Made by a program: the position numbers and the translations under genes. The notes under the pieces are model-generated. The model saw nothing but the letters and a program-made list of their open reading frames with translations. It was not told the DNA's origin and made no database searches. 64,000 nt of DNA from Candidatus Thiodiazotropha endolucinida (GTDB lineage: Bacteria > Pseudomonadota > Gammaproteobacteria > Chromatiales > Chromatiaceae). Positions 1 through 64,000 of the stretch are shown piece after piece (within the stretch, counting starts at the first letter, position 1; every line of letters starts with the position of its first letter). The stretch is from NCBI RefSeq assembly GCF_001715975.1, contig NZ_MARB01000013.1, positions 83,241 through 147,240 of the forward strand, in the 5' to 3' direction.

Positions 1-982
1 CATGATCGTGATGACTCTGCACCAGACAGAGCAACTCGGTGCCGTCATCCAGGGAGAGCGTATAGAGATACTCAGCGCCTTGAAAAACCTTTCCAACGAT
101 CTTCAGCTTAAAGTCACTCTCGTCATCATGAATGATATCGTCGGGACGCAGCAACAGCTCAACTGAATCCCCTGCCTGGTGTTGCTGCTTGAAATCGGCG
201 GACATGGTGCCGAGTGCCGATTCGATACGACCACCCGCCAATACCCGACCCGGGATCATAGCGCCCTGTCCGACAAACTCCGCCACGAATCGATCCGCCG
301 GCCTGTGGTAGATGTGGTAGCCGCTGTCCCATTGACGTAAACGCCCGCTACCCAATACACCGATGATGTCAGCCAACGCGAATGCTTCCAATTGATCGTG
401 TGTCACGAGGATCGCTGTCACGCCCTCTCTTTTCAATATTGCCCGAACCTCTCCCGCCAACTGTTCCCTCAACTCCACATCGAGACCGGAAAAGGGTTCG
501 TCGAGCAGCAGTATCTCCGGTCTTGGCGCCATGGCCCGGATCAATGCAATCCGTTGTTGTTGCCCACCGGAGAGCTGATGGGGATATTTATCCTCCAGGC
601 CGCTGAGACCGACCAACACCAACAACTCCCCAACTCGTTGTCGTTGCGACTTACCACTGATCCCACGCAGTCCAAAGACGACATTCTCCCCAACAGTAAG
701 GTGGGGATAGAGGGCAAAATCCTGAAACACCATACCGACCCGGCGCTTCTCGGGGGCAAGTGTGTGCCCCGGACGTGAGACCTGGCGCCCGTGCAGCAGA
801 ATCTCTCCGTGGACCAAGGGTTCGAATCCCGCAATGGCGCGCAGCAGGCTGGTTTTGCCACAGCCGCTCGGCCCCAGCAGACAACCTATAACGCCGCTCT
901 CCAGTTCAAAGCTGACATCGTCCACCACGACCTGGCGGCCATATCGTACACTGGCGTGTCTGACTTCAAGCTGATTTGGCAT
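1..982 (-). CDS. fbpC: Fe(III) ABC transporter ATPase, FbpC-like (3' end off window)
   Basis: This is the cytoplasmic ATPase of a ferric-iron importer, powering uptake with the FbpB permease and FbpA binding protein. The start is the ATG at 982, giving MPNQLEVRHASVRYG; the frame stays open to base 1, so the C-terminus lies outside the window. Visible motifs are the Walker A GPSGCGKTSLL, the ABC signature LSGGQQQR, a Walker B ILLLDEP followed by the D-loop, and the switch histidine in VTHDQLEA. A C-terminal TOBE-like region follows residue 240. The start overlaps the permease stop by 17 bases, indicating translational coupling. The substrate is inferred from the upstream FbpA homologue and Fur box; polyamine or sulfate ATPases share the same motifs. 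Confidence 0.9.
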   Translation of the reverse strand, partial: MPNQLEVRHASVRYGRQVVVDDVSFELESGVIGCLLGPSGCGKTSLLRAIAGFEPLVHGEILLHGRQVSRPGHTLAPEKRRVGMVFQDFALYPHLTVGENVVFGLRGISGKSQRQRVGELLVLVGLSGLEDKYPHQLSGGQQQRIALIRAMAPRPEILLLDEPFSGLDVELREQLAGEVRAILKREGVTAILVTHDQLEAFALADIIGVLGSGRLRQWDSGYHIYHRPADRFVAEFVGQGAMIPGRVLAGGRIESALGTMSADFKQQHQAGDSVELLLRPDDIIHDDESDFKLKIVGKVFQGAEYLYTLSLDDGTELLCLVQSHHDH

Positions 983-2642
983 GGCGAGACCGGGTAATGG
1001 TACGACTCAACAGTATCACCGGGAGAATACCCACGGCAACAATCGTCAACGCCGCATATGAGGCATCGGCCAACCGTTCGTCAGAGGCCAGTTCATAGGC
1101 CCTGACAGCCAGGGTATTGTAATTGAAGGGGCGTAATATCAGGGTAGCGGGCAGCTCTTTCAAAACATCCACAAACACCAGCAACAGGGCTGTCAGCAGA
1201 CTCCCTTTCAACATCGGTATATGCACCCTGCGCACAATCTCCCCGGAACCGGTACCCAGCGAACGAGCCACTTCGTCCATGGTCGGCCGGATCTTGCCCA
1301 ATCCCGCTTCAACCGTTTGCAGGGATACCGCCAGAAAGCGTACCAGGTAAGCGAACACCAAGGCGATCAAGGTACCGCTCAGCAACAGTCCGGTTGACCA
1401 GCCGAACTGTTCTCTAGCCCAGCTATCGAGCGCATTGTCAAAGGCGGCAAATGGTATCATGACACCGATGGCGATAACCGTACCCGGAATGGCATAACCC
1501 ATCCCCGCCAGCCTCACCGCAAACAGGGTCGACCAGCTCTTCTGTTGCCGTTTTCCGTAACCCAACAGCAGCGCCAACATCAGTGCCAGCAGTGAGGCGG
1601 TACCCGCCAACACGATTGTATGGGTGATCAGATTCAAAAAACGGCTATCGAGATTCTCCTCTGCGGTGGTCAATGCCCACCACAAAAGCTGCCCTGCAGG
1701 CAGGATGAACCCGAAAAACAGCGCCCCTGAACAGATCAGAAAGGCCATCACCGATTGCCTGGCATTCAATTCGAAGCGGGTCAATGCCTGATGGCGTTGA
1801 CTGGTATGGTGATAGCGCGCCTGTTTGCGGGAAATTTTTTCCAGAATGATCAAGGCGAACACCACCAGCAACAACATAGCGGAGAGTTGTGCCGCTGCGG
1901 CTGCATTGTTCAGGCCATACCAGGTACGGAAAATACCCGTGGTAAAGGTCGAAACGCCAAAATACTGCACCGTACCGTAGTCGGCCAGGGTCTCCATCAG
2001 GGCCAGTGAGAGACCCGCCACGATTGCCGGTCTGGCCAAAGGTAGGGCGACCGAAAAGAAAGTCCGCCAGGGACCGTTACCCAGGGTACGGCTGACATCC
2101 AGCACACAGATCGATTGCCCCAGAAAGGCGGCTCTCGATAACAGATAGACATAAGGATAGAGCACCAGTGCGAGCATCAATGCCGCACCTTCGATGGAAC
2201 GGATCTCTGGGAACCAGTAGTCGCCGTAACCCCAGCCGGTCCACTCCCGGATCATCGTCTGCACAGGGCCGGCAAAATCGAACAGACCGGTATAGGTATA
2301 GGCAATGATGTAGGCGGGTATCGCCATCGGCAGCAGCAATGCCCATTCGAACACCGATCTCCCTGGAAACTGGCACATACTGGTAAGCCAGGCCGTACTG
2401 ACACCCAACAACAACACACCGATAGCCACACCAACCATCAACAACAGGGAGTTGATGACATAGTCCCGTAAAACCGTATCAGCCAGATGGCGCCAGACCT
2501 CACCGGCAGGTTCAAAAAGATAGCTGAGCACAACGATCACAGGCACCGCCAGCAAAAGCGCTAACGAGAGTACCGTCACACTCCACCCATTCAGCCTGAT
2601 GGAGAGGTGGGGCCATGGAAATCGGCTGGCCGTGGGTCGCAC
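966..2642 (-). CDS. fbpB: Fe(III) ABC transporter permease, FbpB-like
   Basis: This 558-residue inner-membrane permease has two fused BPD_transp_1 domains, roughly residues 60-290 and 330-550, with about twelve hydrophobic segments. That is the usual single-chain, duplicated arrangement of FbpB/AfuB/SfuB iron permeases. EAA-type coupling loops contact the ATPase; the second is visible near residues 430-450 (DEVARSLGTGSGEIVRRVHIP) and the first around LDVSRTLGNGPWRTFFSVALP. The gene follows fbpA by 6 bases and overlaps fbpC. Expression probably runs from the Fur-box promoter upstream of fbpA. Confidence 0.93.
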   Translation of the reverse strand: MRPTASRFPWPHLSIRLNGWSVTVLSLALLLAVPVIVVLSYLFEPAGEVWRHLADTVLRDYVINSLLLMVGVAIGVLLLGVSTAWLTSMCQFPGRSVFEWALLLPMAIPAYIIAYTYTGLFDFAGPVQTMIREWTGWGYGDYWFPEIRSIEGAALMLALVLYPYVYLLSRAAFLGQSICVLDVSRTLGNGPWRTFFSVALPLARPAIVAGLSLALMETLADYGTVQYFGVSTFTTGIFRTWYGLNNAAAAAQLSAMLLLVVFALIILEKISRKQARYHHTSQRHQALTRFELNARQSVMAFLICSGALFFGFILPAGQLLWWALTTAEENLDSRFLNLITHTIVLAGTASLLALMLALLLGYGKRQQKSWSTLFAVRLAGMGYAIPGTVIAIGVMIPFAAFDNALDSWAREQFGWSTGLLLSGTLIALVFAYLVRFLAVSLQTVEAGLGKIRPTMDEVARSLGTGSGEIVRRVHIPMLKGSLLTALLLVFVDVLKELPATLILRPFNYNTLAVRAYELASDERLADASYAALTIVAVGILPVILLSRTITRSRHAKSA

Positions 2643-2648
2643 GTCAGA

Positions 2649-3674
2649 TCACTTCCATCCCGCCCGATCCATCATTCGCAGTGCATCCGGATTGAGCAGA
2701 CCCAGCTGAGCCAGGTTGAGCCGGTCCATCTTGAAATCACCCCATTCTTTGAGAAGTTCGTTAGGTTCCACATCTGTTCGAACCGGATATTCCCCATTCG
2801 CCTCAGCATACCAGGCCTGAGAGTCGCGATTGACAAGGAATTCCAACAGCTTTACTGCATTTTTCCTGTTTTTTGCCGCTTTGGTCAGGGCCGCCCCACT
2901 CACATTCACATGCGCACCCCGACCCTGCTGATTCGGCCAGAAGACTGCCATTTTCGCAGCCGCATCGCGCTGTGCCTGATCCTTCGAGGTTAGCATGCCG
3001 GCAAGGTAGTAGGTATTCGCAATGGCGATATCACACAGGCCGGCCGCAGCAGCCTTGATTTGATCCCGGTCCCCTCCCTTGGGTGGACGCGCGAACTGTT
3101 TGACGAAGGCTTTGGCCCAGGTCTCCGTCGCTTCCGCACCATTGGCGGCGATCATCGAAGCCACCAGGGATTGATTGTAGATATTGCCGGACGAGCGGAT
3201 ACAGATTCTGTTATCCCAGTCAGGATCTATCAGTGCTTCATAAGTCGATAATCTCGACGGATCCACCTTTCCTTTGACATACAGAATAGGTCGAGCCCGC
3301 AATGAGAGGCCGTACCAGTGGCTATCCGGATCGCGAAAACTCTCCGGCACCACGTCCCGAAGGACCTTGGATTCCACCGCCTGGGTGACCCCTGCCGCTT
3401 TAGCCCGATGCAGTCGACCCGCATCGGTGGTGATCAACATGTCGGCGGGCGTGTTGCGCCCTTCGCTCTGCAACCGCTGCAGGAGAGCATCGGCCTTACC
3501 GGTAACAAGATTGACTTTAATCCCCGTCTGCTCGCTGAATCGGTCAAGTAGCGGTTTGATCAGTTGCTCTTTTCTTGCCGAGTATAGATTGACGACCTCA
3601 TCCGCCAGACTCAACGAAGGCGCTATGAAGGTCAGCATTAGACTCAGCAAAATTGATTTTGATACAGGTGACAC
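2649..3674 (-). CDS. fbpA: Periplasmic Fe(III)-binding protein, FbpA-like
   Basis: This is a 341-residue periplasmic ferric-iron-binding protein that hands iron to FbpBC. A Sec signal peptide covers about residues 1-24 and ends SLSLADE. The mature protein begins with VVNLYSARKEQL, the opening typical of iron-binding FbpA proteins. The twin tyrosines Tyr222-Tyr223 in NTYYLAGM match the family's Fe(III) ligands. The start is GTG, preceded by a perfect AAGGAGG ribosome site (complement of 3680-3686) five bases away, which settles the start. It is the first gene of the fbpABC operon, with a Fur-like box about 50 bases upstream. Confidence 0.94.
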   Translation of the reverse strand: MSPVSKSILLSLMLTFIAPSLSLADEVVNLYSARKEQLIKPLLDRFSEQTGIKVNLVTGKADALLQRLQSEGRNTPADMLITTDAGRLHRAKAAGVTQAVESKVLRDVVPESFRDPDSHWYGLSLRARPILYVKGKVDPSRLSTYEALIDPDWDNRICIRSSGNIYNQSLVASMIAANGAEATETWAKAFVKQFARPPKGGDRDQIKAAAAGLCDIAIANTYYLAGMLTSKDQAQRDAAAKMAVFWPNQQGRGAHVNVSGAALTKAAKNRKNAVKLLEFLVNRDSQAWYAEANGEYPVRTDVEPNELLKEWGDFKMDRLNLAQLGLLNPDALRMMDRAGWK

Positions 3675-3724
3675 AATGACCTCCTTTCAAGATCTTCAAT
3701 AATTGATATAGTATGGTATATAAG

Positions 3725-3743
3725 AATGATAACGATTATTATT
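3725..3743. promoter_or_regulatory. Fur box upstream of fbpA
   Basis: AATGATAACGATTATTATT differs at two positions from the palindromic 19-mer AATGATAATGATTATCATT, a form of the Fur consensus. It lies 51 bases upstream of the fbpA start in an AT-rich stretch. Fur with Fe(II) would be expected to repress fbpABC when iron is plentiful. Confidence 0.8.
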
Positions 3744-3814
3744 TAGATTAGCAAAATATAATGGCTCAAAGCAACCGACACTCGGCCTTTCCGGCTGATG
3801 GCGCTAGATTTATT

Positions 3815-4060
3815 CAGGACTTGTCGATACTCACCCGATCGGCCCTGTTGTACACGAAAAGGTGACCATCCGGCAGCCGGGAGAGAAGTCTGATTCATTC
3901 AAATAGGTGATGGGCGGCATGGAGTGGCGCTTGCACATGCCCAATTCGCAGTGACAGGGGCTATTTATTCCGCCCAACGGCGTTATCATTTGCTCACCGA
4001 CCATGCAGGACGAATACAATGTCCCAACAGTACCTATTAGATGCTCGATAGCAGGCCCTA
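3815..4060. repeat. MITE-like composite repeat, copy 1
   Basis: This non-coding block begins CAGGACTTGTCGATACTCA, continues into CGGCCCTGTTGTACAC, and ends GCAGGCCCTA directly against the cobO start codon. It shares ordered blocks with the element at 35416-35593: the left end, a GGCCCTGTT motif, the internal CCGCCCA plus TTATCATT block, and GCAGGACGAA near the right end. Its terminal inverted repeats are more degraded than in copy 2. No ORF is carried, so it would be non-autonomous if mobile. Confidence 0.55.
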
Positions 4061-4597
4061 ATGAAACAGCGACAAAAGAGAACCGGCATAACCCTCGTCC
4101 TCACCGGCGAGGGCAAGGGCAAATCATCCAGCGCCTTCGGCACCGCATTCAGGGCGGCAGGCTGGAATATGCAGGTACTCGTGATTCAGTTCATCAAGGG
4201 AAAATGGAAGACAGGCGAACAACAGGCTGCCTCCCGATTTGAGAATATCGAGTGGCATGCCCTGGGTGACGGATTCACCTGGGATACCAAAAATCCCGAG
4301 CAGGACCGCCGCACCAGCCGGGAGATCTGGCAACTCTGCCAGCAGAAGATTCGCACCCGACATTATGATTTAGTGGTACTGGATGAGATCAACTACGTCT
4401 GCCAATATGGCTGGATCAGCGGGCAGGAGATAGCAGCCTTCATCCAACAGGAGAAGCCGCCCTGGATGCACCTGATCCTAACCGGACGAGGCGCATCCAA
4501 AGAGGTCATCGACATCGCAGATACAGTGACCGAGATGAGATTGGTCAAACACGCCTTTGAGCAGGGTATTCATGCTGAACAGGGGATTGAGTTCTAG
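4061..4597 (+). CDS. cobO: Corrinoid (cob(I)alamin) adenosyltransferase, CobA/CobO type
   Basis: This 178-residue cytosolic enzyme transfers the 5'-deoxyadenosyl group of ATP to a Co(I) corrinoid, in adenosylcobalamin synthesis or salvage. The P-loop GEGKGKSSSAFG (residues 16-27) is the family signature, and VVLDEINYV near residue 105 is the Walker B-like segment. The length matches BtuR/CobA proteins, although the usual longer N-terminal extension is missing. It stands alone: no other cob gene and no cobalamin riboswitch were seen upstream, where a MITE-like repeat runs up to the ATG. Convergent with the AIM24-family gene. Confidence 0.9.
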   Translation: MKQRQKRTGITLVLTGEGKGKSSSAFGTAFRAAGWNMQVLVIQFIKGKWKTGEQQAASRFENIEWHALGDGFTWDTKNPEQDRRTSREIWQLCQQKIRTRHYDLVVLDEINYVCQYGWISGQEIAAFIQQEKPPWMHLILTGRGASKEVIDIADTVTEMRLVKHAFEQGIHAEQGIEF

Positions 4598-4633
4598 CAC
4601 CCGTCGTCACCAACCCTATAGGTTCCGTCGTGA

Positions 4634-5431
4634 CTATTTTCCGTCCAGCAACCTACCGATACCGCCGAGTACGGAACCCTCTCCCTGATCACCGCCGCCC
4701 GATGAAGGTGCGTTCGCCAGGATCCGATCGGCCATGCGCGAGAATGGGAGACTCTGCAACCAGACGGTACCCTGCCCTTTCAGGGTCGCCAGGAACATAC
4801 CCTCGCCACCGAACACCATGGACTTGAGGTTGCCCGCGCGCTGGATGTCATAATCGATGCCTCCGGTGAATCCGACCAGACAACCGGTATCCACCCGCAA
4901 AGTCTCCCCGGAAAGGCGTTTTTCAATGACCGTACCACCGGCCTGGATGAAGGCCATGCCGTCCCCCTCCAGGGCCTGCAGGATAAAACCCTCCCCACCG
5001 AACAGCCCCACGCCAAGGCGGCGATTGAATGCGATATCGACCTTGGTGCCGAGGGCCGCACAGAGAAAGGCGTCTTTCTGGCAGGTCACCTTTTCACCCA
5101 GCTGCTGCATATTCAGGGGCACGATATTGCCTGGATAGGGGGCGGCAAATGAGACCCTTTTTTTACCGTTACCCCGATTCGTGAAATGAGTGGTAAAGAT
5201 CGACTCGCCGGTGAAGACCCGCTTGCCCGCGGAAAAGAGCTTACCCATCAAACCCTCATCCGCGTTGGAACCGTCACCCATCTTGGTCTCGAAATCGATC
5301 CCCTCCTCCATATAGGTCATGGCGCCCGCTTCGGCGATCACCGTCTCGCCCGGATCCAGTTCCACTTCCACCAGCTGCATTTCGGATCCAAGGATCTCAT
5401 AGTCCACTTCATGACAACGCATCGATCTCAC
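4634..5431 (-). CDS. AIM24/TIGR00266 family protein
   Basis: This 265-residue protein belongs to the TIGR00266/AIM24 family (PF01987), a glycine-rich beta-sheet fold related to mitochondrial Aim24. Typical blocks are [19 protein letters not shown] near the N-terminus, then [19 protein letters not shown] and [20 protein letters not shown] near the C-terminus. No signal peptide or membrane span is apparent. The biochemical role of bacterial members is not established. The start at 5431 is upstream of a possible later ATG at residue 4 ([10 protein letters not shown]). It is encoded alone, converging on cobO. Confidence 0.85.
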
Positions 5432-5667
5432 TCCTTTTCGGGCTCAAAATAGATTGATTGACAGCGAAACATTTCACCAATGTGCAAAATAATATCAAGT
5501 AGTATTCTAATTTAAGCTTGGCGAGTTTTCCGCGCTAGATTGCCATCGTGCCGGTAACCATTGTTACTATTGTAGTTTTGATTTGGAGCGTGCCAATTGC
5601 CAAGTTGACCTATGTAACAATGGGCATGTATGCTGCCCGCAGGCCCTCCAGCAAGGGAAAGCGTTTT

Positions 5668-7086
5668 ATGTCCTTGGTCAGTTGGTTAACTACACCTAGC
5701 TCCACCGACCACTCGTGTATTGTCTGCGGCAACAAACAAGGCAATAAGATCATCCTCAACGCGCTGCATTGGCATCCTGAACATGGCCAGCTCGAAGTTG
5801 CACGGTGTGGTGGTTGTGGAAGCGCTTTCACACTAAACGCAAGGAAATTGATCACCCCATACCCATCGGCCGATATGGATCTTCAAGATCCATATTTTAT
5901 CTATCTGATCTATCTCTACCTGGAGTTAAACGCAGGTTTGGGATGGAAAATCCCACTTCTTGAACGCCTTCCCTACCATCGCTACAAGTCCATGTTGGAG
6001 ATCGGTTGCAATGTCGGTGTCGCGCTCGATTATTGCCGTACAGTATGGCAGATAGATGCCCTTGGACTCGAGCCTTCAGCCTACGGCATCAAAGGGGCAG
6101 AGTTGTTGGATATTCCTATCATCAATGCCTATACCCATGAAGCCGAGGAGTTGCGCAACAGAAGATTCAGTTTCATCTATGCCACCGAAGTCCTCGAGCA
6201 CGTTAGCGATCCACTTGCATTCTTAAAGGAGATACGTTCATACCTTGAGCCTGACGGAGTCCTGCTCATTACAACCCCCTGCTCATCATCAATTCACAAA
6301 CTAACTACCCCAGGTGAGTTGTATGCAATATTGTCGCCTGGCGCCCACTACTTCGTACTCTCACAGAAACAGCTTCGACAACTTTCCAAACAAGCTGGTT
6401 TTCTACATTCTGTCATCGAGTTGAACGGTAACACTATTATCGCATACCTATCCGACCGGCCCATTACACTCGAATCCACATCCTCAACTGAGATGCGGAT
6501 GACTGCATATTACGATGCGAAAATCTCAACTGAAGCAAAACTTGACGACCGAGTCTATCTCGGCCAGCTGATTAACTACTACATATCTGCCGTCAAATCC
6601 AATACTCCATTTGATGAGCATGGCGTTTCTCGGAAGATCGACAAAATATTTTACCGCCTATTCAAGCTCTCTTTTGAAGCCCCCCTGGAACTGGCAGAGC
6701 GGGTAAACCAACAAACATCCCTATTTGATTTTGGAATGACAGTCCCCTATTCACTGGCAATCTATCTCTATCATCGAGCCGAGTATCTTCGAGGCATTGA
6801 TGCATCAACGGGGCACTACTACGAACTGGCTGCGCTAGTTGCTGCCAAAAGCCTACAAGTCGACTTCAAAAGTCAGTTTCTCAACCACTACTTCCTTAAG
6901 CAGGCTCAACGGCAAATCCAATCCATGCCAGCCAGGTCACGCAATTCAAGCCAGACCTCCGTACAACTGCGCGAGATCACTGATACAATAACTGCCACTA
7001 TACCTGAGCTTAAGAACCCGTCACTCAATACTCTCTCTAAAATCAGGCGTAGATTTAAATCGCTTCTCAACCGATGGCAGCAATAG
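5668..7086 (+). CDS. SAM-dependent methyltransferase with zinc-ribbon N-terminus
   Basis: This 472-residue class I methyltransferase has its SAM motif I MLEIGCNVGVALDYC beginning at residue 109. The conserved FIYATEVLEHVSDPLAF block follows and is typical of Methyltransf_11/23 proteins. Cys17-x2-Cys20 and Cys47-x2-Cys50 near the N-terminus suggest a zinc ribbon. The start at 5668 is chosen for the AAGGGAAA ribosome site; an in-frame GTG at 5548 would add a hydrophobic stretch but lacks a ribosome site. The C-terminal 200 residues are helical and unassigned. Codon use looks less GC-rich than in neighbouring genes. The substrate is unknown; a glycan or lipid is possible. Confidence 0.75.
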   Translation: MSLVSWLTTPSSTDHSCIVCGNKQGNKIILNALHWHPEHGQLEVARCGGCGSAFTLNARKLITPYPSADMDLQDPYFIYLIYLYLELNAGLGWKIPLLERLPYHRYKSMLEIGCNVGVALDYCRTVWQIDALGLEPSAYGIKGAELLDIPIINAYTHEAEELRNRRFSFIYATEVLEHVSDPLAFLKEIRSYLEPDGVLLITTPCSSSIHKLTTPGELYAILSPGAHYFVLSQKQLRQLSKQAGFLHSVIELNGNTIIAYLSDRPITLESTSSTEMRMTAYYDAKISTEAKLDDRVYLGQLINYYISAVKSNTPFDEHGVSRKIDKIFYRLFKLSFEAPLELAERVNQQTSLFDFGMTVPYSLAIYLYHRAEYLRGIDASTGHYYELAALVAAKSLQVDFKSQFLNHYFLKQAQRQIQSMPARSRNSSQTSVQLREITDTITATIPELKNPSLNTLSKIRRRFKSLLNRWQQ

Positions 7087-7314
7087 AGACTGAGTAAGAA
7101 TTAATAGATCACCACTAACTTAGGCGGTATTCTCACAAGTCCATGAAAGCACAAAACAATAAGAGGTTCCCAGATATTGATACCGTATTAATATGTAAAA
7201 ACTGGTGACATTTTGTTCTTGTAAATCGGTTGACGGCTGAAATTCTAATCATTGGGGCATAGAATCTAAGCCACCTCATCACCATCGCCAAATTCTGCCG
7301 GAGGGCCACAAACA

Positions 7315-7905
7315 ATGACAACACTGATCGTGCTACTGGTAATCATTCTGGGCCTCATCGGATTCGGTGTTGGCCTCTACAATAAGCTAATCACCGGACG
7401 TAACCGCTATCAAAACGCCTTCGCTCAGATCGATGTGCAGCTGACAAGACGCCATGACCTGATTCCAAACCTGGTGGAAACGGCGAAGGGTTATATGAAG
7501 CACGAGAAAGAGACCCTGGAGGCGGTGATCGAGGCGCGTAACCGGGCGGTGAGCGGTTTGCAGCAAGCGGCCAAGGACCCCTCCGATCCCGATGCAATGA
7601 AACAACTTGCAGAGGCGGAAAAGGGACTGAGCGGCGCCCTGGGACGGCTCTTCGCTTTGGCGGAGGCCTATCCCGATTTAAAGGCCAATGAAAACATGAT
7701 GCAACTCTCTGAAGAACTGGTGAGCACAGAAAACAAGGTCGCATTTGCCCGCCAGGCTTACAATGACGCTGTGATGCAATACAACATCGACCGGGAGTCC
7801 TTTCCCAGCAACCTGATCTCAGGTTGGTTCCGATTCCAGGCCGCAACCCTATTGGAAATAGAGGATGAAGCCAAACGTGAGGTACCGAAGGTCTCATTCA
7901 ATTAA
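7315..7905 (+). CDS. lemA: LemA family membrane protein
   Basis: This 196-residue protein has one N-terminal membrane anchor (residues 4-24) followed by the helical LemA domain. The hallmark blocks are VQLTRRHDLIPNLVETAKGYM, AEAYPDLKANENMMQLSEEL and the ARQAYNDAVMQYN region. The exact role of LemA is unresolved, but it is commonly found beside M48 peptidases, as here: the next gene starts 57 bases downstream on the same strand. Together they probably act in envelope quality control (inference). Confidence 0.92.
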   Translation: MTTLIVLLVIILGLIGFGVGLYNKLITGRNRYQNAFAQIDVQLTRRHDLIPNLVETAKGYMKHEKETLEAVIEARNRAVSGLQQAAKDPSDPDAMKQLAEAEKGLSGALGRLFALAEAYPDLKANENMMQLSEELVSTENKVAFARQAYNDAVMQYNIDRESFPSNLISGWFRFQAATLLEIEDEAKREVPKVSFN

Positions 7906-7961
7906 TATTTCGTCTTTCATTGAGGCGATCTGTTACTAGGCCCTAGATAGGATCACGGAAC

Positions 7962-9884
7962 GTGAATTTCTTCGAACATCAGGACCAAGCCAAGCGCAAC
8001 ACACGACGCCTGGTGTTGCTGTTTTTGCTTGCTGTCGTAATCATTGTCATCACCATCGATGCGGTGTTGCTACTGCTGTTCGGCAACGTGCTCAGTGACA
8101 CCGCGGGAACAAGCCAAACCCTGAGTGGCTTTCTTACTGACAACAGCGCCATTTTGCTGTTCGGTAGCGGAGGAACCGGCGCTGCAATCGGGCTGGCCAG
8201 TCTCTTCCGTAGCGCCAGCTTGAGGGATGGCGGCGGTGCTGTGGCACGCCAAATGGGAGGGGTGCCGGTAGAAGCCGACCCGAAGGACCCGCTACGTCAG
8301 CGTCTGCGCAACGTGGTGGAAGAGATCGCCATCGCCTCCGGCGTGCCGGTGCCCGAGATCTACATCATGGAGCAGGAATCCGGCATCAATGCCTTTGCCG
8401 CCGGTTATTCACCCAGTGACGCTGCGGTGGCGGTAACCCGGGGCACCCTCGAAAATTTGAACCGCGAGGAGCTGCAGGGCGTCATCGCCCACGAGTTCAG
8501 TCATATCTTCAATGGCGACATGCGCCTCAACATTAGGCTTATCGGCGCCCTGTTCGGCATCATGATCCTGGCGATTGCCGGGCGGCGCATCCTCTCCGGC
8601 GCTCGCTTCTCCTCAAGTTCAAAAAACAATAACGCTGGCGCGATAATCCTGTTTGCCGCAGCACTCACCGCCATCGGCTATATCGGTCTGTTCTTCGCCC
8701 GCTGGATCAAGGCTGCCGTCTCCCGTCAGCGGGAGTATCTGGCCGATGCCTCCGCAGTACAGTTTACCCGCAACCCACAAGGTATCGCCGGCGCGCTGAA
8801 AAAGATTGCCGCGCACAGCCAGGGCGCCTCTTTGACCAGGGACAGTGAGGAGATTGCCCATATGTTGTTCGGACAGGGAATGCGGGCCACGCTATTTGCC
8901 ACCCATCCTCCCATCATCGGACGCATTCAACGTATCGAACCTGGGTTTCGGGAACAGGAGCTGGGTGAAATTGCCAAACGCATGCTGCGACGCTCACGAA
9001 GAGAAGCGGAACGGGAGGCTGCCGCAACCCAGGCCAGCGCGAAACGCGCCCCCTTCGATCCGCGTACGATCATCGAGGGGATAGGTCGACCCGGCTGGGA
9101 GCAGATTATGGCTGCGGCGGCCCTTGCTGCCACCCTGCCCGAGAGTCTGGTCTCGGCGGCCCGTTCAACCGAGTGGGCACCGGAGCTCTTACTCTGCATT
9201 CTGCTCGACAAGGAGGAGTCAATACGCGACCAACAGCTCTTTGCCATCGCCCGCAGACTGGGAGCGGAGAGTGAAACACAAGTGCGATACCTGATGACAT
9301 CCGCCATGCCGATCCAACCTGAGCAGCGCCTTCCCCTGCTGGAGATCGCCTTCCCCGCCCTGAAACGTCGACCGGTCGAGTTCATTCATCGTCTGCTCGA
9401 CACCGTTACCGAGATCGTACATCTCGATGGCAAAATAGAGGTATTTGAGTTTCTGCTAGCGAAGGTGATCAGTCTCCACCTGACGGATGCGCTCAACCCC
9501 GCCCAAAGCCACACCGGCGGTAACCGAACCCTGGCGGACCAGGCTCAGGCGGTTCGGGATGTGATCGCTATCCTTGCCGATCATGGCCATAAAGAGAGTG
9601 AGCTGATTCATCGCAGCTATGAAAACGGCATCAACAGTATTGGGCTGGAACATCTACCCATGCAGCGGCCGACCGATTGGGTAAAAACACTGGATATGGC
9701 GCTGGATCAACTCGACGACCTCAAGAACAAGGAGAAGGAGCGGCTCATTACCGCATTGATGGAAACAATCCTTACCGACACCCAGGTCGCCACTGAAGAG
9801 CTGGAACTCCTGAGGGCGATCGGCTCAGCCCTGCATATACCGCTCCCCTTGATGAGCGATCGCTCTGTATCGCGTCAGCTCTGA
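7962..9884 (+). CDS. M48 family membrane metalloprotease with long C-terminal extension
   Basis: This 640-residue HtpX-related peptidase has membrane segments near residues 17-41 and 60-82 and a further hydrophobic pair around 195-245. The zinc motif is H177-E-F-S-H181 in GVIAHEFSHIFNGD, and Glu258 in QREYLADASAVQF is the likely third ligand. HtpX itself is about 290 residues; here about 300 more follow the protease domain, including LLDTVTEIVHLDGKIEVFE, which resembles a TerB-like helical module. The start is GTG at 7962. Pairing with lemA suggests joint function in membrane protein turnover. Confidence 0.88.
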   Translation: MNFFEHQDQAKRNTRRLVLLFLLAVVIIVITIDAVLLLLFGNVLSDTAGTSQTLSGFLTDNSAILLFGSGGTGAAIGLASLFRSASLRDGGGAVARQMGGVPVEADPKDPLRQRLRNVVEEIAIASGVPVPEIYIMEQESGINAFAAGYSPSDAAVAVTRGTLENLNREELQGVIAHEFSHIFNGDMRLNIRLIGALFGIMILAIAGRRILSGARFSSSSKNNNAGAIILFAAALTAIGYIGLFFARWIKAAVSRQREYLADASAVQFTRNPQGIAGALKKIAAHSQGASLTRDSEEIAHMLFGQGMRATLFATHPPIIGRIQRIEPGFREQELGEIAKRMLRRSRREAEREAAATQASAKRAPFDPRTIIEGIGRPGWEQIMAAAALAATLPESLVSAARSTEWAPELLLCILLDKEESIRDQQLFAIARRLGAESETQVRYLMTSAMPIQPEQRLPLLEIAFPALKRRPVEFIHRLLDTVTEIVHLDGKIEVFEFLLAKVISLHLTDALNPAQSHTGGNRTLADQAQAVRDVIAILADHGHKESELIHRSYENGINSIGLEHLPMQRPTDWVKTLDMALDQLDDLKNKEKERLITALMETILTDTQVATEELELLRAIGSALHIPLPLMSDRSVSRQL

Positions 9885-9920
9885 TTAACCCCACTCGAAA
9901 ACATTCCCAGACCGCGCTTA

Positions 9921-9949
9921 CTAGGGCCTGTTAACACTAATCCGGCGAC
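9921..9949 (+). repeat. Solo end of the dispersed CTAGGGCCTGTTA repeat
   Basis: The block starts CTAGGGCCTGTTAACACTAA and continues TCCGGCGAC. It matches the terminal repeat of the MITE-like element at 35416-35593 and sits between the convergent M48 protease and YajD-like genes. No second end is visible nearby. Confidence 0.5.
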
Positions 9950-9957
9950 TAAATAAA

Positions 9958-10329
9958 TTACTTTTTCTGTTTCAGCAGATCGGCCAACTCACCGAAAGGC
10001 TGATAGGTACTGGCACGGTTCGCAGCTGTTTCGGCAGAGGAGTACCCGGCATCCGCATCGAGGTGGCGCGAATGTTCATTATCATGACAATAGATACACA
10101 GCAATTCCCAATTGCTACCGTCCGGAGGATTGTTATCATGATCATGATCGCGATGATGTACCGTCAGCTCCCTGAGATTTTCCCGGGTAAACTCCCTCGC
10201 ACAACGGCCGCAAACCCATGGATAGAGCTTCAATGCCTGTTCCCGATAACCCTTCTCCCGCTGTTCCCTGTCGCGACGGGCCTGGGCGACGATCCGGTCC
10301 AGTTTCTCTTTTGACTGCTCCGACGACAT
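9958..10329 (-). CDS. yajD: HNH nuclease-like protein, YajD family
   Basis: This is a 123-residue HNH-domain protein. The CGRC and CIYC cysteine pairs and the central LTVHHRDHDHDNNPPDGSNW block form the zinc-stabilised beta-beta-alpha HNH core, as in E. coli YajD. The charged N-terminus is probably helical. The start is placed at 10329 because AGAGG precedes that ATG at good spacing; an upstream in-frame start at 10383 lacks one. The cellular role of YajD is not established. It is encoded alone, convergent with the protease gene. Confidence 0.85.
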   Translation of the reverse strand: MSSEQSKEKLDRIVAQARRDREQREKGYREQALKLYPWVCGRCAREFTRENLRELTVHHRDHDHDNNPPDGSNWELLCIYCHDNEHSRHLDADAGYSSAETAANRASTYQPFGELADLLKQKK

Positions 10330-10550
10330 ATTCAACCTCTGATTGACGGAAACATTAGGGATGCGGCGTACGAGTGACACCAATCAATGGTAAATATAGT
10401 CGTTTTCCCTGGCCCTTACCCACTCCCGGACCAGAGTTGACCGACATACCCTTGGCCAAGATCGCTCCCATTGTGGCATCGTGGCTGACGGCTGCATCCC
10501 ACACTGATAACATCGATCACCTTGAGACCTAATCAGTAGAGTATCCCACT

Positions 10551-12485
10551 GTGAAAAACTCTCTTCTACTTCGATTCGGAACGGTTATCACCATCCTCTT
10601 CATCCTGGCGGTATCGGGAATGGTGAGTTCAATGATCATTGCTGAAACCGCCGAAGGTTACGCCGCAGCCATCAATCAGGCCGGTACATTGCGCATGCAA
10701 TCCTATCGTATTGCCAGCAGCCTGGTGCATAGAACGAAGTTCCATGACGAATTGGCCACCACCCGGACCAGGGAGCTGGTCACTGAATATAATCAACGCC
10801 TGTTCAGTCACCGTATCCACGATGTACTGACAAAGGGACCCCATAAAAAAGTCACCGAAAGCTATGAAAAAGTCGAATCCCAATGGCGGGAGCTGATGCT
10901 GCCCAATTTGGAAGATTACCTGAAATTGAGCGCATCCACTTCCCTATCGACCAATGAAAGGCGCCAACTCGACATCAGTCAGCGTAACTATCTGTCATTG
11001 GTGGACAACTTCGTCGACGATATCCACAGATTTGTCGAGGCCCTCGAAATCGATGCCGAAGAGATAAACCAACAGCTCAGAATCATCCAGATCATACTGT
11101 TGACCCTGACGTTTCTGGTTGCACTGATCAGCCTCTATCTGACCAAGACACGGGTACTCAATCCGCTGCGTGATCTGCTGGCCTGCGCCAATGCGGCACG
11201 ACACGGCGACTTTTCCATACGTAGCCGTTATCTCAGTGATGATGAACTGGGTCAACTGGGTCAGGCGTTTAATGTAATGGCCGAGGATCTTTCCGTGATC
11301 TATGCGGATCTTGAAAACCGGGTACGAAAAAAGACCCATGACCTGGAACAGAGCAATCGCACACTGGAACTGCTCTATTCCGCGACCAAGCGGTTGAGCG
11401 ACTCCACGTTGAGCGAAGATGTACTGATCGCGGTGATACACGATATCGAGGCGTTATTGGGCGTGAACAACGGCACCATCTGTCTCGGTCAGCCCGGTGA
11501 TCAACATGCCTATCGATATGCCTCCACGCGAGACGCCGATATCCTCTCAAAGGAAAAACCGGACAATCAGTGTGCGATCTGTCTCGGTGAGGGGAGATCA
11601 CATACCTTCAAAATTGCCAAGTCAGATACGCATGCGCCGGTTAATGTCTTTTCCACTCCAATCAGGGACAAGACCCAGCAATACGGCGTATTGCTGGTGG
11701 AATTTCCCGTAACCACGCAGCTGGAGGAGTGGCAGGAGCGCCTGTTGGAGACCGTTGCCAGCCATATTGCCCTGGCAATCAACGTCGCACAGCAAGTGAC
11801 CCAGAGTCGAAAGCTCTCATTAATGGAGGAACGCAGTGTCATTGCAAGAGAGCTGCATGACTCCATTGCCCAATCCCTCTCCTACCTGAAGATCCAGGTA
11901 GCCAAGTTGGAAAAGTCGATAAACGATGAGCGCGATAAAAAAGATATTTTATTGGTTAGCGCGGCCTTGCGCTCTGCGCTCAACGGCGCCTATCGACAAC
12001 TGCGGGAACTGTTGACCACCTTCAGACTCAGGGTGACCGACGCCGACCTGGGCAAACTGATCAGGGAGACTGTTGAGGAGTTTGAAAACAGATCAGGATT
12101 TGTTATTGAATACACCAACCATATCGGAAATTGTCAATTCACGCCCAATGCAGAGATTCACATCATACAGATCATCCGCGAGGCGCTCTCGAACGTCATT
12201 CGCCATGCCAATGCAAGACGGGCCAGGGTGGTGCTGGAGTGCAATCAGACGGGACGGGTCAATGTCAGCATCGAGGATGACGGCATCGGAATCAATGACG
12301 AAAGTGATATGATGCAACATTATGGACTGCCTATCATGAAAGAGCGTGCTGAGTGGCTGGGCGGAACATTGACCATCAACGAACCGGCAGGTGGCGGCAC
12401 CCGAATAGATCTCAATTTCAATATTACGGACGCCTCCAACAGTGAATCCAAGAAGATGTTGATCGAGCAGTTAAAACATGGCTGA
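10551..12485 (+). CDS. narX: NarX-like nitrate/nitrite sensor histidine kinase
   Basis: This 644-residue inner-membrane sensor has a first membrane span at about residues 11-31, then a periplasmic helical domain opening with the P-box INQAGTLRMQSYRIASSLVH (41-60), the nitrate-binding element of NarX/NarQ and PilJ-like sensors. A second span covers about 178-200, followed by a HAMP linker, a GAF-like region (about 270-420), a HisKA_3 helix with the phosphorylated His436 in ARELHDSIAQSL, and a HATPase domain with DDGIG. It overlaps the response regulator by 8 bases and lies upstream of napF, so nitrate control of nap is the expected role. Confidence 0.93.
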   Translation: MKNSLLLRFGTVITILFILAVSGMVSSMIIAETAEGYAAAINQAGTLRMQSYRIASSLVHRTKFHDELATTRTRELVTEYNQRLFSHRIHDVLTKGPHKKVTESYEKVESQWRELMLPNLEDYLKLSASTSLSTNERRQLDISQRNYLSLVDNFVDDIHRFVEALEIDAEEINQQLRIIQIILLTLTFLVALISLYLTKTRVLNPLRDLLACANAARHGDFSIRSRYLSDDELGQLGQAFNVMAEDLSVIYADLENRVRKKTHDLEQSNRTLELLYSATKRLSDSTLSEDVLIAVIHDIEALLGVNNGTICLGQPGDQHAYRYASTRDADILSKEKPDNQCAICLGEGRSHTFKIAKSDTHAPVNVFSTPIRDKTQQYGVLLVEFPVTTQLEEWQERLLETVASHIALAINVAQQVTQSRKLSLMEERSVIARELHDSIAQSLSYLKIQVAKLEKSINDERDKKDILLVSAALRSALNGAYRQLRELLTTFRLRVTDADLGKLIRETVEEFENRSGFVIEYTNHIGNCQFTPNAEIHIIQIIREALSNVIRHANARRARVVLECNQTGRVNVSIEDDGIGINDESDMMQHYGLPIMKERAEWLGGTLTINEPAGGGTRIDLNFNITDASNSESKKMLIEQLKHG

Positions 12486-13140
12486 ACAGCAAACCTACAC
12501 CGTACTCACTATCGACGACCATCCTCTGTTCAGGAAGGGTGTATCCGATCTGATCGATATGGATGATACCCTGGAGTTGGTGGGTGAGGCCGCCAATGGA
12601 CCGGACGGGCTGGTAGTGGCGAAACAGTTCAATCCCGACCTGATCCTGCTGGATATCAATATGAAGGGCATGAACGGACTCGAAACCCTGAAGGCGATCA
12701 GAGAACAGGAGATCGATTCCAGGGTGCTTATGCTCACCGTGTCCGATAATGAAGAGGATGTACTGACCGCCTTACGCCTGGGTGCGGACGGCTACCTGCT
12801 GAAGGATATGGAACCTGAGGATATCCTAAAATCGATCCGTAAGGCGGTGGAAGGCTCCCTGGTGATCAGCGACCACCTGACTCAATTACTGGCGAAAGCA
12901 CTGAGGGAGGATGACAAACTCAAAGTGAAGGATCCCATCACCTCGCTGACTGCCAGGGAGAAGGAGATTTTGCAATGCATCGCCCAGGGCCAGAGCAACA
13001 AACAGATTGCGAATGTCCTGAATATCTCGGAAGGAACGGTCAAGGTACATGTCAAGCATCTGCTCAAGAAGCTCAACCGGCACTCCCGAACCGAAGCGGC
13101 TGTGTGGGCATTGAAAGAGGGAATCACCGCTGGCCGTTAA
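12478..13140 (+). CDS. narL: NarL/FixJ-family response regulator
   Basis: This 220-residue two-domain regulator has a receiver at about residues 8-125 with the acidic pair DD13-14 and phosphoacceptor Asp59 in LILLDINMKG. A LuxR-type helix-turn-helix follows at about 155-212 with the LTAREKEILQCIAQGQSNKQ motif. It is translationally coupled to the NarX-like kinase. Family precedent (NarL, NarP) and the 7-2-7 heptamer-like site 109 bases downstream of its stop suggest that it controls the nap operon. NarL cannot be distinguished from NarP by sequence alone. Confidence 0.92.
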   Translation: MAEQQTYTVLTIDDHPLFRKGVSDLIDMDDTLELVGEAANGPDGLVVAKQFNPDLILLDINMKGMNGLETLKAIREQEIDSRVLMLTVSDNEEDVLTALRLGADGYLLKDMEPEDILKSIRKAVEGSLVISDHLTQLLAKALREDDKLKVKDPITSLTAREKEILQCIAQGQSNKQIANVLNISEGTVKVHVKHLLKKLNRHSRTEAAVWALKEGITAGR

Positions 13141-13248
13141 TCATTTCAAGCGCCTCTAACCGATCCGTTCAGGTCATTATTTTCGACCATCAACCCGATT
13201 CTCTACCTCATACGACATACAGCCTACCCAAATAGTAGTAATAGGGAC

Positions 13249-13264
13249 TACCAAAATATTGGTA
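13249..13264. promoter_or_regulatory. NarL/NarP-type 7-2-7 heptamer pair
   Basis: TACCAAAATATTGGTA is two inverted heptamers separated by two bases, the arrangement recognised by NarL and NarP (consensus TACYYMT). The halves TACCAAA and TACCAAT differ from consensus at two and one positions. It lies 157 bases upstream of the napF start and 109 bases after the regulator gene. Confidence 0.55.
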
Positions 13265-13310
13265 ACTTCTTGATTCTATTAATAAATTCTTAATCTTTTC
13301 CATTCAATCC

Positions 13311-13324
13311 TTGATCCGTGTCAA
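13311..13324. promoter_or_regulatory. FNR-like site upstream of napF
   Basis: TTGATCCGTGTCAA matches the FNR consensus TTGAT-N4-ATCAA at 9 of 10 fixed positions. Its centre is about 103 bases upstream of the napF start codon, suitable for an activator site if the transcript starts about 60 bases upstream of napF. It would make nap expression oxygen-responsive. Confidence 0.6.
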
Positions 13325-13420
13325 AGCAGTCGCACCCCTCTGGTGAAACACTTTAGGCTCATTGAGAGATTGTCACCTAATCCGGTGAGCTATCGCCGAT
13401 TCGACTACCTCGATTGAGGC

Positions 13421-13972
13421 ATGATTTTGGATATATCCATAGACAGAGTTCAGTTCCTCCGTGGCGACGTCAACAGTCGCCGCAGAGGCATACATCCACC
13501 CTGGTCGATTGGGGATTCCAGCTTCCTGGAACTCTGCAACCGTTGCGATGAGTGCATCAAGGCATGCCCGCCCGGAATTATCATCAACGGGTCAGGCGGC
13601 TTCCCTGTGATTGACTTCACTCGGGGTCATTGCACATTTTGCGGCGACTGCGTAAAGGCGTGCCAACCCAAGGCTTTGGAATTCCCTGAAGATTTATCCA
13701 CTCCACCCTGGTCGCTTGAGATCGAAATCGAACAGTCGTGCCTCTCCCTCAATGGCGTTGTCTGCAGAAGCTGCGGCGACATCTGCGAGGAACGTGCAAT
13801 TCGGTTTCAGCTTCAAACGGGTGGCCGCTCACAGCCGCAACCCGATCCTGCAACCTGTACCGGTTGCGGGGCCTGCGTCGCAGTTTGTCCGAGTAAATCA
13901 ATAACAATTACCCCCATTTCAAATGACCACGCGGTATCAACACAAGTCCGTGAGGAGATGCTCAATCCATGA
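13421..13972 (+). CDS. napF: Ferredoxin-type protein NapF
   Basis: This 183-residue cytoplasmic iron-sulfur protein is involved in NapA maturation or its electron supply. Cysteine motifs are CNRCDECIKACP, CTFCGDCVKACQ, an atypical CRSCGDICEERA and CTGCGACVAVCP, enough for up to four [4Fe-4S] sites, the third being irregular as in other NapF proteins. There is no signal peptide. It is the first gene of the nap operon; its stop overlaps the napD start in ATGA. FNR-like and NarL-like sites lie upstream. Confidence 0.92.
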   Translation: MILDISIDRVQFLRGDVNSRRRGIHPPWSIGDSSFLELCNRCDECIKACPPGIIINGSGGFPVIDFTRGHCTFCGDCVKACQPKALEFPEDLSTPPWSLEIEIEQSCLSLNGVVCRSCGDICEERAIRFQLQTGGRSQPQPDPATCTGCGACVAVCPSKSITITPISNDHAVSTQVREEMLNP

Positions 13973-14238
13973 ATATATGCAGCTTGATCGTCCATACCAA
14001 ACCGACCCAGGGAGCCGAGGTGTGCCAACGCCTGCTAGGGTTCCAGGGAGTCGAGGTCCATGGAGGAACCGAGGAAGACAAATTGATTGTCACTATTGAG
14101 GACGAGGGTGAGTCGATGTCACCCGTGTCAGACACTATGAATGCCCTTCGTGACGTGAAAGGCGTCGTGAACACTGTTTTGATTTATCACTATGGCGGTG
14201 AAGAGTCGATGGAGGAAATGAACCGTGAAATTAACTAG
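13969..14238 (+). CDS. napD: NapD chaperone for the NapA Tat signal
   Basis: This 89-residue cytoplasmic chaperone would bind the twin-arginine signal of NapA and hold export until the cofactor is inserted. The N-terminus [18 protein letters not shown] and the later [19 protein letters not shown] block fit the ferredoxin-like NapD fold and its usual length. It overlaps napF by 4 bases and napA by 14 bases, so the three genes are tightly coupled. Confidence 0.93.
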
Positions 14239-16795
14239 AAGAGATTTTATTAAGAGTAATGCAGTGGCCGCAGCAGCCTCCGTGGCTGGTGTTACCCTGC
14301 CGGTCAGCCAATCCGTTGCTGCCGAAGCAGACGACGGCATTCGTTGGGACAAGGCTGCCTGCCGTTACTGCGGTACCGGCTGCAGCGTACTGATGGGTGT
14401 AAAAGACGGTAAAGTCGTGGCCAGTCAGGGCGATCCTGACGCACCGGTCAACAAGGGCCTCAACTGTATCAAGGGCTACTTTCTGCCGAAGATCCTCTAT
14501 GGTGAGGATCGGCTGACCAAACCGTTGTTGCGCAAAACCAACGGCAAATATGACAAGAACGGCAAATTCGAAGCCGTTTCTTGGGAAGAGGCCTTCAAGA
14601 CGATGGCCGAGAAATGGGTCGCAGCCCGTAAGGCCAAGGGCCCGAAAGGTGTCGGCATGTTTGGCTCCGGTCAGTGGACTGTGTGGGAAGGCTATGCCGC
14701 ACAGAAACTGTTGAAGGCAGGTTTCCGTTCCAACAGCCTGGAACCCAACGCCCGTCACTGCATGGCCTCTGCGGTAGGCGCCTTCATGCGCGCTTTCGGT
14801 ATCGATGAGCCGATGGGTTGTTACGACGATCTGGAGCACGCCGATGTCTTCGTGCTGTGGGGCGCCAACATGGCGGAGATGCACCCGATTCTCTGGTCCC
14901 GTCTCACCGACACCCGTCTGACCAAGCCCGGCTGCGAAGTCCATGTGCTCTCCACCTTCGAGCACCGCTGCTACGAGCTTGCAGATAACGATATGATCTT
15001 CGAGCCCCAGACCGATCTGGCGATCCTCAACTACATCGCCAACTACATCATCCAGAACAAGGCCTATAACAAGGAGTTCATCGACAAGCACGTCAACTTC
15101 ACCAAGACCCCGACCGATATCGGTTACGGTCTGCGTGCCAATGATCCCCGCGAGAAGGCCGCCAAGAACCGGAACAAGGGCAAGCTCACCAAGATCAGTT
15201 TCGAAGAGTACGCCAAGTCGGTTGAACCCTACACCCTGGAGTACACCTCCAAGCTCTCCAAGGTACCGAAGGACAAACTGCTGAGACTGGCCAAAGCCTA
15301 CGCCGATCCCAAGAAGAAGGTCTCCTCTTACTGGACCATGGGCTTCAACCAGCATACCCGCGGTGTCTGGGTCAACGGCCTCTGTTATAACGTCCACCTG
15401 TTGATGGGCAAGATCTCAGAACCCGGCAACAGCCCCTTCTCCCTTACTGGTCAGCCCTCCGCTTGCGGTACCGCACGCGAGGTCGGCACCTTCACCCACC
15501 GTCTGCCCGCAGACCTGGTCACCAAGAAGGATGCCCACTGTAAGTTCGCCGAGAAGACCTGGAAACTGCCGGCCGGCACGATTCCAAGAGCCAACGGCAA
15601 GACCGACGGCGCCGATCAGACCGATATCAGCGGCAAACCCATGGGCAAGACCCTGATCCATGCGGTCGCCATGCATCGCGCCCTCAACGACGGCAAGATG
15701 AATACCTTCTGGGTCATGTGTAACAACAACATGCAGGCTGCGGCCAACATGAATGACGAGAGTTATCCCGGTTGGCGCAACCCGGACAACTTCATCACCG
15801 TCTCCGACCCCTATCCGACGGTATCGGCCCAGGCCGCAGACCTGATCCTGCCGACCGCCATGTGGATCGAGAAGGAGGGTGCCTACGGTAACGCAGAACG
15901 TCGTACCCAGTTCTGGCGTCAGCAGGTTGCCGCACCGGGTGAGGCCAAATCTGACGTCTGGCAGGTCATGGAGTTCGCCAAATACGTCAAGGTCGAGGAT
16001 GTCTGGCCTGCAGACCTTATCGCGAAAATGCCTGAGTATGCGGGCAAGACCCTGTTTGACGTGCTCTACGCCAACGGGCAGGTCGACAAGTTCCCGGTGG
16101 AACAGGTCACCGACAGCCGTGGCAACAAGTACGACAACGACGAGTCGGCTGACTTCGGTTTCTATGTACAGAAGGGTCTGTTCGAAGAGTATCGCCTCTT
16201 CAACTCCGTTGAGGGTATCCCGAAAAAGGGTCACGAGATGGCCGACTTCGATACCTACCACAAGGTCCGCGGTATGCGCTGGCCTGTGATCGACGGCAAG
16301 GAGACCCTGTGGCGTTTCCGCGAAGGCTACGATCCCCATGTGGCCAAGGGTGATGGGGTCAAGTTCTACGGCAAGCCTGACGGCAAGGCCAACATCATCA
16401 CCGCGCCCTATGAGCCGGCCGCCGAGCCACCGGATAAAGAGTACGATCTGTGGCTCTGCACCGGCCGTGTATTGGAGCACTGGCACTCCGGCTCGATGAC
16501 CCGTCGCGTACCCGAGCTCTATCGCGCGGTGCCCGACGCGGTGGTCTACATGCATCCGAAAGACGCCAAGAAACGTCGGCTGCGTAACGGTGCGCTGGCC
16601 AAGCTCACCACCCGTCGTGGCGAGATCGTGTGCAAGGTCGACACCAAGGGTCGCAACAAGTGTCCCGAGGGCCTGATCTTCGTGCCCTGGTTCGATGCGG
16701 GACGCCTGGTCAACAAACTGACCCTCGACCAGACCGATCCGCTCTCGAAAGAGACGGACTACAAGAAATGCGGTGTCAAGGTGACACGCGCATAG
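14225..16795 (+). CDS. napA: Periplasmic nitrate reductase catalytic subunit NapA
   Basis: This 856-residue molybdoenzyme reduces nitrate to nitrite in the periplasm. The Tat signal TRRDFIKSN is followed by a hydrophobic stretch ending near residue 34. Cys46, Cys49, Cys53 and Cys81 bind the [4Fe-4S] cluster. Cys179 in [13 protein letters not shown] is the expected Mo ligand. The start is a GTG inside the end of napD. The protein is somewhat longer than E. coli NapA (828 residues). Electrons should arrive from NapC through NapB, with NapGH as a second quinol route. The cofactor is Mo-bis-MGD; moaA lies downstream. Confidence 0.97.
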
Positions 16796-16805
16796 CTTGT
16801 ACGGT

Positions 16806-16829
16806 GCCGGTCCGGGCAACCGGACCGGC
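16806..16829 (+). other. GNRA-capped hairpin between napA and napG
   Basis: Perfect 10-bp arms GCCGGTCCGG and CCGGACCGGC enclose a GCAA tetraloop. No T-run follows, so it is unlikely to be a simple terminator. A position just after napA suggests stabilisation of the upstream message or partial attenuation, setting the napA to napGHBC ratio (inference). Confidence 0.75.
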
Positions 16830-16874
16830 GGTTAACTGAAAACGGAAGCACTGAATCGCAGTATCACATCAGTC

Positions 16875-17732
16875 ATGTCAGAAACAGAGAGAAAAAACGA
16901 GATCAACCGCCGGCAGTTTCTGGGCAATATGCTCAAAACCGCCTGTGGTGTAGGATTGGTCGGACTGGGACTGGGCGCCTATTCGAAACGGGCCTCTACC
17001 ATGCCGGCCAACTACATTCGCCCCCCCGGCGCCTTGCCGGAGGAGGATTTTCTCGGCGCCTGCATTCGCTGCGGCCTCTGTGTGCGCGATTGTCCCTACG
17101 ACATTCTGTTTCTGGGTGAGGTCGGTGACGAAGTTGCCACGGGAACGCCCTATTTCATCGCCCGTACCGGGCCGTGTGAGATGTGCGAGGACATTCCCTG
17201 TGTGGTGGCCTGTCCCACCAACGCCCTCGACCATGACCTGAAAGATATCGAAGATTCGCGTATGGGCCTGGCTGTGCTCATCGACCAGGAGAACTGCATT
17301 GCGTTCCACGGACTGCGTTGCGAAGTCTGTTTCAATGTCTGTCCGATCCGCAATCGCGCCATCACCCTGGACATGCAGCACAACACCCGTTCCGGTAAGC
17401 ATGCCCTGTTCATTCCCGTGGTCCACTCCGAGGCCTGTACCGGCTGTGGACTCTGTGAACGTGCATGCATTCTGGAAGAGGCGGCCATCAAGGTCTTTCC
17501 CATGCACCTTGCGAAGGGTGAATTGGGCAAGCACTACCGTTTGGGCTGGGAGGAGAAAGAGAAAGCGGGCAAGTCACTGGTCACGCCCGACACCGAGCAT
17601 CGTTACAACCTGCCCGAAGGGGTGCGTTACGACCTGCAGGGTGAAGGCTTGATCATCGAAGGCGAGGCCGAGGAGACACCCTTCTCCTCCAATCCTCTGG
17701 ATACACTCAATAGCGGTTTCATGGACAAGTAG
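16875..17732 (+). CDS. napG: Periplasmic ferredoxin NapG
   Basis: This 285-residue Tat-exported ferredoxin (NRRQFLGNML motif near residues 11-20) has four cysteine clusters: CIRCGLCVRDCP, CEMCEDIPCVVACP, CEVCFNVCP and CTGCGLCERACI. With NapH it forms a quinol-oxidising route to NapAB. Only one base separates its stop from the napH start. The length is slightly above E. coli NapG (231) because of a longer C-terminal tail. Confidence 0.94.
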   Translation: MSETERKNEINRRQFLGNMLKTACGVGLVGLGLGAYSKRASTMPANYIRPPGALPEEDFLGACIRCGLCVRDCPYDILFLGEVGDEVATGTPYFIARTGPCEMCEDIPCVVACPTNALDHDLKDIEDSRMGLAVLIDQENCIAFHGLRCEVCFNVCPIRNRAITLDMQHNTRSGKHALFIPVVHSEACTGCGLCERACILEEAAIKVFPMHLAKGELGKHYRLGWEEKEKAGKSLVTPDTEHRYNLPEGVRYDLQGEGLIIEGEAEETPFSSNPLDTLNSGFMDK

Positions 17733-17733
17733 C

Positions 17734-18642
17734 ATGTTAGACATGAAGACATTGGGTGACGACGCCATTGCCGAAAAAGGCTGGTTCAAGGCCCACAAGT
17801 TCCTGATCCTGAGGCGACTCAGTCAACTCGGGATTCTGGCGCTGTTCTTGACCGGTCCCTGGCTCGGCATCTGGATCGTGAAGGGCAACCTGGCCTCAAA
17901 CCTGACCCTGGACGTGCTGCCGCTGACCGACCCCTATGTGTTGCTGCAAGCCAGTCTGTCGGGAGTGGTTCCGGAGACTGCCGCCATTATCGGCGTGGTC
18001 ATCGTGCTGGTCTTCTACTTCCTGGTGGGAGGCCGGGTCTACTGCTCCTGGGTCTGCCCGGTCAACATGGTCACCGACCTGGCCGCCTGGTTGCGGCGCA
18101 AGCTGGGGATCAGAACCACCTCGCAGCTCTCGCGTTCCACCCGCTACTGGATGTTGGCGCTGACGTTGATCCTGCCGCTGGTGGTGACCGGGGGCATCAT
18201 CTGGGAACTGGTCAATCCGGTCTCCATGATGTTCCGCGGCATTGTCTTCGGCATGGGTGCGGCCTGGATCATGGTCCTGGGGATCTTTCTGTTCGATCTG
18301 ATTGTGGCTAAAGACGGCTGGTGCGGACACATCTGTCCAGTGGGCGCTTTCTACAACCTGGTCGGCAGTAAGAGCCTGTTGCGGGTCAACGCCCTTGAGC
18401 GTCACGCCTGCAACGACTGTATGGAGTGCTACGTGGTCTGTCCGGAACCGCAGGTGATCAAGCCGGCGCTGAAGGGAGAGAAGAAGGGGCTGAGCCCGGT
18501 GATTCTCTCTTCCGACTGCACCAATTGTGGGCACTGTATCGATATCTGTGCACCAGAGGTTTTCAGTTATGGCGGACGTCACGCCAAAAAAATCGACGAG
18601 TACAAGCGAGAGGTTGAAGTCAATCGGGGTGTCCGGACCTGA
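17734..18642 (+). CDS. napH: Membrane ferredoxin NapH
   Basis: This 302-residue inner-membrane protein has four main hydrophobic segments (about residues 28-48, 72-94, 138-160, 170-192). Cytoplasmic CSWVCP and CGHICP motifs are characteristic of NapH, and two [4Fe-4S] motifs, CNDCMECYVVCP and CTNCGHCIDICA, occupy the C-terminus. It is expected to take electrons from quinol and pass them to NapG. It follows napG by one base and precedes napB. Confidence 0.94.
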   Translation: MLDMKTLGDDAIAEKGWFKAHKFLILRRLSQLGILALFLTGPWLGIWIVKGNLASNLTLDVLPLTDPYVLLQASLSGVVPETAAIIGVVIVLVFYFLVGGRVYCSWVCPVNMVTDLAAWLRRKLGIRTTSQLSRSTRYWMLALTLILPLVVTGGIIWELVNPVSMMFRGIVFGMGAAWIMVLGIFLFDLIVAKDGWCGHICPVGAFYNLVGSKSLLRVNALERHACNDCMECYVVCPEPQVIKPALKGEKKGLSPVILSSDCTNCGHCIDICAPEVFSYGGRHAKKIDEYKREVEVNRGVRT

Positions 18643-18691
18643 CCGGCACATCAAACCAATTCTGTTTATGAGAGTGATGATGGAGAAAGGT

Positions 18692-19117
18692 ATGAAAAAA
18701 ATCGCACTACTGACACTTGCGGCAATCGCAACCATGTTCCTGTCGACTGCCCTGTTGGCCGACGTTCAATCGCTGCGTGGCGATGCACTCGACACCATGG
18801 CGAAAAAACCGGCCGACCTGAAGCTCGTCAATGTGAAAGGCGGCATCGAAAGAAGCTTCAAGCTGCAACCGCCCATGGTGCCGCACGAAGTGGACAAATA
18901 CGAAGTCAACCTGAAGAACAACGGTTGCATGAAATGTCACAGCGAAGCCACCTACGAGAAAGAGAAGGCGCCCAAGGTGGGTGATAGCCACTATGAGGAT
19001 CGTGAGGGCAAGGTTCTGAAGACTATCTCCAGCCGCCGATACTTCTGTAACCAGTGCCATGCACCCCAGGTGGGCGCGGATCCCCTGGTGCAAAACAACT
19101 TTCAAGGTGCCAAATAG
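18692..19117 (+). CDS. napB: Dihaem cytochrome c NapB
   Basis: This 141-residue periplasmic electron-transfer subunit of the NapAB complex has a Sec signal at residues 1-23 (ending ALLADV). Haem sites are C79-M-K-C-H83 and C119-N-Q-C-H123, the two expected for NapB. The start at 18692 is chosen because GGAGAAAGG precedes it and it begins the signal peptide; a longer frame extends back into napH but would hide the signal. A strong hairpin follows the stop. Confidence 0.94.
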   Translation: MKKIALLTLAAIATMFLSTALLADVQSLRGDALDTMAKKPADLKLVNVKGGIERSFKLQPPMVPHEVDKYEVNLKNNGCMKCHSEATYEKEKAPKVGDSHYEDREGKVLKTISSRRYFCNQCHAPQVGADPLVQNNFQGAK

Positions 19118-19118
19118 T

Positions 19119-19169
19119 ATTCAGCCGAATCGGGTCGCCTCGAATGGAGGCGGCCACGATTCACTGAAT
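19119..19169 (+). other. Large hairpin between napB and napC
   Basis: Nested arms ATTCAG/CTGAAT, GAATCG/CGATTC and CGCCTC/GAGGCG form a long imperfect stem immediately after the napB stop. No T-run follows. Like the hairpin after napA, it probably tunes mRNA stability or read-through into napC. Confidence 0.65.
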
Positions 19170-19202
19170 AGCAGTAGACAAATCAACTAGTGAAAAGTAA
19201 GT

Positions 19203-19775
19203 ATGAACGAAAGTAAGAAAAAAGGCGGGCTGTTCCTGATAGCCGTCGGTATCGTTGCCGGTATCATACTCTGGGGCGGATTCAACACCGCAATGGAGAT
19301 GACAAATACCGAAACCTTCTGTATTTCATGCCATGAAATGGAACAGACAGTCTACCAAGAGCTGCAGGAGACGATCCACTTCACCAACAGGACCGGTGTT
19401 CGCGCCACCTGCCCTGACTGCCATGTCCCCAAGGAGTGGATCCACAAAGTCGTGCGCAAGATTCAGGCGACCAATGAGCTCTACCACAAGATGCTGGGAA
19501 CCATCGACACGCCGGAGAAGTACGAAGCCAAGCGTCTCGAGCTGGCACAGAATGTCTGGCGCTCGATGAAGAAGACCGACTCCCGGGAGTGCCGTAACTG
19601 CCACAAGTTCGTCTCAATGGATCTGGACAGACAGGCACCACGCAGTTCCGAGCAGCACGATCCTCACTACTGGGACGCTGTGGATGGAAAGGAACCGCAA
19701 AAAACCTGTATCGATTGCCACAAAGGGATTGCCCATTCACTCCCCGAAGGGTTCGATCCCAACGCCGAGTTTTAA
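19203..19775 (+). CDS. napC: Tetrahaem quinol dehydrogenase NapC
   Basis: This 190-residue NapC/NirT-family cytochrome is anchored by one N-terminal helix (about residues 9-28). Four haem motifs are visible: CISCHEM, CPDCHVP, CRNCHKF and CIDCHKG. It would oxidise membrane quinol and pass electrons to NapB. It is the last nap gene, 85 bases after napB. No napE, napK or napL was found, giving the order napFDAGHBC. Confidence 0.95.
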   Translation: MNESKKKGGLFLIAVGIVAGIILWGGFNTAMEMTNTETFCISCHEMEQTVYQELQETIHFTNRTGVRATCPDCHVPKEWIHKVVRKIQATNELYHKMLGTIDTPEKYEAKRLELAQNVWRSMKKTDSRECRNCHKFVSMDLDRQAPRSSEQHDPHYWDAVDGKEPQKTCIDCHKGIAHSLPEGFDPNAEF

Positions 19776-19777
19776 TA

Positions 19778-19825
19778 TGGACAGACGGAAGTTTTTCCTG
19801 CACTCAATTAAAAGTAGTTTGTAAT
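19778..19825 (+). pseudogene. Possible remnant of a Tat-type leader, MDRRKFFLHS
   Basis: An ATG two bases after the napC stop opens a 15-residue frame, MDRRKFFLHSIKSSL, that then meets TAA. The DRRKFF start resembles the leader of Tat-exported or NapF-like iron-sulfur proteins. No continuation in another frame resembles a ferredoxin, so this may be a decayed gene start or coincidence. Confidence 0.2.
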
Positions 19826-19995
19826 CAAACGGTTAAGAATGGCTGCCGGTAAACCCCTTAATAGCCAGGATGCACCGTCAGCCAACCAGGTTATGAATGC
19901 AGTCTTTGAGAAGCTGTAGTGGCATATTCAGCGACTGAGGGAAAACAGTTGACCTTTTCCCAATCCCGTTGAATGATTAGGTTTACTGATAGGTC

Positions 19996-20001
19996 TATAA
20001 T
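19996..20001 (+). promoter_or_regulatory. Candidate -10 box of moaA
   Basis: A perfect TATAAT lies 29 bases upstream of the moaA start. The nearest -35-like hexamer, TTGAAT at 19969-19974, is 21 bases away, longer than optimal, so the promoter may need an activator. No molybdenum-cofactor riboswitch was recognised. Confidence 0.35.
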
Positions 20002-20030
20002 GACAAAAAATGATAGTGTGAGAGGCGGCC

Positions 20031-21005
20031 ATGCTAAGTGACACATTCGGCAGACGGATCGAGTACCTGCGCCTATCCGTTACCGATCGCTGTGATTTTC
20101 GCTGTTTTTATTGCCTTCCCAGGAGCCATAGAGCGTTCGAGACACCCGATGATTGGCTCACTACCGATGAAGTGGAACGGCTTATCGCTCAATTTGCCGC
20201 GCTTGGCGTCAAACACGTCAGACTCACCGGAGGTGAGCCTCTTGTCCGCAAGGAACTGGAGGACATTGCCCGCCGTATCGCCGCCCTTCAAGGTATCGAG
20301 GAGTTGTCCCTCAGCACCAATGCATCCCGCCTCAGCCAATTCGCCGGGCCATTGAGCGATGCGGGCGTGACACGACTCAATATCAGTCTCGATTCACTCA
20401 ACGAGAAAAAATTTAAAACGATCACCGGCAGCCGGTTGCAACCGGTTTTGGAAGGTATAGCCAGCGCACAGGCGGCTGGATTGACACCGATAAAACTGAA
20501 CATGGTCATCATGCGGGGCATCAACGACGATGAAGTCGAGAGCATGATTGAGTACTGCATGGAACGGGGCCTCACCCTGCGCTTTATCGAAACCATGCCG
20601 GTCGGTCAGGGCGGACTGTCCGCCTCTGAGCATTACATGCCGCTCTCCGAGATCGAGGCACGGCTTAAAAAACGCTATAAATTACAACCCGCGGCGATGC
20701 GCGGAAGCGGTCCGGCTCGCTATTTCCAGATCGAGGACTCCGATCTCGTAATCGGTTTCATCACCCCCCAATCACAACACTTCTGCGCAACCTGCAATCG
20801 TGTACGAGTCTCCGTGACCGGTGATCTCCACCTCTGCCTTGGACAGGAAGATAAGCTGGCACTGCGCCCCCTGATACGCGAGGGTGCAACGGATGCAGAC
20901 ATACAGGCGGCGATTCACTCCGCCATTGCACGGAAGCCGGAACGACACCATTTCGGTGAAACGCCGACCGCGATAATTCGCCCGATGTCGGCCCTTGGCG
21001 GCTGA
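20031..21005 (+). CDS. moaA: GTP 3',8-cyclase MoaA
   Basis: This 324-residue radical-SAM enzyme catalyses the first step of molybdenum cofactor synthesis, GTP to 3',8-cyclo-GTP. The radical-SAM motif CDFRCFYC lies near residue 21, LTGGEPL near residue 64, and the C-terminal cluster cysteines are in HFCATCNRVRVSVTGDLHLCL. The usual terminal Gly-Gly is present (final residues LGG). It follows the nap operon, which encodes a Mo enzyme, but has its own likely promoter. No other moa gene is in the window. Confidence 0.95.
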   Translation: MLSDTFGRRIEYLRLSVTDRCDFRCFYCLPRSHRAFETPDDWLTTDEVERLIAQFAALGVKHVRLTGGEPLVRKELEDIARRIAALQGIEELSLSTNASRLSQFAGPLSDAGVTRLNISLDSLNEKKFKTITGSRLQPVLEGIASAQAAGLTPIKLNMVIMRGINDDEVESMIEYCMERGLTLRFIETMPVGQGGLSASEHYMPLSEIEARLKKRYKLQPAAMRGSGPARYFQIEDSDLVIGFITPQSQHFCATCNRVRVSVTGDLHLCLGQEDKLALRPLIREGATDADIQAAIHSAIARKPERHHFGETPTAIIRPMSALGG

Positions 21006-21012
21006 ATAACCA

Positions 21013-21210
21013 TCAACCCACGGGTTTATACAGGGCGCCTTTCTTTTTAACGGCAGGTAGCCTCAATACATCCACACCGATTTGGTGGGGTGTATAGAGT
21101 GTGGTACGTATCAACCACCCGCCTCCCGGTATACGGGCCTGTTCCGTCATGCTTCTGATGTGCGTGGTATCGTCGTATTGATCTTCGATGACTTCGTATT
21201 CCAGTTTCAT
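21013..21210 (-). CDS. Small hypothetical protein, 65 residues
   Basis: I do not recognise this protein. It is short and polar, starts MKLEYEVIEDQYDD, and carries a central IPGGGWLIRTTLYT segment that would suit a small beta-rich fold. There is no signal peptide, cysteine cluster or membrane span. The start at 21210 is preceded by a strong GGGGG ribosome site; a longer frame to 21282 has no such support. It is convergent with moaA. Confidence 0.6.
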   Translation of the reverse strand: MKLEYEVIEDQYDDTTHIRSMTEQARIPGGGWLIRTTLYTPHQIGVDVLRLPAVKKKGALYKPVG

Positions 21211-21315
21211 ACTACCCCCTATTCTTGTATTAGAGTGAAGCAGGTGGTAACAACTGGGGGGCGTTCTTACGCGTCCCCGCACCGGTAAGCATAGGCCATT
21301 TTCAAGGGAGTTTGC

Positions 21316-21349
21316 CTAGGGCGGCTAATACTCATCCAGTTGGCCCTAG
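21316..21349 (-). repeat. Hairpin member of the AGGGCC repeat family, overlapping the MscS stop
   Basis: Arms CTAGGGC and GCCCTAG enclose a loop containing ACTCATCCAGTT, the same loop seen in the repeats at 35416 and 53843. The MscS-family stop codon lies in this loop, so the last residues of that protein (LGPTG) are encoded by the repeat. It may act as a terminator-like structure. Confidence 0.55.
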
Positions 21350-23026
21350 ACTGCCACTCAGGGTCATTTGAGGAAATGGTATCTCCCATCCGTTTTCAGT
21401 ACAGGCATCCACGCACCAACGTTGAATGGCACGGCGCAGGCGATTATAGAGATCCCCGAGTTCACCACTGAAATCCGCAATCACGGTGATATCGAGCGAA
21501 GAGCTGTTGGCCTGAGAAAATTCAACACTCAAATTGAGCAGATGTTCAGTATAACCCTCCTGCTCCAGTCGTAGCTGAATCGTGTTCCGCAGGATTTCCG
21601 GAATGGTTTCCGTACTCTTCTCCTGGAGTGCGTAACTGACGCCAATCACCTCCTTGATGCGGAAGTTCGTTGCAAGGTTGCGTGGCGAAGCGGCAAGGAA
21701 ATCACTGGTTTGGTAGGTCAGTTGTGCACCACCCCGTTCCACCAGCCGCACCAGTTCCGGGGAAATTCCGGTCACTCGACCCCTGACTCCATCACTGAGA
21801 ATCACCCAGTCGCCCTTTTGGCAAGGAAACCATGGCTCATCCGGATGACTGGGTCTCGATTTATGATCAACCAGTTCATCGATTGGTACACGCAGGCCAA
21901 GCTCTGCATCCGGATTCTCCAGGATGGTAAAGACATTGATCTGCTCAACCCGCCAGGGCAATCCATCCAAAAATATACGCTCCCCCTCACGCACTGAGCC
22001 GATATTCAGAAACAACTGTATCTGGTGCCAATATCTGGGCAAGGCCTGGCGAAGCCCCCATGCCATTCCCAACAGCAGGAGAATACCCAAACTGAACAAC
22101 ACCCAATCTTCGACAACATAGAAAACCACCATGGGTCCAATGATGATCAGCAAGGTGGTCACTATCCGATGCACAAGCTCCAATAGCCTGACACGAAAAC
22201 TGCGGTGTCTCTTTTTGAAGCCAGGCATCAGGCGTCTCATCGCCTTGTCACTCATCCTGGAGAGGAAAATAACGATCACAATCACCAATATCGCCTCAAT
22301 CAGATAGAGCCCGCGGCGCTGAAAGAACTGCTTCAAATAGTCCTGTGAAGCATCGGTGATCGAGACCTCGGAAGCGAGTATTTCATCAAGCTGTAATTCT
22401 GCCGCTTGATATTCACTGCTCATGAAGGCGTGACTCTTGAGCCATTTTTCAGCAAGCGTATCGAGGGACTCCTTCAACTTGTCCGAATCACTTTCCATAC
22501 GCAAAGCTTCAATATTTTTAAGGGCGTCATCGAGTATCTTCAGCCTTTCACCGTAATAGGCGATCTTCTCCTTCAACTCCGATTTCTGACGCACCTTCGA
22601 TGTCATATCCTTCATCTCGTCGATGGCGGGCTTGAGCAAGGAGAACAACTCCCGCTTGAGATCGAACTGAGTCTCTTCCTCGCTACGCAGGCTTGTCAGA
22701 TCGATCCCCGCGGAGATATTCTCGAAATTCTCGACAGTGCGTGATAGCTCGGCATCCAGTTTCAACAACTGTTGTTTCAATGATGCCTTTTGCGTCTCCG
22801 ACTCCGCAGCGGCGACGGATCTGCTTAATGATGCAATATCCCCTTCTATATTCTCTCTGATGGTTACCAGATTGAGCAGTGTAGAGAGGGTATTTCTCTC
22901 TTTGTCGGCGGACCTTCCAGCATCCTCCTCCGCAAGAGCCGGACAAGGCATGATCAGAAGGAGCGCAACAATATTAATTCCAATCAGGCGCCGGCAGAAC
23001 AAGTAAATCGACATAGCCATAATCAT
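21332..23026 (-). CDS. MscS-family mechanosensitive channel protein
   Basis: This 564-residue membrane protein starts with a signal peptide or first helix (about residues 7-32, MPCPALAEE), followed by a long coiled-coil-rich periplasmic region (about 35-230). Transmembrane helices (about 238-345) and a cytoplasmic MscS beta domain (WRVEQINVF, CQKGDWVILSDGVRGRVTGI, SDFLAASPRNLA) follow. The architecture is that of larger MscS/MscK-like channels that open under membrane tension. The stop lies inside a dispersed hairpin repeat. The start could be a few codons later at MSIYLF. Confidence 0.85.
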   Translation of the reverse strand: MIMAMSIYLFCRRLIGINIVALLLIMPCPALAEEDAGRSADKERNTLSTLLNLVTIRENIEGDIASLSRSVAAAESETQKASLKQQLLKLDAELSRTVENFENISAGIDLTSLRSEEETQFDLKRELFSLLKPAIDEMKDMTSKVRQKSELKEKIAYYGERLKILDDALKNIEALRMESDSDKLKESLDTLAEKWLKSHAFMSSEYQAAELQLDEILASEVSITDASQDYLKQFFQRRGLYLIEAILVIVIVIFLSRMSDKAMRRLMPGFKKRHRSFRVRLLELVHRIVTTLLIIIGPMVVFYVVEDWVLFSLGILLLLGMAWGLRQALPRYWHQIQLFLNIGSVREGERIFLDGLPWRVEQINVFTILENPDAELGLRVPIDELVDHKSRPSHPDEPWFPCQKGDWVILSDGVRGRVTGISPELVRLVERGGAQLTYQTSDFLAASPRNLATNFRIKEVIGVSYALQEKSTETIPEILRNTIQLRLEQEGYTEHLLNLSVEFSQANSSSLDITVIADFSGELGDLYNRLRRAIQRWCVDACTENGWEIPFPQMTLSGSLGPTG

Positions 23027-23107
23027 GTCACCATAAATAGCTGTACTCTATATTTTCAGACATCATTCTCCGATACGACCAGTGATTTGAGAAACATCCC
23101 TCGCCGA

Positions 23108-23566
23108 TTATTGAAGCAGGCCATACTTACCCACGACAGCAACTACAGTGACCAGCATTCCAAAGGTGAGATTAATCAGTATCAGTTGTCGTATCAGGCT
23201 GACGGCCTCCACTAACTTCGGCTTGTCATCCTCTTTTCGCGCCACCCGAATCTGTTTGTAGGGAATGGCATAGATAAAGACGAAAATAGCGGACATCAAG
23301 ATACCCACTACCGTCATGAATCCCAACCACAATCCGATGTTATCTTCATAGAACATGAACAACATCCAGAATCCGCTGGCCAATATGGCAATGACAGCCA
23401 CCCAAACCCAGGGAAAGAAACCATCAAAGACTCGCAAAAGAAGCGATAAACGTTGCGGGGCCTCCAGAGAATCATTGAGCGCGGGACGCAGAACCATATG
23501 CGCAAAGAACATCCCTCCAACCCAAATAATGACGCCAATGATATGCAGGGTCATAGCAATCGACAT
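23108..23566 (-). CDS. CopD-like four-helix membrane protein
   Basis: This 152-residue integral membrane protein has four predicted spans, starting MSIAMTLHIIGVIIWVGGMFFAHMVLRP. The HIIGVIIWVGG pattern with an early histidine is typical of CopD/PcoD-domain and related haem-handling small membrane proteins. A short charged cytoplasmic loop (RVARKEDDKPKLVE) precedes the last helix. The substrate is unknown; copper or haem handling would be family-based inference. The gene stands alone, between mscS-like and argD genes. Confidence 0.75.
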   Translation of the reverse strand: MSIAMTLHIIGVIIWVGGMFFAHMVLRPALNDSLEAPQRLSLLLRVFDGFFPWVWVAVIAILASGFWMLFMFYEDNIGLWLGFMTVVGILMSAIFVFIYAIPYKQIRVARKEDDKPKLVEAVSLIRQLILINLTFGMLVTVVAVVGKYGLLQ

Positions 23567-23838
23567 AACTCTCCACCTCTACAAGGGGTTGATTCAAGAA
23601 GGACCGTCCATTGTGCCTAACCGCCGTCCAATCTCCAACTGCCGTATTGTCGAAGGCCGCCATTCATCTCATTGCATGGTTGTGAAATCAAGATCGGAAT
23701 CCACAGACCCTGCCGGCACAGAAGTTTGAAAAACTGCATCTGGCTAGGTAGACTATTCGATTCCCTGTCGATTTTGGCGGGACTAACGCATTGACTGGCG
23801 TCCTAAACGGATGCCTTTTTTGTTTTATGGGTACGCAC

Positions 23839-25008
23839 ATGGTCGACTCTCTGATGACGACTTACAATCGGTTACCTATAACCTTCCTACGGGGTGAGGG
23901 CGCCCGGCTGTGGGATGATCAGGGCCGTTCCTATCTTGACGCCATCGCCGGCATTGCCGTCTGCGGATTGGGACATGCACACCCTGAAATTCGAGACGCC
24001 TTGTGTGACCAGGCCGGAACCCTGCTCCACACATCCAATATCTATGGCATTGCCTACCAGGAAAAGCTGGGCGATAAACTGTGCGAAATGGCCTCGATGG
24101 ACCGGGTATTTTTCGCCAACTCCGGTGCCGAGGCCAACGAAGCGGCGATAAAGATCGCCCGTCTCCATGGCAATAAAAAAGGGGTCAGGAATCCCGCAAT
24201 CATCGTCATGGACCAGAGTTTCCATGGTCGCACCCTTGCCACGCTGACCGCCACCGGCAGCCGCAAGGTTCAGGCCGGATTCGAACCCCTGGTTCAGGGT
24301 TTTATACGTGTTCCATACGATGATATCGAAGCGATCACTGAAATCGCCAATAACAGCAACAACGTGGTAGCGGTGCTTGTCGAACCCATCCAGGGCGAAG
24401 GCGGCATCAACATCCCCGACGGGGATTACCTCAATCGGATACGCGAGATCTGTGATGAAAACGATTGGTTGATGATGCTGGATGAAATTCAGACCGGAAT
24501 CGGGCGCACCGGCCGTATGTTCAGTCACCAGCATAACGACATCCTGCCGGATGTCATGACCCTGGCGAAAGGATTGGGCAACGGCGTTCCTATAGGCGCC
24601 TGCCTGGCAAGGGGTGCCGCGGCCGAGATGTTCTCACCCGGGAAACACGGTTCCACCTTCGGCGGCAATCCACTCGCCTGCCGGGTTGCACTGACGGTAT
24701 TGGAGCAAATTGAGTCCCACCAGTTGGCAGCAAGGGCCGCACAGCTGGGTGAACGCATGCGAAACGGCTTTCAATCCAAGCTTGGCGAACAACAGGGAGT
24801 GGTCTCGATTCGCGTATCCGGCCTTATGATCGGTATCGAACTTGACCGGCCATGCTTTGAGCTGGTAACCCGCGCCCTTGATCAGGGCATACTGATCAAT
24901 GTCACTGCCGATAAGATTGTACGACTGTTACCTCCACTGATCATCAGTGACGCCGAATGCGAAGAGATCATCGACAAGGTCAGTGCATTGGTCCTGGGAT
25001 ATCTTTGA
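23839..25008 (+). CDS. argD: Acetylornithine aminotransferase ArgD
   Basis: This PLP enzyme of about 389 residues converts N-acetylglutamate semialdehyde to N-acetylornithine in arginine synthesis. Typical blocks are [59 protein letters not shown] and [13 protein letters not shown], the last containing the PLP lysine. The start is uncertain: ATGs at 23827, 23839 and 23854 are all plausible, and I favour the one giving [13 protein letters not shown], like homologues. The stop is followed 22 bases later by argF. Confidence 0.93.
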
Positions 25009-25030
25009 TTGTCTGTTTGAGACAGTAACT

Positions 25031-25936
25031 ATGACAAGGCATTTTCTATCACTTCTCGATCTCAGCAGCGATGAACTGCATGCGCTGATCCGCAGGGCCA
25101 GTGAACTCAAGCGCATACAGCACCGAGGCGATATCCATACGCCACTGAAGGGCAAAAATCTCGGCATGATTTTCGAGAAATCATCCACCCGTACCCGCGT
25201 CTCCTTTGAGGTAGGGATGTCGCAGCTGGGTGGACACGCCCTCTTTCTCTCACCCAGGGATACTCAACTGGGGCGTGGCGAACCGATTGAAGACAGTGCG
25301 CGCGTGTTGTCGCGTATGCTCGATATCATCATGATCCGCACCTACGATCAATCTGTCCTGGAGCGATTCGCCGCCCACTCCAAGGTGCCTGTCATCAATG
25401 CGCTCACCGATCTGTTCCATCCTTGCCAACTGCTGGCGGATATGCAGACATATTTCGAGCATCGGGGTGATATCCGCGACAAACGTGTGGCCTGGATCGG
25501 CGACGGGAATAACATGTGCCACTCCTATATCAACGCAGCGAAACGGTTCGACTTCCACTTGAACATCGCATGTCCGGAGGGTTACGATCCCGATCCAACG
25601 GTCCTGCAGGCCGCTAAGGAACAGGTTTCCATTGTGAGAGATCCCCTGCTTGCGGCAGAAGATGCCGACCTGATCGTCACAGATGTCTGGGCCAGTATGG
25701 GACAGGAGGAGGAACAGGTGCAGCGGGAGAAGGCGTTCGCCCGTTACCAGGTGAATGACGGGCTGATGGCACGGGCGGCCGATGACGCGCTTTTCTTTCA
25801 CTGTCTGCCTGCCCATCGCGGTGAAGAGGTGAGTGCATCCGTCATTGACAGAGAAGAGAGCGTGGTATGGGACGAAGCGGAAAATCGCCTCCACTCTCAA
25901 AAGGCGTTGATGGAGTTTCTACTGCTCGGCAGGTAA
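25031..25936 (+). CDS. argF: Ornithine carbamoyltransferase
   Basis: This 301-residue cytosolic enzyme makes citrulline from ornithine and carbamoyl phosphate. The carbamoyl-phosphate motif [14 protein letters not shown], the [12 protein letters not shown] block and the ornithine loop [11 protein letters not shown] are all present. The start at 25031 gives the usual [12 protein letters not shown] opening; a frame extending upstream overlaps argD and has no homologous character. It is 22 bases after argD, forming a likely argDF operon. Confidence 0.95.
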
Positions 25937-26022
25937 ACAGCCTGTAAAAATGTGGTCTGTTTTGTAACAAGGAACGCTTAGAGTTGTAAAATGCCCGATA
26001 ATCGTCGGACTGAGAGATTGCC

Positions 26023-26691
26023 ATGAAGAGATTCACTATTTCGATCTTCTGCCTGCTGCTACTGCCCGCGGTGGTTCAGGCTAAAACCTACTATGTTACC
26101 GACGACTTCAAAATCGCCATGCGCACCGGCGAGAGTATCAAACACCGCATAACCCGTTACATCAACACCGGCACAGCAGTGGAGGTCATCTCCACCAACA
26201 AGGAGACCGGTTACAGCAAGGTTCGCATGGGCACCAAAGAGGGCTTCGTACTCACCAGGCAGCTGCTGAGTGAACCTGTCGCACGTAGCCAATTGGAGAC
26301 CATGCGCAAAGAGATTGATGCGTTGAAGGCAGCTCCGGGAGAACTGCGGAGTAACCTTGCCGACCTGCAGAAGAATCACCGTGAACTGCAGGCCTCACAC
26401 AAAAAGCTGCAACAGATCAAGGACAAGCAGGAACAGGAGCTGCAAAGCATCCAGAGAACCGCTTCCAATGCGATTCGCATCTCCAATGAACGCAATGAAC
26501 TGCGCAAACAGGTTGCCGATCTGACCCGTGAAGCGGAGGAGCTGAAGCAGGAAAACCGCGACCTCAGCAACGAAGCCACACGTGACTGGTTCCTTATCGG
26601 TGCGGGTGTCATCATTGCCGGCATTTTGATTGGCCTGATCCTGCCACATCTGCGATTCCAAAGACGCCGCAGCAGCTGGGGTTCTCTTTAA
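26023..26691 (+). CDS. TIGR04211-type SH3 membrane protein (YgiM-like)
   Basis: This 222-residue protein has a cleavable signal (residues 1-20, VVQAKTYYVTD), a bacterial SH3 domain (about 21-90, with FKIAMRTGES and TGYSKVRMGTKEGFVLTRQL), a long coiled coil (about 90-185) and a C-terminal membrane helix (about 190-212) ending in a basic tail. This is the E. coli YgiM arrangement. The function of the family is unproven. The gene stands alone downstream of argF. Confidence 0.85.
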   Translation: MKRFTISIFCLLLLPAVVQAKTYYVTDDFKIAMRTGESIKHRITRYINTGTAVEVISTNKETGYSKVRMGTKEGFVLTRQLLSEPVARSQLETMRKEIDALKAAPGELRSNLADLQKNHRELQASHKKLQQIKDKQEQELQSIQRTASNAIRISNERNELRKQVADLTREAEELKQENRDLSNEATRDWFLIGAGVIIAGILIGLILPHLRFQRRRSSWGSL

Positions 26692-27190
26692 ACAATTGAG
26701 TTGCTGCCTTATCTACGATTATTTATCCAAGACCTGAAAAGGCAGCACATAAACGCTCCATTTCTTCTGCGCCATGAGCATGACAAGCGTGCGGCAAGTG
26801 CATGCTTTAGGGAACTAGCCGTCACAGCCCTCAATGGCCGCCTATAAATTAGACATCACGCATATTCAGCCGCGTGAAGCCACATCCAGAATTAACTTCT
26901 TCTTTCAACCATCACTTCGGAAAATGTGTGATCTAAGTCACAAAAGTACTAAAGATTTTGTCATCCATACCGTTAAAACCAGAAATTCTTAGGCTAATAC
27001 ATGTCCAGAACCTCTCTGGAACGACAGGCTATCAAACTCAATGCAGAAGGGATGCACTCAAGAGTGTAGGCTGATCCTTCTATCTGACATTAAAGCTTAA
27101 TTTAATCAACTCTTTACCCTGGATTAATGAAGGGGTCTCTGCTTGGCCGGTTAGTGACAATCAGAGGAACATGGATATTAGGTGACTTGA
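26692..27190. other. Long intergenic control region upstream of the GTPase/roadblock island
   Basis: These 499 bases hold no convincing ORF. The main feature is the CRP-like palindrome at 26927-26942. The base composition is more AT-rich than in the flanking genes. I saw no terminator with a T-run after the SH3 gene and no RNA gene. Confidence 0.5.
26927..26942. promoter_or_regulatory. CRP/Vfr-type binding site
   Basis: TGTGATCTAAGTCACA contains TGTGA-N6-TCACA with no mismatch to the core consensus of cAMP receptor proteins. It lies 249 bases upstream of the first gene of the GTPase/roadblock island and on the same side. Vfr controls twitching genes in Pseudomonas, which would suit the proposed function of the island, but that link is inference. 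Confidence 0.6.
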
Positions 27191-27922
27191 ATGTCAGACG
27201 CTCTAAAAAATTCTCATATTGATGAACACACTGCTGAGACGGCCGGATATCCGATGCAGATGGCATTCATTGATCAGCCTCAATGGGATTTAACCATTCC
27301 GAAAGGTGTTGACCTGAGCTTGTGGGCCAAACATTTAGCACATTCTGTCGCACGCGAACCATTCAACCTGATCAACCATGTTCGCAGAGTACGCTTACAC
27401 TTGGCATGCAATGATGCTGATGCATCATTCGGCGCCATGCTGGACCTTCACTTGGTACTTGGCGACAAGGGCATCAGTCTACGGGGCAGCCTTTTACGAC
27501 AGTTGAAAAAAATACTGCCTCAAGACCGTTATGACCTGTTTCTCAAGCACTATAAGCCTGGGCTGCGGCCTGATCAGTCGCTGCCCGCCAGTCGCCATTC
27601 CGTGCTCGGCAACTTTTTTGCAGGAAATACAATTCTCGTAAAAAAGGAAACCCCTCGAACCACGCCCAGCTTGAAACAACAAAACCCATTGGACTTAGCG
27701 AGAGAAGAACTCAATTTTGGCGATGTATCCAAGGCACAGCAGATCCTGGAAGAGGCATTGATAGAAGCACCGAAAACACCTGAACTGCATCACGAGTTAC
27801 TGGAACTGTATAGCCATACACGTTCACTTGAAGACCTGATACGCATGCAGGAGAGGCTTGGCAACAACATTGTTATTGCGCTTGAAGAATGGAATCAGAC
27901 ACGCAGTAAGCTGGAAAATTGA
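27191..27922 (+). CDS. FimV C-terminal/TPR-like protein
   Basis: The 243-residue protein has two parts. The N-terminal 130 residues, including FNLINHVRRVRLHLACNDAD, are unassigned. The C-terminal part, LDLAREELNFGDVSKAQQIL then TPELHHELLELYSHTRSL, matches the TPR-like module found at the C-terminus of FimV/TspA proteins. FimV organises type IV pilus and polar machinery, so a scaffolding role is plausible. There is no signal or membrane span. It is the first gene of an eight-gene run, with the next gene 9 bases away. Confidence 0.6.
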   Translation: MSDALKNSHIDEHTAETAGYPMQMAFIDQPQWDLTIPKGVDLSLWAKHLAHSVAREPFNLINHVRRVRLHLACNDADASFGAMLDLHLVLGDKGISLRGSLLRQLKKILPQDRYDLFLKHYKPGLRPDQSLPASRHSVLGNFFAGNTILVKKETPRTTPSLKQQNPLDLAREELNFGDVSKAQQILEEALIEAPKTPELHHELLELYSHTRSLEDLIRMQERLGNNIVIALEEWNQTRSKLEN

Positions 27923-27931
27923 GGAATCTTT

Positions 27932-29143
27932 ATGTCTGCTCGAAACGATCAAAAGCTATTCAAAATAGCGCTATTGGGAGTCAGCGATAGGGATATGGCC
28001 ATGCTCGAACTGTTCCTCCAAGGGCAGAACAAAGATAAATATACCATAGTGCCGGAACAACAGGCGCAGTTGTGTATCCTGGATTTAGACAGTTTAAACG
28101 GTAAAAAACTACTTCAGCATCAGCGCAATCGCTATCCTCACCGCCCTATACTCGCACTCTCGGTGCGTGATCAGGAAATTGATGGCGTGCAGTTCCTGCG
28201 TAAACCCATAAAGGTCGATTTACTCAAGACAATTATTGACTTTTATCGCAATGAACCAATCCATAAAAACGTAGATAACGAAACCAAAACCCCGGTTAAA
28301 GTCCAAAAAGTTGAATCTCCTCCTAAGCCGTCAGTACAACCGATCACTACCGGACAGCCTGATACTGAAGAGAAGCGAATCCCGGTAGGGTTCGCAGCCA
28401 ACGACACTCAAAATGCCGTACGCAACCTTGAAACGCTTACCCGTATCACCCATGAGTGTTGTGGCACTGAAAACAGTACAGACTTAGCCAATGGAGCAGA
28501 CCGCGACAAGCTTTTTTACGATTCCCAAAACCTGTTTCAACACATCCTGGAGACCGCCATAGCACGCTGCCGGAAAGATGCATATCCGATCGCCCTCCAT
28601 CTGCCTGGCGGAAAAAGCATCACCCTTTTGCCAAAAGCCAGTGTTGCTTTGACTGACCTCAGTGATTCCAGGTTACGCCCACGCTGCCTCATGGCAGTCA
28701 AACCGGACGAGATTCGTTTTGAGAATCCTCGCGTTAGCGAAACCAACCTGTTGCGCCTCAGTAAGCAGACACCTCAAAATATGGACGCGTTGCTCTGGAA
28801 AGTGACCTTATGGAGTGCCCGCGGCCGCCTCCCGCTTAATACGGATATTCATGCTCCGGTGCATCTACGACAGTGGCCTAATTTAACCCGTCTATTGAGT
28901 ATTTCACCATTTCTTCGTATCGCCGCATTGTGGTCCCGAACTCCGGTTTCCCTGGTCCAGACTGCGGATACCCTGGGCATGGAAGCGCGCTATGTTTGTG
29001 CCTTTTACTCCGCTTGCCATAACTTGGGCTTGGTACGATTTCAATCAATACCCGGGGGTGAGGAAATGGTTCAGATGCAAAAAGCAGAGCCTTCACGTAA
29101 AGGACTGCTGGGGCGCATCCTGAATCATCTGCGTGCTGCATGA
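27932..29143 (+). CDS. Receiver-like protein of unknown function
   Basis: This 403-residue protein opens with a fold resembling a response-regulator receiver (about residues 10-105): FKIALLGVSDRDMAMLELFL, the possible acceptor region LCILDLDSL, and FLRKPIK matching the conserved Lys-Pro. The middle (about 110-190) is low-complexity linker. The C-terminal part (about 190-385) ends in a possible winged-helix-like segment around SLVQTADTLGMEARYVCAFY. I do not recognise the whole. It lies between the FimV-like and GTPase genes, all on one strand. Confidence 0.55.
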   Translation: MSARNDQKLFKIALLGVSDRDMAMLELFLQGQNKDKYTIVPEQQAQLCILDLDSLNGKKLLQHQRNRYPHRPILALSVRDQEIDGVQFLRKPIKVDLLKTIIDFYRNEPIHKNVDNETKTPVKVQKVESPPKPSVQPITTGQPDTEEKRIPVGFAANDTQNAVRNLETLTRITHECCGTENSTDLANGADRDKLFYDSQNLFQHILETAIARCRKDAYPIALHLPGGKSITLLPKASVALTDLSDSRLRPRCLMAVKPDEIRFENPRVSETNLLRLSKQTPQNMDALLWKVTLWSARGRLPLNTDIHAPVHLRQWPNLTRLLSISPFLRIAALWSRTPVSLVQTADTLGMEARYVCAFYSACHNLGLVRFQSIPGGEEMVQMQKAEPSRKGLLGRILNHLRAA

Positions 29144-29172
29144 TGAATGCTGAGACCGGATCATGAAAACCT

Positions 29173-29712
29173 ATGGCAAATTATAAAATCATTTTCACCG
29201 GCCCTGTAGGCGCCGGCAAAACAACGGCTATCAGCGTTCTGTCAGATGTCCCCATGGTTACCACTGATGAGTTGGCCAGTGACATGACGAAAGATCGCAA
29301 ATCCCAAACCACAGTCGCGATGGATTACGGCATTATGCAGTTGGCTGGAGATGAACGCATCCACTTATACGGCACCCCCGGTCAGGAGCGTTTTGACTTT
29401 ATGTGGGACATTCTCACACAAGGCGGCCTCGGCTTGGTATTGCTGATCGACAATTCACGGATCGAACCGTTTCGCGACCTCCACTTTTTTCTTGATGCCT
29501 TTAAAGATTTTATCGGCTGTACAGCGGTTTCCATCGGCATTACCCGTATGGATGAAAAGTCCACCCCGACAATCAGCGATTATCAACGTGAACTGTCCGC
29601 CCTCGGCTGGTCCACGCTGCCGCTATTGGAGGTGGATGCCCGCAAAAAGGGCGATGTCTCTCTATTGGTGCAGTCTCTGCTCTACTCCCTGGATCCCACG
29701 TTGGCGAACTAA
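29173..29712 (+). CDS. Small Ras-like GTPase (COG2229/MglA-like)
   Basis: This 179-residue cytosolic GTPase has P-loop GPVGAGKTT (residues 10-18), a switch I region with conserved threonines (VTTDE and QTTVAMDYG) and switch II GTPGQERFDFMW. The base-specificity motif is TRMD (in ITRMDEKS) rather than NKxD, a variant that occurs in this bacterial subfamily. Similar GTPases are the D component of actinobacterial conservons and the relatives of polarity switch MglA. The roadblock/LC7 neighbours at 29717 and 30555 would be its regulators. Confidence 0.85.
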   Translation: MANYKIIFTGPVGAGKTTAISVLSDVPMVTTDELASDMTKDRKSQTTVAMDYGIMQLAGDERIHLYGTPGQERFDFMWDILTQGGLGLVLLIDNSRIEPFRDLHFFLDAFKDFIGCTAVSIGITRMDEKSTPTISDYQRELSALGWSTLPLLEVDARKKGDVSLLVQSLLYSLDPTLAN

Positions 29713-29716
29713 TGTT

Positions 29717-30379
29717 ATGACCATGAATCTGGATACCTCCGCCTATTTTGAACCCACCCCGGCAGGCGCCTTCTATGCGGCGAGTTCAAGCCATATGGAA
29801 CCGGCAAGACGATTGTTATTTGGCATTCTGGCGCAAGACAGCTGTCCGGTTGCAGTTAGTGAGCGTCTTACCAACTGGAGCGGACTGGATCAGCAAGCGA
29901 CCGTGGAGCTGATCTCCAGGCTACAGGACCTCGGCTGGTTGACTGGACTCGATTCCCCCCTGTCGGCACCGGTGGGCCCGCTGGAGGATGTACTGCCTGA
30001 ACTGTTGAAGCAGCTTTCCTTCACCGGCAAGGCGCTGCTGGCGGACAACCAGGGATTTTACCTTGCGACCAGCGGTATACCTCATGAGGCCGCTGAAGCG
30101 CTATCCGCCGTCAGTGCCGATCTGGGTTCCCTGTATGAACGCCACCAGCACTTGCTCGCCAATAACCTGGGCCTGAACCAACAAGCTTGGACGCTGGCTG
30201 ACGCCTCAGGCAACAGCCAGCTTGGATTCTGGCCCCTGCATATCGGCCAACAACGCTTTGTGCTGGTTGTCGAAGACCGTCCCTGCCTCAATCAACCGGC
30301 ATTTCGCGATCTGGTGTGGACACTAACCCTGCGTTACTCGACAGAAAAACTATGGGAGAACCAAACCGACAATGAGTGA
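29717..30379 (+). CDS. Winged-helix/roadblock-like protein
   Basis: This 220-residue protein starts at the ATG at 29717, five bases after the GTPase stop; a longer frame running back into the GTPase gene is not credible. Residues about 20-78 (ARRLLFGILAQDS to LQDLGWLTGL) look like a small winged-helix domain. Residues about 95-200 (FTGKALLADNQGFYLATSG to FVLVVEDRP) resemble a roadblock/LC7 sheet-helix fold. It is a probable binding partner of the adjacent GTPase. It overlaps the next small ORF by 8 bases. Confidence 0.6.
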   Translation: MTMNLDTSAYFEPTPAGAFYAASSSHMEPARRLLFGILAQDSCPVAVSERLTNWSGLDQQATVELISRLQDLGWLTGLDSPLSAPVGPLEDVLPELLKQLSFTGKALLADNQGFYLATSGIPHEAAEALSAVSADLGSLYERHQHLLANNLGLNQQAWTLADASGNSQLGFWPLHIGQQRFVLVVEDRPCLNQPAFRDLVWTLTLRYSTEKLWENQTDNE

Positions 30380-30515
30380 CATCAACAGGGTGGAGCGAAA
30401 ACTCTGTGAATCATTCTGCCAAATCGAAGAGCTTGACCAACTCTTCCGGATAACAGGCATGAGCCGGACACTGCTCAACAATATGGTCGGTACTTACATA
30501 AAAACAGAACCCTAG
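30372..30515 (+). CDS. 47-residue small protein, coupled to the roadblock-like gene
   Basis: The start ATGAGTGA overlaps the previous stop by 8 bases, a classic coupling arrangement. The product MSDINRVERKLCESFCQIEE continues through DQLFRITGMSRTLLNNMV to YIKTEP. It is charged and helical-looking, with no signal or membrane span. It lies 39 bases before the second roadblock gene. I do not recognise it; conservation in relatives is needed to prove it is a gene. Confidence 0.5.
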   Translation: MSDINRVERKLCESFCQIEELDQLFRITGMSRTLLNNMVGTYIKTEP

Positions 30516-30554
30516 CTGTATTAATTTTTTATACCACTCCAGGAGTAAACGACA

Positions 30555-30917
30555 ATGCGTGAAGACATGTTGGCATCGATATTGAGTGAGCTCAACGGCA
30601 CCTCTGCAGACATAGAGGCCTCTGCGGTCATATCTACTGACGGCCTGATCATGGCCTCCCTGTTACCCGCCAACCTGGATGAGGACCGGGTGGGTGCGAT
30701 GAGTGCAGCCATGCTCTCCCTGGGTGACCGAACCGCCCAAGAACTGGCCCGTGGGGAACTTGAACAGGTATTGATTAAGGGTAATCAGGGCTATGTCATC
30801 ATGACCCATGCCGGTGAAGAAGCGGTCATATCCGTTTTAGCCAAATCCAGCACTAAACTTGGTTTGATCTTCCTTGATGTGAAACGAGCGGCGGAAGGTA
30901 TCTCAAAACTCATCTAA
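30555..30917 (+). CDS. Roadblock/LC7-domain protein (MglB-like)
   Basis: This 120-residue protein consists of a single roadblock/LC7 domain: ILSELNGTSADIEASAVIST, DGLIMASLLPANLDEDRVGA and NQGYVIMTHAGEEAVISVLA are the alternating helix and sheet blocks of the family. Such proteins dimerise and regulate small GTPases; MglB is the activator of MglA. A good GGAG site precedes the ATG. It is separated from the GTPase by two genes of the same run. Confidence 0.88.
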   Translation: MREDMLASILSELNGTSADIEASAVISTDGLIMASLLPANLDEDRVGAMSAAMLSLGDRTAQELARGELEQVLIKGNQGYVIMTHAGEEAVISVLAKSSTKLGLIFLDVKRAAEGISKLI

Positions 30918-30951
30918 CCGTACTCAGTGAGACCACTTGGAGCTCATTACC

Positions 30952-31425
30952 ATGCATGATATGAACCCAGACGACATTGTTGGCGAATACCGTGAGCACA
31001 CGCTCACCTTCCAGGATGGCACTAGTCGCCATGTTTTGGTGACGGATATCGAGTCACCCTATCCGGATGGTCGCCTCATCGTTTCCCGTACCGATCCCGC
31101 CGGTATCATCACCCAGGTCAACCACTCCTTTGTGGAGATGGCCGTTTACAGTGAAGAAGAGCTGCTGGGTCAGCCTCACCACATCCTGCGTCATCCGGAC
31201 ATGCCTCCGGCTGCCTTCAAGGATTTATGGGATACGGTGCAAAAAGGAGAAAAGTGGCATGGCTATGTTAAAAATCTGCGAAAGGATGGCGGCTTCTATT
31301 GGGTATTGGCGACGGTTATCCCCAATGTGCGTAACGGCAAGATTACCGGTTACACCTCTGTCCGCCGTAAACCTGCCCGGAGAAAGGTCGAGGAGTGCAT
31401 CAAGACCTACCCAACCCTATTCTAA
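30952..31425 (+). CDS. PAS-domain protein
   Basis: This 157-residue single PAS-domain protein carries the PAS core from about residue 40 to 140 (IVSRTDPAGIITQVNHSFVE, GQPHHILRHPDMPPAAFKDL, KNLRKDGGFYWVLATVIP, GYTSVRRKP). The PHHILRHPDMP block is characteristic of aerotaxis-type (Aer) PAS domains that bind FAD, so a redox-sensing role is plausible. No output domain is attached. The start at 30952 follows GGAG; an upstream TTG is less likely. Confidence 0.85.
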   Translation: MHDMNPDDIVGEYREHTLTFQDGTSRHVLVTDIESPYPDGRLIVSRTDPAGIITQVNHSFVEMAVYSEEELLGQPHHILRHPDMPPAAFKDLWDTVQKGEKWHGYVKNLRKDGGFYWVLATVIPNVRNGKITGYTSVRRKPARRKVEECIKTYPTLF

Positions 31426-31440
31426 GCTGGAGATCCCAAG

Positions 31441-32196
31441 ATGCCATTTCAACTCACTGTAAGCCCTGACTTTACACCCGATCATATCTCCGGCTGGTAT
31501 ATATTCAACACCTGGCTGCAGAAGGCCCTTGATGAAGGGGTCCATCTGGAGCTATACAATAATTTCAACGATCAGCGGTCCGCGATCCAATCCGACCAGG
31601 TGGATCTGATCTATGCCAATCCCTACGATGCGGCCATGCTGGTGCGCGAAAAAGGATTCCTGCCTGTGGCCAGGCCCGGCGGTGTGGCGGATGAAGCGAT
31701 TATTGCTGTACGGGATGACAGCTCAACACAGGTAGTGGAAGACCTAAGCAGCGGAATACGAATCGCCGCTACCGATGATCCCGACGTCAACCTCATGTGC
31801 GCCATCATGCTCGAACCGGCCGAACTCAATGCCGAGAACACACAACGCGAGGAGAAGGAAAGCTACCCGCTTGTTGCCAAGGCTGTGATCCAAGGTCAGG
31901 TTGATCTGGGTTTCTTTCTGGCTGAGGCATTTAACTCTCTGTCCGGCGTCACCCGCAAGCAGTTGCGTCCACTCGTCACCAGTCAGATCCATATCATCCA
32001 CCATGCCTTACTGGTAGGTCCCAAGCTGGCGCACAGGCAACAGCAGCTGAGCGAATTGTTGGCGGGTATGTCTGAGGATCCCAAGGGGAGCGGTGTACTT
32101 CAATCTCTGGGTTTCGATAGCTGGGTAAAGGTCGAGGAGGAAGAGATGGAATTCATGATCGACTTAATGGATACGCTGACCTATCAACCCGCCTGA
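31441..32196 (+). CDS. Signal-less PhnD-like periplasmic-binding-fold protein
   Basis: This 251-residue PhnD/transferrin-like binding protein is recognisable from SGWYIFNTWLQKALDEGVHL, LIYANPYDAAMLVREKGFLP and the later QGQVDLGFFLAEAFNSLSG. No signal peptide or lipobox precedes the domain, so it is probably cytoplasmic, unusual for this fold. It ends the eight-gene run, where it may serve as an intracellular ligand sensor feeding the GTPase module (inference). No ABC permease or ATPase accompanies it. Confidence 0.75.
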   Translation: MPFQLTVSPDFTPDHISGWYIFNTWLQKALDEGVHLELYNNFNDQRSAIQSDQVDLIYANPYDAAMLVREKGFLPVARPGGVADEAIIAVRDDSSTQVVEDLSSGIRIAATDDPDVNLMCAIMLEPAELNAENTQREEKESYPLVAKAVIQGQVDLGFFLAEAFNSLSGVTRKQLRPLVTSQIHIIHHALLVGPKLAHRQQQLSELLAGMSEDPKGSGVLQSLGFDSWVKVEEEEMEFMIDLMDTLTYQPA

Positions 32197-32266
32197 GCGA
32201 TCATCCAAGGAAGTTGTGATCAGGCATCGGTGAATCGGATATGAGCCTGAACTGTCGCGATAAGAG

Positions 32267-32307
32267 GTAAATCATTGGTAATGGCTGGACCTATTACCAT
32301 GATTTAC
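32267..32307. terminator. Strong inverted repeat between convergent genes
   Basis: The left arm GTAAATCATTGGTAAT pairs with the right arm ATTACCATGATTTAC through 15 base pairs with one bulged T and a 10-base loop. It lies between the end of the PhnD-like gene and the end of ptsP. No clear T-run flanks it on either strand, so termination is probable but not certain. Confidence 0.5.
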
Positions 32308-32316
32308 AATACCCCA

Positions 32317-34581
32317 TTACCTGCCCGCACGCATCAGGCCACCCAGTCCCATCTCCTCCAAGGCATTGCCAAGCAGCCGTTTGACTTCGGATGCCTTTTC
32401 GCATCGCAATGCCGCCTGCAGCAACTCCCTGGCCCTGGAGCGTGAGACCGATCGCAATACCCACTTCACACGCAACAGACTGCCCCCATTCATACTCAGA
32501 CTGTCCACCCCCATGCCGATCAGCAGCACAGCGGCGGCGGGGTTGCCCGCCATCTCGCCACAGACGCTGACTTCGCGCTGATACGCTTTGGCTCCGGAGA
32601 CGATCTGGATAACCGCCCGCAGTACCGACGGATGCATATCATCGTAGATATCCGCAACGTGGGCATTGTTCCGATCCACCGCAAGCAGATACTGGGTCAG
32701 GTCATTGGTGCCGACAGAGACGAAATCGATCCGGCGCGCCAGGGCATCGACCTGATAGACGGCGGACGGCACTTCAATCATCACACCGATCTTCGGCATG
32801 GTTACGGCATACTCCTCTTCTATCAATTCATCATGGGCACGCTGAATCAGAAGGAGTGCGTCATCCACCTCCTGTACATGGCTGATCATCGGCAGAAGAA
32901 TTCGGACATTATTCAGACCGATAGCGGCACGCAGGATAGCACGCACCTGGGTAAGGAATATTTCGGGATGATCCAGAGAGATGCGTATTCCCCGCCAACC
33001 CAAAAATGGGTTCGACTCCTCCACTGGAAAGTAGGGAAGCGGTTTATCGCCACCGATATCGAGGGTGCGAATGGTTACCGAACGGGGATGAAAAGCACTC
33101 AGTACCCTCTGATAATTCGCCACCTGCACCGATTCGCCGGGAAAGCTGTCACGCACCATAAATGGCAGCTCTGTGCGATACAGACCGACGCCTTCCGACT
33201 CGCTGCTGCCTTGGGAGCCCAGCTCGGAGATCAGTCCGGTATTCATATACAGCGGTATCTTGGCGCCGTCTGTCGTCTCACAGGGCAGGTCCTTCTCCGC
33301 TTCGAGCTCTTTGAAGAGAGCCTGATCCTCGTTGGCAAGTCGCTGATACTCCTGGATTACCGACGACGCGGGAGAGACATAGAGACGACCAAGATAGCCC
33401 TCGATAATCACGAACCGGCCGTCGACCCGATTCACAGGCAGATCGCTAAGCCCCATCACAGCCGGCACGTTCATCGCCCGTGCCAATATCGCCACGTGGG
33501 AAAAACTGGCCCCCTGGGCCGAGACAACCCCCACCAGACGCCCCTGCGGCACCTCAGCCATCTGCATAGCACTGACCTCATCGCCAACCAGTACCGTATT
33601 TTCCGGATAGTCGATTGGACCCGCGACCTTCTGCTGCAGATGCATCAGAATACGCCTGCCCAGATCCCGAACATCGGACGCACGCTCTCTCAGATAGACA
33701 TCTTCCATGGCATCAAACACCTTGGCATGTTCCTCTATGGTTTCACGCAACGCCCCCGACGCCCAGTTGCCCTCATGAATTCTTTTGACCGTATTACCGA
33801 TCAGCGAATCACTTCCCAACATCATCAACCAGGCGTCGAACAGCGCACGGTCCTCCGCCGGCAGCGTCTCCTCGAAACGATCCTCTATTGCCATCAGGTC
33901 CTGAACCACGGCGGCAACCGCTGTACGGAACTCCTCCTCCTCATAATCCGGATCCTTGGACGATCTGTCCGGCACCGCATCCAGATCAGCCGGGGGATAG
34001 ACGACAACGGCAGTACCCAGCGCCACACCCGGAGATCCCGGTCTACCCTGAAGAAATCGGTTTGGCGGTGCAAGGTCATCACTCTGAGTCACCAGATTGC
34101 CACTGGCCTGGGCGTAGGTGATGGCGCCGGCTAGTTGCGCTGCGAGGGTAAAAAGAAAGGTGACCTCCTGATCCTCGAAACTACGCTGAATATGCTGACG
34201 CACCACCAGCACGCCCAGCACTTTGCGATTCTGGATGATGGGCACGCCAAGAAAGCCCTTGTACTGGGTCTCACCCGTCTCATGGGTAAACAGATAACGG
34301 CTGTGACTGGGCGCATCCGCCAGGTTGACCGGTTCTGCCCGCTCACAGACCAGGCCGATGAGTCCACGGTGGTAAGGCAGTCTCACCTTGCCGGCAGCAT
34401 CCCGATGCAAGCCCTTGGTCGCCATCAGTACATGTTCACGCCGTTCGAAATCGGTTAGATAGACCGAACAGACATCCGTGTTGATCGCCCCCTTCACCTG
34501 CGTCACGATGATATCAAGGGCCTGTTCCAGATCGGGCGCTGCATTGACCTCTTTCACGATACGATGGAGGGTATCAAGCAT
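32317..34581 (-). CDS. ptsP: PtsP, nitrogen PTS enzyme I
   Basis: This 754-residue phosphoenolpyruvate-protein phosphotransferase of the nitrogen-related PTS has an N-terminal GAF domain (about residues 15-160), the PEP-utiliser swivelling domain with the phosphorylated histidine in QGASFSHVAILARAMNVPAV, and the C-terminal PEP-binding barrel (RTLDIGGDKPLPYF, EVPSAVYQVDALAR, SVGTNDLTQYLLAVDRNN, CGEMAGNPAAAVLLIGMGVD). It would pass phosphate to NPr/PtsO. It lies immediately upstream of neither ptsN nor ptsO here, but beside rppH, as in many gammaproteobacteria. Confidence 0.95.
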   Translation of the reverse strand: MLDTLHRIVKEVNAAPDLEQALDIIVTQVKGAINTDVCSVYLTDFERREHVLMATKGLHRDAAGKVRLPYHRGLIGLVCERAEPVNLADAPSHSRYLFTHETGETQYKGFLGVPIIQNRKVLGVLVVRQHIQRSFEDQEVTFLFTLAAQLAGAITYAQASGNLVTQSDDLAPPNRFLQGRPGSPGVALGTAVVVYPPADLDAVPDRSSKDPDYEEEEFRTAVAAVVQDLMAIEDRFEETLPAEDRALFDAWLMMLGSDSLIGNTVKRIHEGNWASGALRETIEEHAKVFDAMEDVYLRERASDVRDLGRRILMHLQQKVAGPIDYPENTVLVGDEVSAMQMAEVPQGRLVGVVSAQGASFSHVAILARAMNVPAVMGLSDLPVNRVDGRFVIIEGYLGRLYVSPASSVIQEYQRLANEDQALFKELEAEKDLPCETTDGAKIPLYMNTGLISELGSQGSSESEGVGLYRTELPFMVRDSFPGESVQVANYQRVLSAFHPRSVTIRTLDIGGDKPLPYFPVEESNPFLGWRGIRISLDHPEIFLTQVRAILRAAIGLNNVRILLPMISHVQEVDDALLLIQRAHDELIEEEYAVTMPKIGVMIEVPSAVYQVDALARRIDFVSVGTNDLTQYLLAVDRNNAHVADIYDDMHPSVLRAVIQIVSGAKAYQREVSVCGEMAGNPAAAVLLIGMGVDSLSMNGGSLLRVKWVLRSVSRSRARELLQAALRCEKASEVKRLLGNALEEMGLGGLMRAGR

Positions 34582-34728
34582 GCCAGCGCTCCTCGCGCAA
34601 ATGGTGGGTTATAGGTGAGCATGGCCGTTTCGGCCCATCCCGATCCTTTTTAAAGGTAGTCACGGGTATACGGGAAATATTGGGACCTCGACTAGCATTC
34701 TGATGGTCGGCTGTCGAAAAAAGGCGAT

Positions 34729-35265
34729 TCAACGTCGCTGCTGTCTCAAATAGTTTGTATGAATTCGGTTTGGTGTCCCTTCCGGATAGAGCAGGGGTGC
34801 CAGCTCCTCAAGCGCCTTGGTGTAGACATTACGCTTGAAGTAGATCACCTCGCGGACGGGCTGCCAATAGTTGACCCAACGCCACTCCTCGAATTCCGGA
34901 GTTTCGCAGTTATCGAGACAGAAGGCTTCCTCACCACATTGTGCCCGCAGCAGAAACCAGATCTGTTTCTGTCCAATGCACAATGGCTCACGGTTGCGGC
35001 GGATATAGCGTTCGGGAAGGCGATAGCGCAGCCAATCTCGGGTTGTGCCCATGACCTCAACCTGTTCCGCCCCCAGTCCCACTTCCTCTCGCAACTCACG
35101 AAACATAGCCTCTTCGGGGGTTTCCTCCGACTTTATACCGCCCTGAGGGAACTGCCAGGCATCCTGCCCGATCCGACGCCCCCAAAACAGTTGGCGATTG
35201 TCATTGCACAGGATGATACCTACATTGGGTCGATAACCGTCAGTGTCAATCAAGGTAGCAGCCAA
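34729..35265 (-). CDS. rppH: RNA pyrophosphohydrolase RppH
   Basis: This 178-residue Nudix hydrolase converts 5'-triphosphate mRNA ends to monophosphate, starting RNase E-dependent decay. The opening [16 protein letters not shown] is the RppH signature, and the Nudix box runs from [20 protein letters not shown] into VGL. An [10 protein letters not shown] block follows. The start may be a few codons downstream of the one given, since E. coli RppH begins [12 protein letters not shown]. It is encoded 150 bases upstream of ptsP on the same strand, the usual rppH-ptsP pairing. Confidence 0.95.
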
Positions 35266-35415
35266 TTCATTTTGGAATCTCTACAGTAGATTCTTCCATA
35301 TTCACCCTTGAGCGGCAAGGTGGTAAAACATAAGCCTTTGCGAATTATGGATATTCCGTTACTGTTCACGACTTAAACACTTGTCAGTCGCAAGTCAGGG
35401 AAAAGAAATGGGTAT

Positions 35416-35593
35416 CAGGGCCTGTTATCGCTCATCCAGTCGGCCCTGTTACACCGGAAGGGCTGGAGCTGTTTGACCGCCCAGAGGTATTATCATTCAC
35501 TCAAACAGATCGACTAAACTTCGCTCATACCACCTTAGCGGACAAAACAATTGTACCTGCAGGACGAAGTGGATGAGTGTTTACAGGCCCTAG
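35416..35593. repeat. MITE-like composite repeat, copy 2 (best-preserved ends)
   Basis: This 178-base non-coding element has terminal inverted repeats: the left end AGGGCCTGTTATCGCTCATC and the reverse complement of the right end AGGGCCTGTAAACACTCATC agree at 20 of 24 positions when four more bases are included. Internally it shares a CCGCCCA plus TTATCATT block and GCAGGACGAA with copy 1. It carries no ORF. The right end lies 20 bases upstream of the HAD phosphatase start. No target-site duplication could be confirmed by eye. Confidence 0.65.
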
Positions 35594-35612
35594 TATAGGA
35601 CACTACACTAGT

Positions 35613-36269
35613 ATGACGTTGGCAATTTTTGACCTGGACAATACCCTCCTGGCCGGGGACTCGGATTACCTTTGGGGTGAGTTCCTGGTGGAAAGGGGGA
35701 TTGTGGACGGCAAGGCTTATAAGCTGGAGAACGATCGTTTCTACCAAGACTACAAGGCTGGTCACCTGGATATATTCGAATTTCAGCGTTTCTCTCTGAG
35801 ACCGCTGCGTGACAATACGATGGAAAATCTGCTCGATTGGCGCAGAGAGTTCCTCGAATCAAAAATCCTGCCCATCATCAGTCCTCAATCTCGTCAATTG
35901 GTGGAACAACACCGTAACGCAGGGGATACACTGCTGATCATTACCGCCACGAATGCATTTGTCACATCCCCAATCGCCCAACAGTTCGGTATCGACCACC
36001 TGATTGCCACAGAGCCGGAGAGATTGGACGGCCACTATACCGGAGAGGTGGAGGGAGAACCCAGCTTCAAGCAAGGCAAGGTGAATCGCCTCCGCGATTG
36101 GCTGCATGTCCATCATGAGGATCTGCGGGGAAGCTGGTTCTACAGCGATTCACACAACGATCTTCCCCTTCTGGAGGCCGTTGAACACCCGGTTGCCGTG
36201 GACCCTGACGAAATCCTCTCAGGGATCGCCAGGGAGCGTAACTGGCGGATTCTGCAATTACATGGCTGA
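35613..36269 (+). CDS. HAD-IB family phosphatase (SerB/CicA-like)
   Basis: This 218-residue HAD hydrolase has motif I FDLDNTLL with Asp7 nucleophile and Asp9, motif II ITATNAF, the motif III lysine in FKQGKVNRL and motif IV YSDSHNDLPLL. The helical cap between motifs I and II fits subclass IB, which includes phosphoserine phosphatase and CicA. The start at 35613 opens directly with MTLAIFDLDN; a longer frame would run into the repeat. The substrate is undetermined. It is probably cotranscribed with the small gene 38 bases downstream. Confidence 0.88.
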   Translation: MTLAIFDLDNTLLAGDSDYLWGEFLVERGIVDGKAYKLENDRFYQDYKAGHLDIFEFQRFSLRPLRDNTMENLLDWRREFLESKILPIISPQSRQLVEQHRNAGDTLLIITATNAFVTSPIAQQFGIDHLIATEPERLDGHYTGEVEGEPSFKQGKVNRLRDWLHVHHEDLRGSWFYSDSHNDLPLLEAVEHPVAVDPDEILSGIARERNWRILQLHG

Positions 36270-36307
36270 CTCACGTAAACAGGTCCTAGCTGGCCAGGAG
36301 ATCCATT

Positions 36308-36529
36308 ATGGGAAACACCGCTTTTTTTGCCGTGTTGATCGTGCTCATTCTCGGCATTTTGTATGTCATGAAAAGCAGCGACAATCCCCCTGAAACCAAT
36401 ATCCACCAGACACCGAAAGAGTATATCGAGATGGTGGAAAAGAGAAAGGCGGAACGACTTTCGACTGAGAACCGTGAGAAACAGGGGCAACAGGGTCAGC
36501 CAGAGCAGGCGACAGGTACTCAACGTTGA
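36308..36529 (+). CDS. Small single-pass membrane protein, 73 residues
   Basis: This hypothetical protein has one N-terminal hydrophobic helix (MGNTAFFAVLIVLILGILYV) and a charged, glutamine-rich tail (KRKAERLSTENREKQGQQGQ). It resembles small inner-membrane anchors but belongs to no family I can name. It is 38 bases after the HAD phosphatase and its 3' end overlaps the end of the opposing gene by 10 bases. A GGAG site precedes the ATG. Confidence 0.6.
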   Translation: MGNTAFFAVLIVLILGILYVMKSSDNPPETNIHQTPKEYIEMVEKRKAERLSTENREKQGQQGQPEQATGTQR

Positions 36530-36921
36530 CACAAGGGACGTTCGTCCGGATTTTCCACGGCGGCGGCTATGGCATCCACAAACTCACCCAACTCCCGCGG
36601 TGAAACGGCCCCCAACAGGCGCTGCATCAGCTTGGGATCGATGACGGCCTGAACGATACGTCCATCTGCCAGGGTAACATTCACGCCGGCGGCATGCAGA
36701 TGCGCTTCCCCTTCCCTCTTCGCCACCGCGGCCTCGTCACCCTCCAGCAACTGATCATAATAGGCCTCGATCTTAACATCCAACGCCTCATCCAGGTCTT
36801 CCGGCAAGGCAATCAGCCACCCCTCTTCCGCAACAGAGGTTTCCGGATCCAGACCCAGCTGGCGCAGATAGTCGATGAACCTACGCCATGAGTGTTCATC
36901 GAACAAGATATATTCCAACAT
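36520..36921 (-). CDS. Hypothetical acidic protein, 133 residues
   Basis: I do not recognise this cytosolic protein. It starts MLEYILFDEHSWRRFIDYLR and continues as mixed alpha/beta with many acidic residues, including ALPEDLDEALDVKIEAYYDQ. The final third, IVQAVIDPKLMQRLLGAVSP, is helical. There is no signal or membrane span. The start at 36921 is preceded by GAGG at good spacing; a longer frame to 36981 would add a proline- and glycine-rich leader without a ribosome site. Confidence 0.65.
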   Translation of the reverse strand: MLEYILFDEHSWRRFIDYLRQLGLDPETSVAEEGWLIALPEDLDEALDVKIEAYYDQLLEGDEAAVAKREGEAHLHAAGVNVTLADGRIVQAVIDPKLMQRLLGAVSPRELGEFVDAIAAAVENPDERPLCQR

Positions 36922-36989
36922 GACAGTCGCCACCTCACCCGCGGGCTCACGGTTTGAGCCTGTACCCGGGTTATTCTTCAACTCCTCGT

Positions 36990-37009
36990 ACAGGACCTGT
37001 TACTAATCC
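36990..37009 (+). repeat. Solo, diverged end of the AGGGCC repeat family
   Basis: ACAGGACCTGTTACTAATCC resembles CTAGGGCCTGTTAACACTAA at 9921 with a short deletion. It lies between the divergent hypothetical gene and the HIRAN gene. It is too short to classify beyond family membership. Confidence 0.35.
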
Positions 37010-37033
37010 TAAAGGCTTCGGGGAGTGTACCCT

Positions 37034-37435
37034 ATGAAGAGAAAAAATATCCTATTCTCAATATTGCGGATGGCGGGAATGGCTCTACGGCCGATATCTC
37101 ACGGTCTGAGTTGCCCCGCTCGACGCCGGGTGGTGCTTCAGGAATCCCCCCTGGCGGGGTTTCAATACCATCGTGCTGCGTCGATCTGGCCCTTTCTAAG
37201 CGTCGGTGAGCATCTCCACCTCAAACGTGAACCCAGTAATCCCCATGACCGCTATGCTGTCGCCGTGTGGTTTAAAAATGAGCATCTGGGATACATCCCA
37301 CGTCGTGAAAACCGTACCCTTGCCCGGCTGTTGGACCAGGGCGAACGGCTGGAAACCACCATCGTACGCCTTCTTGAAGAGGAAAATCCATGGCGTAAAA
37401 TCCGTTTTCGTGTCGAGTGGCTGCATTCGGGATAA
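37034..37435 (+). CDS. Stand-alone HIRAN-domain protein
   Basis: This protein of about 133 residues contains little beyond a HIRAN domain: GFQYHRAASIWPFLSVGEHL, LKREPSNPHDRYAVAVWFKN and LGYIPRRENRTLARLLDQGE are the conserved blocks. HIRAN domains of HLTF/Rad5 proteins bind DNA ends; bacterial stand-alone HIRAN proteins are uncharacterised. An N-terminal basic and hydrophobic stretch (MKRKNILFSILRMAGMALRP) might be a weak signal or amphipathic helix. An ATG at 37025 is also possible. Confidence 0.8.
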   Translation: MKRKNILFSILRMAGMALRPISHGLSCPARRRVVLQESPLAGFQYHRAASIWPFLSVGEHLHLKREPSNPHDRYAVAVWFKNEHLGYIPRRENRTLARLLDQGERLETTIVRLLEEENPWRKIRFRVEWLHSG

Positions 37436-37475
37436 CGCTGAATGCGTTTCACCCATCCGATCAGGGCCCGCTACC

Positions 37476-38102
37476 CTAACGTGTGCGTAATCCGCCCGGC
37501 CTTCTTGAGCGATTTTTCGATCTTTTACGTATGCCTTCGATACCGAGACTCAACTCCACCGCCTTGGCGGTGGCGCCAAGATATTTGGTTATGCCGAAAT
37601 CCACCAGGACGATGCGGGTCCTGCCTGAAAACCCACGCCGATAGCCACCCCAGGGATCGGTCCCTGCACCGACATGATCCACTTCGATTCGCACTGGCCG
37701 GGTAACGCCCCTCAAGGTCAGATCACCCACGAGGGTTGCCTTACCCTCGCCATGCTCATTAAACGATCTGCTGATAAACCTGGCTTCCGGATAGGCCGCA
37801 ACATTCAGGAAATCCTCATCCCTGAGATGTTTATCGCGTTCGGCATGATTGGAGTCGATACTCCGGGTATCGATCACGACTTCGACCGTCGCTGCTGACG
37901 GGTTGTTTTCATCGTAACTGAAATCACCGGAGAAGCGATTGAACCGCCCGGTCAGCCAACTGAAACCGAGATGGCTGATTTTGAACTGGATATAGGCGTG
38001 TCCACCTTCCGTATCGATACCATAATCGGATGCCGAAACCGACTGCGACAGACCAAAGACCAGGAACAGAACCAGTGCCGGTCCGATAGGAATTTTAATC
38101 AT
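37476..38102 (-). CDS. YceI-family periplasmic lipid-binding-like protein
   Basis: This 208-residue protein has a Sec signal (residues 1-24, GLSQSVSASDYGID) and a YceI lipocalin-like barrel. Conserved blocks are AYIQFKISHLGFSWLTGRFN, VVIDTRSIDSNHAERDKHLR and GDLTLRGVTRPVRIEVDHVG. YceI proteins bind polyisoprenoid-type ligands in the periplasm; the physiological role is unclear. The C-terminal tail RKRSKNRSRRPGGLRTR is unusually basic and extends beyond the typical end of the domain. Confidence 0.9.
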   Translation of the reverse strand: MIKIPIGPALVLFLVFGLSQSVSASDYGIDTEGGHAYIQFKISHLGFSWLTGRFNRFSGDFSYDENNPSAATVEVVIDTRSIDSNHAERDKHLRDEDFLNVAAYPEARFISRSFNEHGEGKATLVGDLTLRGVTRPVRIEVDHVGAGTDPWGGYRRGFSGRTRIVLVDFGITKYLGATAKAVELSLGIEGIRKRSKNRSRRPGGLRTR

Positions 38103-38542
38103 ATCCTGCTCCTAAATTTTATATATTCCAGTGTTATAAAAATAGCCGATTGACCTGGCTTTTATTCAAACGTCATTCAGTTAATTTATTGCCGTTGACA
38201 TCATAAGAAAACCGAATATGAATGCAGGTAATAATCAACATTAAATTCCCATAAATAGTGCCAAAAACGAAGGTTTTTTTGAATTGACTCTCATAGTCGA
38301 TTCCGACCAGTTCTCACTTCTCTTTCGCAATTTATCGGTACGCATAAAAGGCAAGGGAATCCGGTGTAATTCCGGTTTTTTTTACAAATGCATTCTCATA
38401 TTTTCGAGCTCTTTCACACTGTGGAACCCCACAGCGTAATGTGTGAAGTTCGTCCCCTAAAACTGTGATCTCGTGAATGAATAAAAACGGGTGTTGACCG
38501 CCATAGTGAACAACTAAGATATATCGCAATCGAGGTTGTACA
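38103..38542. other. AT-rich intergenic region with a structured leader
   Basis: This region separates divergent yceI-like and Ig-repeat genes. It holds a hairpin with CTGTGG and CCACAG arms and outer TTCACA/TGTGAA arms at 38413-38447, upstream of the Ig-repeat gene, and a GGAAT/ATTCC hairpin followed by eight Ts at 38355-38382. No convincing ORF or known riboswitch was recognised. The hairpins may form a leader RNA. Confidence 0.4.
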
Positions 38543-40363
38543 ATGAAAGCCCTACACACCCTGCTACCACTTGTTGTTCTCCCCGCACTTTTCCTGACCG
38601 AGATGAGCCAACTGCAAGCCGGAACCGTCGCTGAAGAGAGTTATGCCGAACCGGCTGAATCATTCAGTTTCGAGAAAGCCGTATGGCGGAAAAGAAAAGA
38701 TCTGCTGGTTCTCAAAGGCAATGGAACACCAGGCGTTAAGGTAGACGTTTTCATCGCCGGTACGGATCTTTATCTGGGAAGCAAAACCGTCAACAAACGG
38801 GGCTACTGGAGATTAAAGTTCTATAATCCGGCCAACGTACCATGCGGCGTGCGTACCGAATATGGAACGCTTGTTCAGGAAAGAACCGTTATTCGGGCAC
38901 CGGCGGACTGCGTCAGCGGCTCGGAGCCGGAGCCACCCGCTGAGAATAGGCCTCCTGTCATCAGCGGCACACCGCAGACCCAGGTTGCCGAGGGTCAGAC
39001 ATACCGCTTTACACCCAGTGCGAATGATGCCGATGGCGACACTTTGACCTTCTCCATCGCCAACAGACCGAGCTGGGCGAATTTCAACACATCCACAGGG
39101 CAACTGAGCGGCACGCCCGATCAAAACGCAGCCGGCACCACCAACAATATCGTGATCAGCTGTTCCGACGGTTCCGCAAGCGCATCCCTCGATGCCTTCA
39201 GTATCACTGTCGACGACAACAACCAGGCACCCACAATCAGTGGGACCCCGGACACCAGGGTTGCAGAGGGCGCAGGCTATCGGTTTGCACCTCAGGCACA
39301 TGATGCCGATGGCGACAGCCTGACCTTCTCCATCGATAACAGACCGGACTGGGCCAGCTTCAATCCCTCGACCGGCGTTCTCAGCGGTACCCCCGGCTAT
39401 GGCTCCGCCGGCACGACCGACCATATTGTCATCAGCGTCTCCGACGGCAATGCCGTCGCTTCCCTGAATGCCTTCAGCATCACTGTCAGCGACACCAATC
39501 GCGCCCCCAGCATCAGCGGCACACCCGATACCTCTATTGAAGAAGGTGACGGTTACAGCTTTACACCCGCCGCCAGCGACCCCGACGGCGATGCACTGAC
39601 ATTCTCGATCAGCAATCGGCCATACTGGGCAGCATTCAACCCCAACAGCGGACGCCTCAGCGGCACACCTGATTCCGAGTCTGCTGGAACATACCGGAAT
39701 ATCGTCATCACTGTGTCTGACGGCAGTGACAGTGTAAGCCTCGATGGATTCACCATCACCATCAATGACGTGGCAGAACCGAACAACACCCCAGTCATCA
39801 GCGGCACAGCCGAACCCAGCGTCATCGCCGGAAATGAATACAGGTTTGCACCCGATGCCTCCGATGCGGACAACGATGAGCTGACCTTCAGTGCTTCCAA
39901 CCTGCCGGCATGGGCCAGCCTCAACACCCAAACCGGTGTACTGAGCGGCACGCCCAACAGCGAGGATATCGGACGCTACGACGCTATCGTCATCACGGTA
40001 ACGGATGGAACCGACAGCGCATCACTGAGCCCTCTGAGCATCGAGGTAGTGGAACCTGAACCCACCGTAGGCAGCGTATCACTGGCATGGGTTCCGCCTT
40101 CAACACGCACAGACGGCTCATCACTCGATATGAGCGAGATCGCCGGCTACAAGATCTATATGGGAACAACCGCAGACAACCTGCAACAGGTCATGGACCT
40201 GGCAGACTGCACCATCCACGACTATGTTATCGACAATCTCGATGTCGGCGACTACTACTTCGCAGTCACCACTTATGATACCGAAGGCAATGAGAGCGAT
40301 TACTCCAACGTTGCCATGAAGAGCACCATGAGATTGACAACCGAAGCGGCCACGAGAATATAG
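38543..40363 (+). CDS. Secreted Ig/cadherin-repeat protein with C-terminal Fn3-like domain
   Basis: This 606-residue exported protein has a signal peptide (about residues 1-27, MSQLQAGTV). An N-terminal domain (about 40-130) is followed by four tandem He_PIG/cadherin-like repeats of about 93 residues, each with ISGTP, DADGD-type calcium-binding motifs and LTFSI or similar. The C-terminal domain (about 515-600) is Fn3-like, with SLAWVPPSTR and YYFAVTTYDTEGNESDYSNV. Such proteins often act as surface adhesins or matrix components. No anchor or secretion-system domain is visible. A terminator follows. Confidence 0.85.
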   Translation: MKALHTLLPLVVLPALFLTEMSQLQAGTVAEESYAEPAESFSFEKAVWRKRKDLLVLKGNGTPGVKVDVFIAGTDLYLGSKTVNKRGYWRLKFYNPANVPCGVRTEYGTLVQERTVIRAPADCVSGSEPEPPAENRPPVISGTPQTQVAEGQTYRFTPSANDADGDTLTFSIANRPSWANFNTSTGQLSGTPDQNAAGTTNNIVISCSDGSASASLDAFSITVDDNNQAPTISGTPDTRVAEGAGYRFAPQAHDADGDSLTFSIDNRPDWASFNPSTGVLSGTPGYGSAGTTDHIVISVSDGNAVASLNAFSITVSDTNRAPSISGTPDTSIEEGDGYSFTPAASDPDGDALTFSISNRPYWAAFNPNSGRLSGTPDSESAGTYRNIVITVSDGSDSVSLDGFTITINDVAEPNNTPVISGTAEPSVIAGNEYRFAPDASDADNDELTFSASNLPAWASLNTQTGVLSGTPNSEDIGRYDAIVITVTDGTDSASLSPLSIEVVEPEPTVGSVSLAWVPPSTRTDGSSLDMSEIAGYKIYMGTTADNLQQVMDLADCTIHDYVIDNLDVGDYYFAVTTYDTEGNESDYSNVAMKSTMRLTTEAATRI

Positions 40364-40398
40364 CTGCAATCGGATAGTCGTTTGGTTGGCTATACCAC

Positions 40399-40447
40399 GC
40401 ACCGGATTCCAGGGATTACGATCCTTAAATCCGGTGCATTCTTTTTT
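40399..40447 (+). terminator. Rho-independent terminator after the Ig-repeat gene
   Basis: Ten-base arms GCACCGGATT and AATCCGGTGC are followed by ATTCTTTTTT. It lies 36 bases after the stop of the Ig-repeat gene and upstream of the convergent response-regulator gene. Confidence 0.8.
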
Positions 40448-40560
40448 ACCTGCCGAATTTCAGCTTAATAAGGATCCATTTCATCCGGTGCATAGGCGTT
40501 CAGCCACCTGAAAAATCCATCGTTAGATCCTTGGTCAAGCTTGATGCATAGCCGTGGCAG

Positions 40561-41949
40561 CTACTTATCTATTTCGTAGCGTTTCATCTTCTCCCACAGG
40601 TTTTTGCGCGAGATACCCAAGGAATCCGCTGTCTGATTGATTTTGCCTTTATTTTCCGCTAGCGCTCTGGTTATTGACTTCCGTTCAGCCTCTTCGATAG
40701 TCTCTTTCAGTGTAGTTGTATCGTGAGTGTGGGCATTGCTGTCCGTGATCGAAAGATCGCTTTGGCTTATCCAAGGCCCATCGCAAAGGGCGACTGCTCT
40801 TTCAATGACATTCTTCAGTTCACGAACATTCCCAGGGAATGACATGGATTGAAGAGAGAGTTCAGCCTCCTTCGACAGACCTTTGATGCCCCCCTTTTTA
40901 CATCGCCCCAGCTGGCTGACGAATTGTCTGGCGAGATAGACTATGTCCTCCCTACGTTGCCGCAGTGGTGGAATGTCGATATTGATTACATTGAGGCGCC
41001 AGTAAAGATCCGACCTGAATTCATTTTTTTCAATAACGACATCGAGATTGGCCTGAGTTGCGGCAATCACCCTCACATCAAGTGGAATTGATACAGATCC
41101 GCCGACACGTTCAAACTCCCTCTCCTGCAGCACTCTCAGTAATTTTACCTGTATATCGGACGATACTTCCGCGATCTCATCAAGAAAGATGGTGCCGCCT
41201 TGAGCCTGCTCAAAACGTCCTTTTCGTTGTTGTGTCGCTCCGGTAAAAGCCCCCTTTTCATGGCCAAAGAGCTCACTTTCGATCAGGGTGGCAGGTAGCG
41301 CGGCACAGTTCACACTGACCATGGGACCCTGTGACCTGAGACTGTTGTTGTGTATCAGGTTTGCAACGACCTCTTTGCCAACCCCGGACTCTCCGGTAAG
41401 CAATACTGAACTGTCACTCTCTCTGAGACGCGCCACAAGTCTCTCAATCTTTCGCATGGCGTTGCTTTTTCCCAAACAACCACTACCTGGTTTGAAGTAA
41501 TCATTATCAGTGTCAGGGTTGTTGGCCGTTAACTGAATGTCGGAAATACATGAGAGCTGGTGCACCACCTTCTTGATGAACTCATTAATGTCAAAAGGTT
41601 TTGTTAGATAATCCAAAGCGCCGGCTTTAACCGTAGCGACTGCGTCCGATATATCGCCATAAGCCGTCATGAGGATGACAGGTATGCCTGGATAATTGTT
41701 TGAGATATCTGTAAAGAGTTCGATCCCTGTACCATCCGGTAGGCGGATATCGGTTACGACAAGATCTATATCTCCTTTTTCCAGCTCTTTTCTTGCACTC
41801 GCAGTATCACTCACCGCACGCACAGGTATTGATTCTATGCGTAACCTGTCAACAAGCGATATTTGCATGATCTCATCATCTTCAACCAGCAACAGGCACA
41901 AGTCTTTGTAGCTATCCGCCTCCATCGTCTGATCCATACTATTCTGCAT
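40561..41949 (-). CDS. Sigma-54-dependent response regulator (NtrC family)
   Basis: This 462-residue regulator has a receiver (about residues 17-130) with Asp67 in LVVTDIRLPDG, and an AAA+ domain (about 165-400) with Walker A GESGVGKE and the sigma-54 contact loop GAFTGA in FGHEKGAFTGAT. A Fis-type HTH (about 415-460, INQTADSLGISRKNLWEKMK) completes it. It overlaps the kinase stop by one base. The divergent operon has a near-consensus -24/-12 promoter (44771-44786) and palindromic upstream sites, its probable targets. Confidence 0.93.
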   Translation of the reverse strand: MQNSMDQTMEADSYKDLCLLLVEDDEIMQISLVDRLRIESIPVRAVSDTASARKELEKGDIDLVVTDIRLPDGTGIELFTDISNNYPGIPVILMTAYGDISDAVATVKAGALDYLTKPFDINEFIKKVVHQLSCISDIQLTANNPDTDNDYFKPGSGCLGKSNAMRKIERLVARLRESDSSVLLTGESGVGKEVVANLIHNNSLRSQGPMVSVNCAALPATLIESELFGHEKGAFTGATQQRKGRFEQAQGGTIFLDEIAEVSSDIQVKLLRVLQEREFERVGGSVSIPLDVRVIAATQANLDVVIEKNEFRSDLYWRLNVINIDIPPLRQRREDIVYLARQFVSQLGRCKKGGIKGLSKEAELSLQSMSFPGNVRELKNVIERAVALCDGPWISQSDLSITDSNAHTHDTTTLKETIEEAERKSITRALAENKGKINQTADSLGISRKNLWEKMKRYEIDK

Positions 41950-43424
41950 CAGGCTGCCTGCCTGTTGATTACCGGCAGTTCGATGAGGAAAGTCGTACCT
42001 TTTCCCAGCTCGCTCTCAACCTCAATGATACCTTGCATATTCTGAACCAGACGGTAGACAACCCACAGTCCCAATCCTGTGCCGTTGGGCTTTGTTGTAA
42101 AGAAAGGATCGAATAGTTGGTTTCTTATATTTGAGGCAACTCCGGGGCCATTATCACTGACTTTGATGACGAGACGCCTTCCCTCTTGATACATGTTGAA
42201 ATCAATGGTTCCGTTTTCGGGAATGATTTCAACAGCATTTTTCAGTAAATTACAGATTATCTGTTCGGTCTTTCCTGGAATACAGGTATCTCTATCTGCT
42301 GTATTGTTCCAGTATATTTTGATATCTCTTTCACCTATTTCCGCCAGTATCAAATCATGAAGCTTGTCGACCTGTTGAATGTTTATCATTTCATCACTAT
42401 CCTCGTTCTTGAGTCCAACGAGAAGGTTATGAACAATATCTTTAATCCGATGCAGTCCCTGATCAATAACCGGTAGGTAACGATCGATCAACTCCTTGTC
42501 GTTTGGATGCTGACGCAGCGTATCTATACAGTTCAAAAGCCCTGCAAGCGGGTTATTCACCTCATGTGCCACACCTGCGGTAATTCTTCCCAAGGCGACC
42601 AGTTTCTCGCTCATTGCGATCTCCTCCTCGAGCATCTTTTTTTCCGCCAGTTCAGACATGATCTGATTGAAAGTCACACTAAGCCTTCCTATTTCATCTC
42701 CCTCTTTCACCGGTATTGGTGAAAAGTCGGTCATCTCTCCACGCCCTACCGCCTCAAGCCCGTGAGTGATGGCGGTCAAAGGCCCGACAACCCGCCTGGA
42801 TACAATGGTACCCAGCAGGCTTCCGATGAAGACGAAGAGTAGTATCGACAGAAGAACGATAACGGCTGTGGATTTTGCCTTTTCGAACAGGCTGACGACT
42901 GAGAGACGAACCCGAACCACACCAAGGTATTTTTGATCTGAAAACAGCGGTACGACACCCTCCTGAAATCCATCTTGGGAAAAGCCGCCGCTGCTCAACA
43001 CGGTCGGTGTTCTCGCGCCCATCGCCTGGCTGGATATAGCTTTCTCAGCTTCATTATCCGGCGAAAAGACAAGACCTATCGGATGTTTCGCGGGATGAAG
43101 ATGGGCCTGAACCAGGCCTTCAGCATCCAATATCATCGCATCTATGATTTCGTGTTCGCTTCTGGCTCCAGGACCCTTGGATGCCATATTCTTGAGACTG
43201 AGGTAAAGCGACCAGTAGTCCTTTCGCAGCATCGCCTTTGGCGCAGTGATTGAAATGGATTCAGATAGCAGCAGCGCTTTTTCACCCAAATCATTTTGAA
43301 ATCGTTTCCAGTCCTGGACAACCATGAGTACTCCGATCAAAAACCCGACGCATGTTACAACGGCCGTTATGGTGAGGGATAACTTTATCGCCAATGGCCA
43401 GGATTTCGGATTAATCTTGGGCAT
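41949..43424 (-). CDS. Sensor histidine kinase partner of the NtrC-type regulator
   Basis: This 491-residue membrane kinase has an N-terminal helix (about 13-34) and a periplasmic region (about 35-170). A second helix (about 172-195), HAMP linker, DHp helix with the phosphorylated histidine in ITAGVAHEVNNPLAGLLN, and an ATPase domain with ISDNGPG-like KVSDNGPGVA and GTGLGLWVV blocks follow. Its gene lies 15 bases after that of the periplasmic PhnD-like protein, which may deliver the ligand signal, analogous to the fused PhnD-like sensor of TtrS. That link is inference. Confidence 0.9.
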   Translation of the reverse strand: MPKINPKSWPLAIKLSLTITAVVTCVGFLIGVLMVVQDWKRFQNDLGEKALLLSESISITAPKAMLRKDYWSLYLSLKNMASKGPGARSEHEIIDAMILDAEGLVQAHLHPAKHPIGLVFSPDNEAEKAISSQAMGARTPTVLSSGGFSQDGFQEGVVPLFSDQKYLGVVRVRLSVVSLFEKAKSTAVIVLLSILLFVFIGSLLGTIVSRRVVGPLTAITHGLEAVGRGEMTDFSPIPVKEGDEIGRLSVTFNQIMSELAEKKMLEEEIAMSEKLVALGRITAGVAHEVNNPLAGLLNCIDTLRQHPNDKELIDRYLPVIDQGLHRIKDIVHNLLVGLKNEDSDEMINIQQVDKLHDLILAEIGERDIKIYWNNTADRDTCIPGKTEQIICNLLKNAVEIIPENGTIDFNMYQEGRRLVIKVSDNGPGVASNIRNQLFDPFFTTKPNGTGLGLWVVYRLVQNMQGIIEVESELGKGTTFLIELPVINRQAA

Positions 43425-43439
43425 TTGTATATGGAATAA

Positions 43440-44309
43440 TTAATCAGTTTGTACCACGGAGTACCTGGGGTCGGCGTTTTGAACTGTATTTTCCAAAGCG
43501 CGGATTTCGTTGAACAACGAATCAGAATAATCACCGAAGCCATCCAGTTTGAGGCGGTCGAGCAGTTCCTGTCCGGTTAAATCCTGATGCATATTTTCAA
43601 GTGTATGTTTCATTTGTATTACTGTGTCGGTATCTATACCTAAACGGTAAACAATAGGTGGAAAACCAAAGCTTGGCGATTTCTTTATTATTCGGGTTTT
43701 TTCAGTAATGTCCGGCTTGAAGACGGCAATATACTCCCATATATACGAGTCTACGGCTCCACCATCTGCAACCTGCTCGGAAACGGCTTGCACCGTCTCA
43801 GCGTGATTGAAAGTGAAGAATGTCTGGCGGAAAAAAGTCTCAGGCTTCTCACCTTTTTTTGCGATCAAGGCCAGTGGATAGAGGAAACCTGAATTCGAAT
43901 CAGGATCAGAGAAGGCGAAACTTTTCCCTCTCAGGTCGCTGAAGCGTTTATAGGGACTGCTATGATAGACAATTATATAAGAGTGATAACGTGGTGCTCC
44001 CCGGTAAATAGGCACTGTCAGGAGCTGAAGTGATTCCGTTTCTCTTGCCTGGATGTAGGGATAACCGCAGATCCAAGCGAAATCGATAACACCCGTGTCC
44101 AACAGATCCATTACTTCCCGATAAGACTTTCTCTGCACAAACTCGACCTTGCGACCTGTTTTTTCCTCCAGGTATTGACTCCATTGGTCCAGGAATCTTA
44201 GATTTTCAGTGGGCACAACAGCCGTTAAGCCGAAACGGATAGGTGTCTCCGTATTGGCCGCATAAATTGGAGTAATCCAGATAAGTAATATTAAAAAGGT
44301 CAATCGCAC
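43440..44309 (-). CDS. Periplasmic PhnD-like binding protein of a sensory operon
   Basis: This 289-residue exported protein has a signal peptide at residues 1-18 (IWITPIYAANTE) and a PhnD/transferrin-like fold: PIRFGLTAVVPTENLRFLDQ, VIDFAWICGYPYIQARETES, LRGKSFAFSDPDSNSGFLYP. No ABC permease or ATPase is adjacent; instead a sensor kinase and sigma-54 regulator follow on the same strand, so it probably detects a respiratory substrate rather than importing one. Oxyanions such as tetrathionate, phosphite or arsenate are conceivable ligands. Confidence 0.82.
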   Translation of the reverse strand: MRLTFLILLIWITPIYAANTETPIRFGLTAVVPTENLRFLDQWSQYLEEKTGRKVEFVQRKSYREVMDLLDTGVIDFAWICGYPYIQARETESLQLLTVPIYRGAPRYHSYIIVYHSSPYKRFSDLRGKSFAFSDPDSNSGFLYPLALIAKKGEKPETFFRQTFFTFNHAETVQAVSEQVADGGAVDSYIWEYIAVFKPDITEKTRIIKKSPSFGFPPIVYRLGIDTDTVIQMKHTLENMHQDLTGQELLDRLKLDGFGDYSDSLFNEIRALENTVQNADPRYSVVQTD

Positions 44310-44597
44310 TTGGGATCCTCACTAAAACAACTTCTCAGGGATACTGCTAAGTTATGTCACGGTAGCTGCATTACGAAATGTCATACGCTCCCTGCAGCGA
44401 ACAAAGACCTTCAGTGGCCACACTTTCCCGTACTTTTATAGTTGCTATTCTGCAAGGATAGCAGAATCCATTACTTAATCAGGAAGTTGTTGTTTTTTAG
44501 TTGCATACGCCTACTGTCCGCATCCAGACCACCTGTTTGTACCCGCTTTTTCATGGGCAGTGAAGAAGCCTTCTCCGGAGTGCTTCTCCACATCTCG

Positions 44598-44621
44598 GTA
44601 TGTTACCTATCGGTAACATAC
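44598..44621. promoter_or_regulatory. Palindromic upstream activating site
   Basis: Perfect 10-base arms GTATGTTACC and GGTAACATAC flank TATC. The centre is about 160 bases upstream of the sigma-54 promoter, a usual distance for NtrC-family enhancer sites. Related half sites GGTTAC (44672), GTAACC (44693) and GGTAAC (44703) lie closer to the promoter. Confidence 0.7.
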
Positions 44622-44670
44622 TGTCAGGCGGCGCTTTGCTAACAGCATGTAATTAAAGAACAAACCACAA

Positions 44671-44708
44671 TGGTTACACAATTCAGCGAAAAGTAACCAA
44701 CAGGTAAC
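44671..44708. promoter_or_regulatory. Second cluster of GGTAAC half sites
   Basis: TGGTTAC and GTAACCA form 7-base inverted arms with a 15-base spacer, followed five bases later by GGTAAC. They repeat the half site of the palindrome at 44598-44621 and lie 63-100 bases upstream of the -24 element, consistent with a weaker second activator site. Confidence 0.5.
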
Positions 44709-44770
44709 AAAATCCAGATTTATATTTTTTCTACTTTATATTTTTCCACATTTTCAAACAGATAATAACC

Positions 44771-44786
44771 TGGAACGACTCTTGCT
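44771..44786 (+). promoter_or_regulatory. Sigma-54 (-24/-12) promoter of the multihaem/molybdoenzyme operon
   Basis: TGGAACGACTCTTGCT matches TGGCACG-N4-TTGCW with one mismatch, and the GG and GC dinucleotides are exactly 10 bases apart. It lies 70 bases upstream of the cytochrome start codon, leaving a leader of about 60 bases. Confidence 0.85.
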
Positions 44787-44855
44787 GATGTTCCGAAACA
44801 TATAAACACAAAGCCGAGTGAACACAGTCTGCCCGACTGGGGGAAAACAAAGGCA

Positions 44856-46445
44856 ATGAATAGTGGCGCTGGAATTGAATTAAGAGTTACCTGGCGACTG
44901 ATGGTACTGATCTTCATGGGAACAGTTCTTTTTCTCTTAACCGCCTGGGGCGGCTTTGAGTATTACACGTCGCAGTCGTCTTTTTGTGGGGGCAGCTGCC
45001 ACACCATGACAGAGCAGTATGAAGCCTGGAAGTCAAACTATCACTACAAGAGCAATAATCCGGAAGGCATGCAAGCGGAGTGTGTCGATTGCCACTTTTT
45101 ACCAGGCGAGAAACATTCCATGAAGGCCAAGTACGAAGGATTACGCCACCTTGCAGCATACCTTTATGACCGGGATGCTCCACTGCCCATACGCCCTGTG
45201 ATCAAGGATGGCGCTTGTTTACAGTCCGGCTGTCACGACCGTGAGAAACTGGCGCCGGTGGAGATACAGTTTACTGATCGGGTCCGTTTCAAACACGAGG
45301 TTCACTTTAGTGATAAGGCTCTCGATGGCCACCAGATCACCTGCGATACATGCCATTTCAAGACAACGGAGAAAAAGCACTTCGAGGTGCCTGAAGACAT
45401 CTGTTTCCTTTGTCACCTTAAACTGGACAAGCCCACACTTGACAAAGCGGAGATGGCCAATGGGGACATTAAGAAAATCACCTTTGTCAACAAGCCGGCC
45501 ATCGATTTCAATCAAGGGGTCTCCCGTTGCGATATCTGCCACACGATCCCGACAAAATCGCTTCAAAACCAGTTACAGGCAGGCGACCCCGCCAGTACCA
45601 AAAAACCGATCACTCATCAGACAATACAGGAATCAGGCGTTGCCTGTGAGAGTTGTCACTTCGAAATGGTGAGTGGGGAGGGAGAGATTAATACCGGAAA
45701 TGTCGTCTCGAATGGCTGTCTTACCTGCCATAACAGAAGTCAGACGTTACTGGCAACCGCAGGCGACCGCGAACTCATGCATGACAAACATGTGCCGAAC
45801 AAGGCTGACTGCTTCGATTGTCACAGCGTGATCGAACATAAGAACAGAACTGACCATCTTGATTTCGTACGCAATGATTGTCAGCTCTGTCACGTCGATC
45901 AGCACAAGTACCAAAAGCTGCTGCTTTCAGGCGCTCCTGTTAACGAGGATATCTCGGGTGACCCTCATCTGATGTACGAGGTCAACACAAACTGCATGGG
46001 CTGTCATCTCAAGAAGACACTGAGTAAAGGGCATGACGTGAGAACCGCCTCAGGCGATACCTGTGCTGCCTGCCATACCGAACAACACAGAAAAATGATC
46101 AGTGACTGGAACGAATTACTCACCAATGAGGTGGCGGACGTGGAAGAGGTTGAGAAGGAAGCCAGGGATCTCTTCGCCGAACTGAAGGATAGATTGGACA
46201 ATGAGAGATTGACCCAAGCAGAGCAAATGCTAGCCGAGGGAAATGATCTTCTCAATATTGTACGCGTTGGTAACGGCGTACATAACAAAAAGTACGCAGT
46301 AAACATTCTCGACGGTGCATTCGGCAATTTTGAAGACACCATAGAGCTATTGGAAGAGACGAGAAGTAGTGATGATCTTGCAAAAACCACACAATCAACT
46401 GTAGCGGAGGGTGAGGAGATGCGTAGGAGAATACGATATGAGTGA
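44856..46445 (+). CDS. Membrane-anchored cytochrome c with twelve haem-like motifs
   Basis: This 529-residue cytochrome has one N-terminal membrane helix (about residues 11-30) and a NapC/NirT-like start. Ten standard CxxCH motifs are visible (CVDCH, CDTCH, CFLCH, CDICH, CESCH, CLTCH, CFDCH, CQLCH, CMGCH, CAACH), plus one CX3CH (CGGSCH) and one CX4CH (CLQSGCH). A helical tail of about 115 residues without haem motifs follows. It probably oxidises quinol and feeds the iron-sulfur and molybdenum subunits encoded next. It is the first gene of the sigma-54-controlled operon and overlaps the next gene by 8 bases. Confidence 0.9.
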   Translation: MNSGAGIELRVTWRLMVLIFMGTVLFLLTAWGGFEYYTSQSSFCGGSCHTMTEQYEAWKSNYHYKSNNPEGMQAECVDCHFLPGEKHSMKAKYEGLRHLAAYLYDRDAPLPIRPVIKDGACLQSGCHDREKLAPVEIQFTDRVRFKHEVHFSDKALDGHQITCDTCHFKTTEKKHFEVPEDICFLCHLKLDKPTLDKAEMANGDIKKITFVNKPAIDFNQGVSRCDICHTIPTKSLQNQLQAGDPASTKKPITHQTIQESGVACESCHFEMVSGEGEINTGNVVSNGCLTCHNRSQTLLATAGDRELMHDKHVPNKADCFDCHSVIEHKNRTDHLDFVRNDCQLCHVDQHKYQKLLLSGAPVNEDISGDPHLMYEVNTNCMGCHLKKTLSKGHDVRTASGDTCAACHTEQHRKMISDWNELLTNEVADVEEVEKEARDLFAELKDRLDNERLTQAEQMLAEGNDLLNIVRVGNGVHNKKYAVNILDGAFGNFEDTIELLEETRSSDDLAKTTQSTVAEGEEMRRRIRYE

Positions 46446-47289
46446 CAACAAAACACCAGACGTCAACCGTCGCAAATTTCTGAGTGGTGTAGGCACAGCC
46501 GCGATAGGCGCTGCGGCATTGGCGACACCGAAGGTGAGTCTTGAAGCGGCTCAATCAAAAGCACCCCGTTGGGCGATGGTGATGGACCTCAGGCGCTGCA
46601 TAGGCTGCAGGGCCTGTACCGTGGCCTGCAAATCTGAAAACAATGTCTCTTTGGGCCGTTTCCGGGCAGTCGTCCAAGAGAAAACCATGGGTACATTTCC
46701 AAATACCAAGAAGGAATTCTTACCCCTGATGTGCAATCACTGCGAGGGCAATGAGAAAGATGGTGTTCCACCTTGTGTCAAAGCCTGTCCGGAATTTCCA
46801 GGCAAACGGGCCAAATTCAAGACGGCTGATGGCAAAACCATACGTTATCGCACGGGTGCGACCTATAAACGTCCTGATGGCTTGATCCTGATAGACAAGG
46901 AAAAATGTATCGGCTGCGGCAAATGTATTGATGCCTGCCCTTACGGTGTCCGTTCATTTGATCCCTTTGTCAAAGCGGGCGCTGATCCGACAAAGCAGGC
47001 TGCGGACAAATGCGATATGTGTGCTCATCGTGTCGATAACGGGGTCGAACCATCCTGTGTCAACACTTGCCAGGGACGTGCACGAATTTTCGGTGACCTC
47101 AACGCCCCGAACAGCGAAGTCTCCAAGCTTGTAAAAGAGCACAACCTGGCCAAGGCCGACAACGTTCTGCTTCCGGAAGAGGGAACCATTCCTCATGTGT
47201 TCTACATCGATCCCGACAACATGTTGAAAACCCTCTATACACAGCGAAAGAAGGGCAAACTGGACCACTTTGTGGACCAGATTCCATAG
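46438..47289 (+). CDS. Tat-exported four-cluster ferredoxin subunit (TtrB/PhsB-like)
   Basis: This 283-residue protein has a Tat signal (NRRKFLSGVG near residues 10-19) and four cysteine clusters: CIGCRACTVACK, CNHCEGNEKDGVPPCVKACP, CIGCGKCIDACP and CDMCAHRVDNGVEPSCVNTC. This is the iron-sulfur subunit type of periplasmic DMSO-reductase-family enzymes such as TtrB, PsrB and PhsB. It would shuttle electrons from the multihaem cytochrome to the molybdoenzyme. The ATG at 46438 is coupled to the cytochrome stop and starts MSDNKTPDVNRRKF. Confidence 0.92.
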   Translation: MSDNKTPDVNRRKFLSGVGTAAIGAAALATPKVSLEAAQSKAPRWAMVMDLRRCIGCRACTVACKSENNVSLGRFRAVVQEKTMGTFPNTKKEFLPLMCNHCEGNEKDGVPPCVKACPEFPGKRAKFKTADGKTIRYRTGATYKRPDGLILIDKEKCIGCGKCIDACPYGVRSFDPFVKAGADPTKQAADKCDMCAHRVDNGVEPSCVNTCQGRARIFGDLNAPNSEVSKLVKEHNLAKADNVLLPEEGTIPHVFYIDPDNMLKTLYTQRKKGKLDHFVDQIP

Positions 47290-47322
47290 ACCCTGAGAGC
47301 CTGTTTTAAGAGAGGAATTGAT

Positions 47323-49848
47323 ATGAAAAAGTTAAATCGTCGTGATTTCATGAAACTGACTGCCGGCAGCGGTTGCGCATTGGCAGCCGGATTGGGCTGC
47401 AGTCAGAGTGCATTTGCCGGATCGCTTAAACTGCAGGCGGGCGGCAAGGATTTTTCACCCACAACAGGTAAGGAGAGACAGGCAATTCCCACGGCCTGCT
47501 GGCAGTGTGTAACCCGAGACTCCATGATCGGTTATGTAGAAGATGGACGCCTGGTAAAGCTCGAAGGCCATCCCGATTCCATCCGCACACTCGGCAAACT
47601 CTGCGCCAAGGGACAGGCGGGCATCAACCAGGTCTACTTCCCCGACCGGATCCTGCACCCGATGAAACGCGCAGGCAAACGTGGTGAGCACAAATGGAAA
47701 CGTATTTCCTGGGATGAGGCCCTTGACCTGATCGTATCCAAGCTGAAACCCCTGCGCGATGCGGGTACCCCTGAACTGTTTATGTATCAGTACGGCAGAC
47801 ACAAGGCGTCCCAGGCTGCCACCATGTACGACTTCATGCAGGCCTACGGCACTGGCACCATCGGTAATCACACCTCTGTCTGTGAGGCGGCAAAATGGGT
47901 AGGACAGGAGAGTCTGTGGGGGGGCATGTATGACAACTGGGATTATGACAACACCGATTACGTGGTGATTTTCGGCAGCAATCAGTTTGAGACCCATACC
48001 AACCATATTCCGACCGCCCAGCGCCTGATCCGGGCCAAGGTTGATCGTGGCGTACCCCTATACGTATTCGACGTGCGCCTGACAAACACGGCGGCCAAGG
48101 CCGATCAGTGGGTACCGATCAAAGTGGGGCATGACGGACTGGTGATGCTGGCCATGTGCAATGTCATCATGAACGAGAAACTCTACAGGAAGGATCACTT
48201 CAAATTCATGCGTGTCAGCGAAGACTACAAAGCGACTGTCGATGAGAAGATTGCAGCGGTGAAGAAAAATGTCGCCAAGTATACCCCCGAGTTTGCGGAG
48301 AAACAGAGCGGCGTGCCTGCCGATACCATACGCAAGATCGCTCGCGGGTTCGCAAAAGCCAAATCAGCCTGCCTGGTCACCTACCGTGGAACCGTAATGC
48401 ACTATCACGGCGCGGATCAGGAGCGGGCGGCAATGCTGTTGTCAGCGATCACCAACAATCTCGATCGTCCGGGTGGACGTGTCATGGGTGTTGGAGCAGG
48501 TTGGAAACATCCCTCCTCCCCAAAGGCGAAGGTTCACAAAACGCTCCACGTCAAGGACGGATTTCCGGGTGAAGCGGCCTACCCGACTCATCACGTAAGC
48601 CACCAGGTGCTACCGATGATCAAGGATGGCCAGGCGGGTCGACCGAAGGTCTACTGGTGGAGTTGCTACAACCCGGGATTCATCAATGGCGACAACAAGG
48701 AACTGCAGTCGATTATGCGGGATGAGAGTATTATCCCCTTCCTGATTTCAACCACCATCGTCTATGACGAATCATCTCAGTATGCAGACTTGATCCTACC
48801 CGACGTCACCTACCTGGAGCGCTGGGACTGGGAGGACATGGTGTCGGCTAACCAGATCGCCGAATTCTATATCCGGCAGCCGTTGGTTAAACCCCTGGGA
48901 GAATCACGTTGCCAGGGCGATGTCTGGCCTGAGCTGGCCAAGCGCATGGGCTTTGAACTGGCTTACTCAAGCAAGGAAGACTTCGTACGTCAGTCCTGTG
49001 AGATGACACCCGGTGTACGGGAGGCCGGAGGCTTCGAGTATATGAAGAAGCACGGCGTATGGCACGATCCGGAGGCCAAACCCAACTACGGCTTCTATGA
49101 GACCAAGGTGGACGTATCCGGCGATGGCGTGATTCTCGATGAGAAGACCGGTGTCTACTGGAACTGGAAAAAGGCAGGTGTCGGCACTGAGGCCGAAGCC
49201 AAGGGTCAGGGGTATCTAGGTACGAAAGGGGCTAAAAAGGCCTATGTCGCGCAAAATATCGATGGCACGGCTTACCTGGCCTATCCACCCAATACCAAGT
49301 TCGTCAAGGCAGGTTATCTGGACTTCTATTCAGATAATTTCGCCGATAAGGGCTTTCCGGCATTCCCATCCTATACGCCGATTCCCGAACACCAGAAAAT
49401 GGCGGATGATGAGCTGAATCTCACCACCTACAAGGTGGCGGTACATACCCATTCAAGGACCGCGCACTGCAAGTGGCTGACCGAAATCAAGCACGATAAC
49501 CCCGGCTGGATCAATACCAAGACGGCTGAAGCGCGCGGTATTAAGAATGGTGACAAGATCAGGGTCTATAACAGCCTGGGCGAGATCACCACCACTGCCT
49601 ATGTCACCGAGGGCATCATTCCGGGTGTGATCGCCATATCCCATCACCTGGGTCGCAAGCACTCGGGGGTCTATGGATCGGGCAAGCGTTCTCCCACACC
49701 CGGAGGCGCCGCGGCTGATCCGGATGTGAAGAATATATGGTGGAAGAAGCATGGCACTCATCCCAATACCATCATCCCCAACTCATCAGATCCTATCAGC
49801 GGCACACAGAGGTGGATGGATACCGTCGTCAGGGTAGCCAAGGCATAG
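47323..49848 (+). CDS. Tat-exported molybdopterin oxidoreductase, PsrA/PhsA-like, of unknown substrate
   Basis: This 841-residue catalytic subunit has a Tat signal (NRRDFMKLTAG near residues 5-15). The Fe-S motif reads Cys59-x2-Cys62-x3-Asp66-x27-Cys94, an aspartate replacing the usual third cysteine. Cys187 in HTSVCEAAKW is the expected Mo ligand, as in polysulfide, thiosulfate and tetrathionate reductases. The molybdopterin dinucleotide domain is at the C-terminus. Sulfur oxyanion, arsenate or another oxyanion could be the substrate; sequence alone does not decide. It is encoded between its iron-sulfur partner and a TorD chaperone. Confidence 0.9.
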   Translation: MKKLNRRDFMKLTAGSGCALAAGLGCSQSAFAGSLKLQAGGKDFSPTTGKERQAIPTACWQCVTRDSMIGYVEDGRLVKLEGHPDSIRTLGKLCAKGQAGINQVYFPDRILHPMKRAGKRGEHKWKRISWDEALDLIVSKLKPLRDAGTPELFMYQYGRHKASQAATMYDFMQAYGTGTIGNHTSVCEAAKWVGQESLWGGMYDNWDYDNTDYVVIFGSNQFETHTNHIPTAQRLIRAKVDRGVPLYVFDVRLTNTAAKADQWVPIKVGHDGLVMLAMCNVIMNEKLYRKDHFKFMRVSEDYKATVDEKIAAVKKNVAKYTPEFAEKQSGVPADTIRKIARGFAKAKSACLVTYRGTVMHYHGADQERAAMLLSAITNNLDRPGGRVMGVGAGWKHPSSPKAKVHKTLHVKDGFPGEAAYPTHHVSHQVLPMIKDGQAGRPKVYWWSCYNPGFINGDNKELQSIMRDESIIPFLISTTIVYDESSQYADLILPDVTYLERWDWEDMVSANQIAEFYIRQPLVKPLGESRCQGDVWPELAKRMGFELAYSSKEDFVRQSCEMTPGVREAGGFEYMKKHGVWHDPEAKPNYGFYETKVDVSGDGVILDEKTGVYWNWKKAGVGTEAEAKGQGYLGTKGAKKAYVAQNIDGTAYLAYPPNTKFVKAGYLDFYSDNFADKGFPAFPSYTPIPEHQKMADDELNLTTYKVAVHTHSRTAHCKWLTEIKHDNPGWINTKTAEARGIKNGDKIRVYNSLGEITTTAYVTEGIIPGVIAISHHLGRKHSGVYGSGKRSPTPGGAAADPDVKNIWWKKHGTHPNTIIPNSSDPISGTQRWMDTVVRVAKA

Positions 49849-49877
49849 ATTGAGTCTACTGAAAGAGGAGAGCTGAC

Positions 49878-50531
49878 ATGGGAACCGACTGGAATAAAAT
49901 GGCCGATAACGCCAAAACAAGAAGTGACATGTATGGGTTATTGACCCTGGTCTTTCGACAGGAGCCCAGCGAAGCCTTCATCAACGAACTGAGGGGGCCC
50001 CGCTTGTCGGGGGCCTTCTCGGACATGGAGCTGGATATGGGTGGCTCTTTTTACAGCGAACCCGTATCAGCCATAGCCGATCAACTTGCGCTTGAATTTT
50101 CGCGCCTGTTCATAGGTCCTGGACGGCATATTTCCGCCCATGAATCGATTTTCACTGAAGTGGATGGTGACTCAGGTGGTTTATGGGGCGCCAGAACAGT
50201 TGAAGTGAAGAAGTTCATCGAGACAACCGGACTTGATTACGCTTCCCAGTTCACTGGGTTGCCTGATCATATCAGTGTTGAACTTGAGTTCATGCAGAAG
50301 CTGGCCGATTGGGAAGCCGACAAGTGGATAGAGATGGATCGCATCAGTGCCGAGTACTGCCTGTCAATTCAGCGCATGTTCTTGCAACAGCATATTCTGG
50401 GTTGGATACCCAAGTTCTGTGATGCGGTGGTAGCGCAGGCGGATATTCCTTTTTACCGGGAACTGGCTGAGCTGACAAAGAATTTCCTTAAGCTCGAAGA
50501 GAGGAGCCTGATAATCGATACAGCTGCTTAG
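49878..50531 (+). CDS. TorD/DmsD-family molybdoenzyme chaperone
   Basis: This 217-residue all-helical cytosolic protein has the family blocks RSDMYGLLTLVFRQEPSEAF, LALEFSRLFIGPGRHISAHE and DHISVELEFMQKLADWEADK. Such chaperones bind the Tat signal of a specific molybdoenzyme and aid cofactor insertion; the partner here should be the adjacent PsrA/PhsA-like protein. It ends the four-gene operon and is followed by a terminator. A GAGGAG site precedes its ATG. Confidence 0.9.
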   Translation: MGTDWNKMADNAKTRSDMYGLLTLVFRQEPSEAFINELRGPRLSGAFSDMELDMGGSFYSEPVSAIADQLALEFSRLFIGPGRHISAHESIFTEVDGDSGGLWGARTVEVKKFIETTGLDYASQFTGLPDHISVELEFMQKLADWEADKWIEMDRISAEYCLSIQRMFLQQHILGWIPKFCDAVVAQADIPFYRELAELTKNFLKLEERSLIIDTAA

Positions 50532-50566
50532 TGCCTGTTAAGGCGGCTATTTCAAAGACCTTTATC

Positions 50567-50611
50567 GACCCGAAACGCCTCTTCAGCTAGGGCGTTTCGG
50601 GGTCTTTTTTT
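50567..50611 (+). terminator. Rho-independent terminator after the TorD-like gene
   Basis: Arms GACCCGAAACGCC and GGCGTTTCGGGGTC pair over 13 bases with one bulged G; the loop is 11 bases and TTTTTTT follows. It overlaps the end of the convergent phosphatase-like gene, so it may serve both strands. Confidence 0.9.
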
Positions 50612-51267
50612 GACCCATATCGATTACGAAGAGCTATCTCTTGATCAGGCAGCATACCGAGTTCTCTGCCTTCATTTACGGCGAAGCCGACAGGTGCGCC
50701 AAGATTCATCCGGTAGGCCGCCCACATAGTCCCAAGCAGTTCTGATCTTGGGGCATAGACCAGCAGCATTCCATGGCTGGCATCTATCACGTGTTGAGTG
50801 AAATACTCAACCTGCTCCCGGCTCGGCAGGTTGCCGTCAACCGGTATGCTTATATAGCGCATACCAAGCGCTTCGGTCTCCATTCGATGAAGACCAGCAC
50901 TCTTTTCCGATGTACCAACATCGATGACCGTTTTAAACCCGAACGCGCTCAGCTCCGCAATACGATTGAGCGGGCGTCCCATGGTCGCCTGCAGATAAGG
51001 AATGGCACGACCCGGGTCAGGTATTGCAATGCCATAACCCATCCGTCCCGGAAGCTTTGATGAGTGATGGTTGAGTATGTGGGGTAACACCCTTCCATCC
51101 GGTGTCGTTATGACTTCGTTATCGTCCCTATTGACTTCACCGTCACCCCACCAACCACATGCACTGACATGTCCCGGAGTCATTAGCATGATGTATATCA
51201 GAAACAAGATGAACGAATCTTTCGTGCTGTATGCTTTCACTATGCTATATATGGCGTTGAATCCCAA
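50587..51267 (-). CDS. Tyrosine-phosphatase-like lipoprotein with lost catalytic cysteine
   Basis: This 226-residue exported protein has an N-terminal hydrophobic segment ending in a lipobox-like VSAC at residue 37, suggesting a lipoprotein. The C-terminal domain resembles the DSP/beta-lactamase-hydrolase-like phosphatase fold (AELSAFGFKTVIDVGTSEKS, MRYISIPVDGNLPSREQVEY). The active-site loop expected as HCxxGxxR reads VYAPRSELLGTM, lacking cysteine and histidine, so phosphatase activity is unlikely. It is convergent with the TorD-like gene and shares its terminator. Confidence 0.65.
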   Translation of the reverse strand: MGFNAIYSIVKAYSTKDSFILFLIYIMLMTPGHVSACGWWGDGEVNRDDNEVITTPDGRVLPHILNHHSSKLPGRMGYGIAIPDPGRAIPYLQATMGRPLNRIAELSAFGFKTVIDVGTSEKSAGLHRMETEALGMRYISIPVDGNLPSREQVEYFTQHVIDASHGMLLVYAPRSELLGTMWAAYRMNLGAPVGFAVNEGRELGMLPDQEIALRNRYGSKKDPETP

Positions 51268-51359
51268 TATTATGGCTTCCAGTTGTGAGATTAAAAACCG
51301 CTGTTGCCGTTTTTGAATATTGATGGCGATTGATGTTCATTGGACAGATTTTATAATCC

Positions 51360-53744
51360 CTAGGATTTCACCGCCAACACAATCTGATTTCTGAGAGACT
51401 TCAGCAGGTTGAGTCTCTTTTTATCGATCTCCAGACCGTGCGGACTGGAATGATCCGCATAGATCAAACCGACCGCTCTGTTTTTAACCACCAGGGGAAA
51501 TAGCAGAAATGATCCCGCACTGGAGATCTGCTTGTACCATTCGGGAATATCGGCCTGGATCTTCCCTTCGGTGGTATCTGCGATATAGACATCCACGGCA
51601 TTCTTCAATGCCCCATGAAAGACATCCACGCTATATACCGTGGGAAAGTGGAACAACTTGACAAACTCATCGGCGGAACTGCCGAAACCCAATCTGCCCA
51701 CCATCTCCCCCCGCTTGCGATCCAGTAGCGCCAACACGACTCTTTGAAAACCAACCGCGCGATACATGGTTTCAAGCACCACGTTGAAGATTTCGGATAC
51801 GCTGTGGTTTCCCACCAACATGCCCGTCACTTCCTGCAGGCCATCCATCAGTAGGGTTTCCGCATCTTCCGGAGCTGCTGGAGGATTATCCTCAGACGCT
51901 GTCGATTGGACTGTCTGGGTACCCTCTTCATCCAGAATCTGTGTTTCGGACAAACCGTCCTTGTCCATAGCTTTAGGTTTACTTTTTTCAATCCCCTTAT
52001 GGGATTGCAGATTATCGGTTTTTGAGGTGAGTTTTTGTATGAATTGATCAGATATATCGCTCGATATCGCCTTCGCCACCTCCTGAAACTCCTCTATGGA
52101 CCGAGTGGCGAATCGAGAGATCTGTTTGTTCGTGATGTTGAGCCCCTTGTTATACTTCTTAGCCAGGCTTTCCATTGCGGATTTGCTGTCGAGCCCCGAT
52201 TCAACCATCACCGCCATGGCATCATCAGCAAATGCGGTGACCAGACGCCTGCGCTCCAATCGGTTGACCGGTTTATGATCCCCCTGCCAATGCTTCATAC
52301 TATCGATGAGTGACTTGGGAAAATTCCACTGCCCGGCGATCTCAATCCCGATCTTTTCGAAACTGACACCCAGTACGCTGTGCTGCGCCGCGACCGGCTC
52401 CTTGCCATCGACCTTGATCAGCCGATCAATCTCCTGTGACTCATCAGGCAGATAGAATGCCACCAGCAACTTACCCAGGTCGTTCAACAAACCGGTAAGA
52501 AAATAGGCCTCGGCCTCCTTCTGATCGATTTCATCCGCCACCTTGTGTGCCAGGGTTGCACGGAACATCGCCGATGAGACCAGTTCCCTGAGTTGTTCGG
52601 CCTGCTGCTTGTTTTCGATATGCTCGAAAAAAATCAAAGAGGCCGCCAACGAGCGGATGGCTTGTGTACCCAAAACCACGACTGCCCGCGATACGGTTCC
52701 GATTCTTCCGGAGAAGCGTCCATAGTAGGCGGAGTTGACCACTTTCAGGATCTTGTTCGTCAGTGCGAAATCCTTGACGATGACGCCCGCCATCTGATTG
52801 ACATCCTTATTGCTGGCATCGGCCATGGCATTGATGCTGCGCACCGACTGTGACAATGCGGGGAAGTCGCTTTTCCTTTTCATCCGCCGGAGCAGGAACT
52901 CCACCGTACCGCTCGCATCTTCTTCGACACTCAGCTTTTCCCCTGTCACGCCACGCATCTCATTGAAGGCCTGCAACATCTCGGTTGCATCGCTGTAACG
53001 TAAGACAGGATCTTTTTCCAGGGACTTGAGGATGAAGCGGTCGAGCTTCTCATCCACTGCCGGATTGAACTGGGATGGAGGCTTCACCTCCAGCTTGAGA
53101 ATGGCATCGATGACGATCTGCTGCTTGTGACCGCTGAACACAGGCATTCCGGTCAACATCTCATCCAGAATCAAACCAAGGGCAAAAACATCGGCCTGCG
53201 GTCCAACCTCGCCTCTTTGGATGTACTCCGGCGCCAGGTATCTGGGCGTACCGATAAGTTGACGATCCGGGCCCTTTGCCTCCGATAAAAGGCGGGCAAT
53301 GCCGAAGTCCATTATCTTCGGAACCTTATCTTCGCTGATAATGATATTCGCCGGCTTCAGGTCTCGATGGACGATACCTGCCTTGTGGGCCTGGCCCATG
53401 CCTTCCAGCAGGCCCTGGAAGATCTGCAGGGCATCAGCCATCTCCAAAGGTTCACCGTTAATCAGATCTTTCAGTAGTTCGCCTTCTGCATACTCAAACA
53501 CCAGGTAGGGTATCTGCTGGTGCTCACCGGCCTCGTAGATGGAGACGATATTGGCATGCTGGAGCTTGCTGGCCGCCCGGGCTTCATCCAGAAACGATGA
53601 TTCCTGCAGCGACTTGTTGAGCAGTTTAATCGCAACCTTGCGTTGCAGCTGACTGTCGTGACAGAGATAGACCGTACCCTGATTGCCAACGCCCAGTTGT
53701 TCTCCAACCTGAAACCGGCCGATCTTTTTAGGCTTCATCATCAC
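51360..53744 (-). CDS. Ser/Thr protein kinase with HDOD and GAF domains
   Basis: This 794-residue cytosolic signalling protein has a Hanks-type kinase (about residues 10-265) with glycine loop GVGNQGTV, Lys40, HRDLKPAN at 126-133, DFG at 146-148 and GTPRYLAPE. An HDOD domain (about 283-490) contains FPALSQSVRSINAM and LTNKILKVVNSAYYGR, and a GAF domain (about 640-790) contains FQRVVLALLDRKRGEMVGRL. All kinase catalytic residues are present. No membrane span or partner phosphatase is adjacent. It may couple phosphorylation to an HDOD-mediated output. The product is unusual in combining three signalling domains. Confidence 0.9.
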   Translation of the reverse strand: MMMKPKKIGRFQVGEQLGVGNQGTVYLCHDSQLQRKVAIKLLNKSLQESSFLDEARAASKLQHANIVSIYEAGEHQQIPYLVFEYAEGELLKDLINGEPLEMADALQIFQGLLEGMGQAHKAGIVHRDLKPANIIISEDKVPKIMDFGIARLLSEAKGPDRQLIGTPRYLAPEYIQRGEVGPQADVFALGLILDEMLTGMPVFSGHKQQIVIDAILKLEVKPPSQFNPAVDEKLDRFILKSLEKDPVLRYSDATEMLQAFNEMRGVTGEKLSVEEDASGTVEFLLRRMKRKSDFPALSQSVRSINAMADASNKDVNQMAGVIVKDFALTNKILKVVNSAYYGRFSGRIGTVSRAVVVLGTQAIRSLAASLIFFEHIENKQQAEQLRELVSSAMFRATLAHKVADEIDQKEAEAYFLTGLLNDLGKLLVAFYLPDESQEIDRLIKVDGKEPVAAQHSVLGVSFEKIGIEIAGQWNFPKSLIDSMKHWQGDHKPVNRLERRRLVTAFADDAMAVMVESGLDSKSAMESLAKKYNKGLNITNKQISRFATRSIEEFQEVAKAISSDISDQFIQKLTSKTDNLQSHKGIEKSKPKAMDKDGLSETQILDEEGTQTVQSTASEDNPPAAPEDAETLLMDGLQEVTGMLVGNHSVSEIFNVVLETMYRAVGFQRVVLALLDRKRGEMVGRLGFGSSADEFVKLFHFPTVYSVDVFHGALKNAVDVYIADTTEGKIQADIPEWYKQISSAGSFLLFPLVVKNRAVGLIYADHSSPHGLEIDKKRLNLLKSLRNQIVLAVKS

Positions 53745-53842
53745 TCCCGGAATAACTCCATCTCTCTTATCGGCAATTCACTGAAAACCTTATGCGGATG
53801 ATGGGACGAGTGTCAGAGCTTGTTGACACTGAATTGTCGTAC

Positions 53843-53880
53843 CAGGGCCTGTCGGCACTAATCCAATCGACCCTGTCAGG
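53843..53880 (-). repeat. Hairpin member of the AGGGCC repeat family near the protease stop
   Basis: The sequence opens CCAGGGCCTGTCGGCACTAA and continues TCCAATCGACCCTGTCAG. CAGGG and CCCTG arms pair around a loop containing ACTAATCC, the family signature. It overlaps the stop codon of the hydrogenase protease gene and may act as a 3' structure. Confidence 0.5.
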
Positions 53881-54304
53881 ATGCCGGATCCAAATACCCG
53901 CTAACCAGGTTTGCAAGCACCTGTAGCTCAACGGCCGGCAGTTGCTTGACATCTTCACCTGTCTGAATACCCAGCACGTGGAGTCGGGGCGGCAGTTCAC
54001 CCAACTGCCTGGCAAGGGCCACAGCCTCGGCCACGCCAAAACCATGACTGGAGGTCGGATAATCCAGTCGCTGCAACCTCTCAAGGTCTATTGCAACAAC
54101 ACTCCCCGGTTGATCGGACAAGCGCACGGCATCGATGATCACCACCTGTTCAACATCATGAAAATAGCTGACCAGCCGGCTGCCGGGTCGATCGAGCTTG
54201 ACCAGCTCACAATCCTTCCACCCCAATCCGGCAAGATGATCGATGGCCAGCCAGGCCAGTCGATCGGCGCCAAAGGGTGAACCGACCCCGAGAACGCGGG
54301 TCAT
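53876..54304 (-). CDS. NiFe-hydrogenase maturation protease
   Basis: This 142-residue endopeptidase of the HycI/HoxW family cleaves the C-terminal extension of the large subunit once nickel is in place. The opening MTRVLGVGSPFGADRLAWLA contains the GxGxPxxxD-type motif with its metal-binding acidic residue, and VVIIDAVRLSDQPGSVVAID contains the second. The start at 54304 overlaps the hydrogenase large-subunit stop in ATGA. A later histidine in SSHGFGVAEAVAL completes the usual metal site. Confidence 0.88.
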   Translation of the reverse strand: MTRVLGVGSPFGADRLAWLAIDHLAGLGWKDCELVKLDRPGSRLVSYFHDVEQVVIIDAVRLSDQPGSVVAIDLERLQRLDYPTSSHGFGVAEAVALARQLGELPPRLHVLGIQTGEDVKQLPAVELQVLANLVSGYLDPAS

Positions 54305-55602
54305 CGGCGATGAACGTCGAGTCTGAGAAAATGAGTGGCGCAAGAGATACAGGGATCGTAATTGCGAATCACCTGTTCGGCCCTCATGCGCAGCGCATCA
54401 TCCGGATTGTCCAGGCCGAAGCGCTCCAGTGACAGGCGGATATCCTCTTCGATCCGCCATTGATTCTGGCTGGTGGGCGGCACGATACGGGCATGACGCA
54501 CCATTCCCCGGTCGTCCACATCGTAGCGGTGCCATAGGATACCGCGCGGCGCTTCGGTGCAGCCGAATGCGTTACCCTCCCGGGGTTTGAGCGGGATATA
54601 AGGTTCATCGGGCAGATGGTAATTCTGCAGCAGTCGGATCGCTTCATAAACCGCCAGGTGAAGCTCGATGGCCCGCGCCACAATGCTGTGGAACATGTTG
54701 TGGCTGGGAAACGGGATACCGCACCCGTCCATGATCTTGCGCACCGGCTTGGGCAGCTGATGGAAATTGAGGTTGAGCCGGGCCAGAGGACCGACCAGAT
54801 AGGGGCGTTCATCCAGCGTCGAATGGAGGGCGGTGGAGTGTGGGGACTGGTGCTCCTCAAAATAGCTTTCATAGAAGGTTATCTCGGTCTCCAGGCCCTG
54901 TCCCGAGATCAGGTTGCCCTGATTGATGGCGTACTCATCGGGGTGGCTCATAGCAACACTGGTGAAGGCCTGTTCGTCATCCGGAAATTCGAGCCCGGCA
55001 GTCCAGCCTACCAGGGCCTCGGCTGCCGGCAGTGCCGCCTCCAGGCGTTGTAGTAGGGCTGCCACTTCATCCTGTCTCGGCGCCCGATAGAATCCACCGA
55101 CACGAACCCCGACGGGATGCACCGAACGACCACCGAAAAGCGCAATCAGGTCGTTGCCGAGGCTCTGCAGTTCGAGCCCCCTCCGAACCGCATCCGGATA
55201 GTCGGCCGCCATAGCGATAGCCGAATCGAAACCGAGAAAATCGGGAGCTGACAGCAGATGGATATGCAGGGCATGGCTCTGCAGCCATTCACCACAGTAC
55301 ATCGCCCGGCGCATATCCCTCACCCAGTCCGGTGGCTGAAAGCCGAACAGGCTCTCAAACGCCTGCACCGCACTCATCTGGTAGGCCACCGGACAGATGC
55401 CGCAGATGCGCGCCACCATGTCGATGACCTGATTGCACTCGTAGTCTTCGACAAATTTTTCGAATAGCCGCGGCGGTTCATAGATGTGCAGGGCCAGATT
55501 CTGGATGGCGCCGTCCACCACATCGATCTTCAGGGCGCCTTCACCCTCGACCCGTGTCAAGACCGGCACATGGATGTGGATATCACGTGTTGTGTCATTC
55601 AT
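54301..55602 (-). CDS. hydA: NiFe hydrogenase large (alpha) subunit, group 3b type
   Basis: This 433-residue catalytic subunit of a cytosolic bidirectional hydrogenase has the nickel-binding motifs RICGICP (Cys67, Cys70) and DPCISCATH near the C-terminus, followed by a nine-residue tail FLRLDVHRR removed on maturation. YEPPRLFEKFVEDYECNQVI and the four-gene context match sulfhydrogenase/NADP-linked group 3b enzymes. It overlaps hydD by 8 bases and the protease gene by 4. Substrates would be H2 and NAD(P), possibly sulfur. Confidence 0.93.
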   Translation of the reverse strand: MNDTTRDIHIHVPVLTRVEGEGALKIDVVDGAIQNLALHIYEPPRLFEKFVEDYECNQVIDMVARICGICPVAYQMSAVQAFESLFGFQPPDWVRDMRRAMYCGEWLQSHALHIHLLSAPDFLGFDSAIAMAADYPDAVRRGLELQSLGNDLIALFGGRSVHPVGVRVGGFYRAPRQDEVAALLQRLEAALPAAEALVGWTAGLEFPDDEQAFTSVAMSHPDEYAINQGNLISGQGLETEITFYESYFEEHQSPHSTALHSTLDERPYLVGPLARLNLNFHQLPKPVRKIMDGCGIPFPSHNMFHSIVARAIELHLAVYEAIRLLQNYHLPDEPYIPLKPREGNAFGCTEAPRGILWHRYDVDDRGMVRHARIVPPTSQNQWRIEEDIRLSLERFGLDNPDDALRMRAEQVIRNYDPCISCATHFLRLDVHRR

Positions 55603-56383
55603 TGGTCGTTTCTTTCAGCCGCTCTCCGGCCTGTTTAAAGGCAGGGGCATGATTGGCAATAAAATGGAACCGTCGTGCGACGGCTGCCCGGTCGAGGCCA
55701 AGCTGGTTAAAACGCTCAGCCAAGGAACGATCATTGATCTGTTCGAGGGGTCCGTAACAGCTGTAGCAACCTCGCCCCATGGATGGACAAAGGGCGCCGC
55801 ATCCGGCCACTGTCACCGGCCCCATACAGGGCTCTCCCTTGCTGACCATGGTACAGACCAACCCCTTACGCTTGCATTCCATACAGACCGACTGGCGCTC
55901 CGGGCGGGGTTTGACACCGCTCAGCAGGTCGCGCAAGGCCGCCACTACCTGACGGGAATTGACCGGACAGCCGTGGATCTCGAAATCGACCTTAACGTAG
56001 TGGGAGATGGGATTGGAGTGTTGCAAGGATTCGATGTGGCCGGGTTGCTCATAGACAGCCGCCATCCAGGTATCGCGGTCAGTAAAATTGGCCAGCGCCT
56101 GTAACCCGCCTGCGGTGGCGCAGGCACCTATGGAGATCAGCAAGCCGCTGTGCTCCCGCACTTGCCGGATGCGCTCGATATCCTCAGGCGTGGAGACACT
56201 CCCCTCCACCAATGCAATATCGGCCTGGGCTACCGGGTCGCTGGGACCTGCCTCGGCAAAATGAACGATATCCACCAACTGCGGAAGCAGCAGCAGTGGC
56301 TCACCCAGATTCAGCAACGCCAGCTGGCAGCCGTCGCAGGAGCTGAATTTGTGGACTGCGAGCTTTGGTTTAGTATCCGTCAT
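55595..56383 (-). CDS. hydD: NiFe hydrogenase small (delta) subunit, group 3b type
   Basis: This 262-residue iron-sulfur subunit lacks a Tat signal, fitting a cytosolic enzyme. The proximal-cluster motif SSCDGCQLALLNLGEP lies near the N-terminus, with further cluster cysteines in GACATAGG, EIHGCPVNSR, MECKRKGLVCTMVSKGEPCM and VAGCGALCPSMGRGCYSCYG. The start at 56383 gives MTDTKPKLAVHKF. It is separated from the upstream diaphorase gene by 222 bases containing a long inverted repeat, and overlaps the large-subunit gene. Confidence 0.92.
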   Translation of the reverse strand: MTDTKPKLAVHKFSSCDGCQLALLNLGEPLLLLPQLVDIVHFAEAGPSDPVAQADIALVEGSVSTPEDIERIRQVREHSGLLISIGACATAGGLQALANFTDRDTWMAAVYEQPGHIESLQHSNPISHYVKVDFEIHGCPVNSRQVVAALRDLLSGVKPRPERQSVCMECKRKGLVCTMVSKGEPCMGPVTVAGCGALCPSMGRGCYSCYGPLEQINDRSLAERFNQLGLDRAAVARRFHFIANHAPAFKQAGERLKETTNE

Positions 56384-56467
56384 GTTTCTAAACTCCGTCC
56401 TCAAAGAATGTCAGATAGATCAGCTTACACAGCCACAGGTGCCGGGAGTTTTAAATTGTGAGTTTTT

Positions 56468-56585
56468 AGTTTTGAGTTGGTTGTATTCGCTACGCTCATG
56501 ATTTTTCACCTCACGTGTGCCCTCTACCTGAGGCAGAGGGAATCAAAAAACCGTGCGGCTTGCCGCACACAACCAACTCAAAACT
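56468..56585. repeat. Long inverted-repeat element inside the hydrogenase operon
   Basis: Perfect 17-base outer arms AGTTTTGAGTTGGTTGT (56468-56484) and its complement (56569-56585) enclose smaller hairpins: CCTCT/AGAGG and GTGCGGC-TT-GCCGCAC. The right side continues with the tandem unit ACTCAAAACTC. It separates the hydG-like and hydD-like genes and carries no ORF. It may be an inserted palindromic element or an mRNA-processing structure. Confidence 0.75.
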
Positions 56586-56605
56586 CACAACTCAAAACTC
56601 GTCAG

Positions 56606-57436
56606 TTAAAACCCTTTCGCCCCCAAAAAGTCCGCCAGATCCGAATAACAGAATACCGGCCCGTCCTGGCACACATAGTGCGGACCGATCTGGCAGTGGC
56701 CACACTGCCCGATGCCACACTGCATGTTGCGCTCCATACTGAACCAGATACTGCCGTCGGCCAGCGCCATGTCGCGCAGGTTGGCGATGGCTGTCAGCAT
56801 CATCAGCTCCGGTCCACAGAGCAGGGCCACTGTCCGATGGGGTCGTACCGAAATCTGGCTGATAAGCTCAGTCACCATCCCTTGCTGTCCTTTCCAGCCC
56901 TTACCGACAACATCCGCCGCCAGCAGAATATGCACGTCTCTCAGCTTTGCCCATTCGTCATACTGTTCGCGCCATATGAGATCATCGGAGTGCTTGACCC
57001 CCTGCAGGATGTGGATGCGGCCATAGTATTCGCGTCGGCGCATGATGAATCTGATTACCGACACCAGAGGGGCGCAGCCCAGTCCTCCGGTGATCAGTAG
57101 AATATCCTTGCCCTTCATCCGCGCCAGCGGCCAACCCCGACCGAAAGGACCGCGAATACCGACCCGATCACCCGGTTGCAGTTTCGACAACCCGTCCGAG
57201 ACACGCCCGACCACCCGGATCGTATGGTCGAAATAGTGGTTGTCCAGGGGGTCGTTGACAATGGAGATGGGGATCTCTCCAACACCGAAGAGAGTCACCA
57301 TGTTGAACTGTCCGGGGTCGAATTCGTAGGCCTGTTGCACCTCCCAGTCGTACTGAAGCCTTAACGTAAAGATTGTGGATGATTCCTGAATACGCCGATC
57401 GATCACTGCGACATGGGGCATATGGGGATCAAACAT
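56606..57436 (-). CDS. hydG: Hydrogenase gamma subunit, FAD/NAD(P)-binding diaphorase
   Basis: This 276-residue ferredoxin-NADP-reductase-like protein has an FAD domain with the GIRGPFGRGWPLARMKGKDI region, an NAD(P) site in LLITGGLGCAPLVSVIRFIM, and a C-terminal [2Fe-2S] motif MQCGIGQCGHCQIGPHYVC. This matches the gamma subunit of sulfhydrogenases and the DHOdehase electron-transfer subunit. It connects the hydrogenase module to NAD(P). It overlaps hydB by 8 bases. Confidence 0.92.
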   Translation of the reverse strand: MFDPHMPHVAVIDRRIQESSTIFTLRLQYDWEVQQAYEFDPGQFNMVTLFGVGEIPISIVNDPLDNHYFDHTIRVVGRVSDGLSKLQPGDRVGIRGPFGRGWPLARMKGKDILLITGGLGCAPLVSVIRFIMRRREYYGRIHILQGVKHSDDLIWREQYDEWAKLRDVHILLAADVVGKGWKGQQGMVTELISQISVRPHRTVALLCGPELMMLTAIANLRDMALADGSIWFSMERNMQCGIGQCGHCQIGPHYVCQDGPVFCYSDLADFLGAKGF

Positions 57437-58559
57437 CGAGACTGCCCTCCTCCAACACTGCCGTTACTTCCTCGGTCAGGTCTATTCCCACCGGACACCA
57501 GGCGATGCAGCGACCGCAGCCGGTGCAACCGATACGCCTCTGCTGCACCTGCCACCCGGCAAGCTTATGGGTCATCCATTGACGATAGCGGTATTTGATG
57601 TTGTTGCGGACCTGGAAATGCCCCATATCGCTATGGGTCGGACTGAAACAGGAGTCCCAACTACGGACCATCTCCGCACTTTCGCCGCTCAGGGCCATTT
57701 CATGTTCGACCTGATAACAGAAGCAGGTGGGACAGACCGCGGTACAGTTGCCGCAAGCGAGGCAGCGCTCTGCAACCTGATCCCAGTGACTGTGTTCCAA
57801 ACGCTTGTAGAGTTGTTGCAGTTCCTCGCTCCCGGGCAGATGGCGCTTCTGTTGTCCGGCTGCCCGGGTGGTGGCCTGCAGCATCGCCTCGAGCTGGTCA
57901 TCGGTGGCGGCCCGGAGCTCCAATTGATCGGTGATCGCCTGACCTTTGTCGCTTTGGTGCCAGATCAGAAAACCCTCATCGAGTTCCGCCATGCCGATGT
58001 CGTAACCACCATCCAGAGCCGGACCATCACCGGTGGAGGCACAAAAGCAGGTCGAGGCTGATTGGGCGCAATCGACCCCGATCAGCAACAGGCTGTCCCG
58101 GCGCTGCCTGTAATGGGGATCCGGCCGCATCTCGAGTTCGAAGTGCTGATCCAGTATCGCCAGTGCCGCCAAGTCACAGGCCCGCACGCCAATCACTGCA
58201 GTCTGCGTGACCTCCGGCAGGGTACGCTTGAAAGCGAAGGGCGCCGCACCCTCCAGCCAGAGCACCTCACGAGGAGCGAAACAGAGTGGCTTCAAAGCCT
58301 GTGGACCGTGATTCCAGTCGAAGAGTCGCCTACTCTCCCCGCTGGTTAATCGATAGTGCCCCGGTTGCTGCTCATTGGTCACACCCATCGGCAACGACTC
58401 AGGGTCGTCCATATACACGAACTGAATCGCACCGTCACGAACCTGGGGACCGTATATCTTGTAACCGGTCTGTAACAAAACCGTGAAGAGCGTCTGCAAT
58501 GACGAACGAGGGAGAAAACCCGGACGCCTTTCTACAGATGGGTGGATCTGAGAATTCAC
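57429..58559 (-). CDS. hydB: Hydrogenase beta subunit, two [4Fe-4S] clusters
   Basis: This 376-residue iron-sulfur protein has C-terminal motifs CLACGNCTAVCPTCFCY and CTGCGRCIAWCPVGID. The N-terminal part contains the GVRACDLAALAILDQHF block of the sulfhydrogenase beta / anaerobic sulfite reductase A family. It is the first gene of the hydBGDA operon, followed by the maturation protease. Divergent from nifJ, sharing a 300-base control region with a 17-base palindrome. Confidence 0.92.
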   Translation of the reverse strand: MNSQIHPSVERRPGFLPRSSLQTLFTVLLQTGYKIYGPQVRDGAIQFVYMDDPESLPMGVTNEQQPGHYRLTSGESRRLFDWNHGPQALKPLCFAPREVLWLEGAAPFAFKRTLPEVTQTAVIGVRACDLAALAILDQHFELEMRPDPHYRQRRDSLLLIGVDCAQSASTCFCASTGDGPALDGGYDIGMAELDEGFLIWHQSDKGQAITDQLELRAATDDQLEAMLQATTRAAGQQKRHLPGSEELQQLYKRLEHSHWDQVAERCLACGNCTAVCPTCFCYQVEHEMALSGESAEMVRSWDSCFSPTHSDMGHFQVRNNIKYRYRQWMTHKLAGWQVQQRRIGCTGCGRCIAWCPVGIDLTEEVTAVLEEGSLDV

Positions 58560-58862
58560 ACTGGATCCTTGTGACCGTTACTTGGTCATCACTGGGAAAA
58601 AGCGTAAAGTTAAAAAAAACGTGCCTGCGCTATTAAAGGATTCAGGATCTGAATCGGATTCTTCTTCGACTTAATTCTAGCCAAGGAATCCATGCTGCAT
58701 AGGCAAAAAAACATAAATTCAGTCGAACTATGACCTTCATCAATCATGGATATTAAATGCACCGAACAGGAGCGGGAATGCACTCACGCAAATAACCGAT
58801 AACCGCTGCAGATCAGTTTGGTTTTCACGATTGACCCGGCAACCAGACCAGGAATTCAGGCT
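58560..58862. promoter_or_regulatory. Divergent hydB-nifJ control region
   Basis: These 303 bases separate divergent fermentative or H2-metabolism genes. The main feature is a palindrome, GATTCAG-GAT-CTGAATC, at 58639-58655, a candidate operator. The sequence around it is AT-rich. I did not find a convincing FNR box or sigma-54 promoter. Confidence 0.4.
58639..58655. promoter_or_regulatory. 17-base palindrome, candidate operator
   Basis: GATTCAGGATCTGAATC has perfect 7-base arms around GAT. It lies about 85 bases from the hydB start and 207 bases from nifJ. No known regulator consensus is recognised. Confidence 0.4.
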
Positions 58863-61800
58863 ATGCAAAAAAACATGGTGACCATCGACGGTAACGAAGC
58901 CGCCGCTTATATTGCACACCTAACCAATGAAATCATCGCCATCTATCCGATCACTCCGGCATCGCCCATGGGGGAGTGGTCAGACGAGTGGTCTGCCAGG
59001 GGCATAAAAAATATCTGGGGTTCGGTGCCGGATGTGATCGAGATGCAGAGTGAGGCCGGCGCCGCGGGGACAGTACATGGGGCATTGCAGGCTGGCTCTC
59101 TCTCCACCTCATTCACCGCTTCTCAGGGCCTGCTGTTGATGATACCCAACATGTACAAGATCGCGGGAGAGCTGACCCCGACAGTCCTGCATGTCTCGGC
59201 CCGTTCACTGGCGGTTCAGGCCCTCTCCATCTTCGGTGACCACAGCGATGTAATGGCCTGCCGCGCCACCGGCTATGCCATGCTCTGCTCCGCCAGCGTG
59301 CAGGAGGTAGCGGACTTTGCCCTGATCGCCCAGGCGGCCACCCTGGAAAGCCGGGTGCCCTACCTCCACTTCTTTGACGGGTTTCGCACCTCACACGAGG
59401 TTAACAAGATCCAAATGCCCAACGAGGGAAGCATCAGGGCGATGCTCGACGAAGAGTGGATCACGGCCCATCGGCAACGCGCGCGCTCCCCCGACCACCC
59501 GGTGATTCGCGGCACCTCGCAAAACCCCGATGTCTACTTCCAAGGGCGTGAAACGGTCAACCCCTTCTATGCTGATGCATCGTCCATCCTGCAATCGACG
59601 ATGGATCGTTTTGCCCGCCTTACCGGCCGCCAATACAGCCTGTTCGAATATCTGGGTGCGGAGCAACCTGAGCGCCTGATCATGCTGATGGGCTCCGGCA
59701 TCGGCGCCGCCCAGGAGGCGGTGGAGCATCTTGTGGCCGAGGGGGAGCTTGTCGGCATGGTCAAGGTGCGTCTGTTCCGCCCCTTCGATGCGGCGCGGCT
59801 GCTGGCCACGGTACCCGCATCGGTACAGAAGATCGCTGTCCTCGATCGCACCAAGGAGCCCGGCGCCGATGGCGAACCACTCTACAAGGATGTACTCGGA
59901 GCCTTCGCCCAGGCCTACAACGAAGGGCGCCGGAGTCAGTTGCCAAGAATCGTCGGTGGCCGCTACGGTCTCTCCTCGAAAGAGTTTACCCCGGCGATGG
60001 TCAAGGGCATCTTTGAAGAGCTGGCCCTCGACCGGCCGAGAAACCCCTTCACCGTCGGCATCATCGACGACCTCAGCAAGACCAGTCTGCCCTGGGACAG
60101 CCGTTTTCGGCCCGCAGCCAGCCAGGGCGTCACCGCCTGCCTCTTCTATGGCCTGGGGGCCGACGGCACCGTATCCGCCAACAAGAACTCCATCAAGATC
60201 ATCGGCGAGCAGACTGAGAACCATGCCCAGGGCTATTTTCAATACGACTCGAAAAAATCGGGGGCAGTGACCGTCTCGCATCTGCGCTTCGGCCCCGATC
60301 CGATCAACAGCACCTACCTGATCGGCGAGGACGAAGCGAGTTTCGTCGCCTGCCACCAACCCACCTTTACGGACCGATACGAAATGCTCGACAAGGCCAA
60401 ACCGGGTGGCGTGTTTCTGCTCAATACCAGTGCGGAACCGGATGAGGTGTGGCAGACCCTGCCCGGCAAGATGCAGCGGCAGATCATCGATAAGGCACTC
60501 AGCTTCTATATCATCGATGCCTACGCAATTGCCGATAAGACCGGCATGGGCCGGCGTATCAATACCATCATGCAGACCTGCTTCTTCGCTATCTCAGACC
60601 TGCTGGATCAGGATCGCGCCATTGAATTGATCAAACAGGCGGTGAAGAAGAGTTATGGCCGCAAGGGGGCACGCCTGCTGCAACGCAACTATGACGCCAT
60701 CGATGCGGCGCTGGCCGGTCTGCACCCGGTACAGGTGCCGCAGGCCGTCACCAGGGACGAAACTCCCAAGACAGTGGTGCCCGCCGATGCGCCACCCTTC
60801 GTGCAACAGGTGACCTCCCTGATCATCGCAGGCCTGGGGGATGCCGTACCGGTCAGTTTGATGCCCTCCGATGGCACCTGGCCCGTGGGCACCACCGCCT
60901 ATGAGAAACGCAACATTGCGCTGCAGCTGCCGAAATGGGAGATGGACCTCTGTACCCACTGCGGCAAGTGCCCCCTAGTCTGTCCTCACGCCGCGATCCG
61001 TTCAAAGGTCTTCCCCGAAGCGCTGACCGAAAACGCCCCCGACAGCTTCCTCCATACCCAGGTAAAGGGCGGCAAGGATTTCGAACCGGGGAGCCACATC
61101 AGCTATCAGGTGGCGCCCGACGACTGTACCGGCTGCGGCCTGTGCGTGGAGATCTGTCCGATCCGGGATAAAAAGGACCCTCATCGCAAGGCGCTCAATA
61201 TGGTGGACGATGAATCCTACCACCGCCAGGAGCGTGCCAACTGGGATTTCTTCCTGACCCTGCCCGAGTATGATCGCACCCGGCTCAAGCAGACGACCCT
61301 CAAGGGATCGATGATCATGCAGCCCCTGTTCGAATTCTCGGGGGCCTGCGTGGGATGCGGCGAGACACCCTATATCAAACTGGCGACCCAGCTGTTCGGC
61401 GACCGCATGCTGATCGCCAACGCCACCGGCTGCTCTTCCATCTACGGCGGCAATCTGCCCACAACCCCATACACCACCAATCCGGAGGGTAGAGGCCCCA
61501 CCTGGTCAAACTCTCTGTTCGAGGATAATGCGGAATTCGGACTCGGCATGCGCATCGCCATCGATAAGCAGCGAGACCAGGCCATCACCCTGATCCATGA
61601 GATGCAGGAACAGCTGGGCGGTGAACTGTGCGACGCCCTGCTTGGCTCAGAACAACAGAATGAGGCGGAGATATTCGAACAGCGCCAGCGTATCGATATG
61701 TTGAAAGAGAAATTGGCCGGTCTCGACACTCCGGAGGGCAAAAGATTGTTGGCGGTGGCCGACAGCCTGGCGAGAAAGAGTGTCTGGCTGGTGGGCGGCG

Positions 61801-62438
61801 ACGGCTGGGCGTACGACATCGGTTATGGCGGTGTCGACCATGTCCTGGCATCCGGGCGCAACGTCAACATCCTACTGCTCGACACTGAGACCTACTCCAA
61901 CACCGGCGGCCAGACATCCAAGGCCACACCCCTCGGTGCGGTCGCCAAGTTTTCCGCCAGCGGCAAGCCGACCAATAAGAAGGATATCGCCTTGATGGCC
62001 ATGTCCTACGGCAATGTCTACGTGGGACAGGTGGCCTTCGGCGCAAAGGACGTGCATACCCTGCGCATCTTTCTCGAGGCCGAGTCCTACGAAGGGCCCT
62101 CGCTGATCATCTGTTACTCACCCTGTATCGCCCATGGCGTGGATCTGTCGAACAACATCCGGCAGCAGGAGCTGGCGGTCGACTCGGGACACTGGCCGCT
62201 GTTCCGCTACGATCCCCGACGGACCGAAAAAGGCGAGAATCCCTTAAAGATGGACTCCAAAGAGCCCTCCATCCCCTATCGCGACTTCGCCAGTACAGAA
62301 ACCCGGTTCAGTGTATTGGAGCGTACCCACCCGGATCTTTCGGAACGCTTCATGCGTCAGGCACAACAGCATATCAAGACCCGCTATCAACTTTATGAAC
62401 AGTTGGCAAAACTGGCCGTGGGAGAGACAGATAAATAG
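58863..62438 (+). CDS. nifJ: Pyruvate:ferredoxin (flavodoxin) oxidoreductase NifJ
   Basis: This 1191-residue single-chain enzyme interconverts pyruvate plus CoA and acetyl-CoA plus CO2, with ferredoxin or flavodoxin. Visible blocks are AAYIAHLTNEIIAIYPITPA at the N-terminus, the ferredoxin domain CTHCGKCPLVCPH and CTGCGLCVEICP, the cluster cysteines in GACVGCGETPYIK, and the TPP-binding GGDGWAYDIGYGGVDHVLAS with LDTETYSNTGGQ. The start at 58863 gives MQKNMVTIDGNEAAAY and the family's standard length; an upstream extension is not needed. Next to the hydrogenase it may exchange reducing power with H2. Confidence 0.96.
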   Translation: MQKNMVTIDGNEAAAYIAHLTNEIIAIYPITPASPMGEWSDEWSARGIKNIWGSVPDVIEMQSEAGAAGTVHGALQAGSLSTSFTASQGLLLMIPNMYKIAGELTPTVLHVSARSLAVQALSIFGDHSDVMACRATGYAMLCSASVQEVADFALIAQAATLESRVPYLHFFDGFRTSHEVNKIQMPNEGSIRAMLDEEWITAHRQRARSPDHPVIRGTSQNPDVYFQGRETVNPFYADASSILQSTMDRFARLTGRQYSLFEYLGAEQPERLIMLMGSGIGAAQEAVEHLVAEGELVGMVKVRLFRPFDAARLLATVPASVQKIAVLDRTKEPGADGEPLYKDVLGAFAQAYNEGRRSQLPRIVGGRYGLSSKEFTPAMVKGIFEELALDRPRNPFTVGIIDDLSKTSLPWDSRFRPAASQGVTACLFYGLGADGTVSANKNSIKIIGEQTENHAQGYFQYDSKKSGAVTVSHLRFGPDPINSTYLIGEDEASFVACHQPTFTDRYEMLDKAKPGGVFLLNTSAEPDEVWQTLPGKMQRQIIDKALSFYIIDAYAIADKTGMGRRINTIMQTCFFAISDLLDQDRAIELIKQAVKKSYGRKGARLLQRNYDAIDAALAGLHPVQVPQAVTRDETPKTVVPADAPPFVQQVTSLIIAGLGDAVPVSLMPSDGTWPVGTTAYEKRNIALQLPKWEMDLCTHCGKCPLVCPHAAIRSKVFPEALTENAPDSFLHTQVKGGKDFEPGSHISYQVAPDDCTGCGLCVEICPIRDKKDPHRKALNMVDDESYHRQERANWDFFLTLPEYDRTRLKQTTLKGSMIMQPLFEFSGACVGCGETPYIKLATQLFGDRMLIANATGCSSIYGGNLPTTPYTTNPEGRGPTWSNSLFEDNAEFGLGMRIAIDKQRDQAITLIHEMQEQLGGELCDALLGSEQQNEAEIFEQRQRIDMLKEKLAGLDTPEGKRLLAVADSLARKSVWLVGGDGWAYDIGYGGVDHVLASGRNVNILLLDTETYSNTGGQTSKATPLGAVAKFSASGKPTNKKDIALMAMSYGNVYVGQVAFGAKDVHTLRIFLEAESYEGPSLIICYSPCIAHGVDLSNNIRQQELAVDSGHWPLFRYDPRRTEKGENPLKMDSKEPSIPYRDFASTETRFSVLERTHPDLSERFMRQAQQHIKTRYQLYEQLAKLAVGETDK

Positions 62439-62723
62439 TCAATGCGCTATGCGTGTCAGGTGCTCAAGTATACCGCAGCCAAAACCGGTCATTTCCGGTT
62501 TCGAGATACTCGTCGCTTAGGCGCCTAAAACTGAATTTTGCAGCTATTATTCAGAAAGTATCATCGAAATGTTAGATTGAGGTATTCCACTAAATTTCTT
62601 AAGGTCTTTTAATTGACTTATATCATCCACAATTATTTTATATCTTACAAATCACTTTCTACTTCGGCTTATCTTTTTGTACTTCAATATAGTGCTGAAA
62701 TCAAAGAACCGTAGATATAAAAA

Positions 62724-63575
62724 ATGTCAAGAATCATTCTTTGCCTGATAACATTTCTTTGCCCCTTAGCGAAGGCTGAAGATCCCCTAAACCCAAACAA
62801 GCAATGGTGGGATGAAGAATGGTGGGAGAAAGGAAGATTAACGATACCAGTCAACAACACTGTGACTATACGTCATACATCCTACACAAATGGAGATGTT
62901 GAAATACCTGCTTTGATTATCCGCCCTGATGACAACAAGAAATATCCTGGCATTCTCTTTCAACATGGACGGCGTGGCCTTGACGATTTGGTGGTACGCC
63001 ATGCAAAAAGAGTTGCTGCCCGTGGATTCGTGATTCTCGCACCTGATGTCTTTTCCGCGCGATTCATCGAAAAATATCCAATAGAGCATGACTACGCACT
63101 GGAAAGTGACGTCAATATGGGAGTTGATCATTTACTGAGTCTGCCGGATATCAGTTCAGATAAAATCTGTCTCTACTCACATACACGCGGCGGTTACTTG
63201 ACACTGAAAGTCGCTGTTACCAAGAAGCGGCAAAACAAAGAAGTCGCTTGCTACGTCTCTTACTATCCGCATATGCAGGACCCAAATGCACCAGAACCAA
63301 TGCAGGTTTATCGCTATGCCAAAGAGGCTGATGATCTTGTCATTCCCGCACTCATCTTTATTGGTGAAAAAGAGCAGTACCAAAGAAGGCGGAGTATAGA
63401 AACCGCTGTCAAGTCAATGCAGGCCAACAATCGTCCTGTAGAACTATTCATCTATCCCGGTGTTGGGCGTGGTTTTGATTTTCGTCCGGAGAACATTCGC
63501 ACATTTGCTGATGATTTGGCTGCAAAAGATGCCATACAACGAGCCGCTGACTTTATGAGTCATTATCTACAGTGA
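62724..63575 (+). CDS. Secreted dienelactone-hydrolase-like protein lacking the catalytic triad
   Basis: This 283-residue exported protein has a signal peptide (residues 1-19, CPLAKAED) and an alpha/beta-hydrolase fold of dienelactone hydrolase type: YPGILFQHGRRGLDDLVVRH, RGFVILAPDVFS and FIYPGVGRGFDFRPENIRTF. The nucleophile turn, normally GFCxGG, reads SHTRGG; the acid position reads GEKEQ rather than GEKD; and the histidine in PGxGHGF is Arg. It therefore looks like an inactive or repurposed member. Encoded alone, with AT-rich codon use. Confidence 0.75.
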   Translation: MSRIILCLITFLCPLAKAEDPLNPNKQWWDEEWWEKGRLTIPVNNTVTIRHTSYTNGDVEIPALIIRPDDNKKYPGILFQHGRRGLDDLVVRHAKRVAARGFVILAPDVFSARFIEKYPIEHDYALESDVNMGVDHLLSLPDISSDKICLYSHTRGGYLTLKVAVTKKRQNKEVACYVSYYPHMQDPNAPEPMQVYRYAKEADDLVIPALIFIGEKEQYQRRRSIETAVKSMQANNRPVELFIYPGVGRGFDFRPENIRTFADDLAAKDAIQRAADFMSHYLQ

Positions 63576-63577
63576 GG

Positions 63578-63703
63578 ATGAAAACCCTACAAGAGATACT
63601 ACATCTCCCCCGGATCTGGCGTCACGACGGCACTGTCCTCATCCACGACTGTTATGGATTAACTGACTACGAAATCATGCGCGCCGTCATACTGGAGAAC
63701 TAA
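63578..63703 (+). CDS. Possible 41-residue ORF after the hydrolase-like gene
   Basis: An ATG two bases after the preceding stop, with GAGG just upstream, opens a 41-residue frame (MKTLQEILHLPRIWRHDGTV then LIHDCYGLTDYEIMRAVILE). No domain is recognised. It may be a coupled small protein, a fragment of a longer decayed gene, or chance. Confidence 0.25.
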   Translation: MKTLQEILHLPRIWRHDGTVLIHDCYGLTDYEIMRAVILEN

Positions 63704-64000
63704 CTGTATGAAGACCGGAAGATAATACGTATGCTGATGAACGGCACTCTGAAAAAAGCGACCGAACTTGGTGCAAATACGGACAATACCGTTGCGATGG
63801 GTTATTGTTTTGGCGATACGCTCTAAAGGCAGGGGGCAATCTGGACACAAATGACAGCCGGACTCAGCAGACGGGAGATACTAATAACAATCAAGTCCTT
63901 ATGAAATCAAATTCTTCCATTAGCAGGCTGTTGATTTTTGGGTCCGAATTTACTGGATTAGATACAATAGAGAAATCAGTATTTTGCTGGGGATATAGAG
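63704..64000. other. Terminal stretch without identified genes
   Basis: I see no supported coding or RNA feature here. Short frames are interrupted in all directions and the base composition is mixed. Confidence 0.4.

Follow-up and report, generated by a model that had tools for sequence, protein, structure and literature searches.

The locus studied here lies in a 64,000-nucleotide stretch of DNA (the window, whose numbering is used throughout) from the clam symbiont Candidatus Thiodiazotropha endolucinida (GCF_001715975.1, contig NZ_MARB01000013.1, positions 83,241 to 147,240 of the forward strand). All seven open reading frames listed in an earlier note on this DNA were found at the same coordinates, each identity backed by Pfam, and they form the two divergent operons it had described. 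The minus strand encodes a sigma-54-dependent response regulator similar to AioR/ArxR (40561..41949; Response_reg, Sigma54_activat, HTH_8), a HAMP sensor histidine kinase similar to AioS/ArxS (41949..43424; HAMP, HisKA, HATPase_c) and a PhnD-like protein, putatively a periplasmic sensor of arsenic oxyanions from the AioX/ArxX/ArrX family (43440..44309), assigned by profile, pocket and tree. The plus strand encodes a membrane-anchored 12-haem cytochrome with a NapC/NrfH-type N-terminus (44856..46445; Cytochrom_NNT, Cytochrom_c3_2), an FeS subunit of the four-cluster ferredoxin type (46438..47289; Fer4 families), a predicted periplasmic molybdopterin catalytic subunit of 841 aa, hereafter the Mo subunit (47323..49848; Pfam, profiles, trees and fold comparison), and a TorD/NarJ-type maturation chaperone (49878..50531), which matches Nitrate_red_del and stays below the NCBIfam TorD cut-off. 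The haem motifs of the cytochrome, counted before as twelve, comprise ten CX2CH, one CX3CH and one CX4CH. Both the FeS and the Mo subunit carry a twin-arginine stretch at the N-terminus, and the best NCBIfam match of the former is TtrB (190.7 of 416 bits). Open reading frames and Pfam revealed neither an NrfD gene nor a Rieske subunit gene in the operon.

The sensor matches the AioX profile with an E value of 6.5e-60, ArrX with 8.5e-43 and PtxB/PhnD with about 1e-14. In an alignment for which fusion proteins were trimmed to their first residues, and in which the paralogues L116-L118 align poorly, it keeps all seven AioX pocket residues (Y88, C106, Y131, S161, S163, H192 and D210); the pocket cysteine occurs in none of ten control proteins, and the TtrS control keeps none of the seven. 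The careful sensor tree, rooted on one PhnD outgroup and computed without six PhnD paralogues, TtrS and two fusion paralogues, places it in a 37-row clade with AioX and ArxX (support 100/100). A quick tree, omitting six PhnD paralogues of the same genome, separates TtrS-like rows from the AioX/ArxX/ArrX sensors; there ArrX groups with Desulfobacterota sensors at 90, and in the careful tree it has no settled place. The signalling loop, V56-F57-L58 in AioX, reads V-V-P in the window sensor. By these comparisons the sensor is a member of the AioX/ArxX arsenic-sensor family, and all 18 loci of that family examined are arsenic loci. The regulator is 41% identical to AioR of NT-26 (321 bits) and the kinase 26% identical to AioS of NT-26 (141 bits). 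The X, S and AtoC/NtrC-type R genes are adjacent and stand beside a molybdoenzyme operon, so that sensor, kinase and NtrC-type regulator are, by homology, the known arsenic module. The separate sensor and sigma-54 regulator, which the earlier note considered distinctive, are already the aio/arx layout described in PMC5908839.

The palindromes and sigma-54-like site between the operons are additional to that note. An exact GTTAC-N6-GTAAC palindrome (44602..44617) lies upstream of the cytochrome operon, with a copy containing one mismatch 91 bp downstream (44693..44708), followed by a candidate sigma-54-like promoter site on the plus strand, TGGAACGACTCTTGCT (44771..44786). Such a pattern has two matches in the window against 2.83 expected, alone no better than chance; the site draws support from its position behind the palindromes and from similar sites in relatives. 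The palindrome is present in all 28 divergent family loci and missing from 13 of the 18 aio/arx loci compared. Within the window's genome, 3 sites against 6 for a reversed control pattern gave no ground for using it as a regulon marker.

The curated profile that fits the Mo subunit best is PhsA (338 of 694 bits), and its scores are 170 of 1600 bits for ArrA, 26.7 of 359 for AioA and 113 of 1750 for TtrA, a cut-off that the TtrA reference rows L091-L093 likewise fail to reach with 1327-1389 bits. In both trees the subunit falls outside the ArrA, ArxA and TtrA clades. The nearest clade differs between them, Arr/Arx in one and TtrA in the other, TtrA being nearer in the careful tree, for which the family was thinned to 20 loci plus the window, PhsA served as outgroup and seven earlier rows (DmsA, two Fdh, NapA, L100, L101 and L106) were dropped. 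Among the clades that could be tested, the enzyme sits in none that is characterised and known to have this gene set; the trees represent PhsA by a single row and PsrA by a single partial row, and were built without the 2008 UnkA sequences, SrrA, SrdA, SoeA, ActB and antimonate reductase. The closest fold among the families listed in the VIA-align structure comparison is ArrA. Taken by its sequence, the Mo subunit represents a lineage separate from AioA, ArxA, ArrA and TtrA.

The gene set is not a chance assembly, because cytochrome and sensor recur across 79 related loci. The cytochrome adjoins the Mo gene in 50 of these, 39 of which also have the sensor, and the twelve haem motifs are kept in 47 of the 50 cytochrome homologues. 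Where the Mo subunit is at least 64% identical (n=36), the cytochrome is always present and the sensor in 32 cases. Loci without the cytochrome mostly have no sensor in the stretch examined (24 of 29), many of their contigs being short, and ars genes are near only 5 of the 79. According to record titles, the family spans Alpha- and Gammaproteobacteria, including clam symbionts, deltaproteobacterial lineages and one Nitrospiraceae genome. The culturable Jhaorihella thermophila (L087) has a homologue of the Mo subunit at 55%. In the Desulfobacterota relatives the sensors have an ArrX-like loop and fall outside the AioX/ArxX clade.

Several known systems resemble parts of this locus. The anaerobic arsenite oxidase cluster arx (arxXSR-arxB2ABCD), as in Sulfuricella denitrificans pSCD (L089) and Cereibacter (L121), has a related sensor with an identical pocket, and in L089 XSR also diverges from a Mo-FeS-TorD operon with a similar palindrome. 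ArxA nevertheless forms a separate clade, about 30% identical to the window Mo subunit over partial stretches, and arx has the NrfD-type ArxC and lacks a 12-haem cytochrome (PMC6549141), whereas the order here is cytochrome-FeS-Mo-TorD without NrfD. The separate clade and the missing NrfD subunit rule out a plain arx cluster. The aerobic arsenite oxidase cluster aio (aioXSR-aioBA, NT-26 plasmid, L133) has sensor, kinase and sigma-54 regulator in common with the window and differs in its enzyme, given the low AioA score, and in the Rieske gene absent here. To the arsenate reductase Arr the likeness extends beyond the fold to Gly-Arg and His-x-x-x-Cys motifs in the Mo subunit, but Arr has an NrfD-type ArrC where the window has the multihaem cytochrome. 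Two clusters, one on a plasmid of Azoarcus sp. KH32C (L088) and one in a further genome (L169), share the palindrome, the pocket and XSR genes divergent from FeS-NrfD-Mo-TorD; their Mo subunits are 39-40% identical to that of the window, with a sisterhood to its family weakly supported in the careful tree (88/49). They differ by an NrfD in the cytochrome's place, and KH32C additionally has adjoining arsA and acr3. Finally, Duval et al. 2008 (PMC2500031) describe an 'Unk' molybdoenzyme clade near Arr, its function left open, with the FeS gene before the Mo gene and a twin-arginine signal on the Mo subunit as in the window, a likeness by description only, and with a subunit C where the window has the cytochrome. 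A 2019 tree (PMC6896113) still labels such molybdoenzymes 'unknown reductases', and PMC2500031 also mentions arsenate respirers without arrA. Among the open-licence PMC papers listed by literature searches, with subscription papers and preprints outside the scope, no description of the gene set was recognised.

The analysis bears out a molybdoenzyme system that is under the control of a sensor and a sigma-54-type regulator and has a multihaem protein as its membrane subunit. Its substrate is presumably an oxyanion, as proposed, and is not fully open, since the AioX-type sensor favours arsenic; the label reductase was not established, and the grouping of the sensor with arsenite binders points to oxidation. 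We consider it probable that the locus is an arsenic-responsive respiratory system whose enzyme interconverts arsenite and arsenate, likely oxidising arsenite here. The AioX-type protein would bind arsenite in the periplasm and signal via the kinase to activate the AioR-like regulator, which would bind the two palindromes and switch on the sigma-54 promoter of the cytochrome-FeS-Mo-TorD operon. The exported molybdoenzyme would then interconvert arsenite and arsenate, exchanging electrons with a NapC-type quinone site by way of the FeS clusters and the twelve haems; in the clam symbiont itself, arsenite oxidation is the most likely direction. An arsenic switch, an unfamiliar Mo enzyme and a twelve-haem wire together point to an energy metabolism based on arsenic that is so far undescribed. 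An arsenic sensor alone is, however, no proof of an arsenic enzyme. Against this explanation stand the rarity of ars genes, the lack of ACR3, the only exporter searched for, in the window's genome, and the mostly sensorless cytochrome-free loci; a PhsA score above that of ArrA (338 versus 170 bits) and a TtrA clade nearer than Arr/Arx in the careful tree; the V-V-P loop; a palindrome absent from most aio/arx loci and not enriched in the genome; and the NapC-type anchor, a type that usually serves reductases.

That anchor lends some weight to the opposite direction, a respiratory arsenate reductase in which quinol oxidised at the NapC-type site would feed haems, FeS clusters and finally arsenate. 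CymA serves ArrAB in Shewanella, and the NapC/NrfH-type anchor offers an analogy; ArrA as closest fold and the ArrX-like Desulfobacterota sensors fit as well. We nonetheless regard it as unlikely: the UbiA profile exceeds its cut-off in the genome whereas MenA stays below, and ubiquinol is a less favourable donor for reducing arsenate. Moreover, the window sensor lies inside the AioX/ArxX clade and outside ArrX, and in the binding data of PMC5908839 the tested AioX and ArxX members bound only arsenite and ArrX bound arsenate.

Less likely still, the regulator would sense arsenic while the enzyme acts on a co-occurring substrate (thioarsenate, antimony, selenium or an oxyanion of sulfur), or the sensor's ligand would have changed. 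Characterised members are lacking in the Mo family, many relatives without the cytochrome show no arsenic sensor nearby and ars genes are rare, as such a reading would allow, but the pocket is fully kept, the 18 sensor-family loci examined are all arsenic loci, and AioX, ArxX and ArrX left antimonite, selenate, sulphate, tetrathionate and thiosulphate unbound in the ITC tests of PMC5908839. Very improbable is a tetrathionate, thiosulfate or polysulfide reductase, for which the PhsA (Mo) and TtrB (FeS) profile matches and the careful tree's placing of TtrA as the nearest outside clade could be cited: the TtrA and PhsA scores are low (113 of 1750 and 338 of 694 bits), TtrA rows fall outside the family in both trees, TtrS keeps no pocket residue, and the Gly-Arg motif is absent from TtrA and PhsA rows. 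The comparison with tetrathionate reductase loci drawn earlier is not supported by the sensor's profile, pocket and tree position, and profile scores, sensor comparison and Mo trees led to rejection of the tetrathionate reading itself.

If arsenite-arsenate conversion is indeed its chemistry, the family might, tentatively, be a fourth lineage of arsenic respiratory molybdoenzymes beside Aio, Arx and Arr and give an 'Unk'-type clade its first function. Wired through a conserved twelve-haem NapC-anchored cytochrome, the enzyme would oxidise arsenite in Alpha- and Gammaproteobacteria, clam symbionts among them, and reduce arsenate in Desulfobacterota, the direction having flipped within one family as between Arx and Arr. 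Gene surveys of arsenic redox chemistry use aioA, arxA and arrA and would then miss the whole family, chemosynthetic clam symbionts included. A substrate would also be at hand for molybdoenzymes of a type that PMC2500031 left without a function in 2008, and the attached arsenic sensor makes the arsenic question directly testable.

Elsewhere in the genome an AioA-like gene scores 382.8 bits (cut-off 359). It was set aside as an arsenite oxidase candidate because two di-haem peroxidase-type genes adjoin it, which we take to be the layout of an iodate reductase. Adjoining the operon, a phosphatase-like gene on the minus strand (50587..51267; PTP-NADK, 27.9 bits) is a candidate member only, and has homologues in 15 related loci.

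The system at 40561-50531 is genuine and stands apart from the usual described clusters: its arsenic switch is a known one, but the enzyme lineage under that switch is distinct, and so is the electron wire. The ORF list and Pfam bore out the seven ORFs and strands of the earlier note, together with its twelve-haem-motif cytochrome, which carries ten CX2CH, one CX3CH and one CX4CH motif; twelve motifs also occur in 47 of 50 cytochrome homologues from related loci. The family was defined by the best 80 matches of one genome-contig scan, which represent 79 loci. Among these matches, symbionts of the clam Ctena orbiculata rank first, and Candidatus Thiodiazotropha is one of the names that come next; the genome holding the window measures 4.49 Mb. 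The cytochrome gene adjoins the gene of the molybdopterin catalytic (Mo) subunit (47323-49848, +) in 50 of the 79 loci, 39 of which have the sensor; it is missing nearby in the other 29, where the sensor occurs in five and many contigs are short. At Mo identities of at least 64% (36 loci among the best 80 matches) the cytochrome is always present and the sensor found in 32. Of the four sensor-less contigs, three extend no further than 2.7 kb beyond the Mo gene on its upstream side, leaving the locus L041 as a genuine exception. An even draw of 369 genomes from the class yielded 12 matches at E 1e-150 or better, including the window's own.

The PhnD-like protein resembles AioX (6esk, E 6.5e-60) and ArrX (6x6b, E 8.5e-43), the arsenic sensors of arsenite oxidase and arsenate reductase loci, with far weaker PtxB/PhnD matches (about 1e-14). 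All seven AioX pocket residues (Y88, C106, Y131, S161, S163, H192 and D210; PMC5908839) are present in the aligned window sensor. In an alignment of 27 of the 44 sensor-bearing family loci, Y, C, Y, S and H are kept throughout, position 163 is S or T and position 210 D or E. The pocket Cys is likewise kept in 16/16 aligned aio, arx and KH32C (Azoarcus plasmid) sensors and in none of ten aligned controls, nine same-genome PhnD-family paralogues and one TtrS. Arsenic sensing by this system is strongly supported as a sequence-based prediction. The window also encodes another PhnD-type protein (31441-32196, +), which aligns without the arsenite-binding Cys.

Plasmid-borne relatives of the sensor point the same way. 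Forty plasmid rows were listed, 26 at 36-46% identity and 14 at 29.2% or less; neighbourhoods were inspected for 18 of the 26, leaving out H47, H51, H53, H55, H60, H63, H64 and H65. All 18 are arsenic loci, because each shows aio, arx or ars-type genes. Twelve annotated loci carry aio genes (for L126, the small subunit alone lies inside the stretch), and the unannotated L135 and L136 have tblastn matches to aioA and aioB. The Cereibacter locus combines ars genes with an enzyme 57-64% identical to ArxA across two aligned pieces, Sulfuricella has an arx-type cluster, KH32C has arsA and acr3, and L134 matches arsC and arsH, with no aioA match. By sequence, the sensor arm is the known arsenic module. 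That the enzyme itself would work on arsenic rests on repeated linkage, not on activity.

The earlier note had held a separate sensor with a sigma-54 regulator to be distinctive. The layout stands, the distinction does not: aio and arx systems are already described with separate sensor, kinase and AtoC/NtrC-type regulator genes and RpoN promoters (PMC5908839), which means that the arrangement is not new here. Between the divergent sensor and cytochrome genes, an exact GTTAC-N6-GTAAC occurs at least once in each of the 28 family loci with a divergent layout, window included, and twice, 90-93 bp apart, in 20, although these rows are not independent, many being near relatives. Mononucleotide shuffles of the 28 regions gave a mean of 0.025 rows with the motif, and the runner-up palindromic arm with the same spacer reached 3/28. 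In the window, an exact copy at 44602-44617 and a one-mismatch copy at 44693-44708 precede a sigma-54-like site (44771-44786), whose pattern alone is at chance level in the window; in an uncontrolled count, 27/28 rows have a similar site (at least 9/12 fixed positions) no more than 190 bp from the region end. With up to one mismatch, the palindrome is found in five of 18 aio/arx/KH32C loci (KH32C, Sulfuricella arx, and Caballeronia, Paraburkholderia and Hydrogenophaga aio) and absent from the other 13. L169, whose enzyme is 79% identical to that of KH32C, shares the divergent layout, the palindrome and 7/7 pocket residues. The window's genome shows no enrichment (3 sites versus 6 for the reversed control). 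We infer that the regulator binds this palindrome.

Which way the enzyme runs is a separate matter. The same parts could serve as an arsenate reductase, as the NapC-type anchor of the cytochrome and an enzyme fold near ArrA would suggest, yet we consider this unlikely. The careful 46-row tree unites window-type sensors with AioX and ArxX in a single 37-row clade (100/100), whereas ArrX and the Desulfobacterota sensors fall outside; AioX and ArxX bound arsenite, ArrX arsenate (PMC5908839). By eye, the signalling loop is AioX-like in Alpha- and Gammaproteobacterial sensors (window LTAVV, with AioX F57/L58 changed to V/P), which was counted for oxidation, and Desulfobacterota loops such as MVSPKET resemble MISPLET of ArrX. 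Also counted for oxidation were UbiA scoring above its cut-off and MenA below its own, and a small cytochrome c gene in six loci, directly downstream of TorD in the three inspected. Reverse electron flow through a NapC-family protein has a precedent in cM552, the quinone reductase of nitrifiers. We put arsenite oxidation ahead, as the probable direction. The ORF list also places a nap-like operon (periplasmic nitrate reductase) at 13421-19775 (+), which might be a partner should nitrate serve as the acceptor coupled to arsenite oxidation.

Among described enzymes, the 'Unk' clade is placed close to Arr; its FeS gene comes first, most of its Mo subunits bear a Tat signal, and it has no known function (PMC2500031); UnkA proteins are still labelled unknown reductases in PMC6896113. 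The window enzyme fits this description and is at most a candidate member. The arxABC order, conserved according to PMC6549141, is not found at the window locus. Arsenite oxidation is described in a Thioalkalivibrio without known oxidases, whose SoeA-like candidate is reported to have no Tat signal (PMC6620896), whereas the window enzyme has one.

Other clusters were seen alongside. The window's own genome carries an AioA-like gene above the curated cut-off beside two di-haem peroxidase-type genes (L159:7877-13524, contig C1). The same combination occurs at L026:19397 onward and L028:17336 onward, and it resembles the idr (iodate reductase) type of cluster. Two other Thiodiazotropha records hold genes 94-97% identical to the AioA-like one, about 7 kb downstream of the system's operon. 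A phosphatase-like protein follows the window operon (50587-51267, −), with homologues in 15 of the 79 loci from the best 80 matches, mostly adjoining the operon. The clusters L071, L077, L081 and L085 encode a pair of paralogous Mo subunits, both accompanied by an FeS gene, together with TorD, sensor, kinase and regulator; upstream, several have genes for cytochrome c and for a haem subunit of the ethylbenzene-dehydrogenase type. The gene that is NrfD in L081, the member tested, recurs as homologues in 16 loci. In genome G046 (L100/L148), the reading frame of a related Mo subunit (31%) contains a single in-frame TGA, which may be a selenocysteine codon or a break in the frame. Several deltaproteobacterial loci among L045, L046, L048, L054 and L055 have a second multihaem cytochrome gene after the operon, with another FeS gene or one for NrfD close by, and in L045, L046, L048 and L054 kinase and regulator form a single ORF of about 740 aa.
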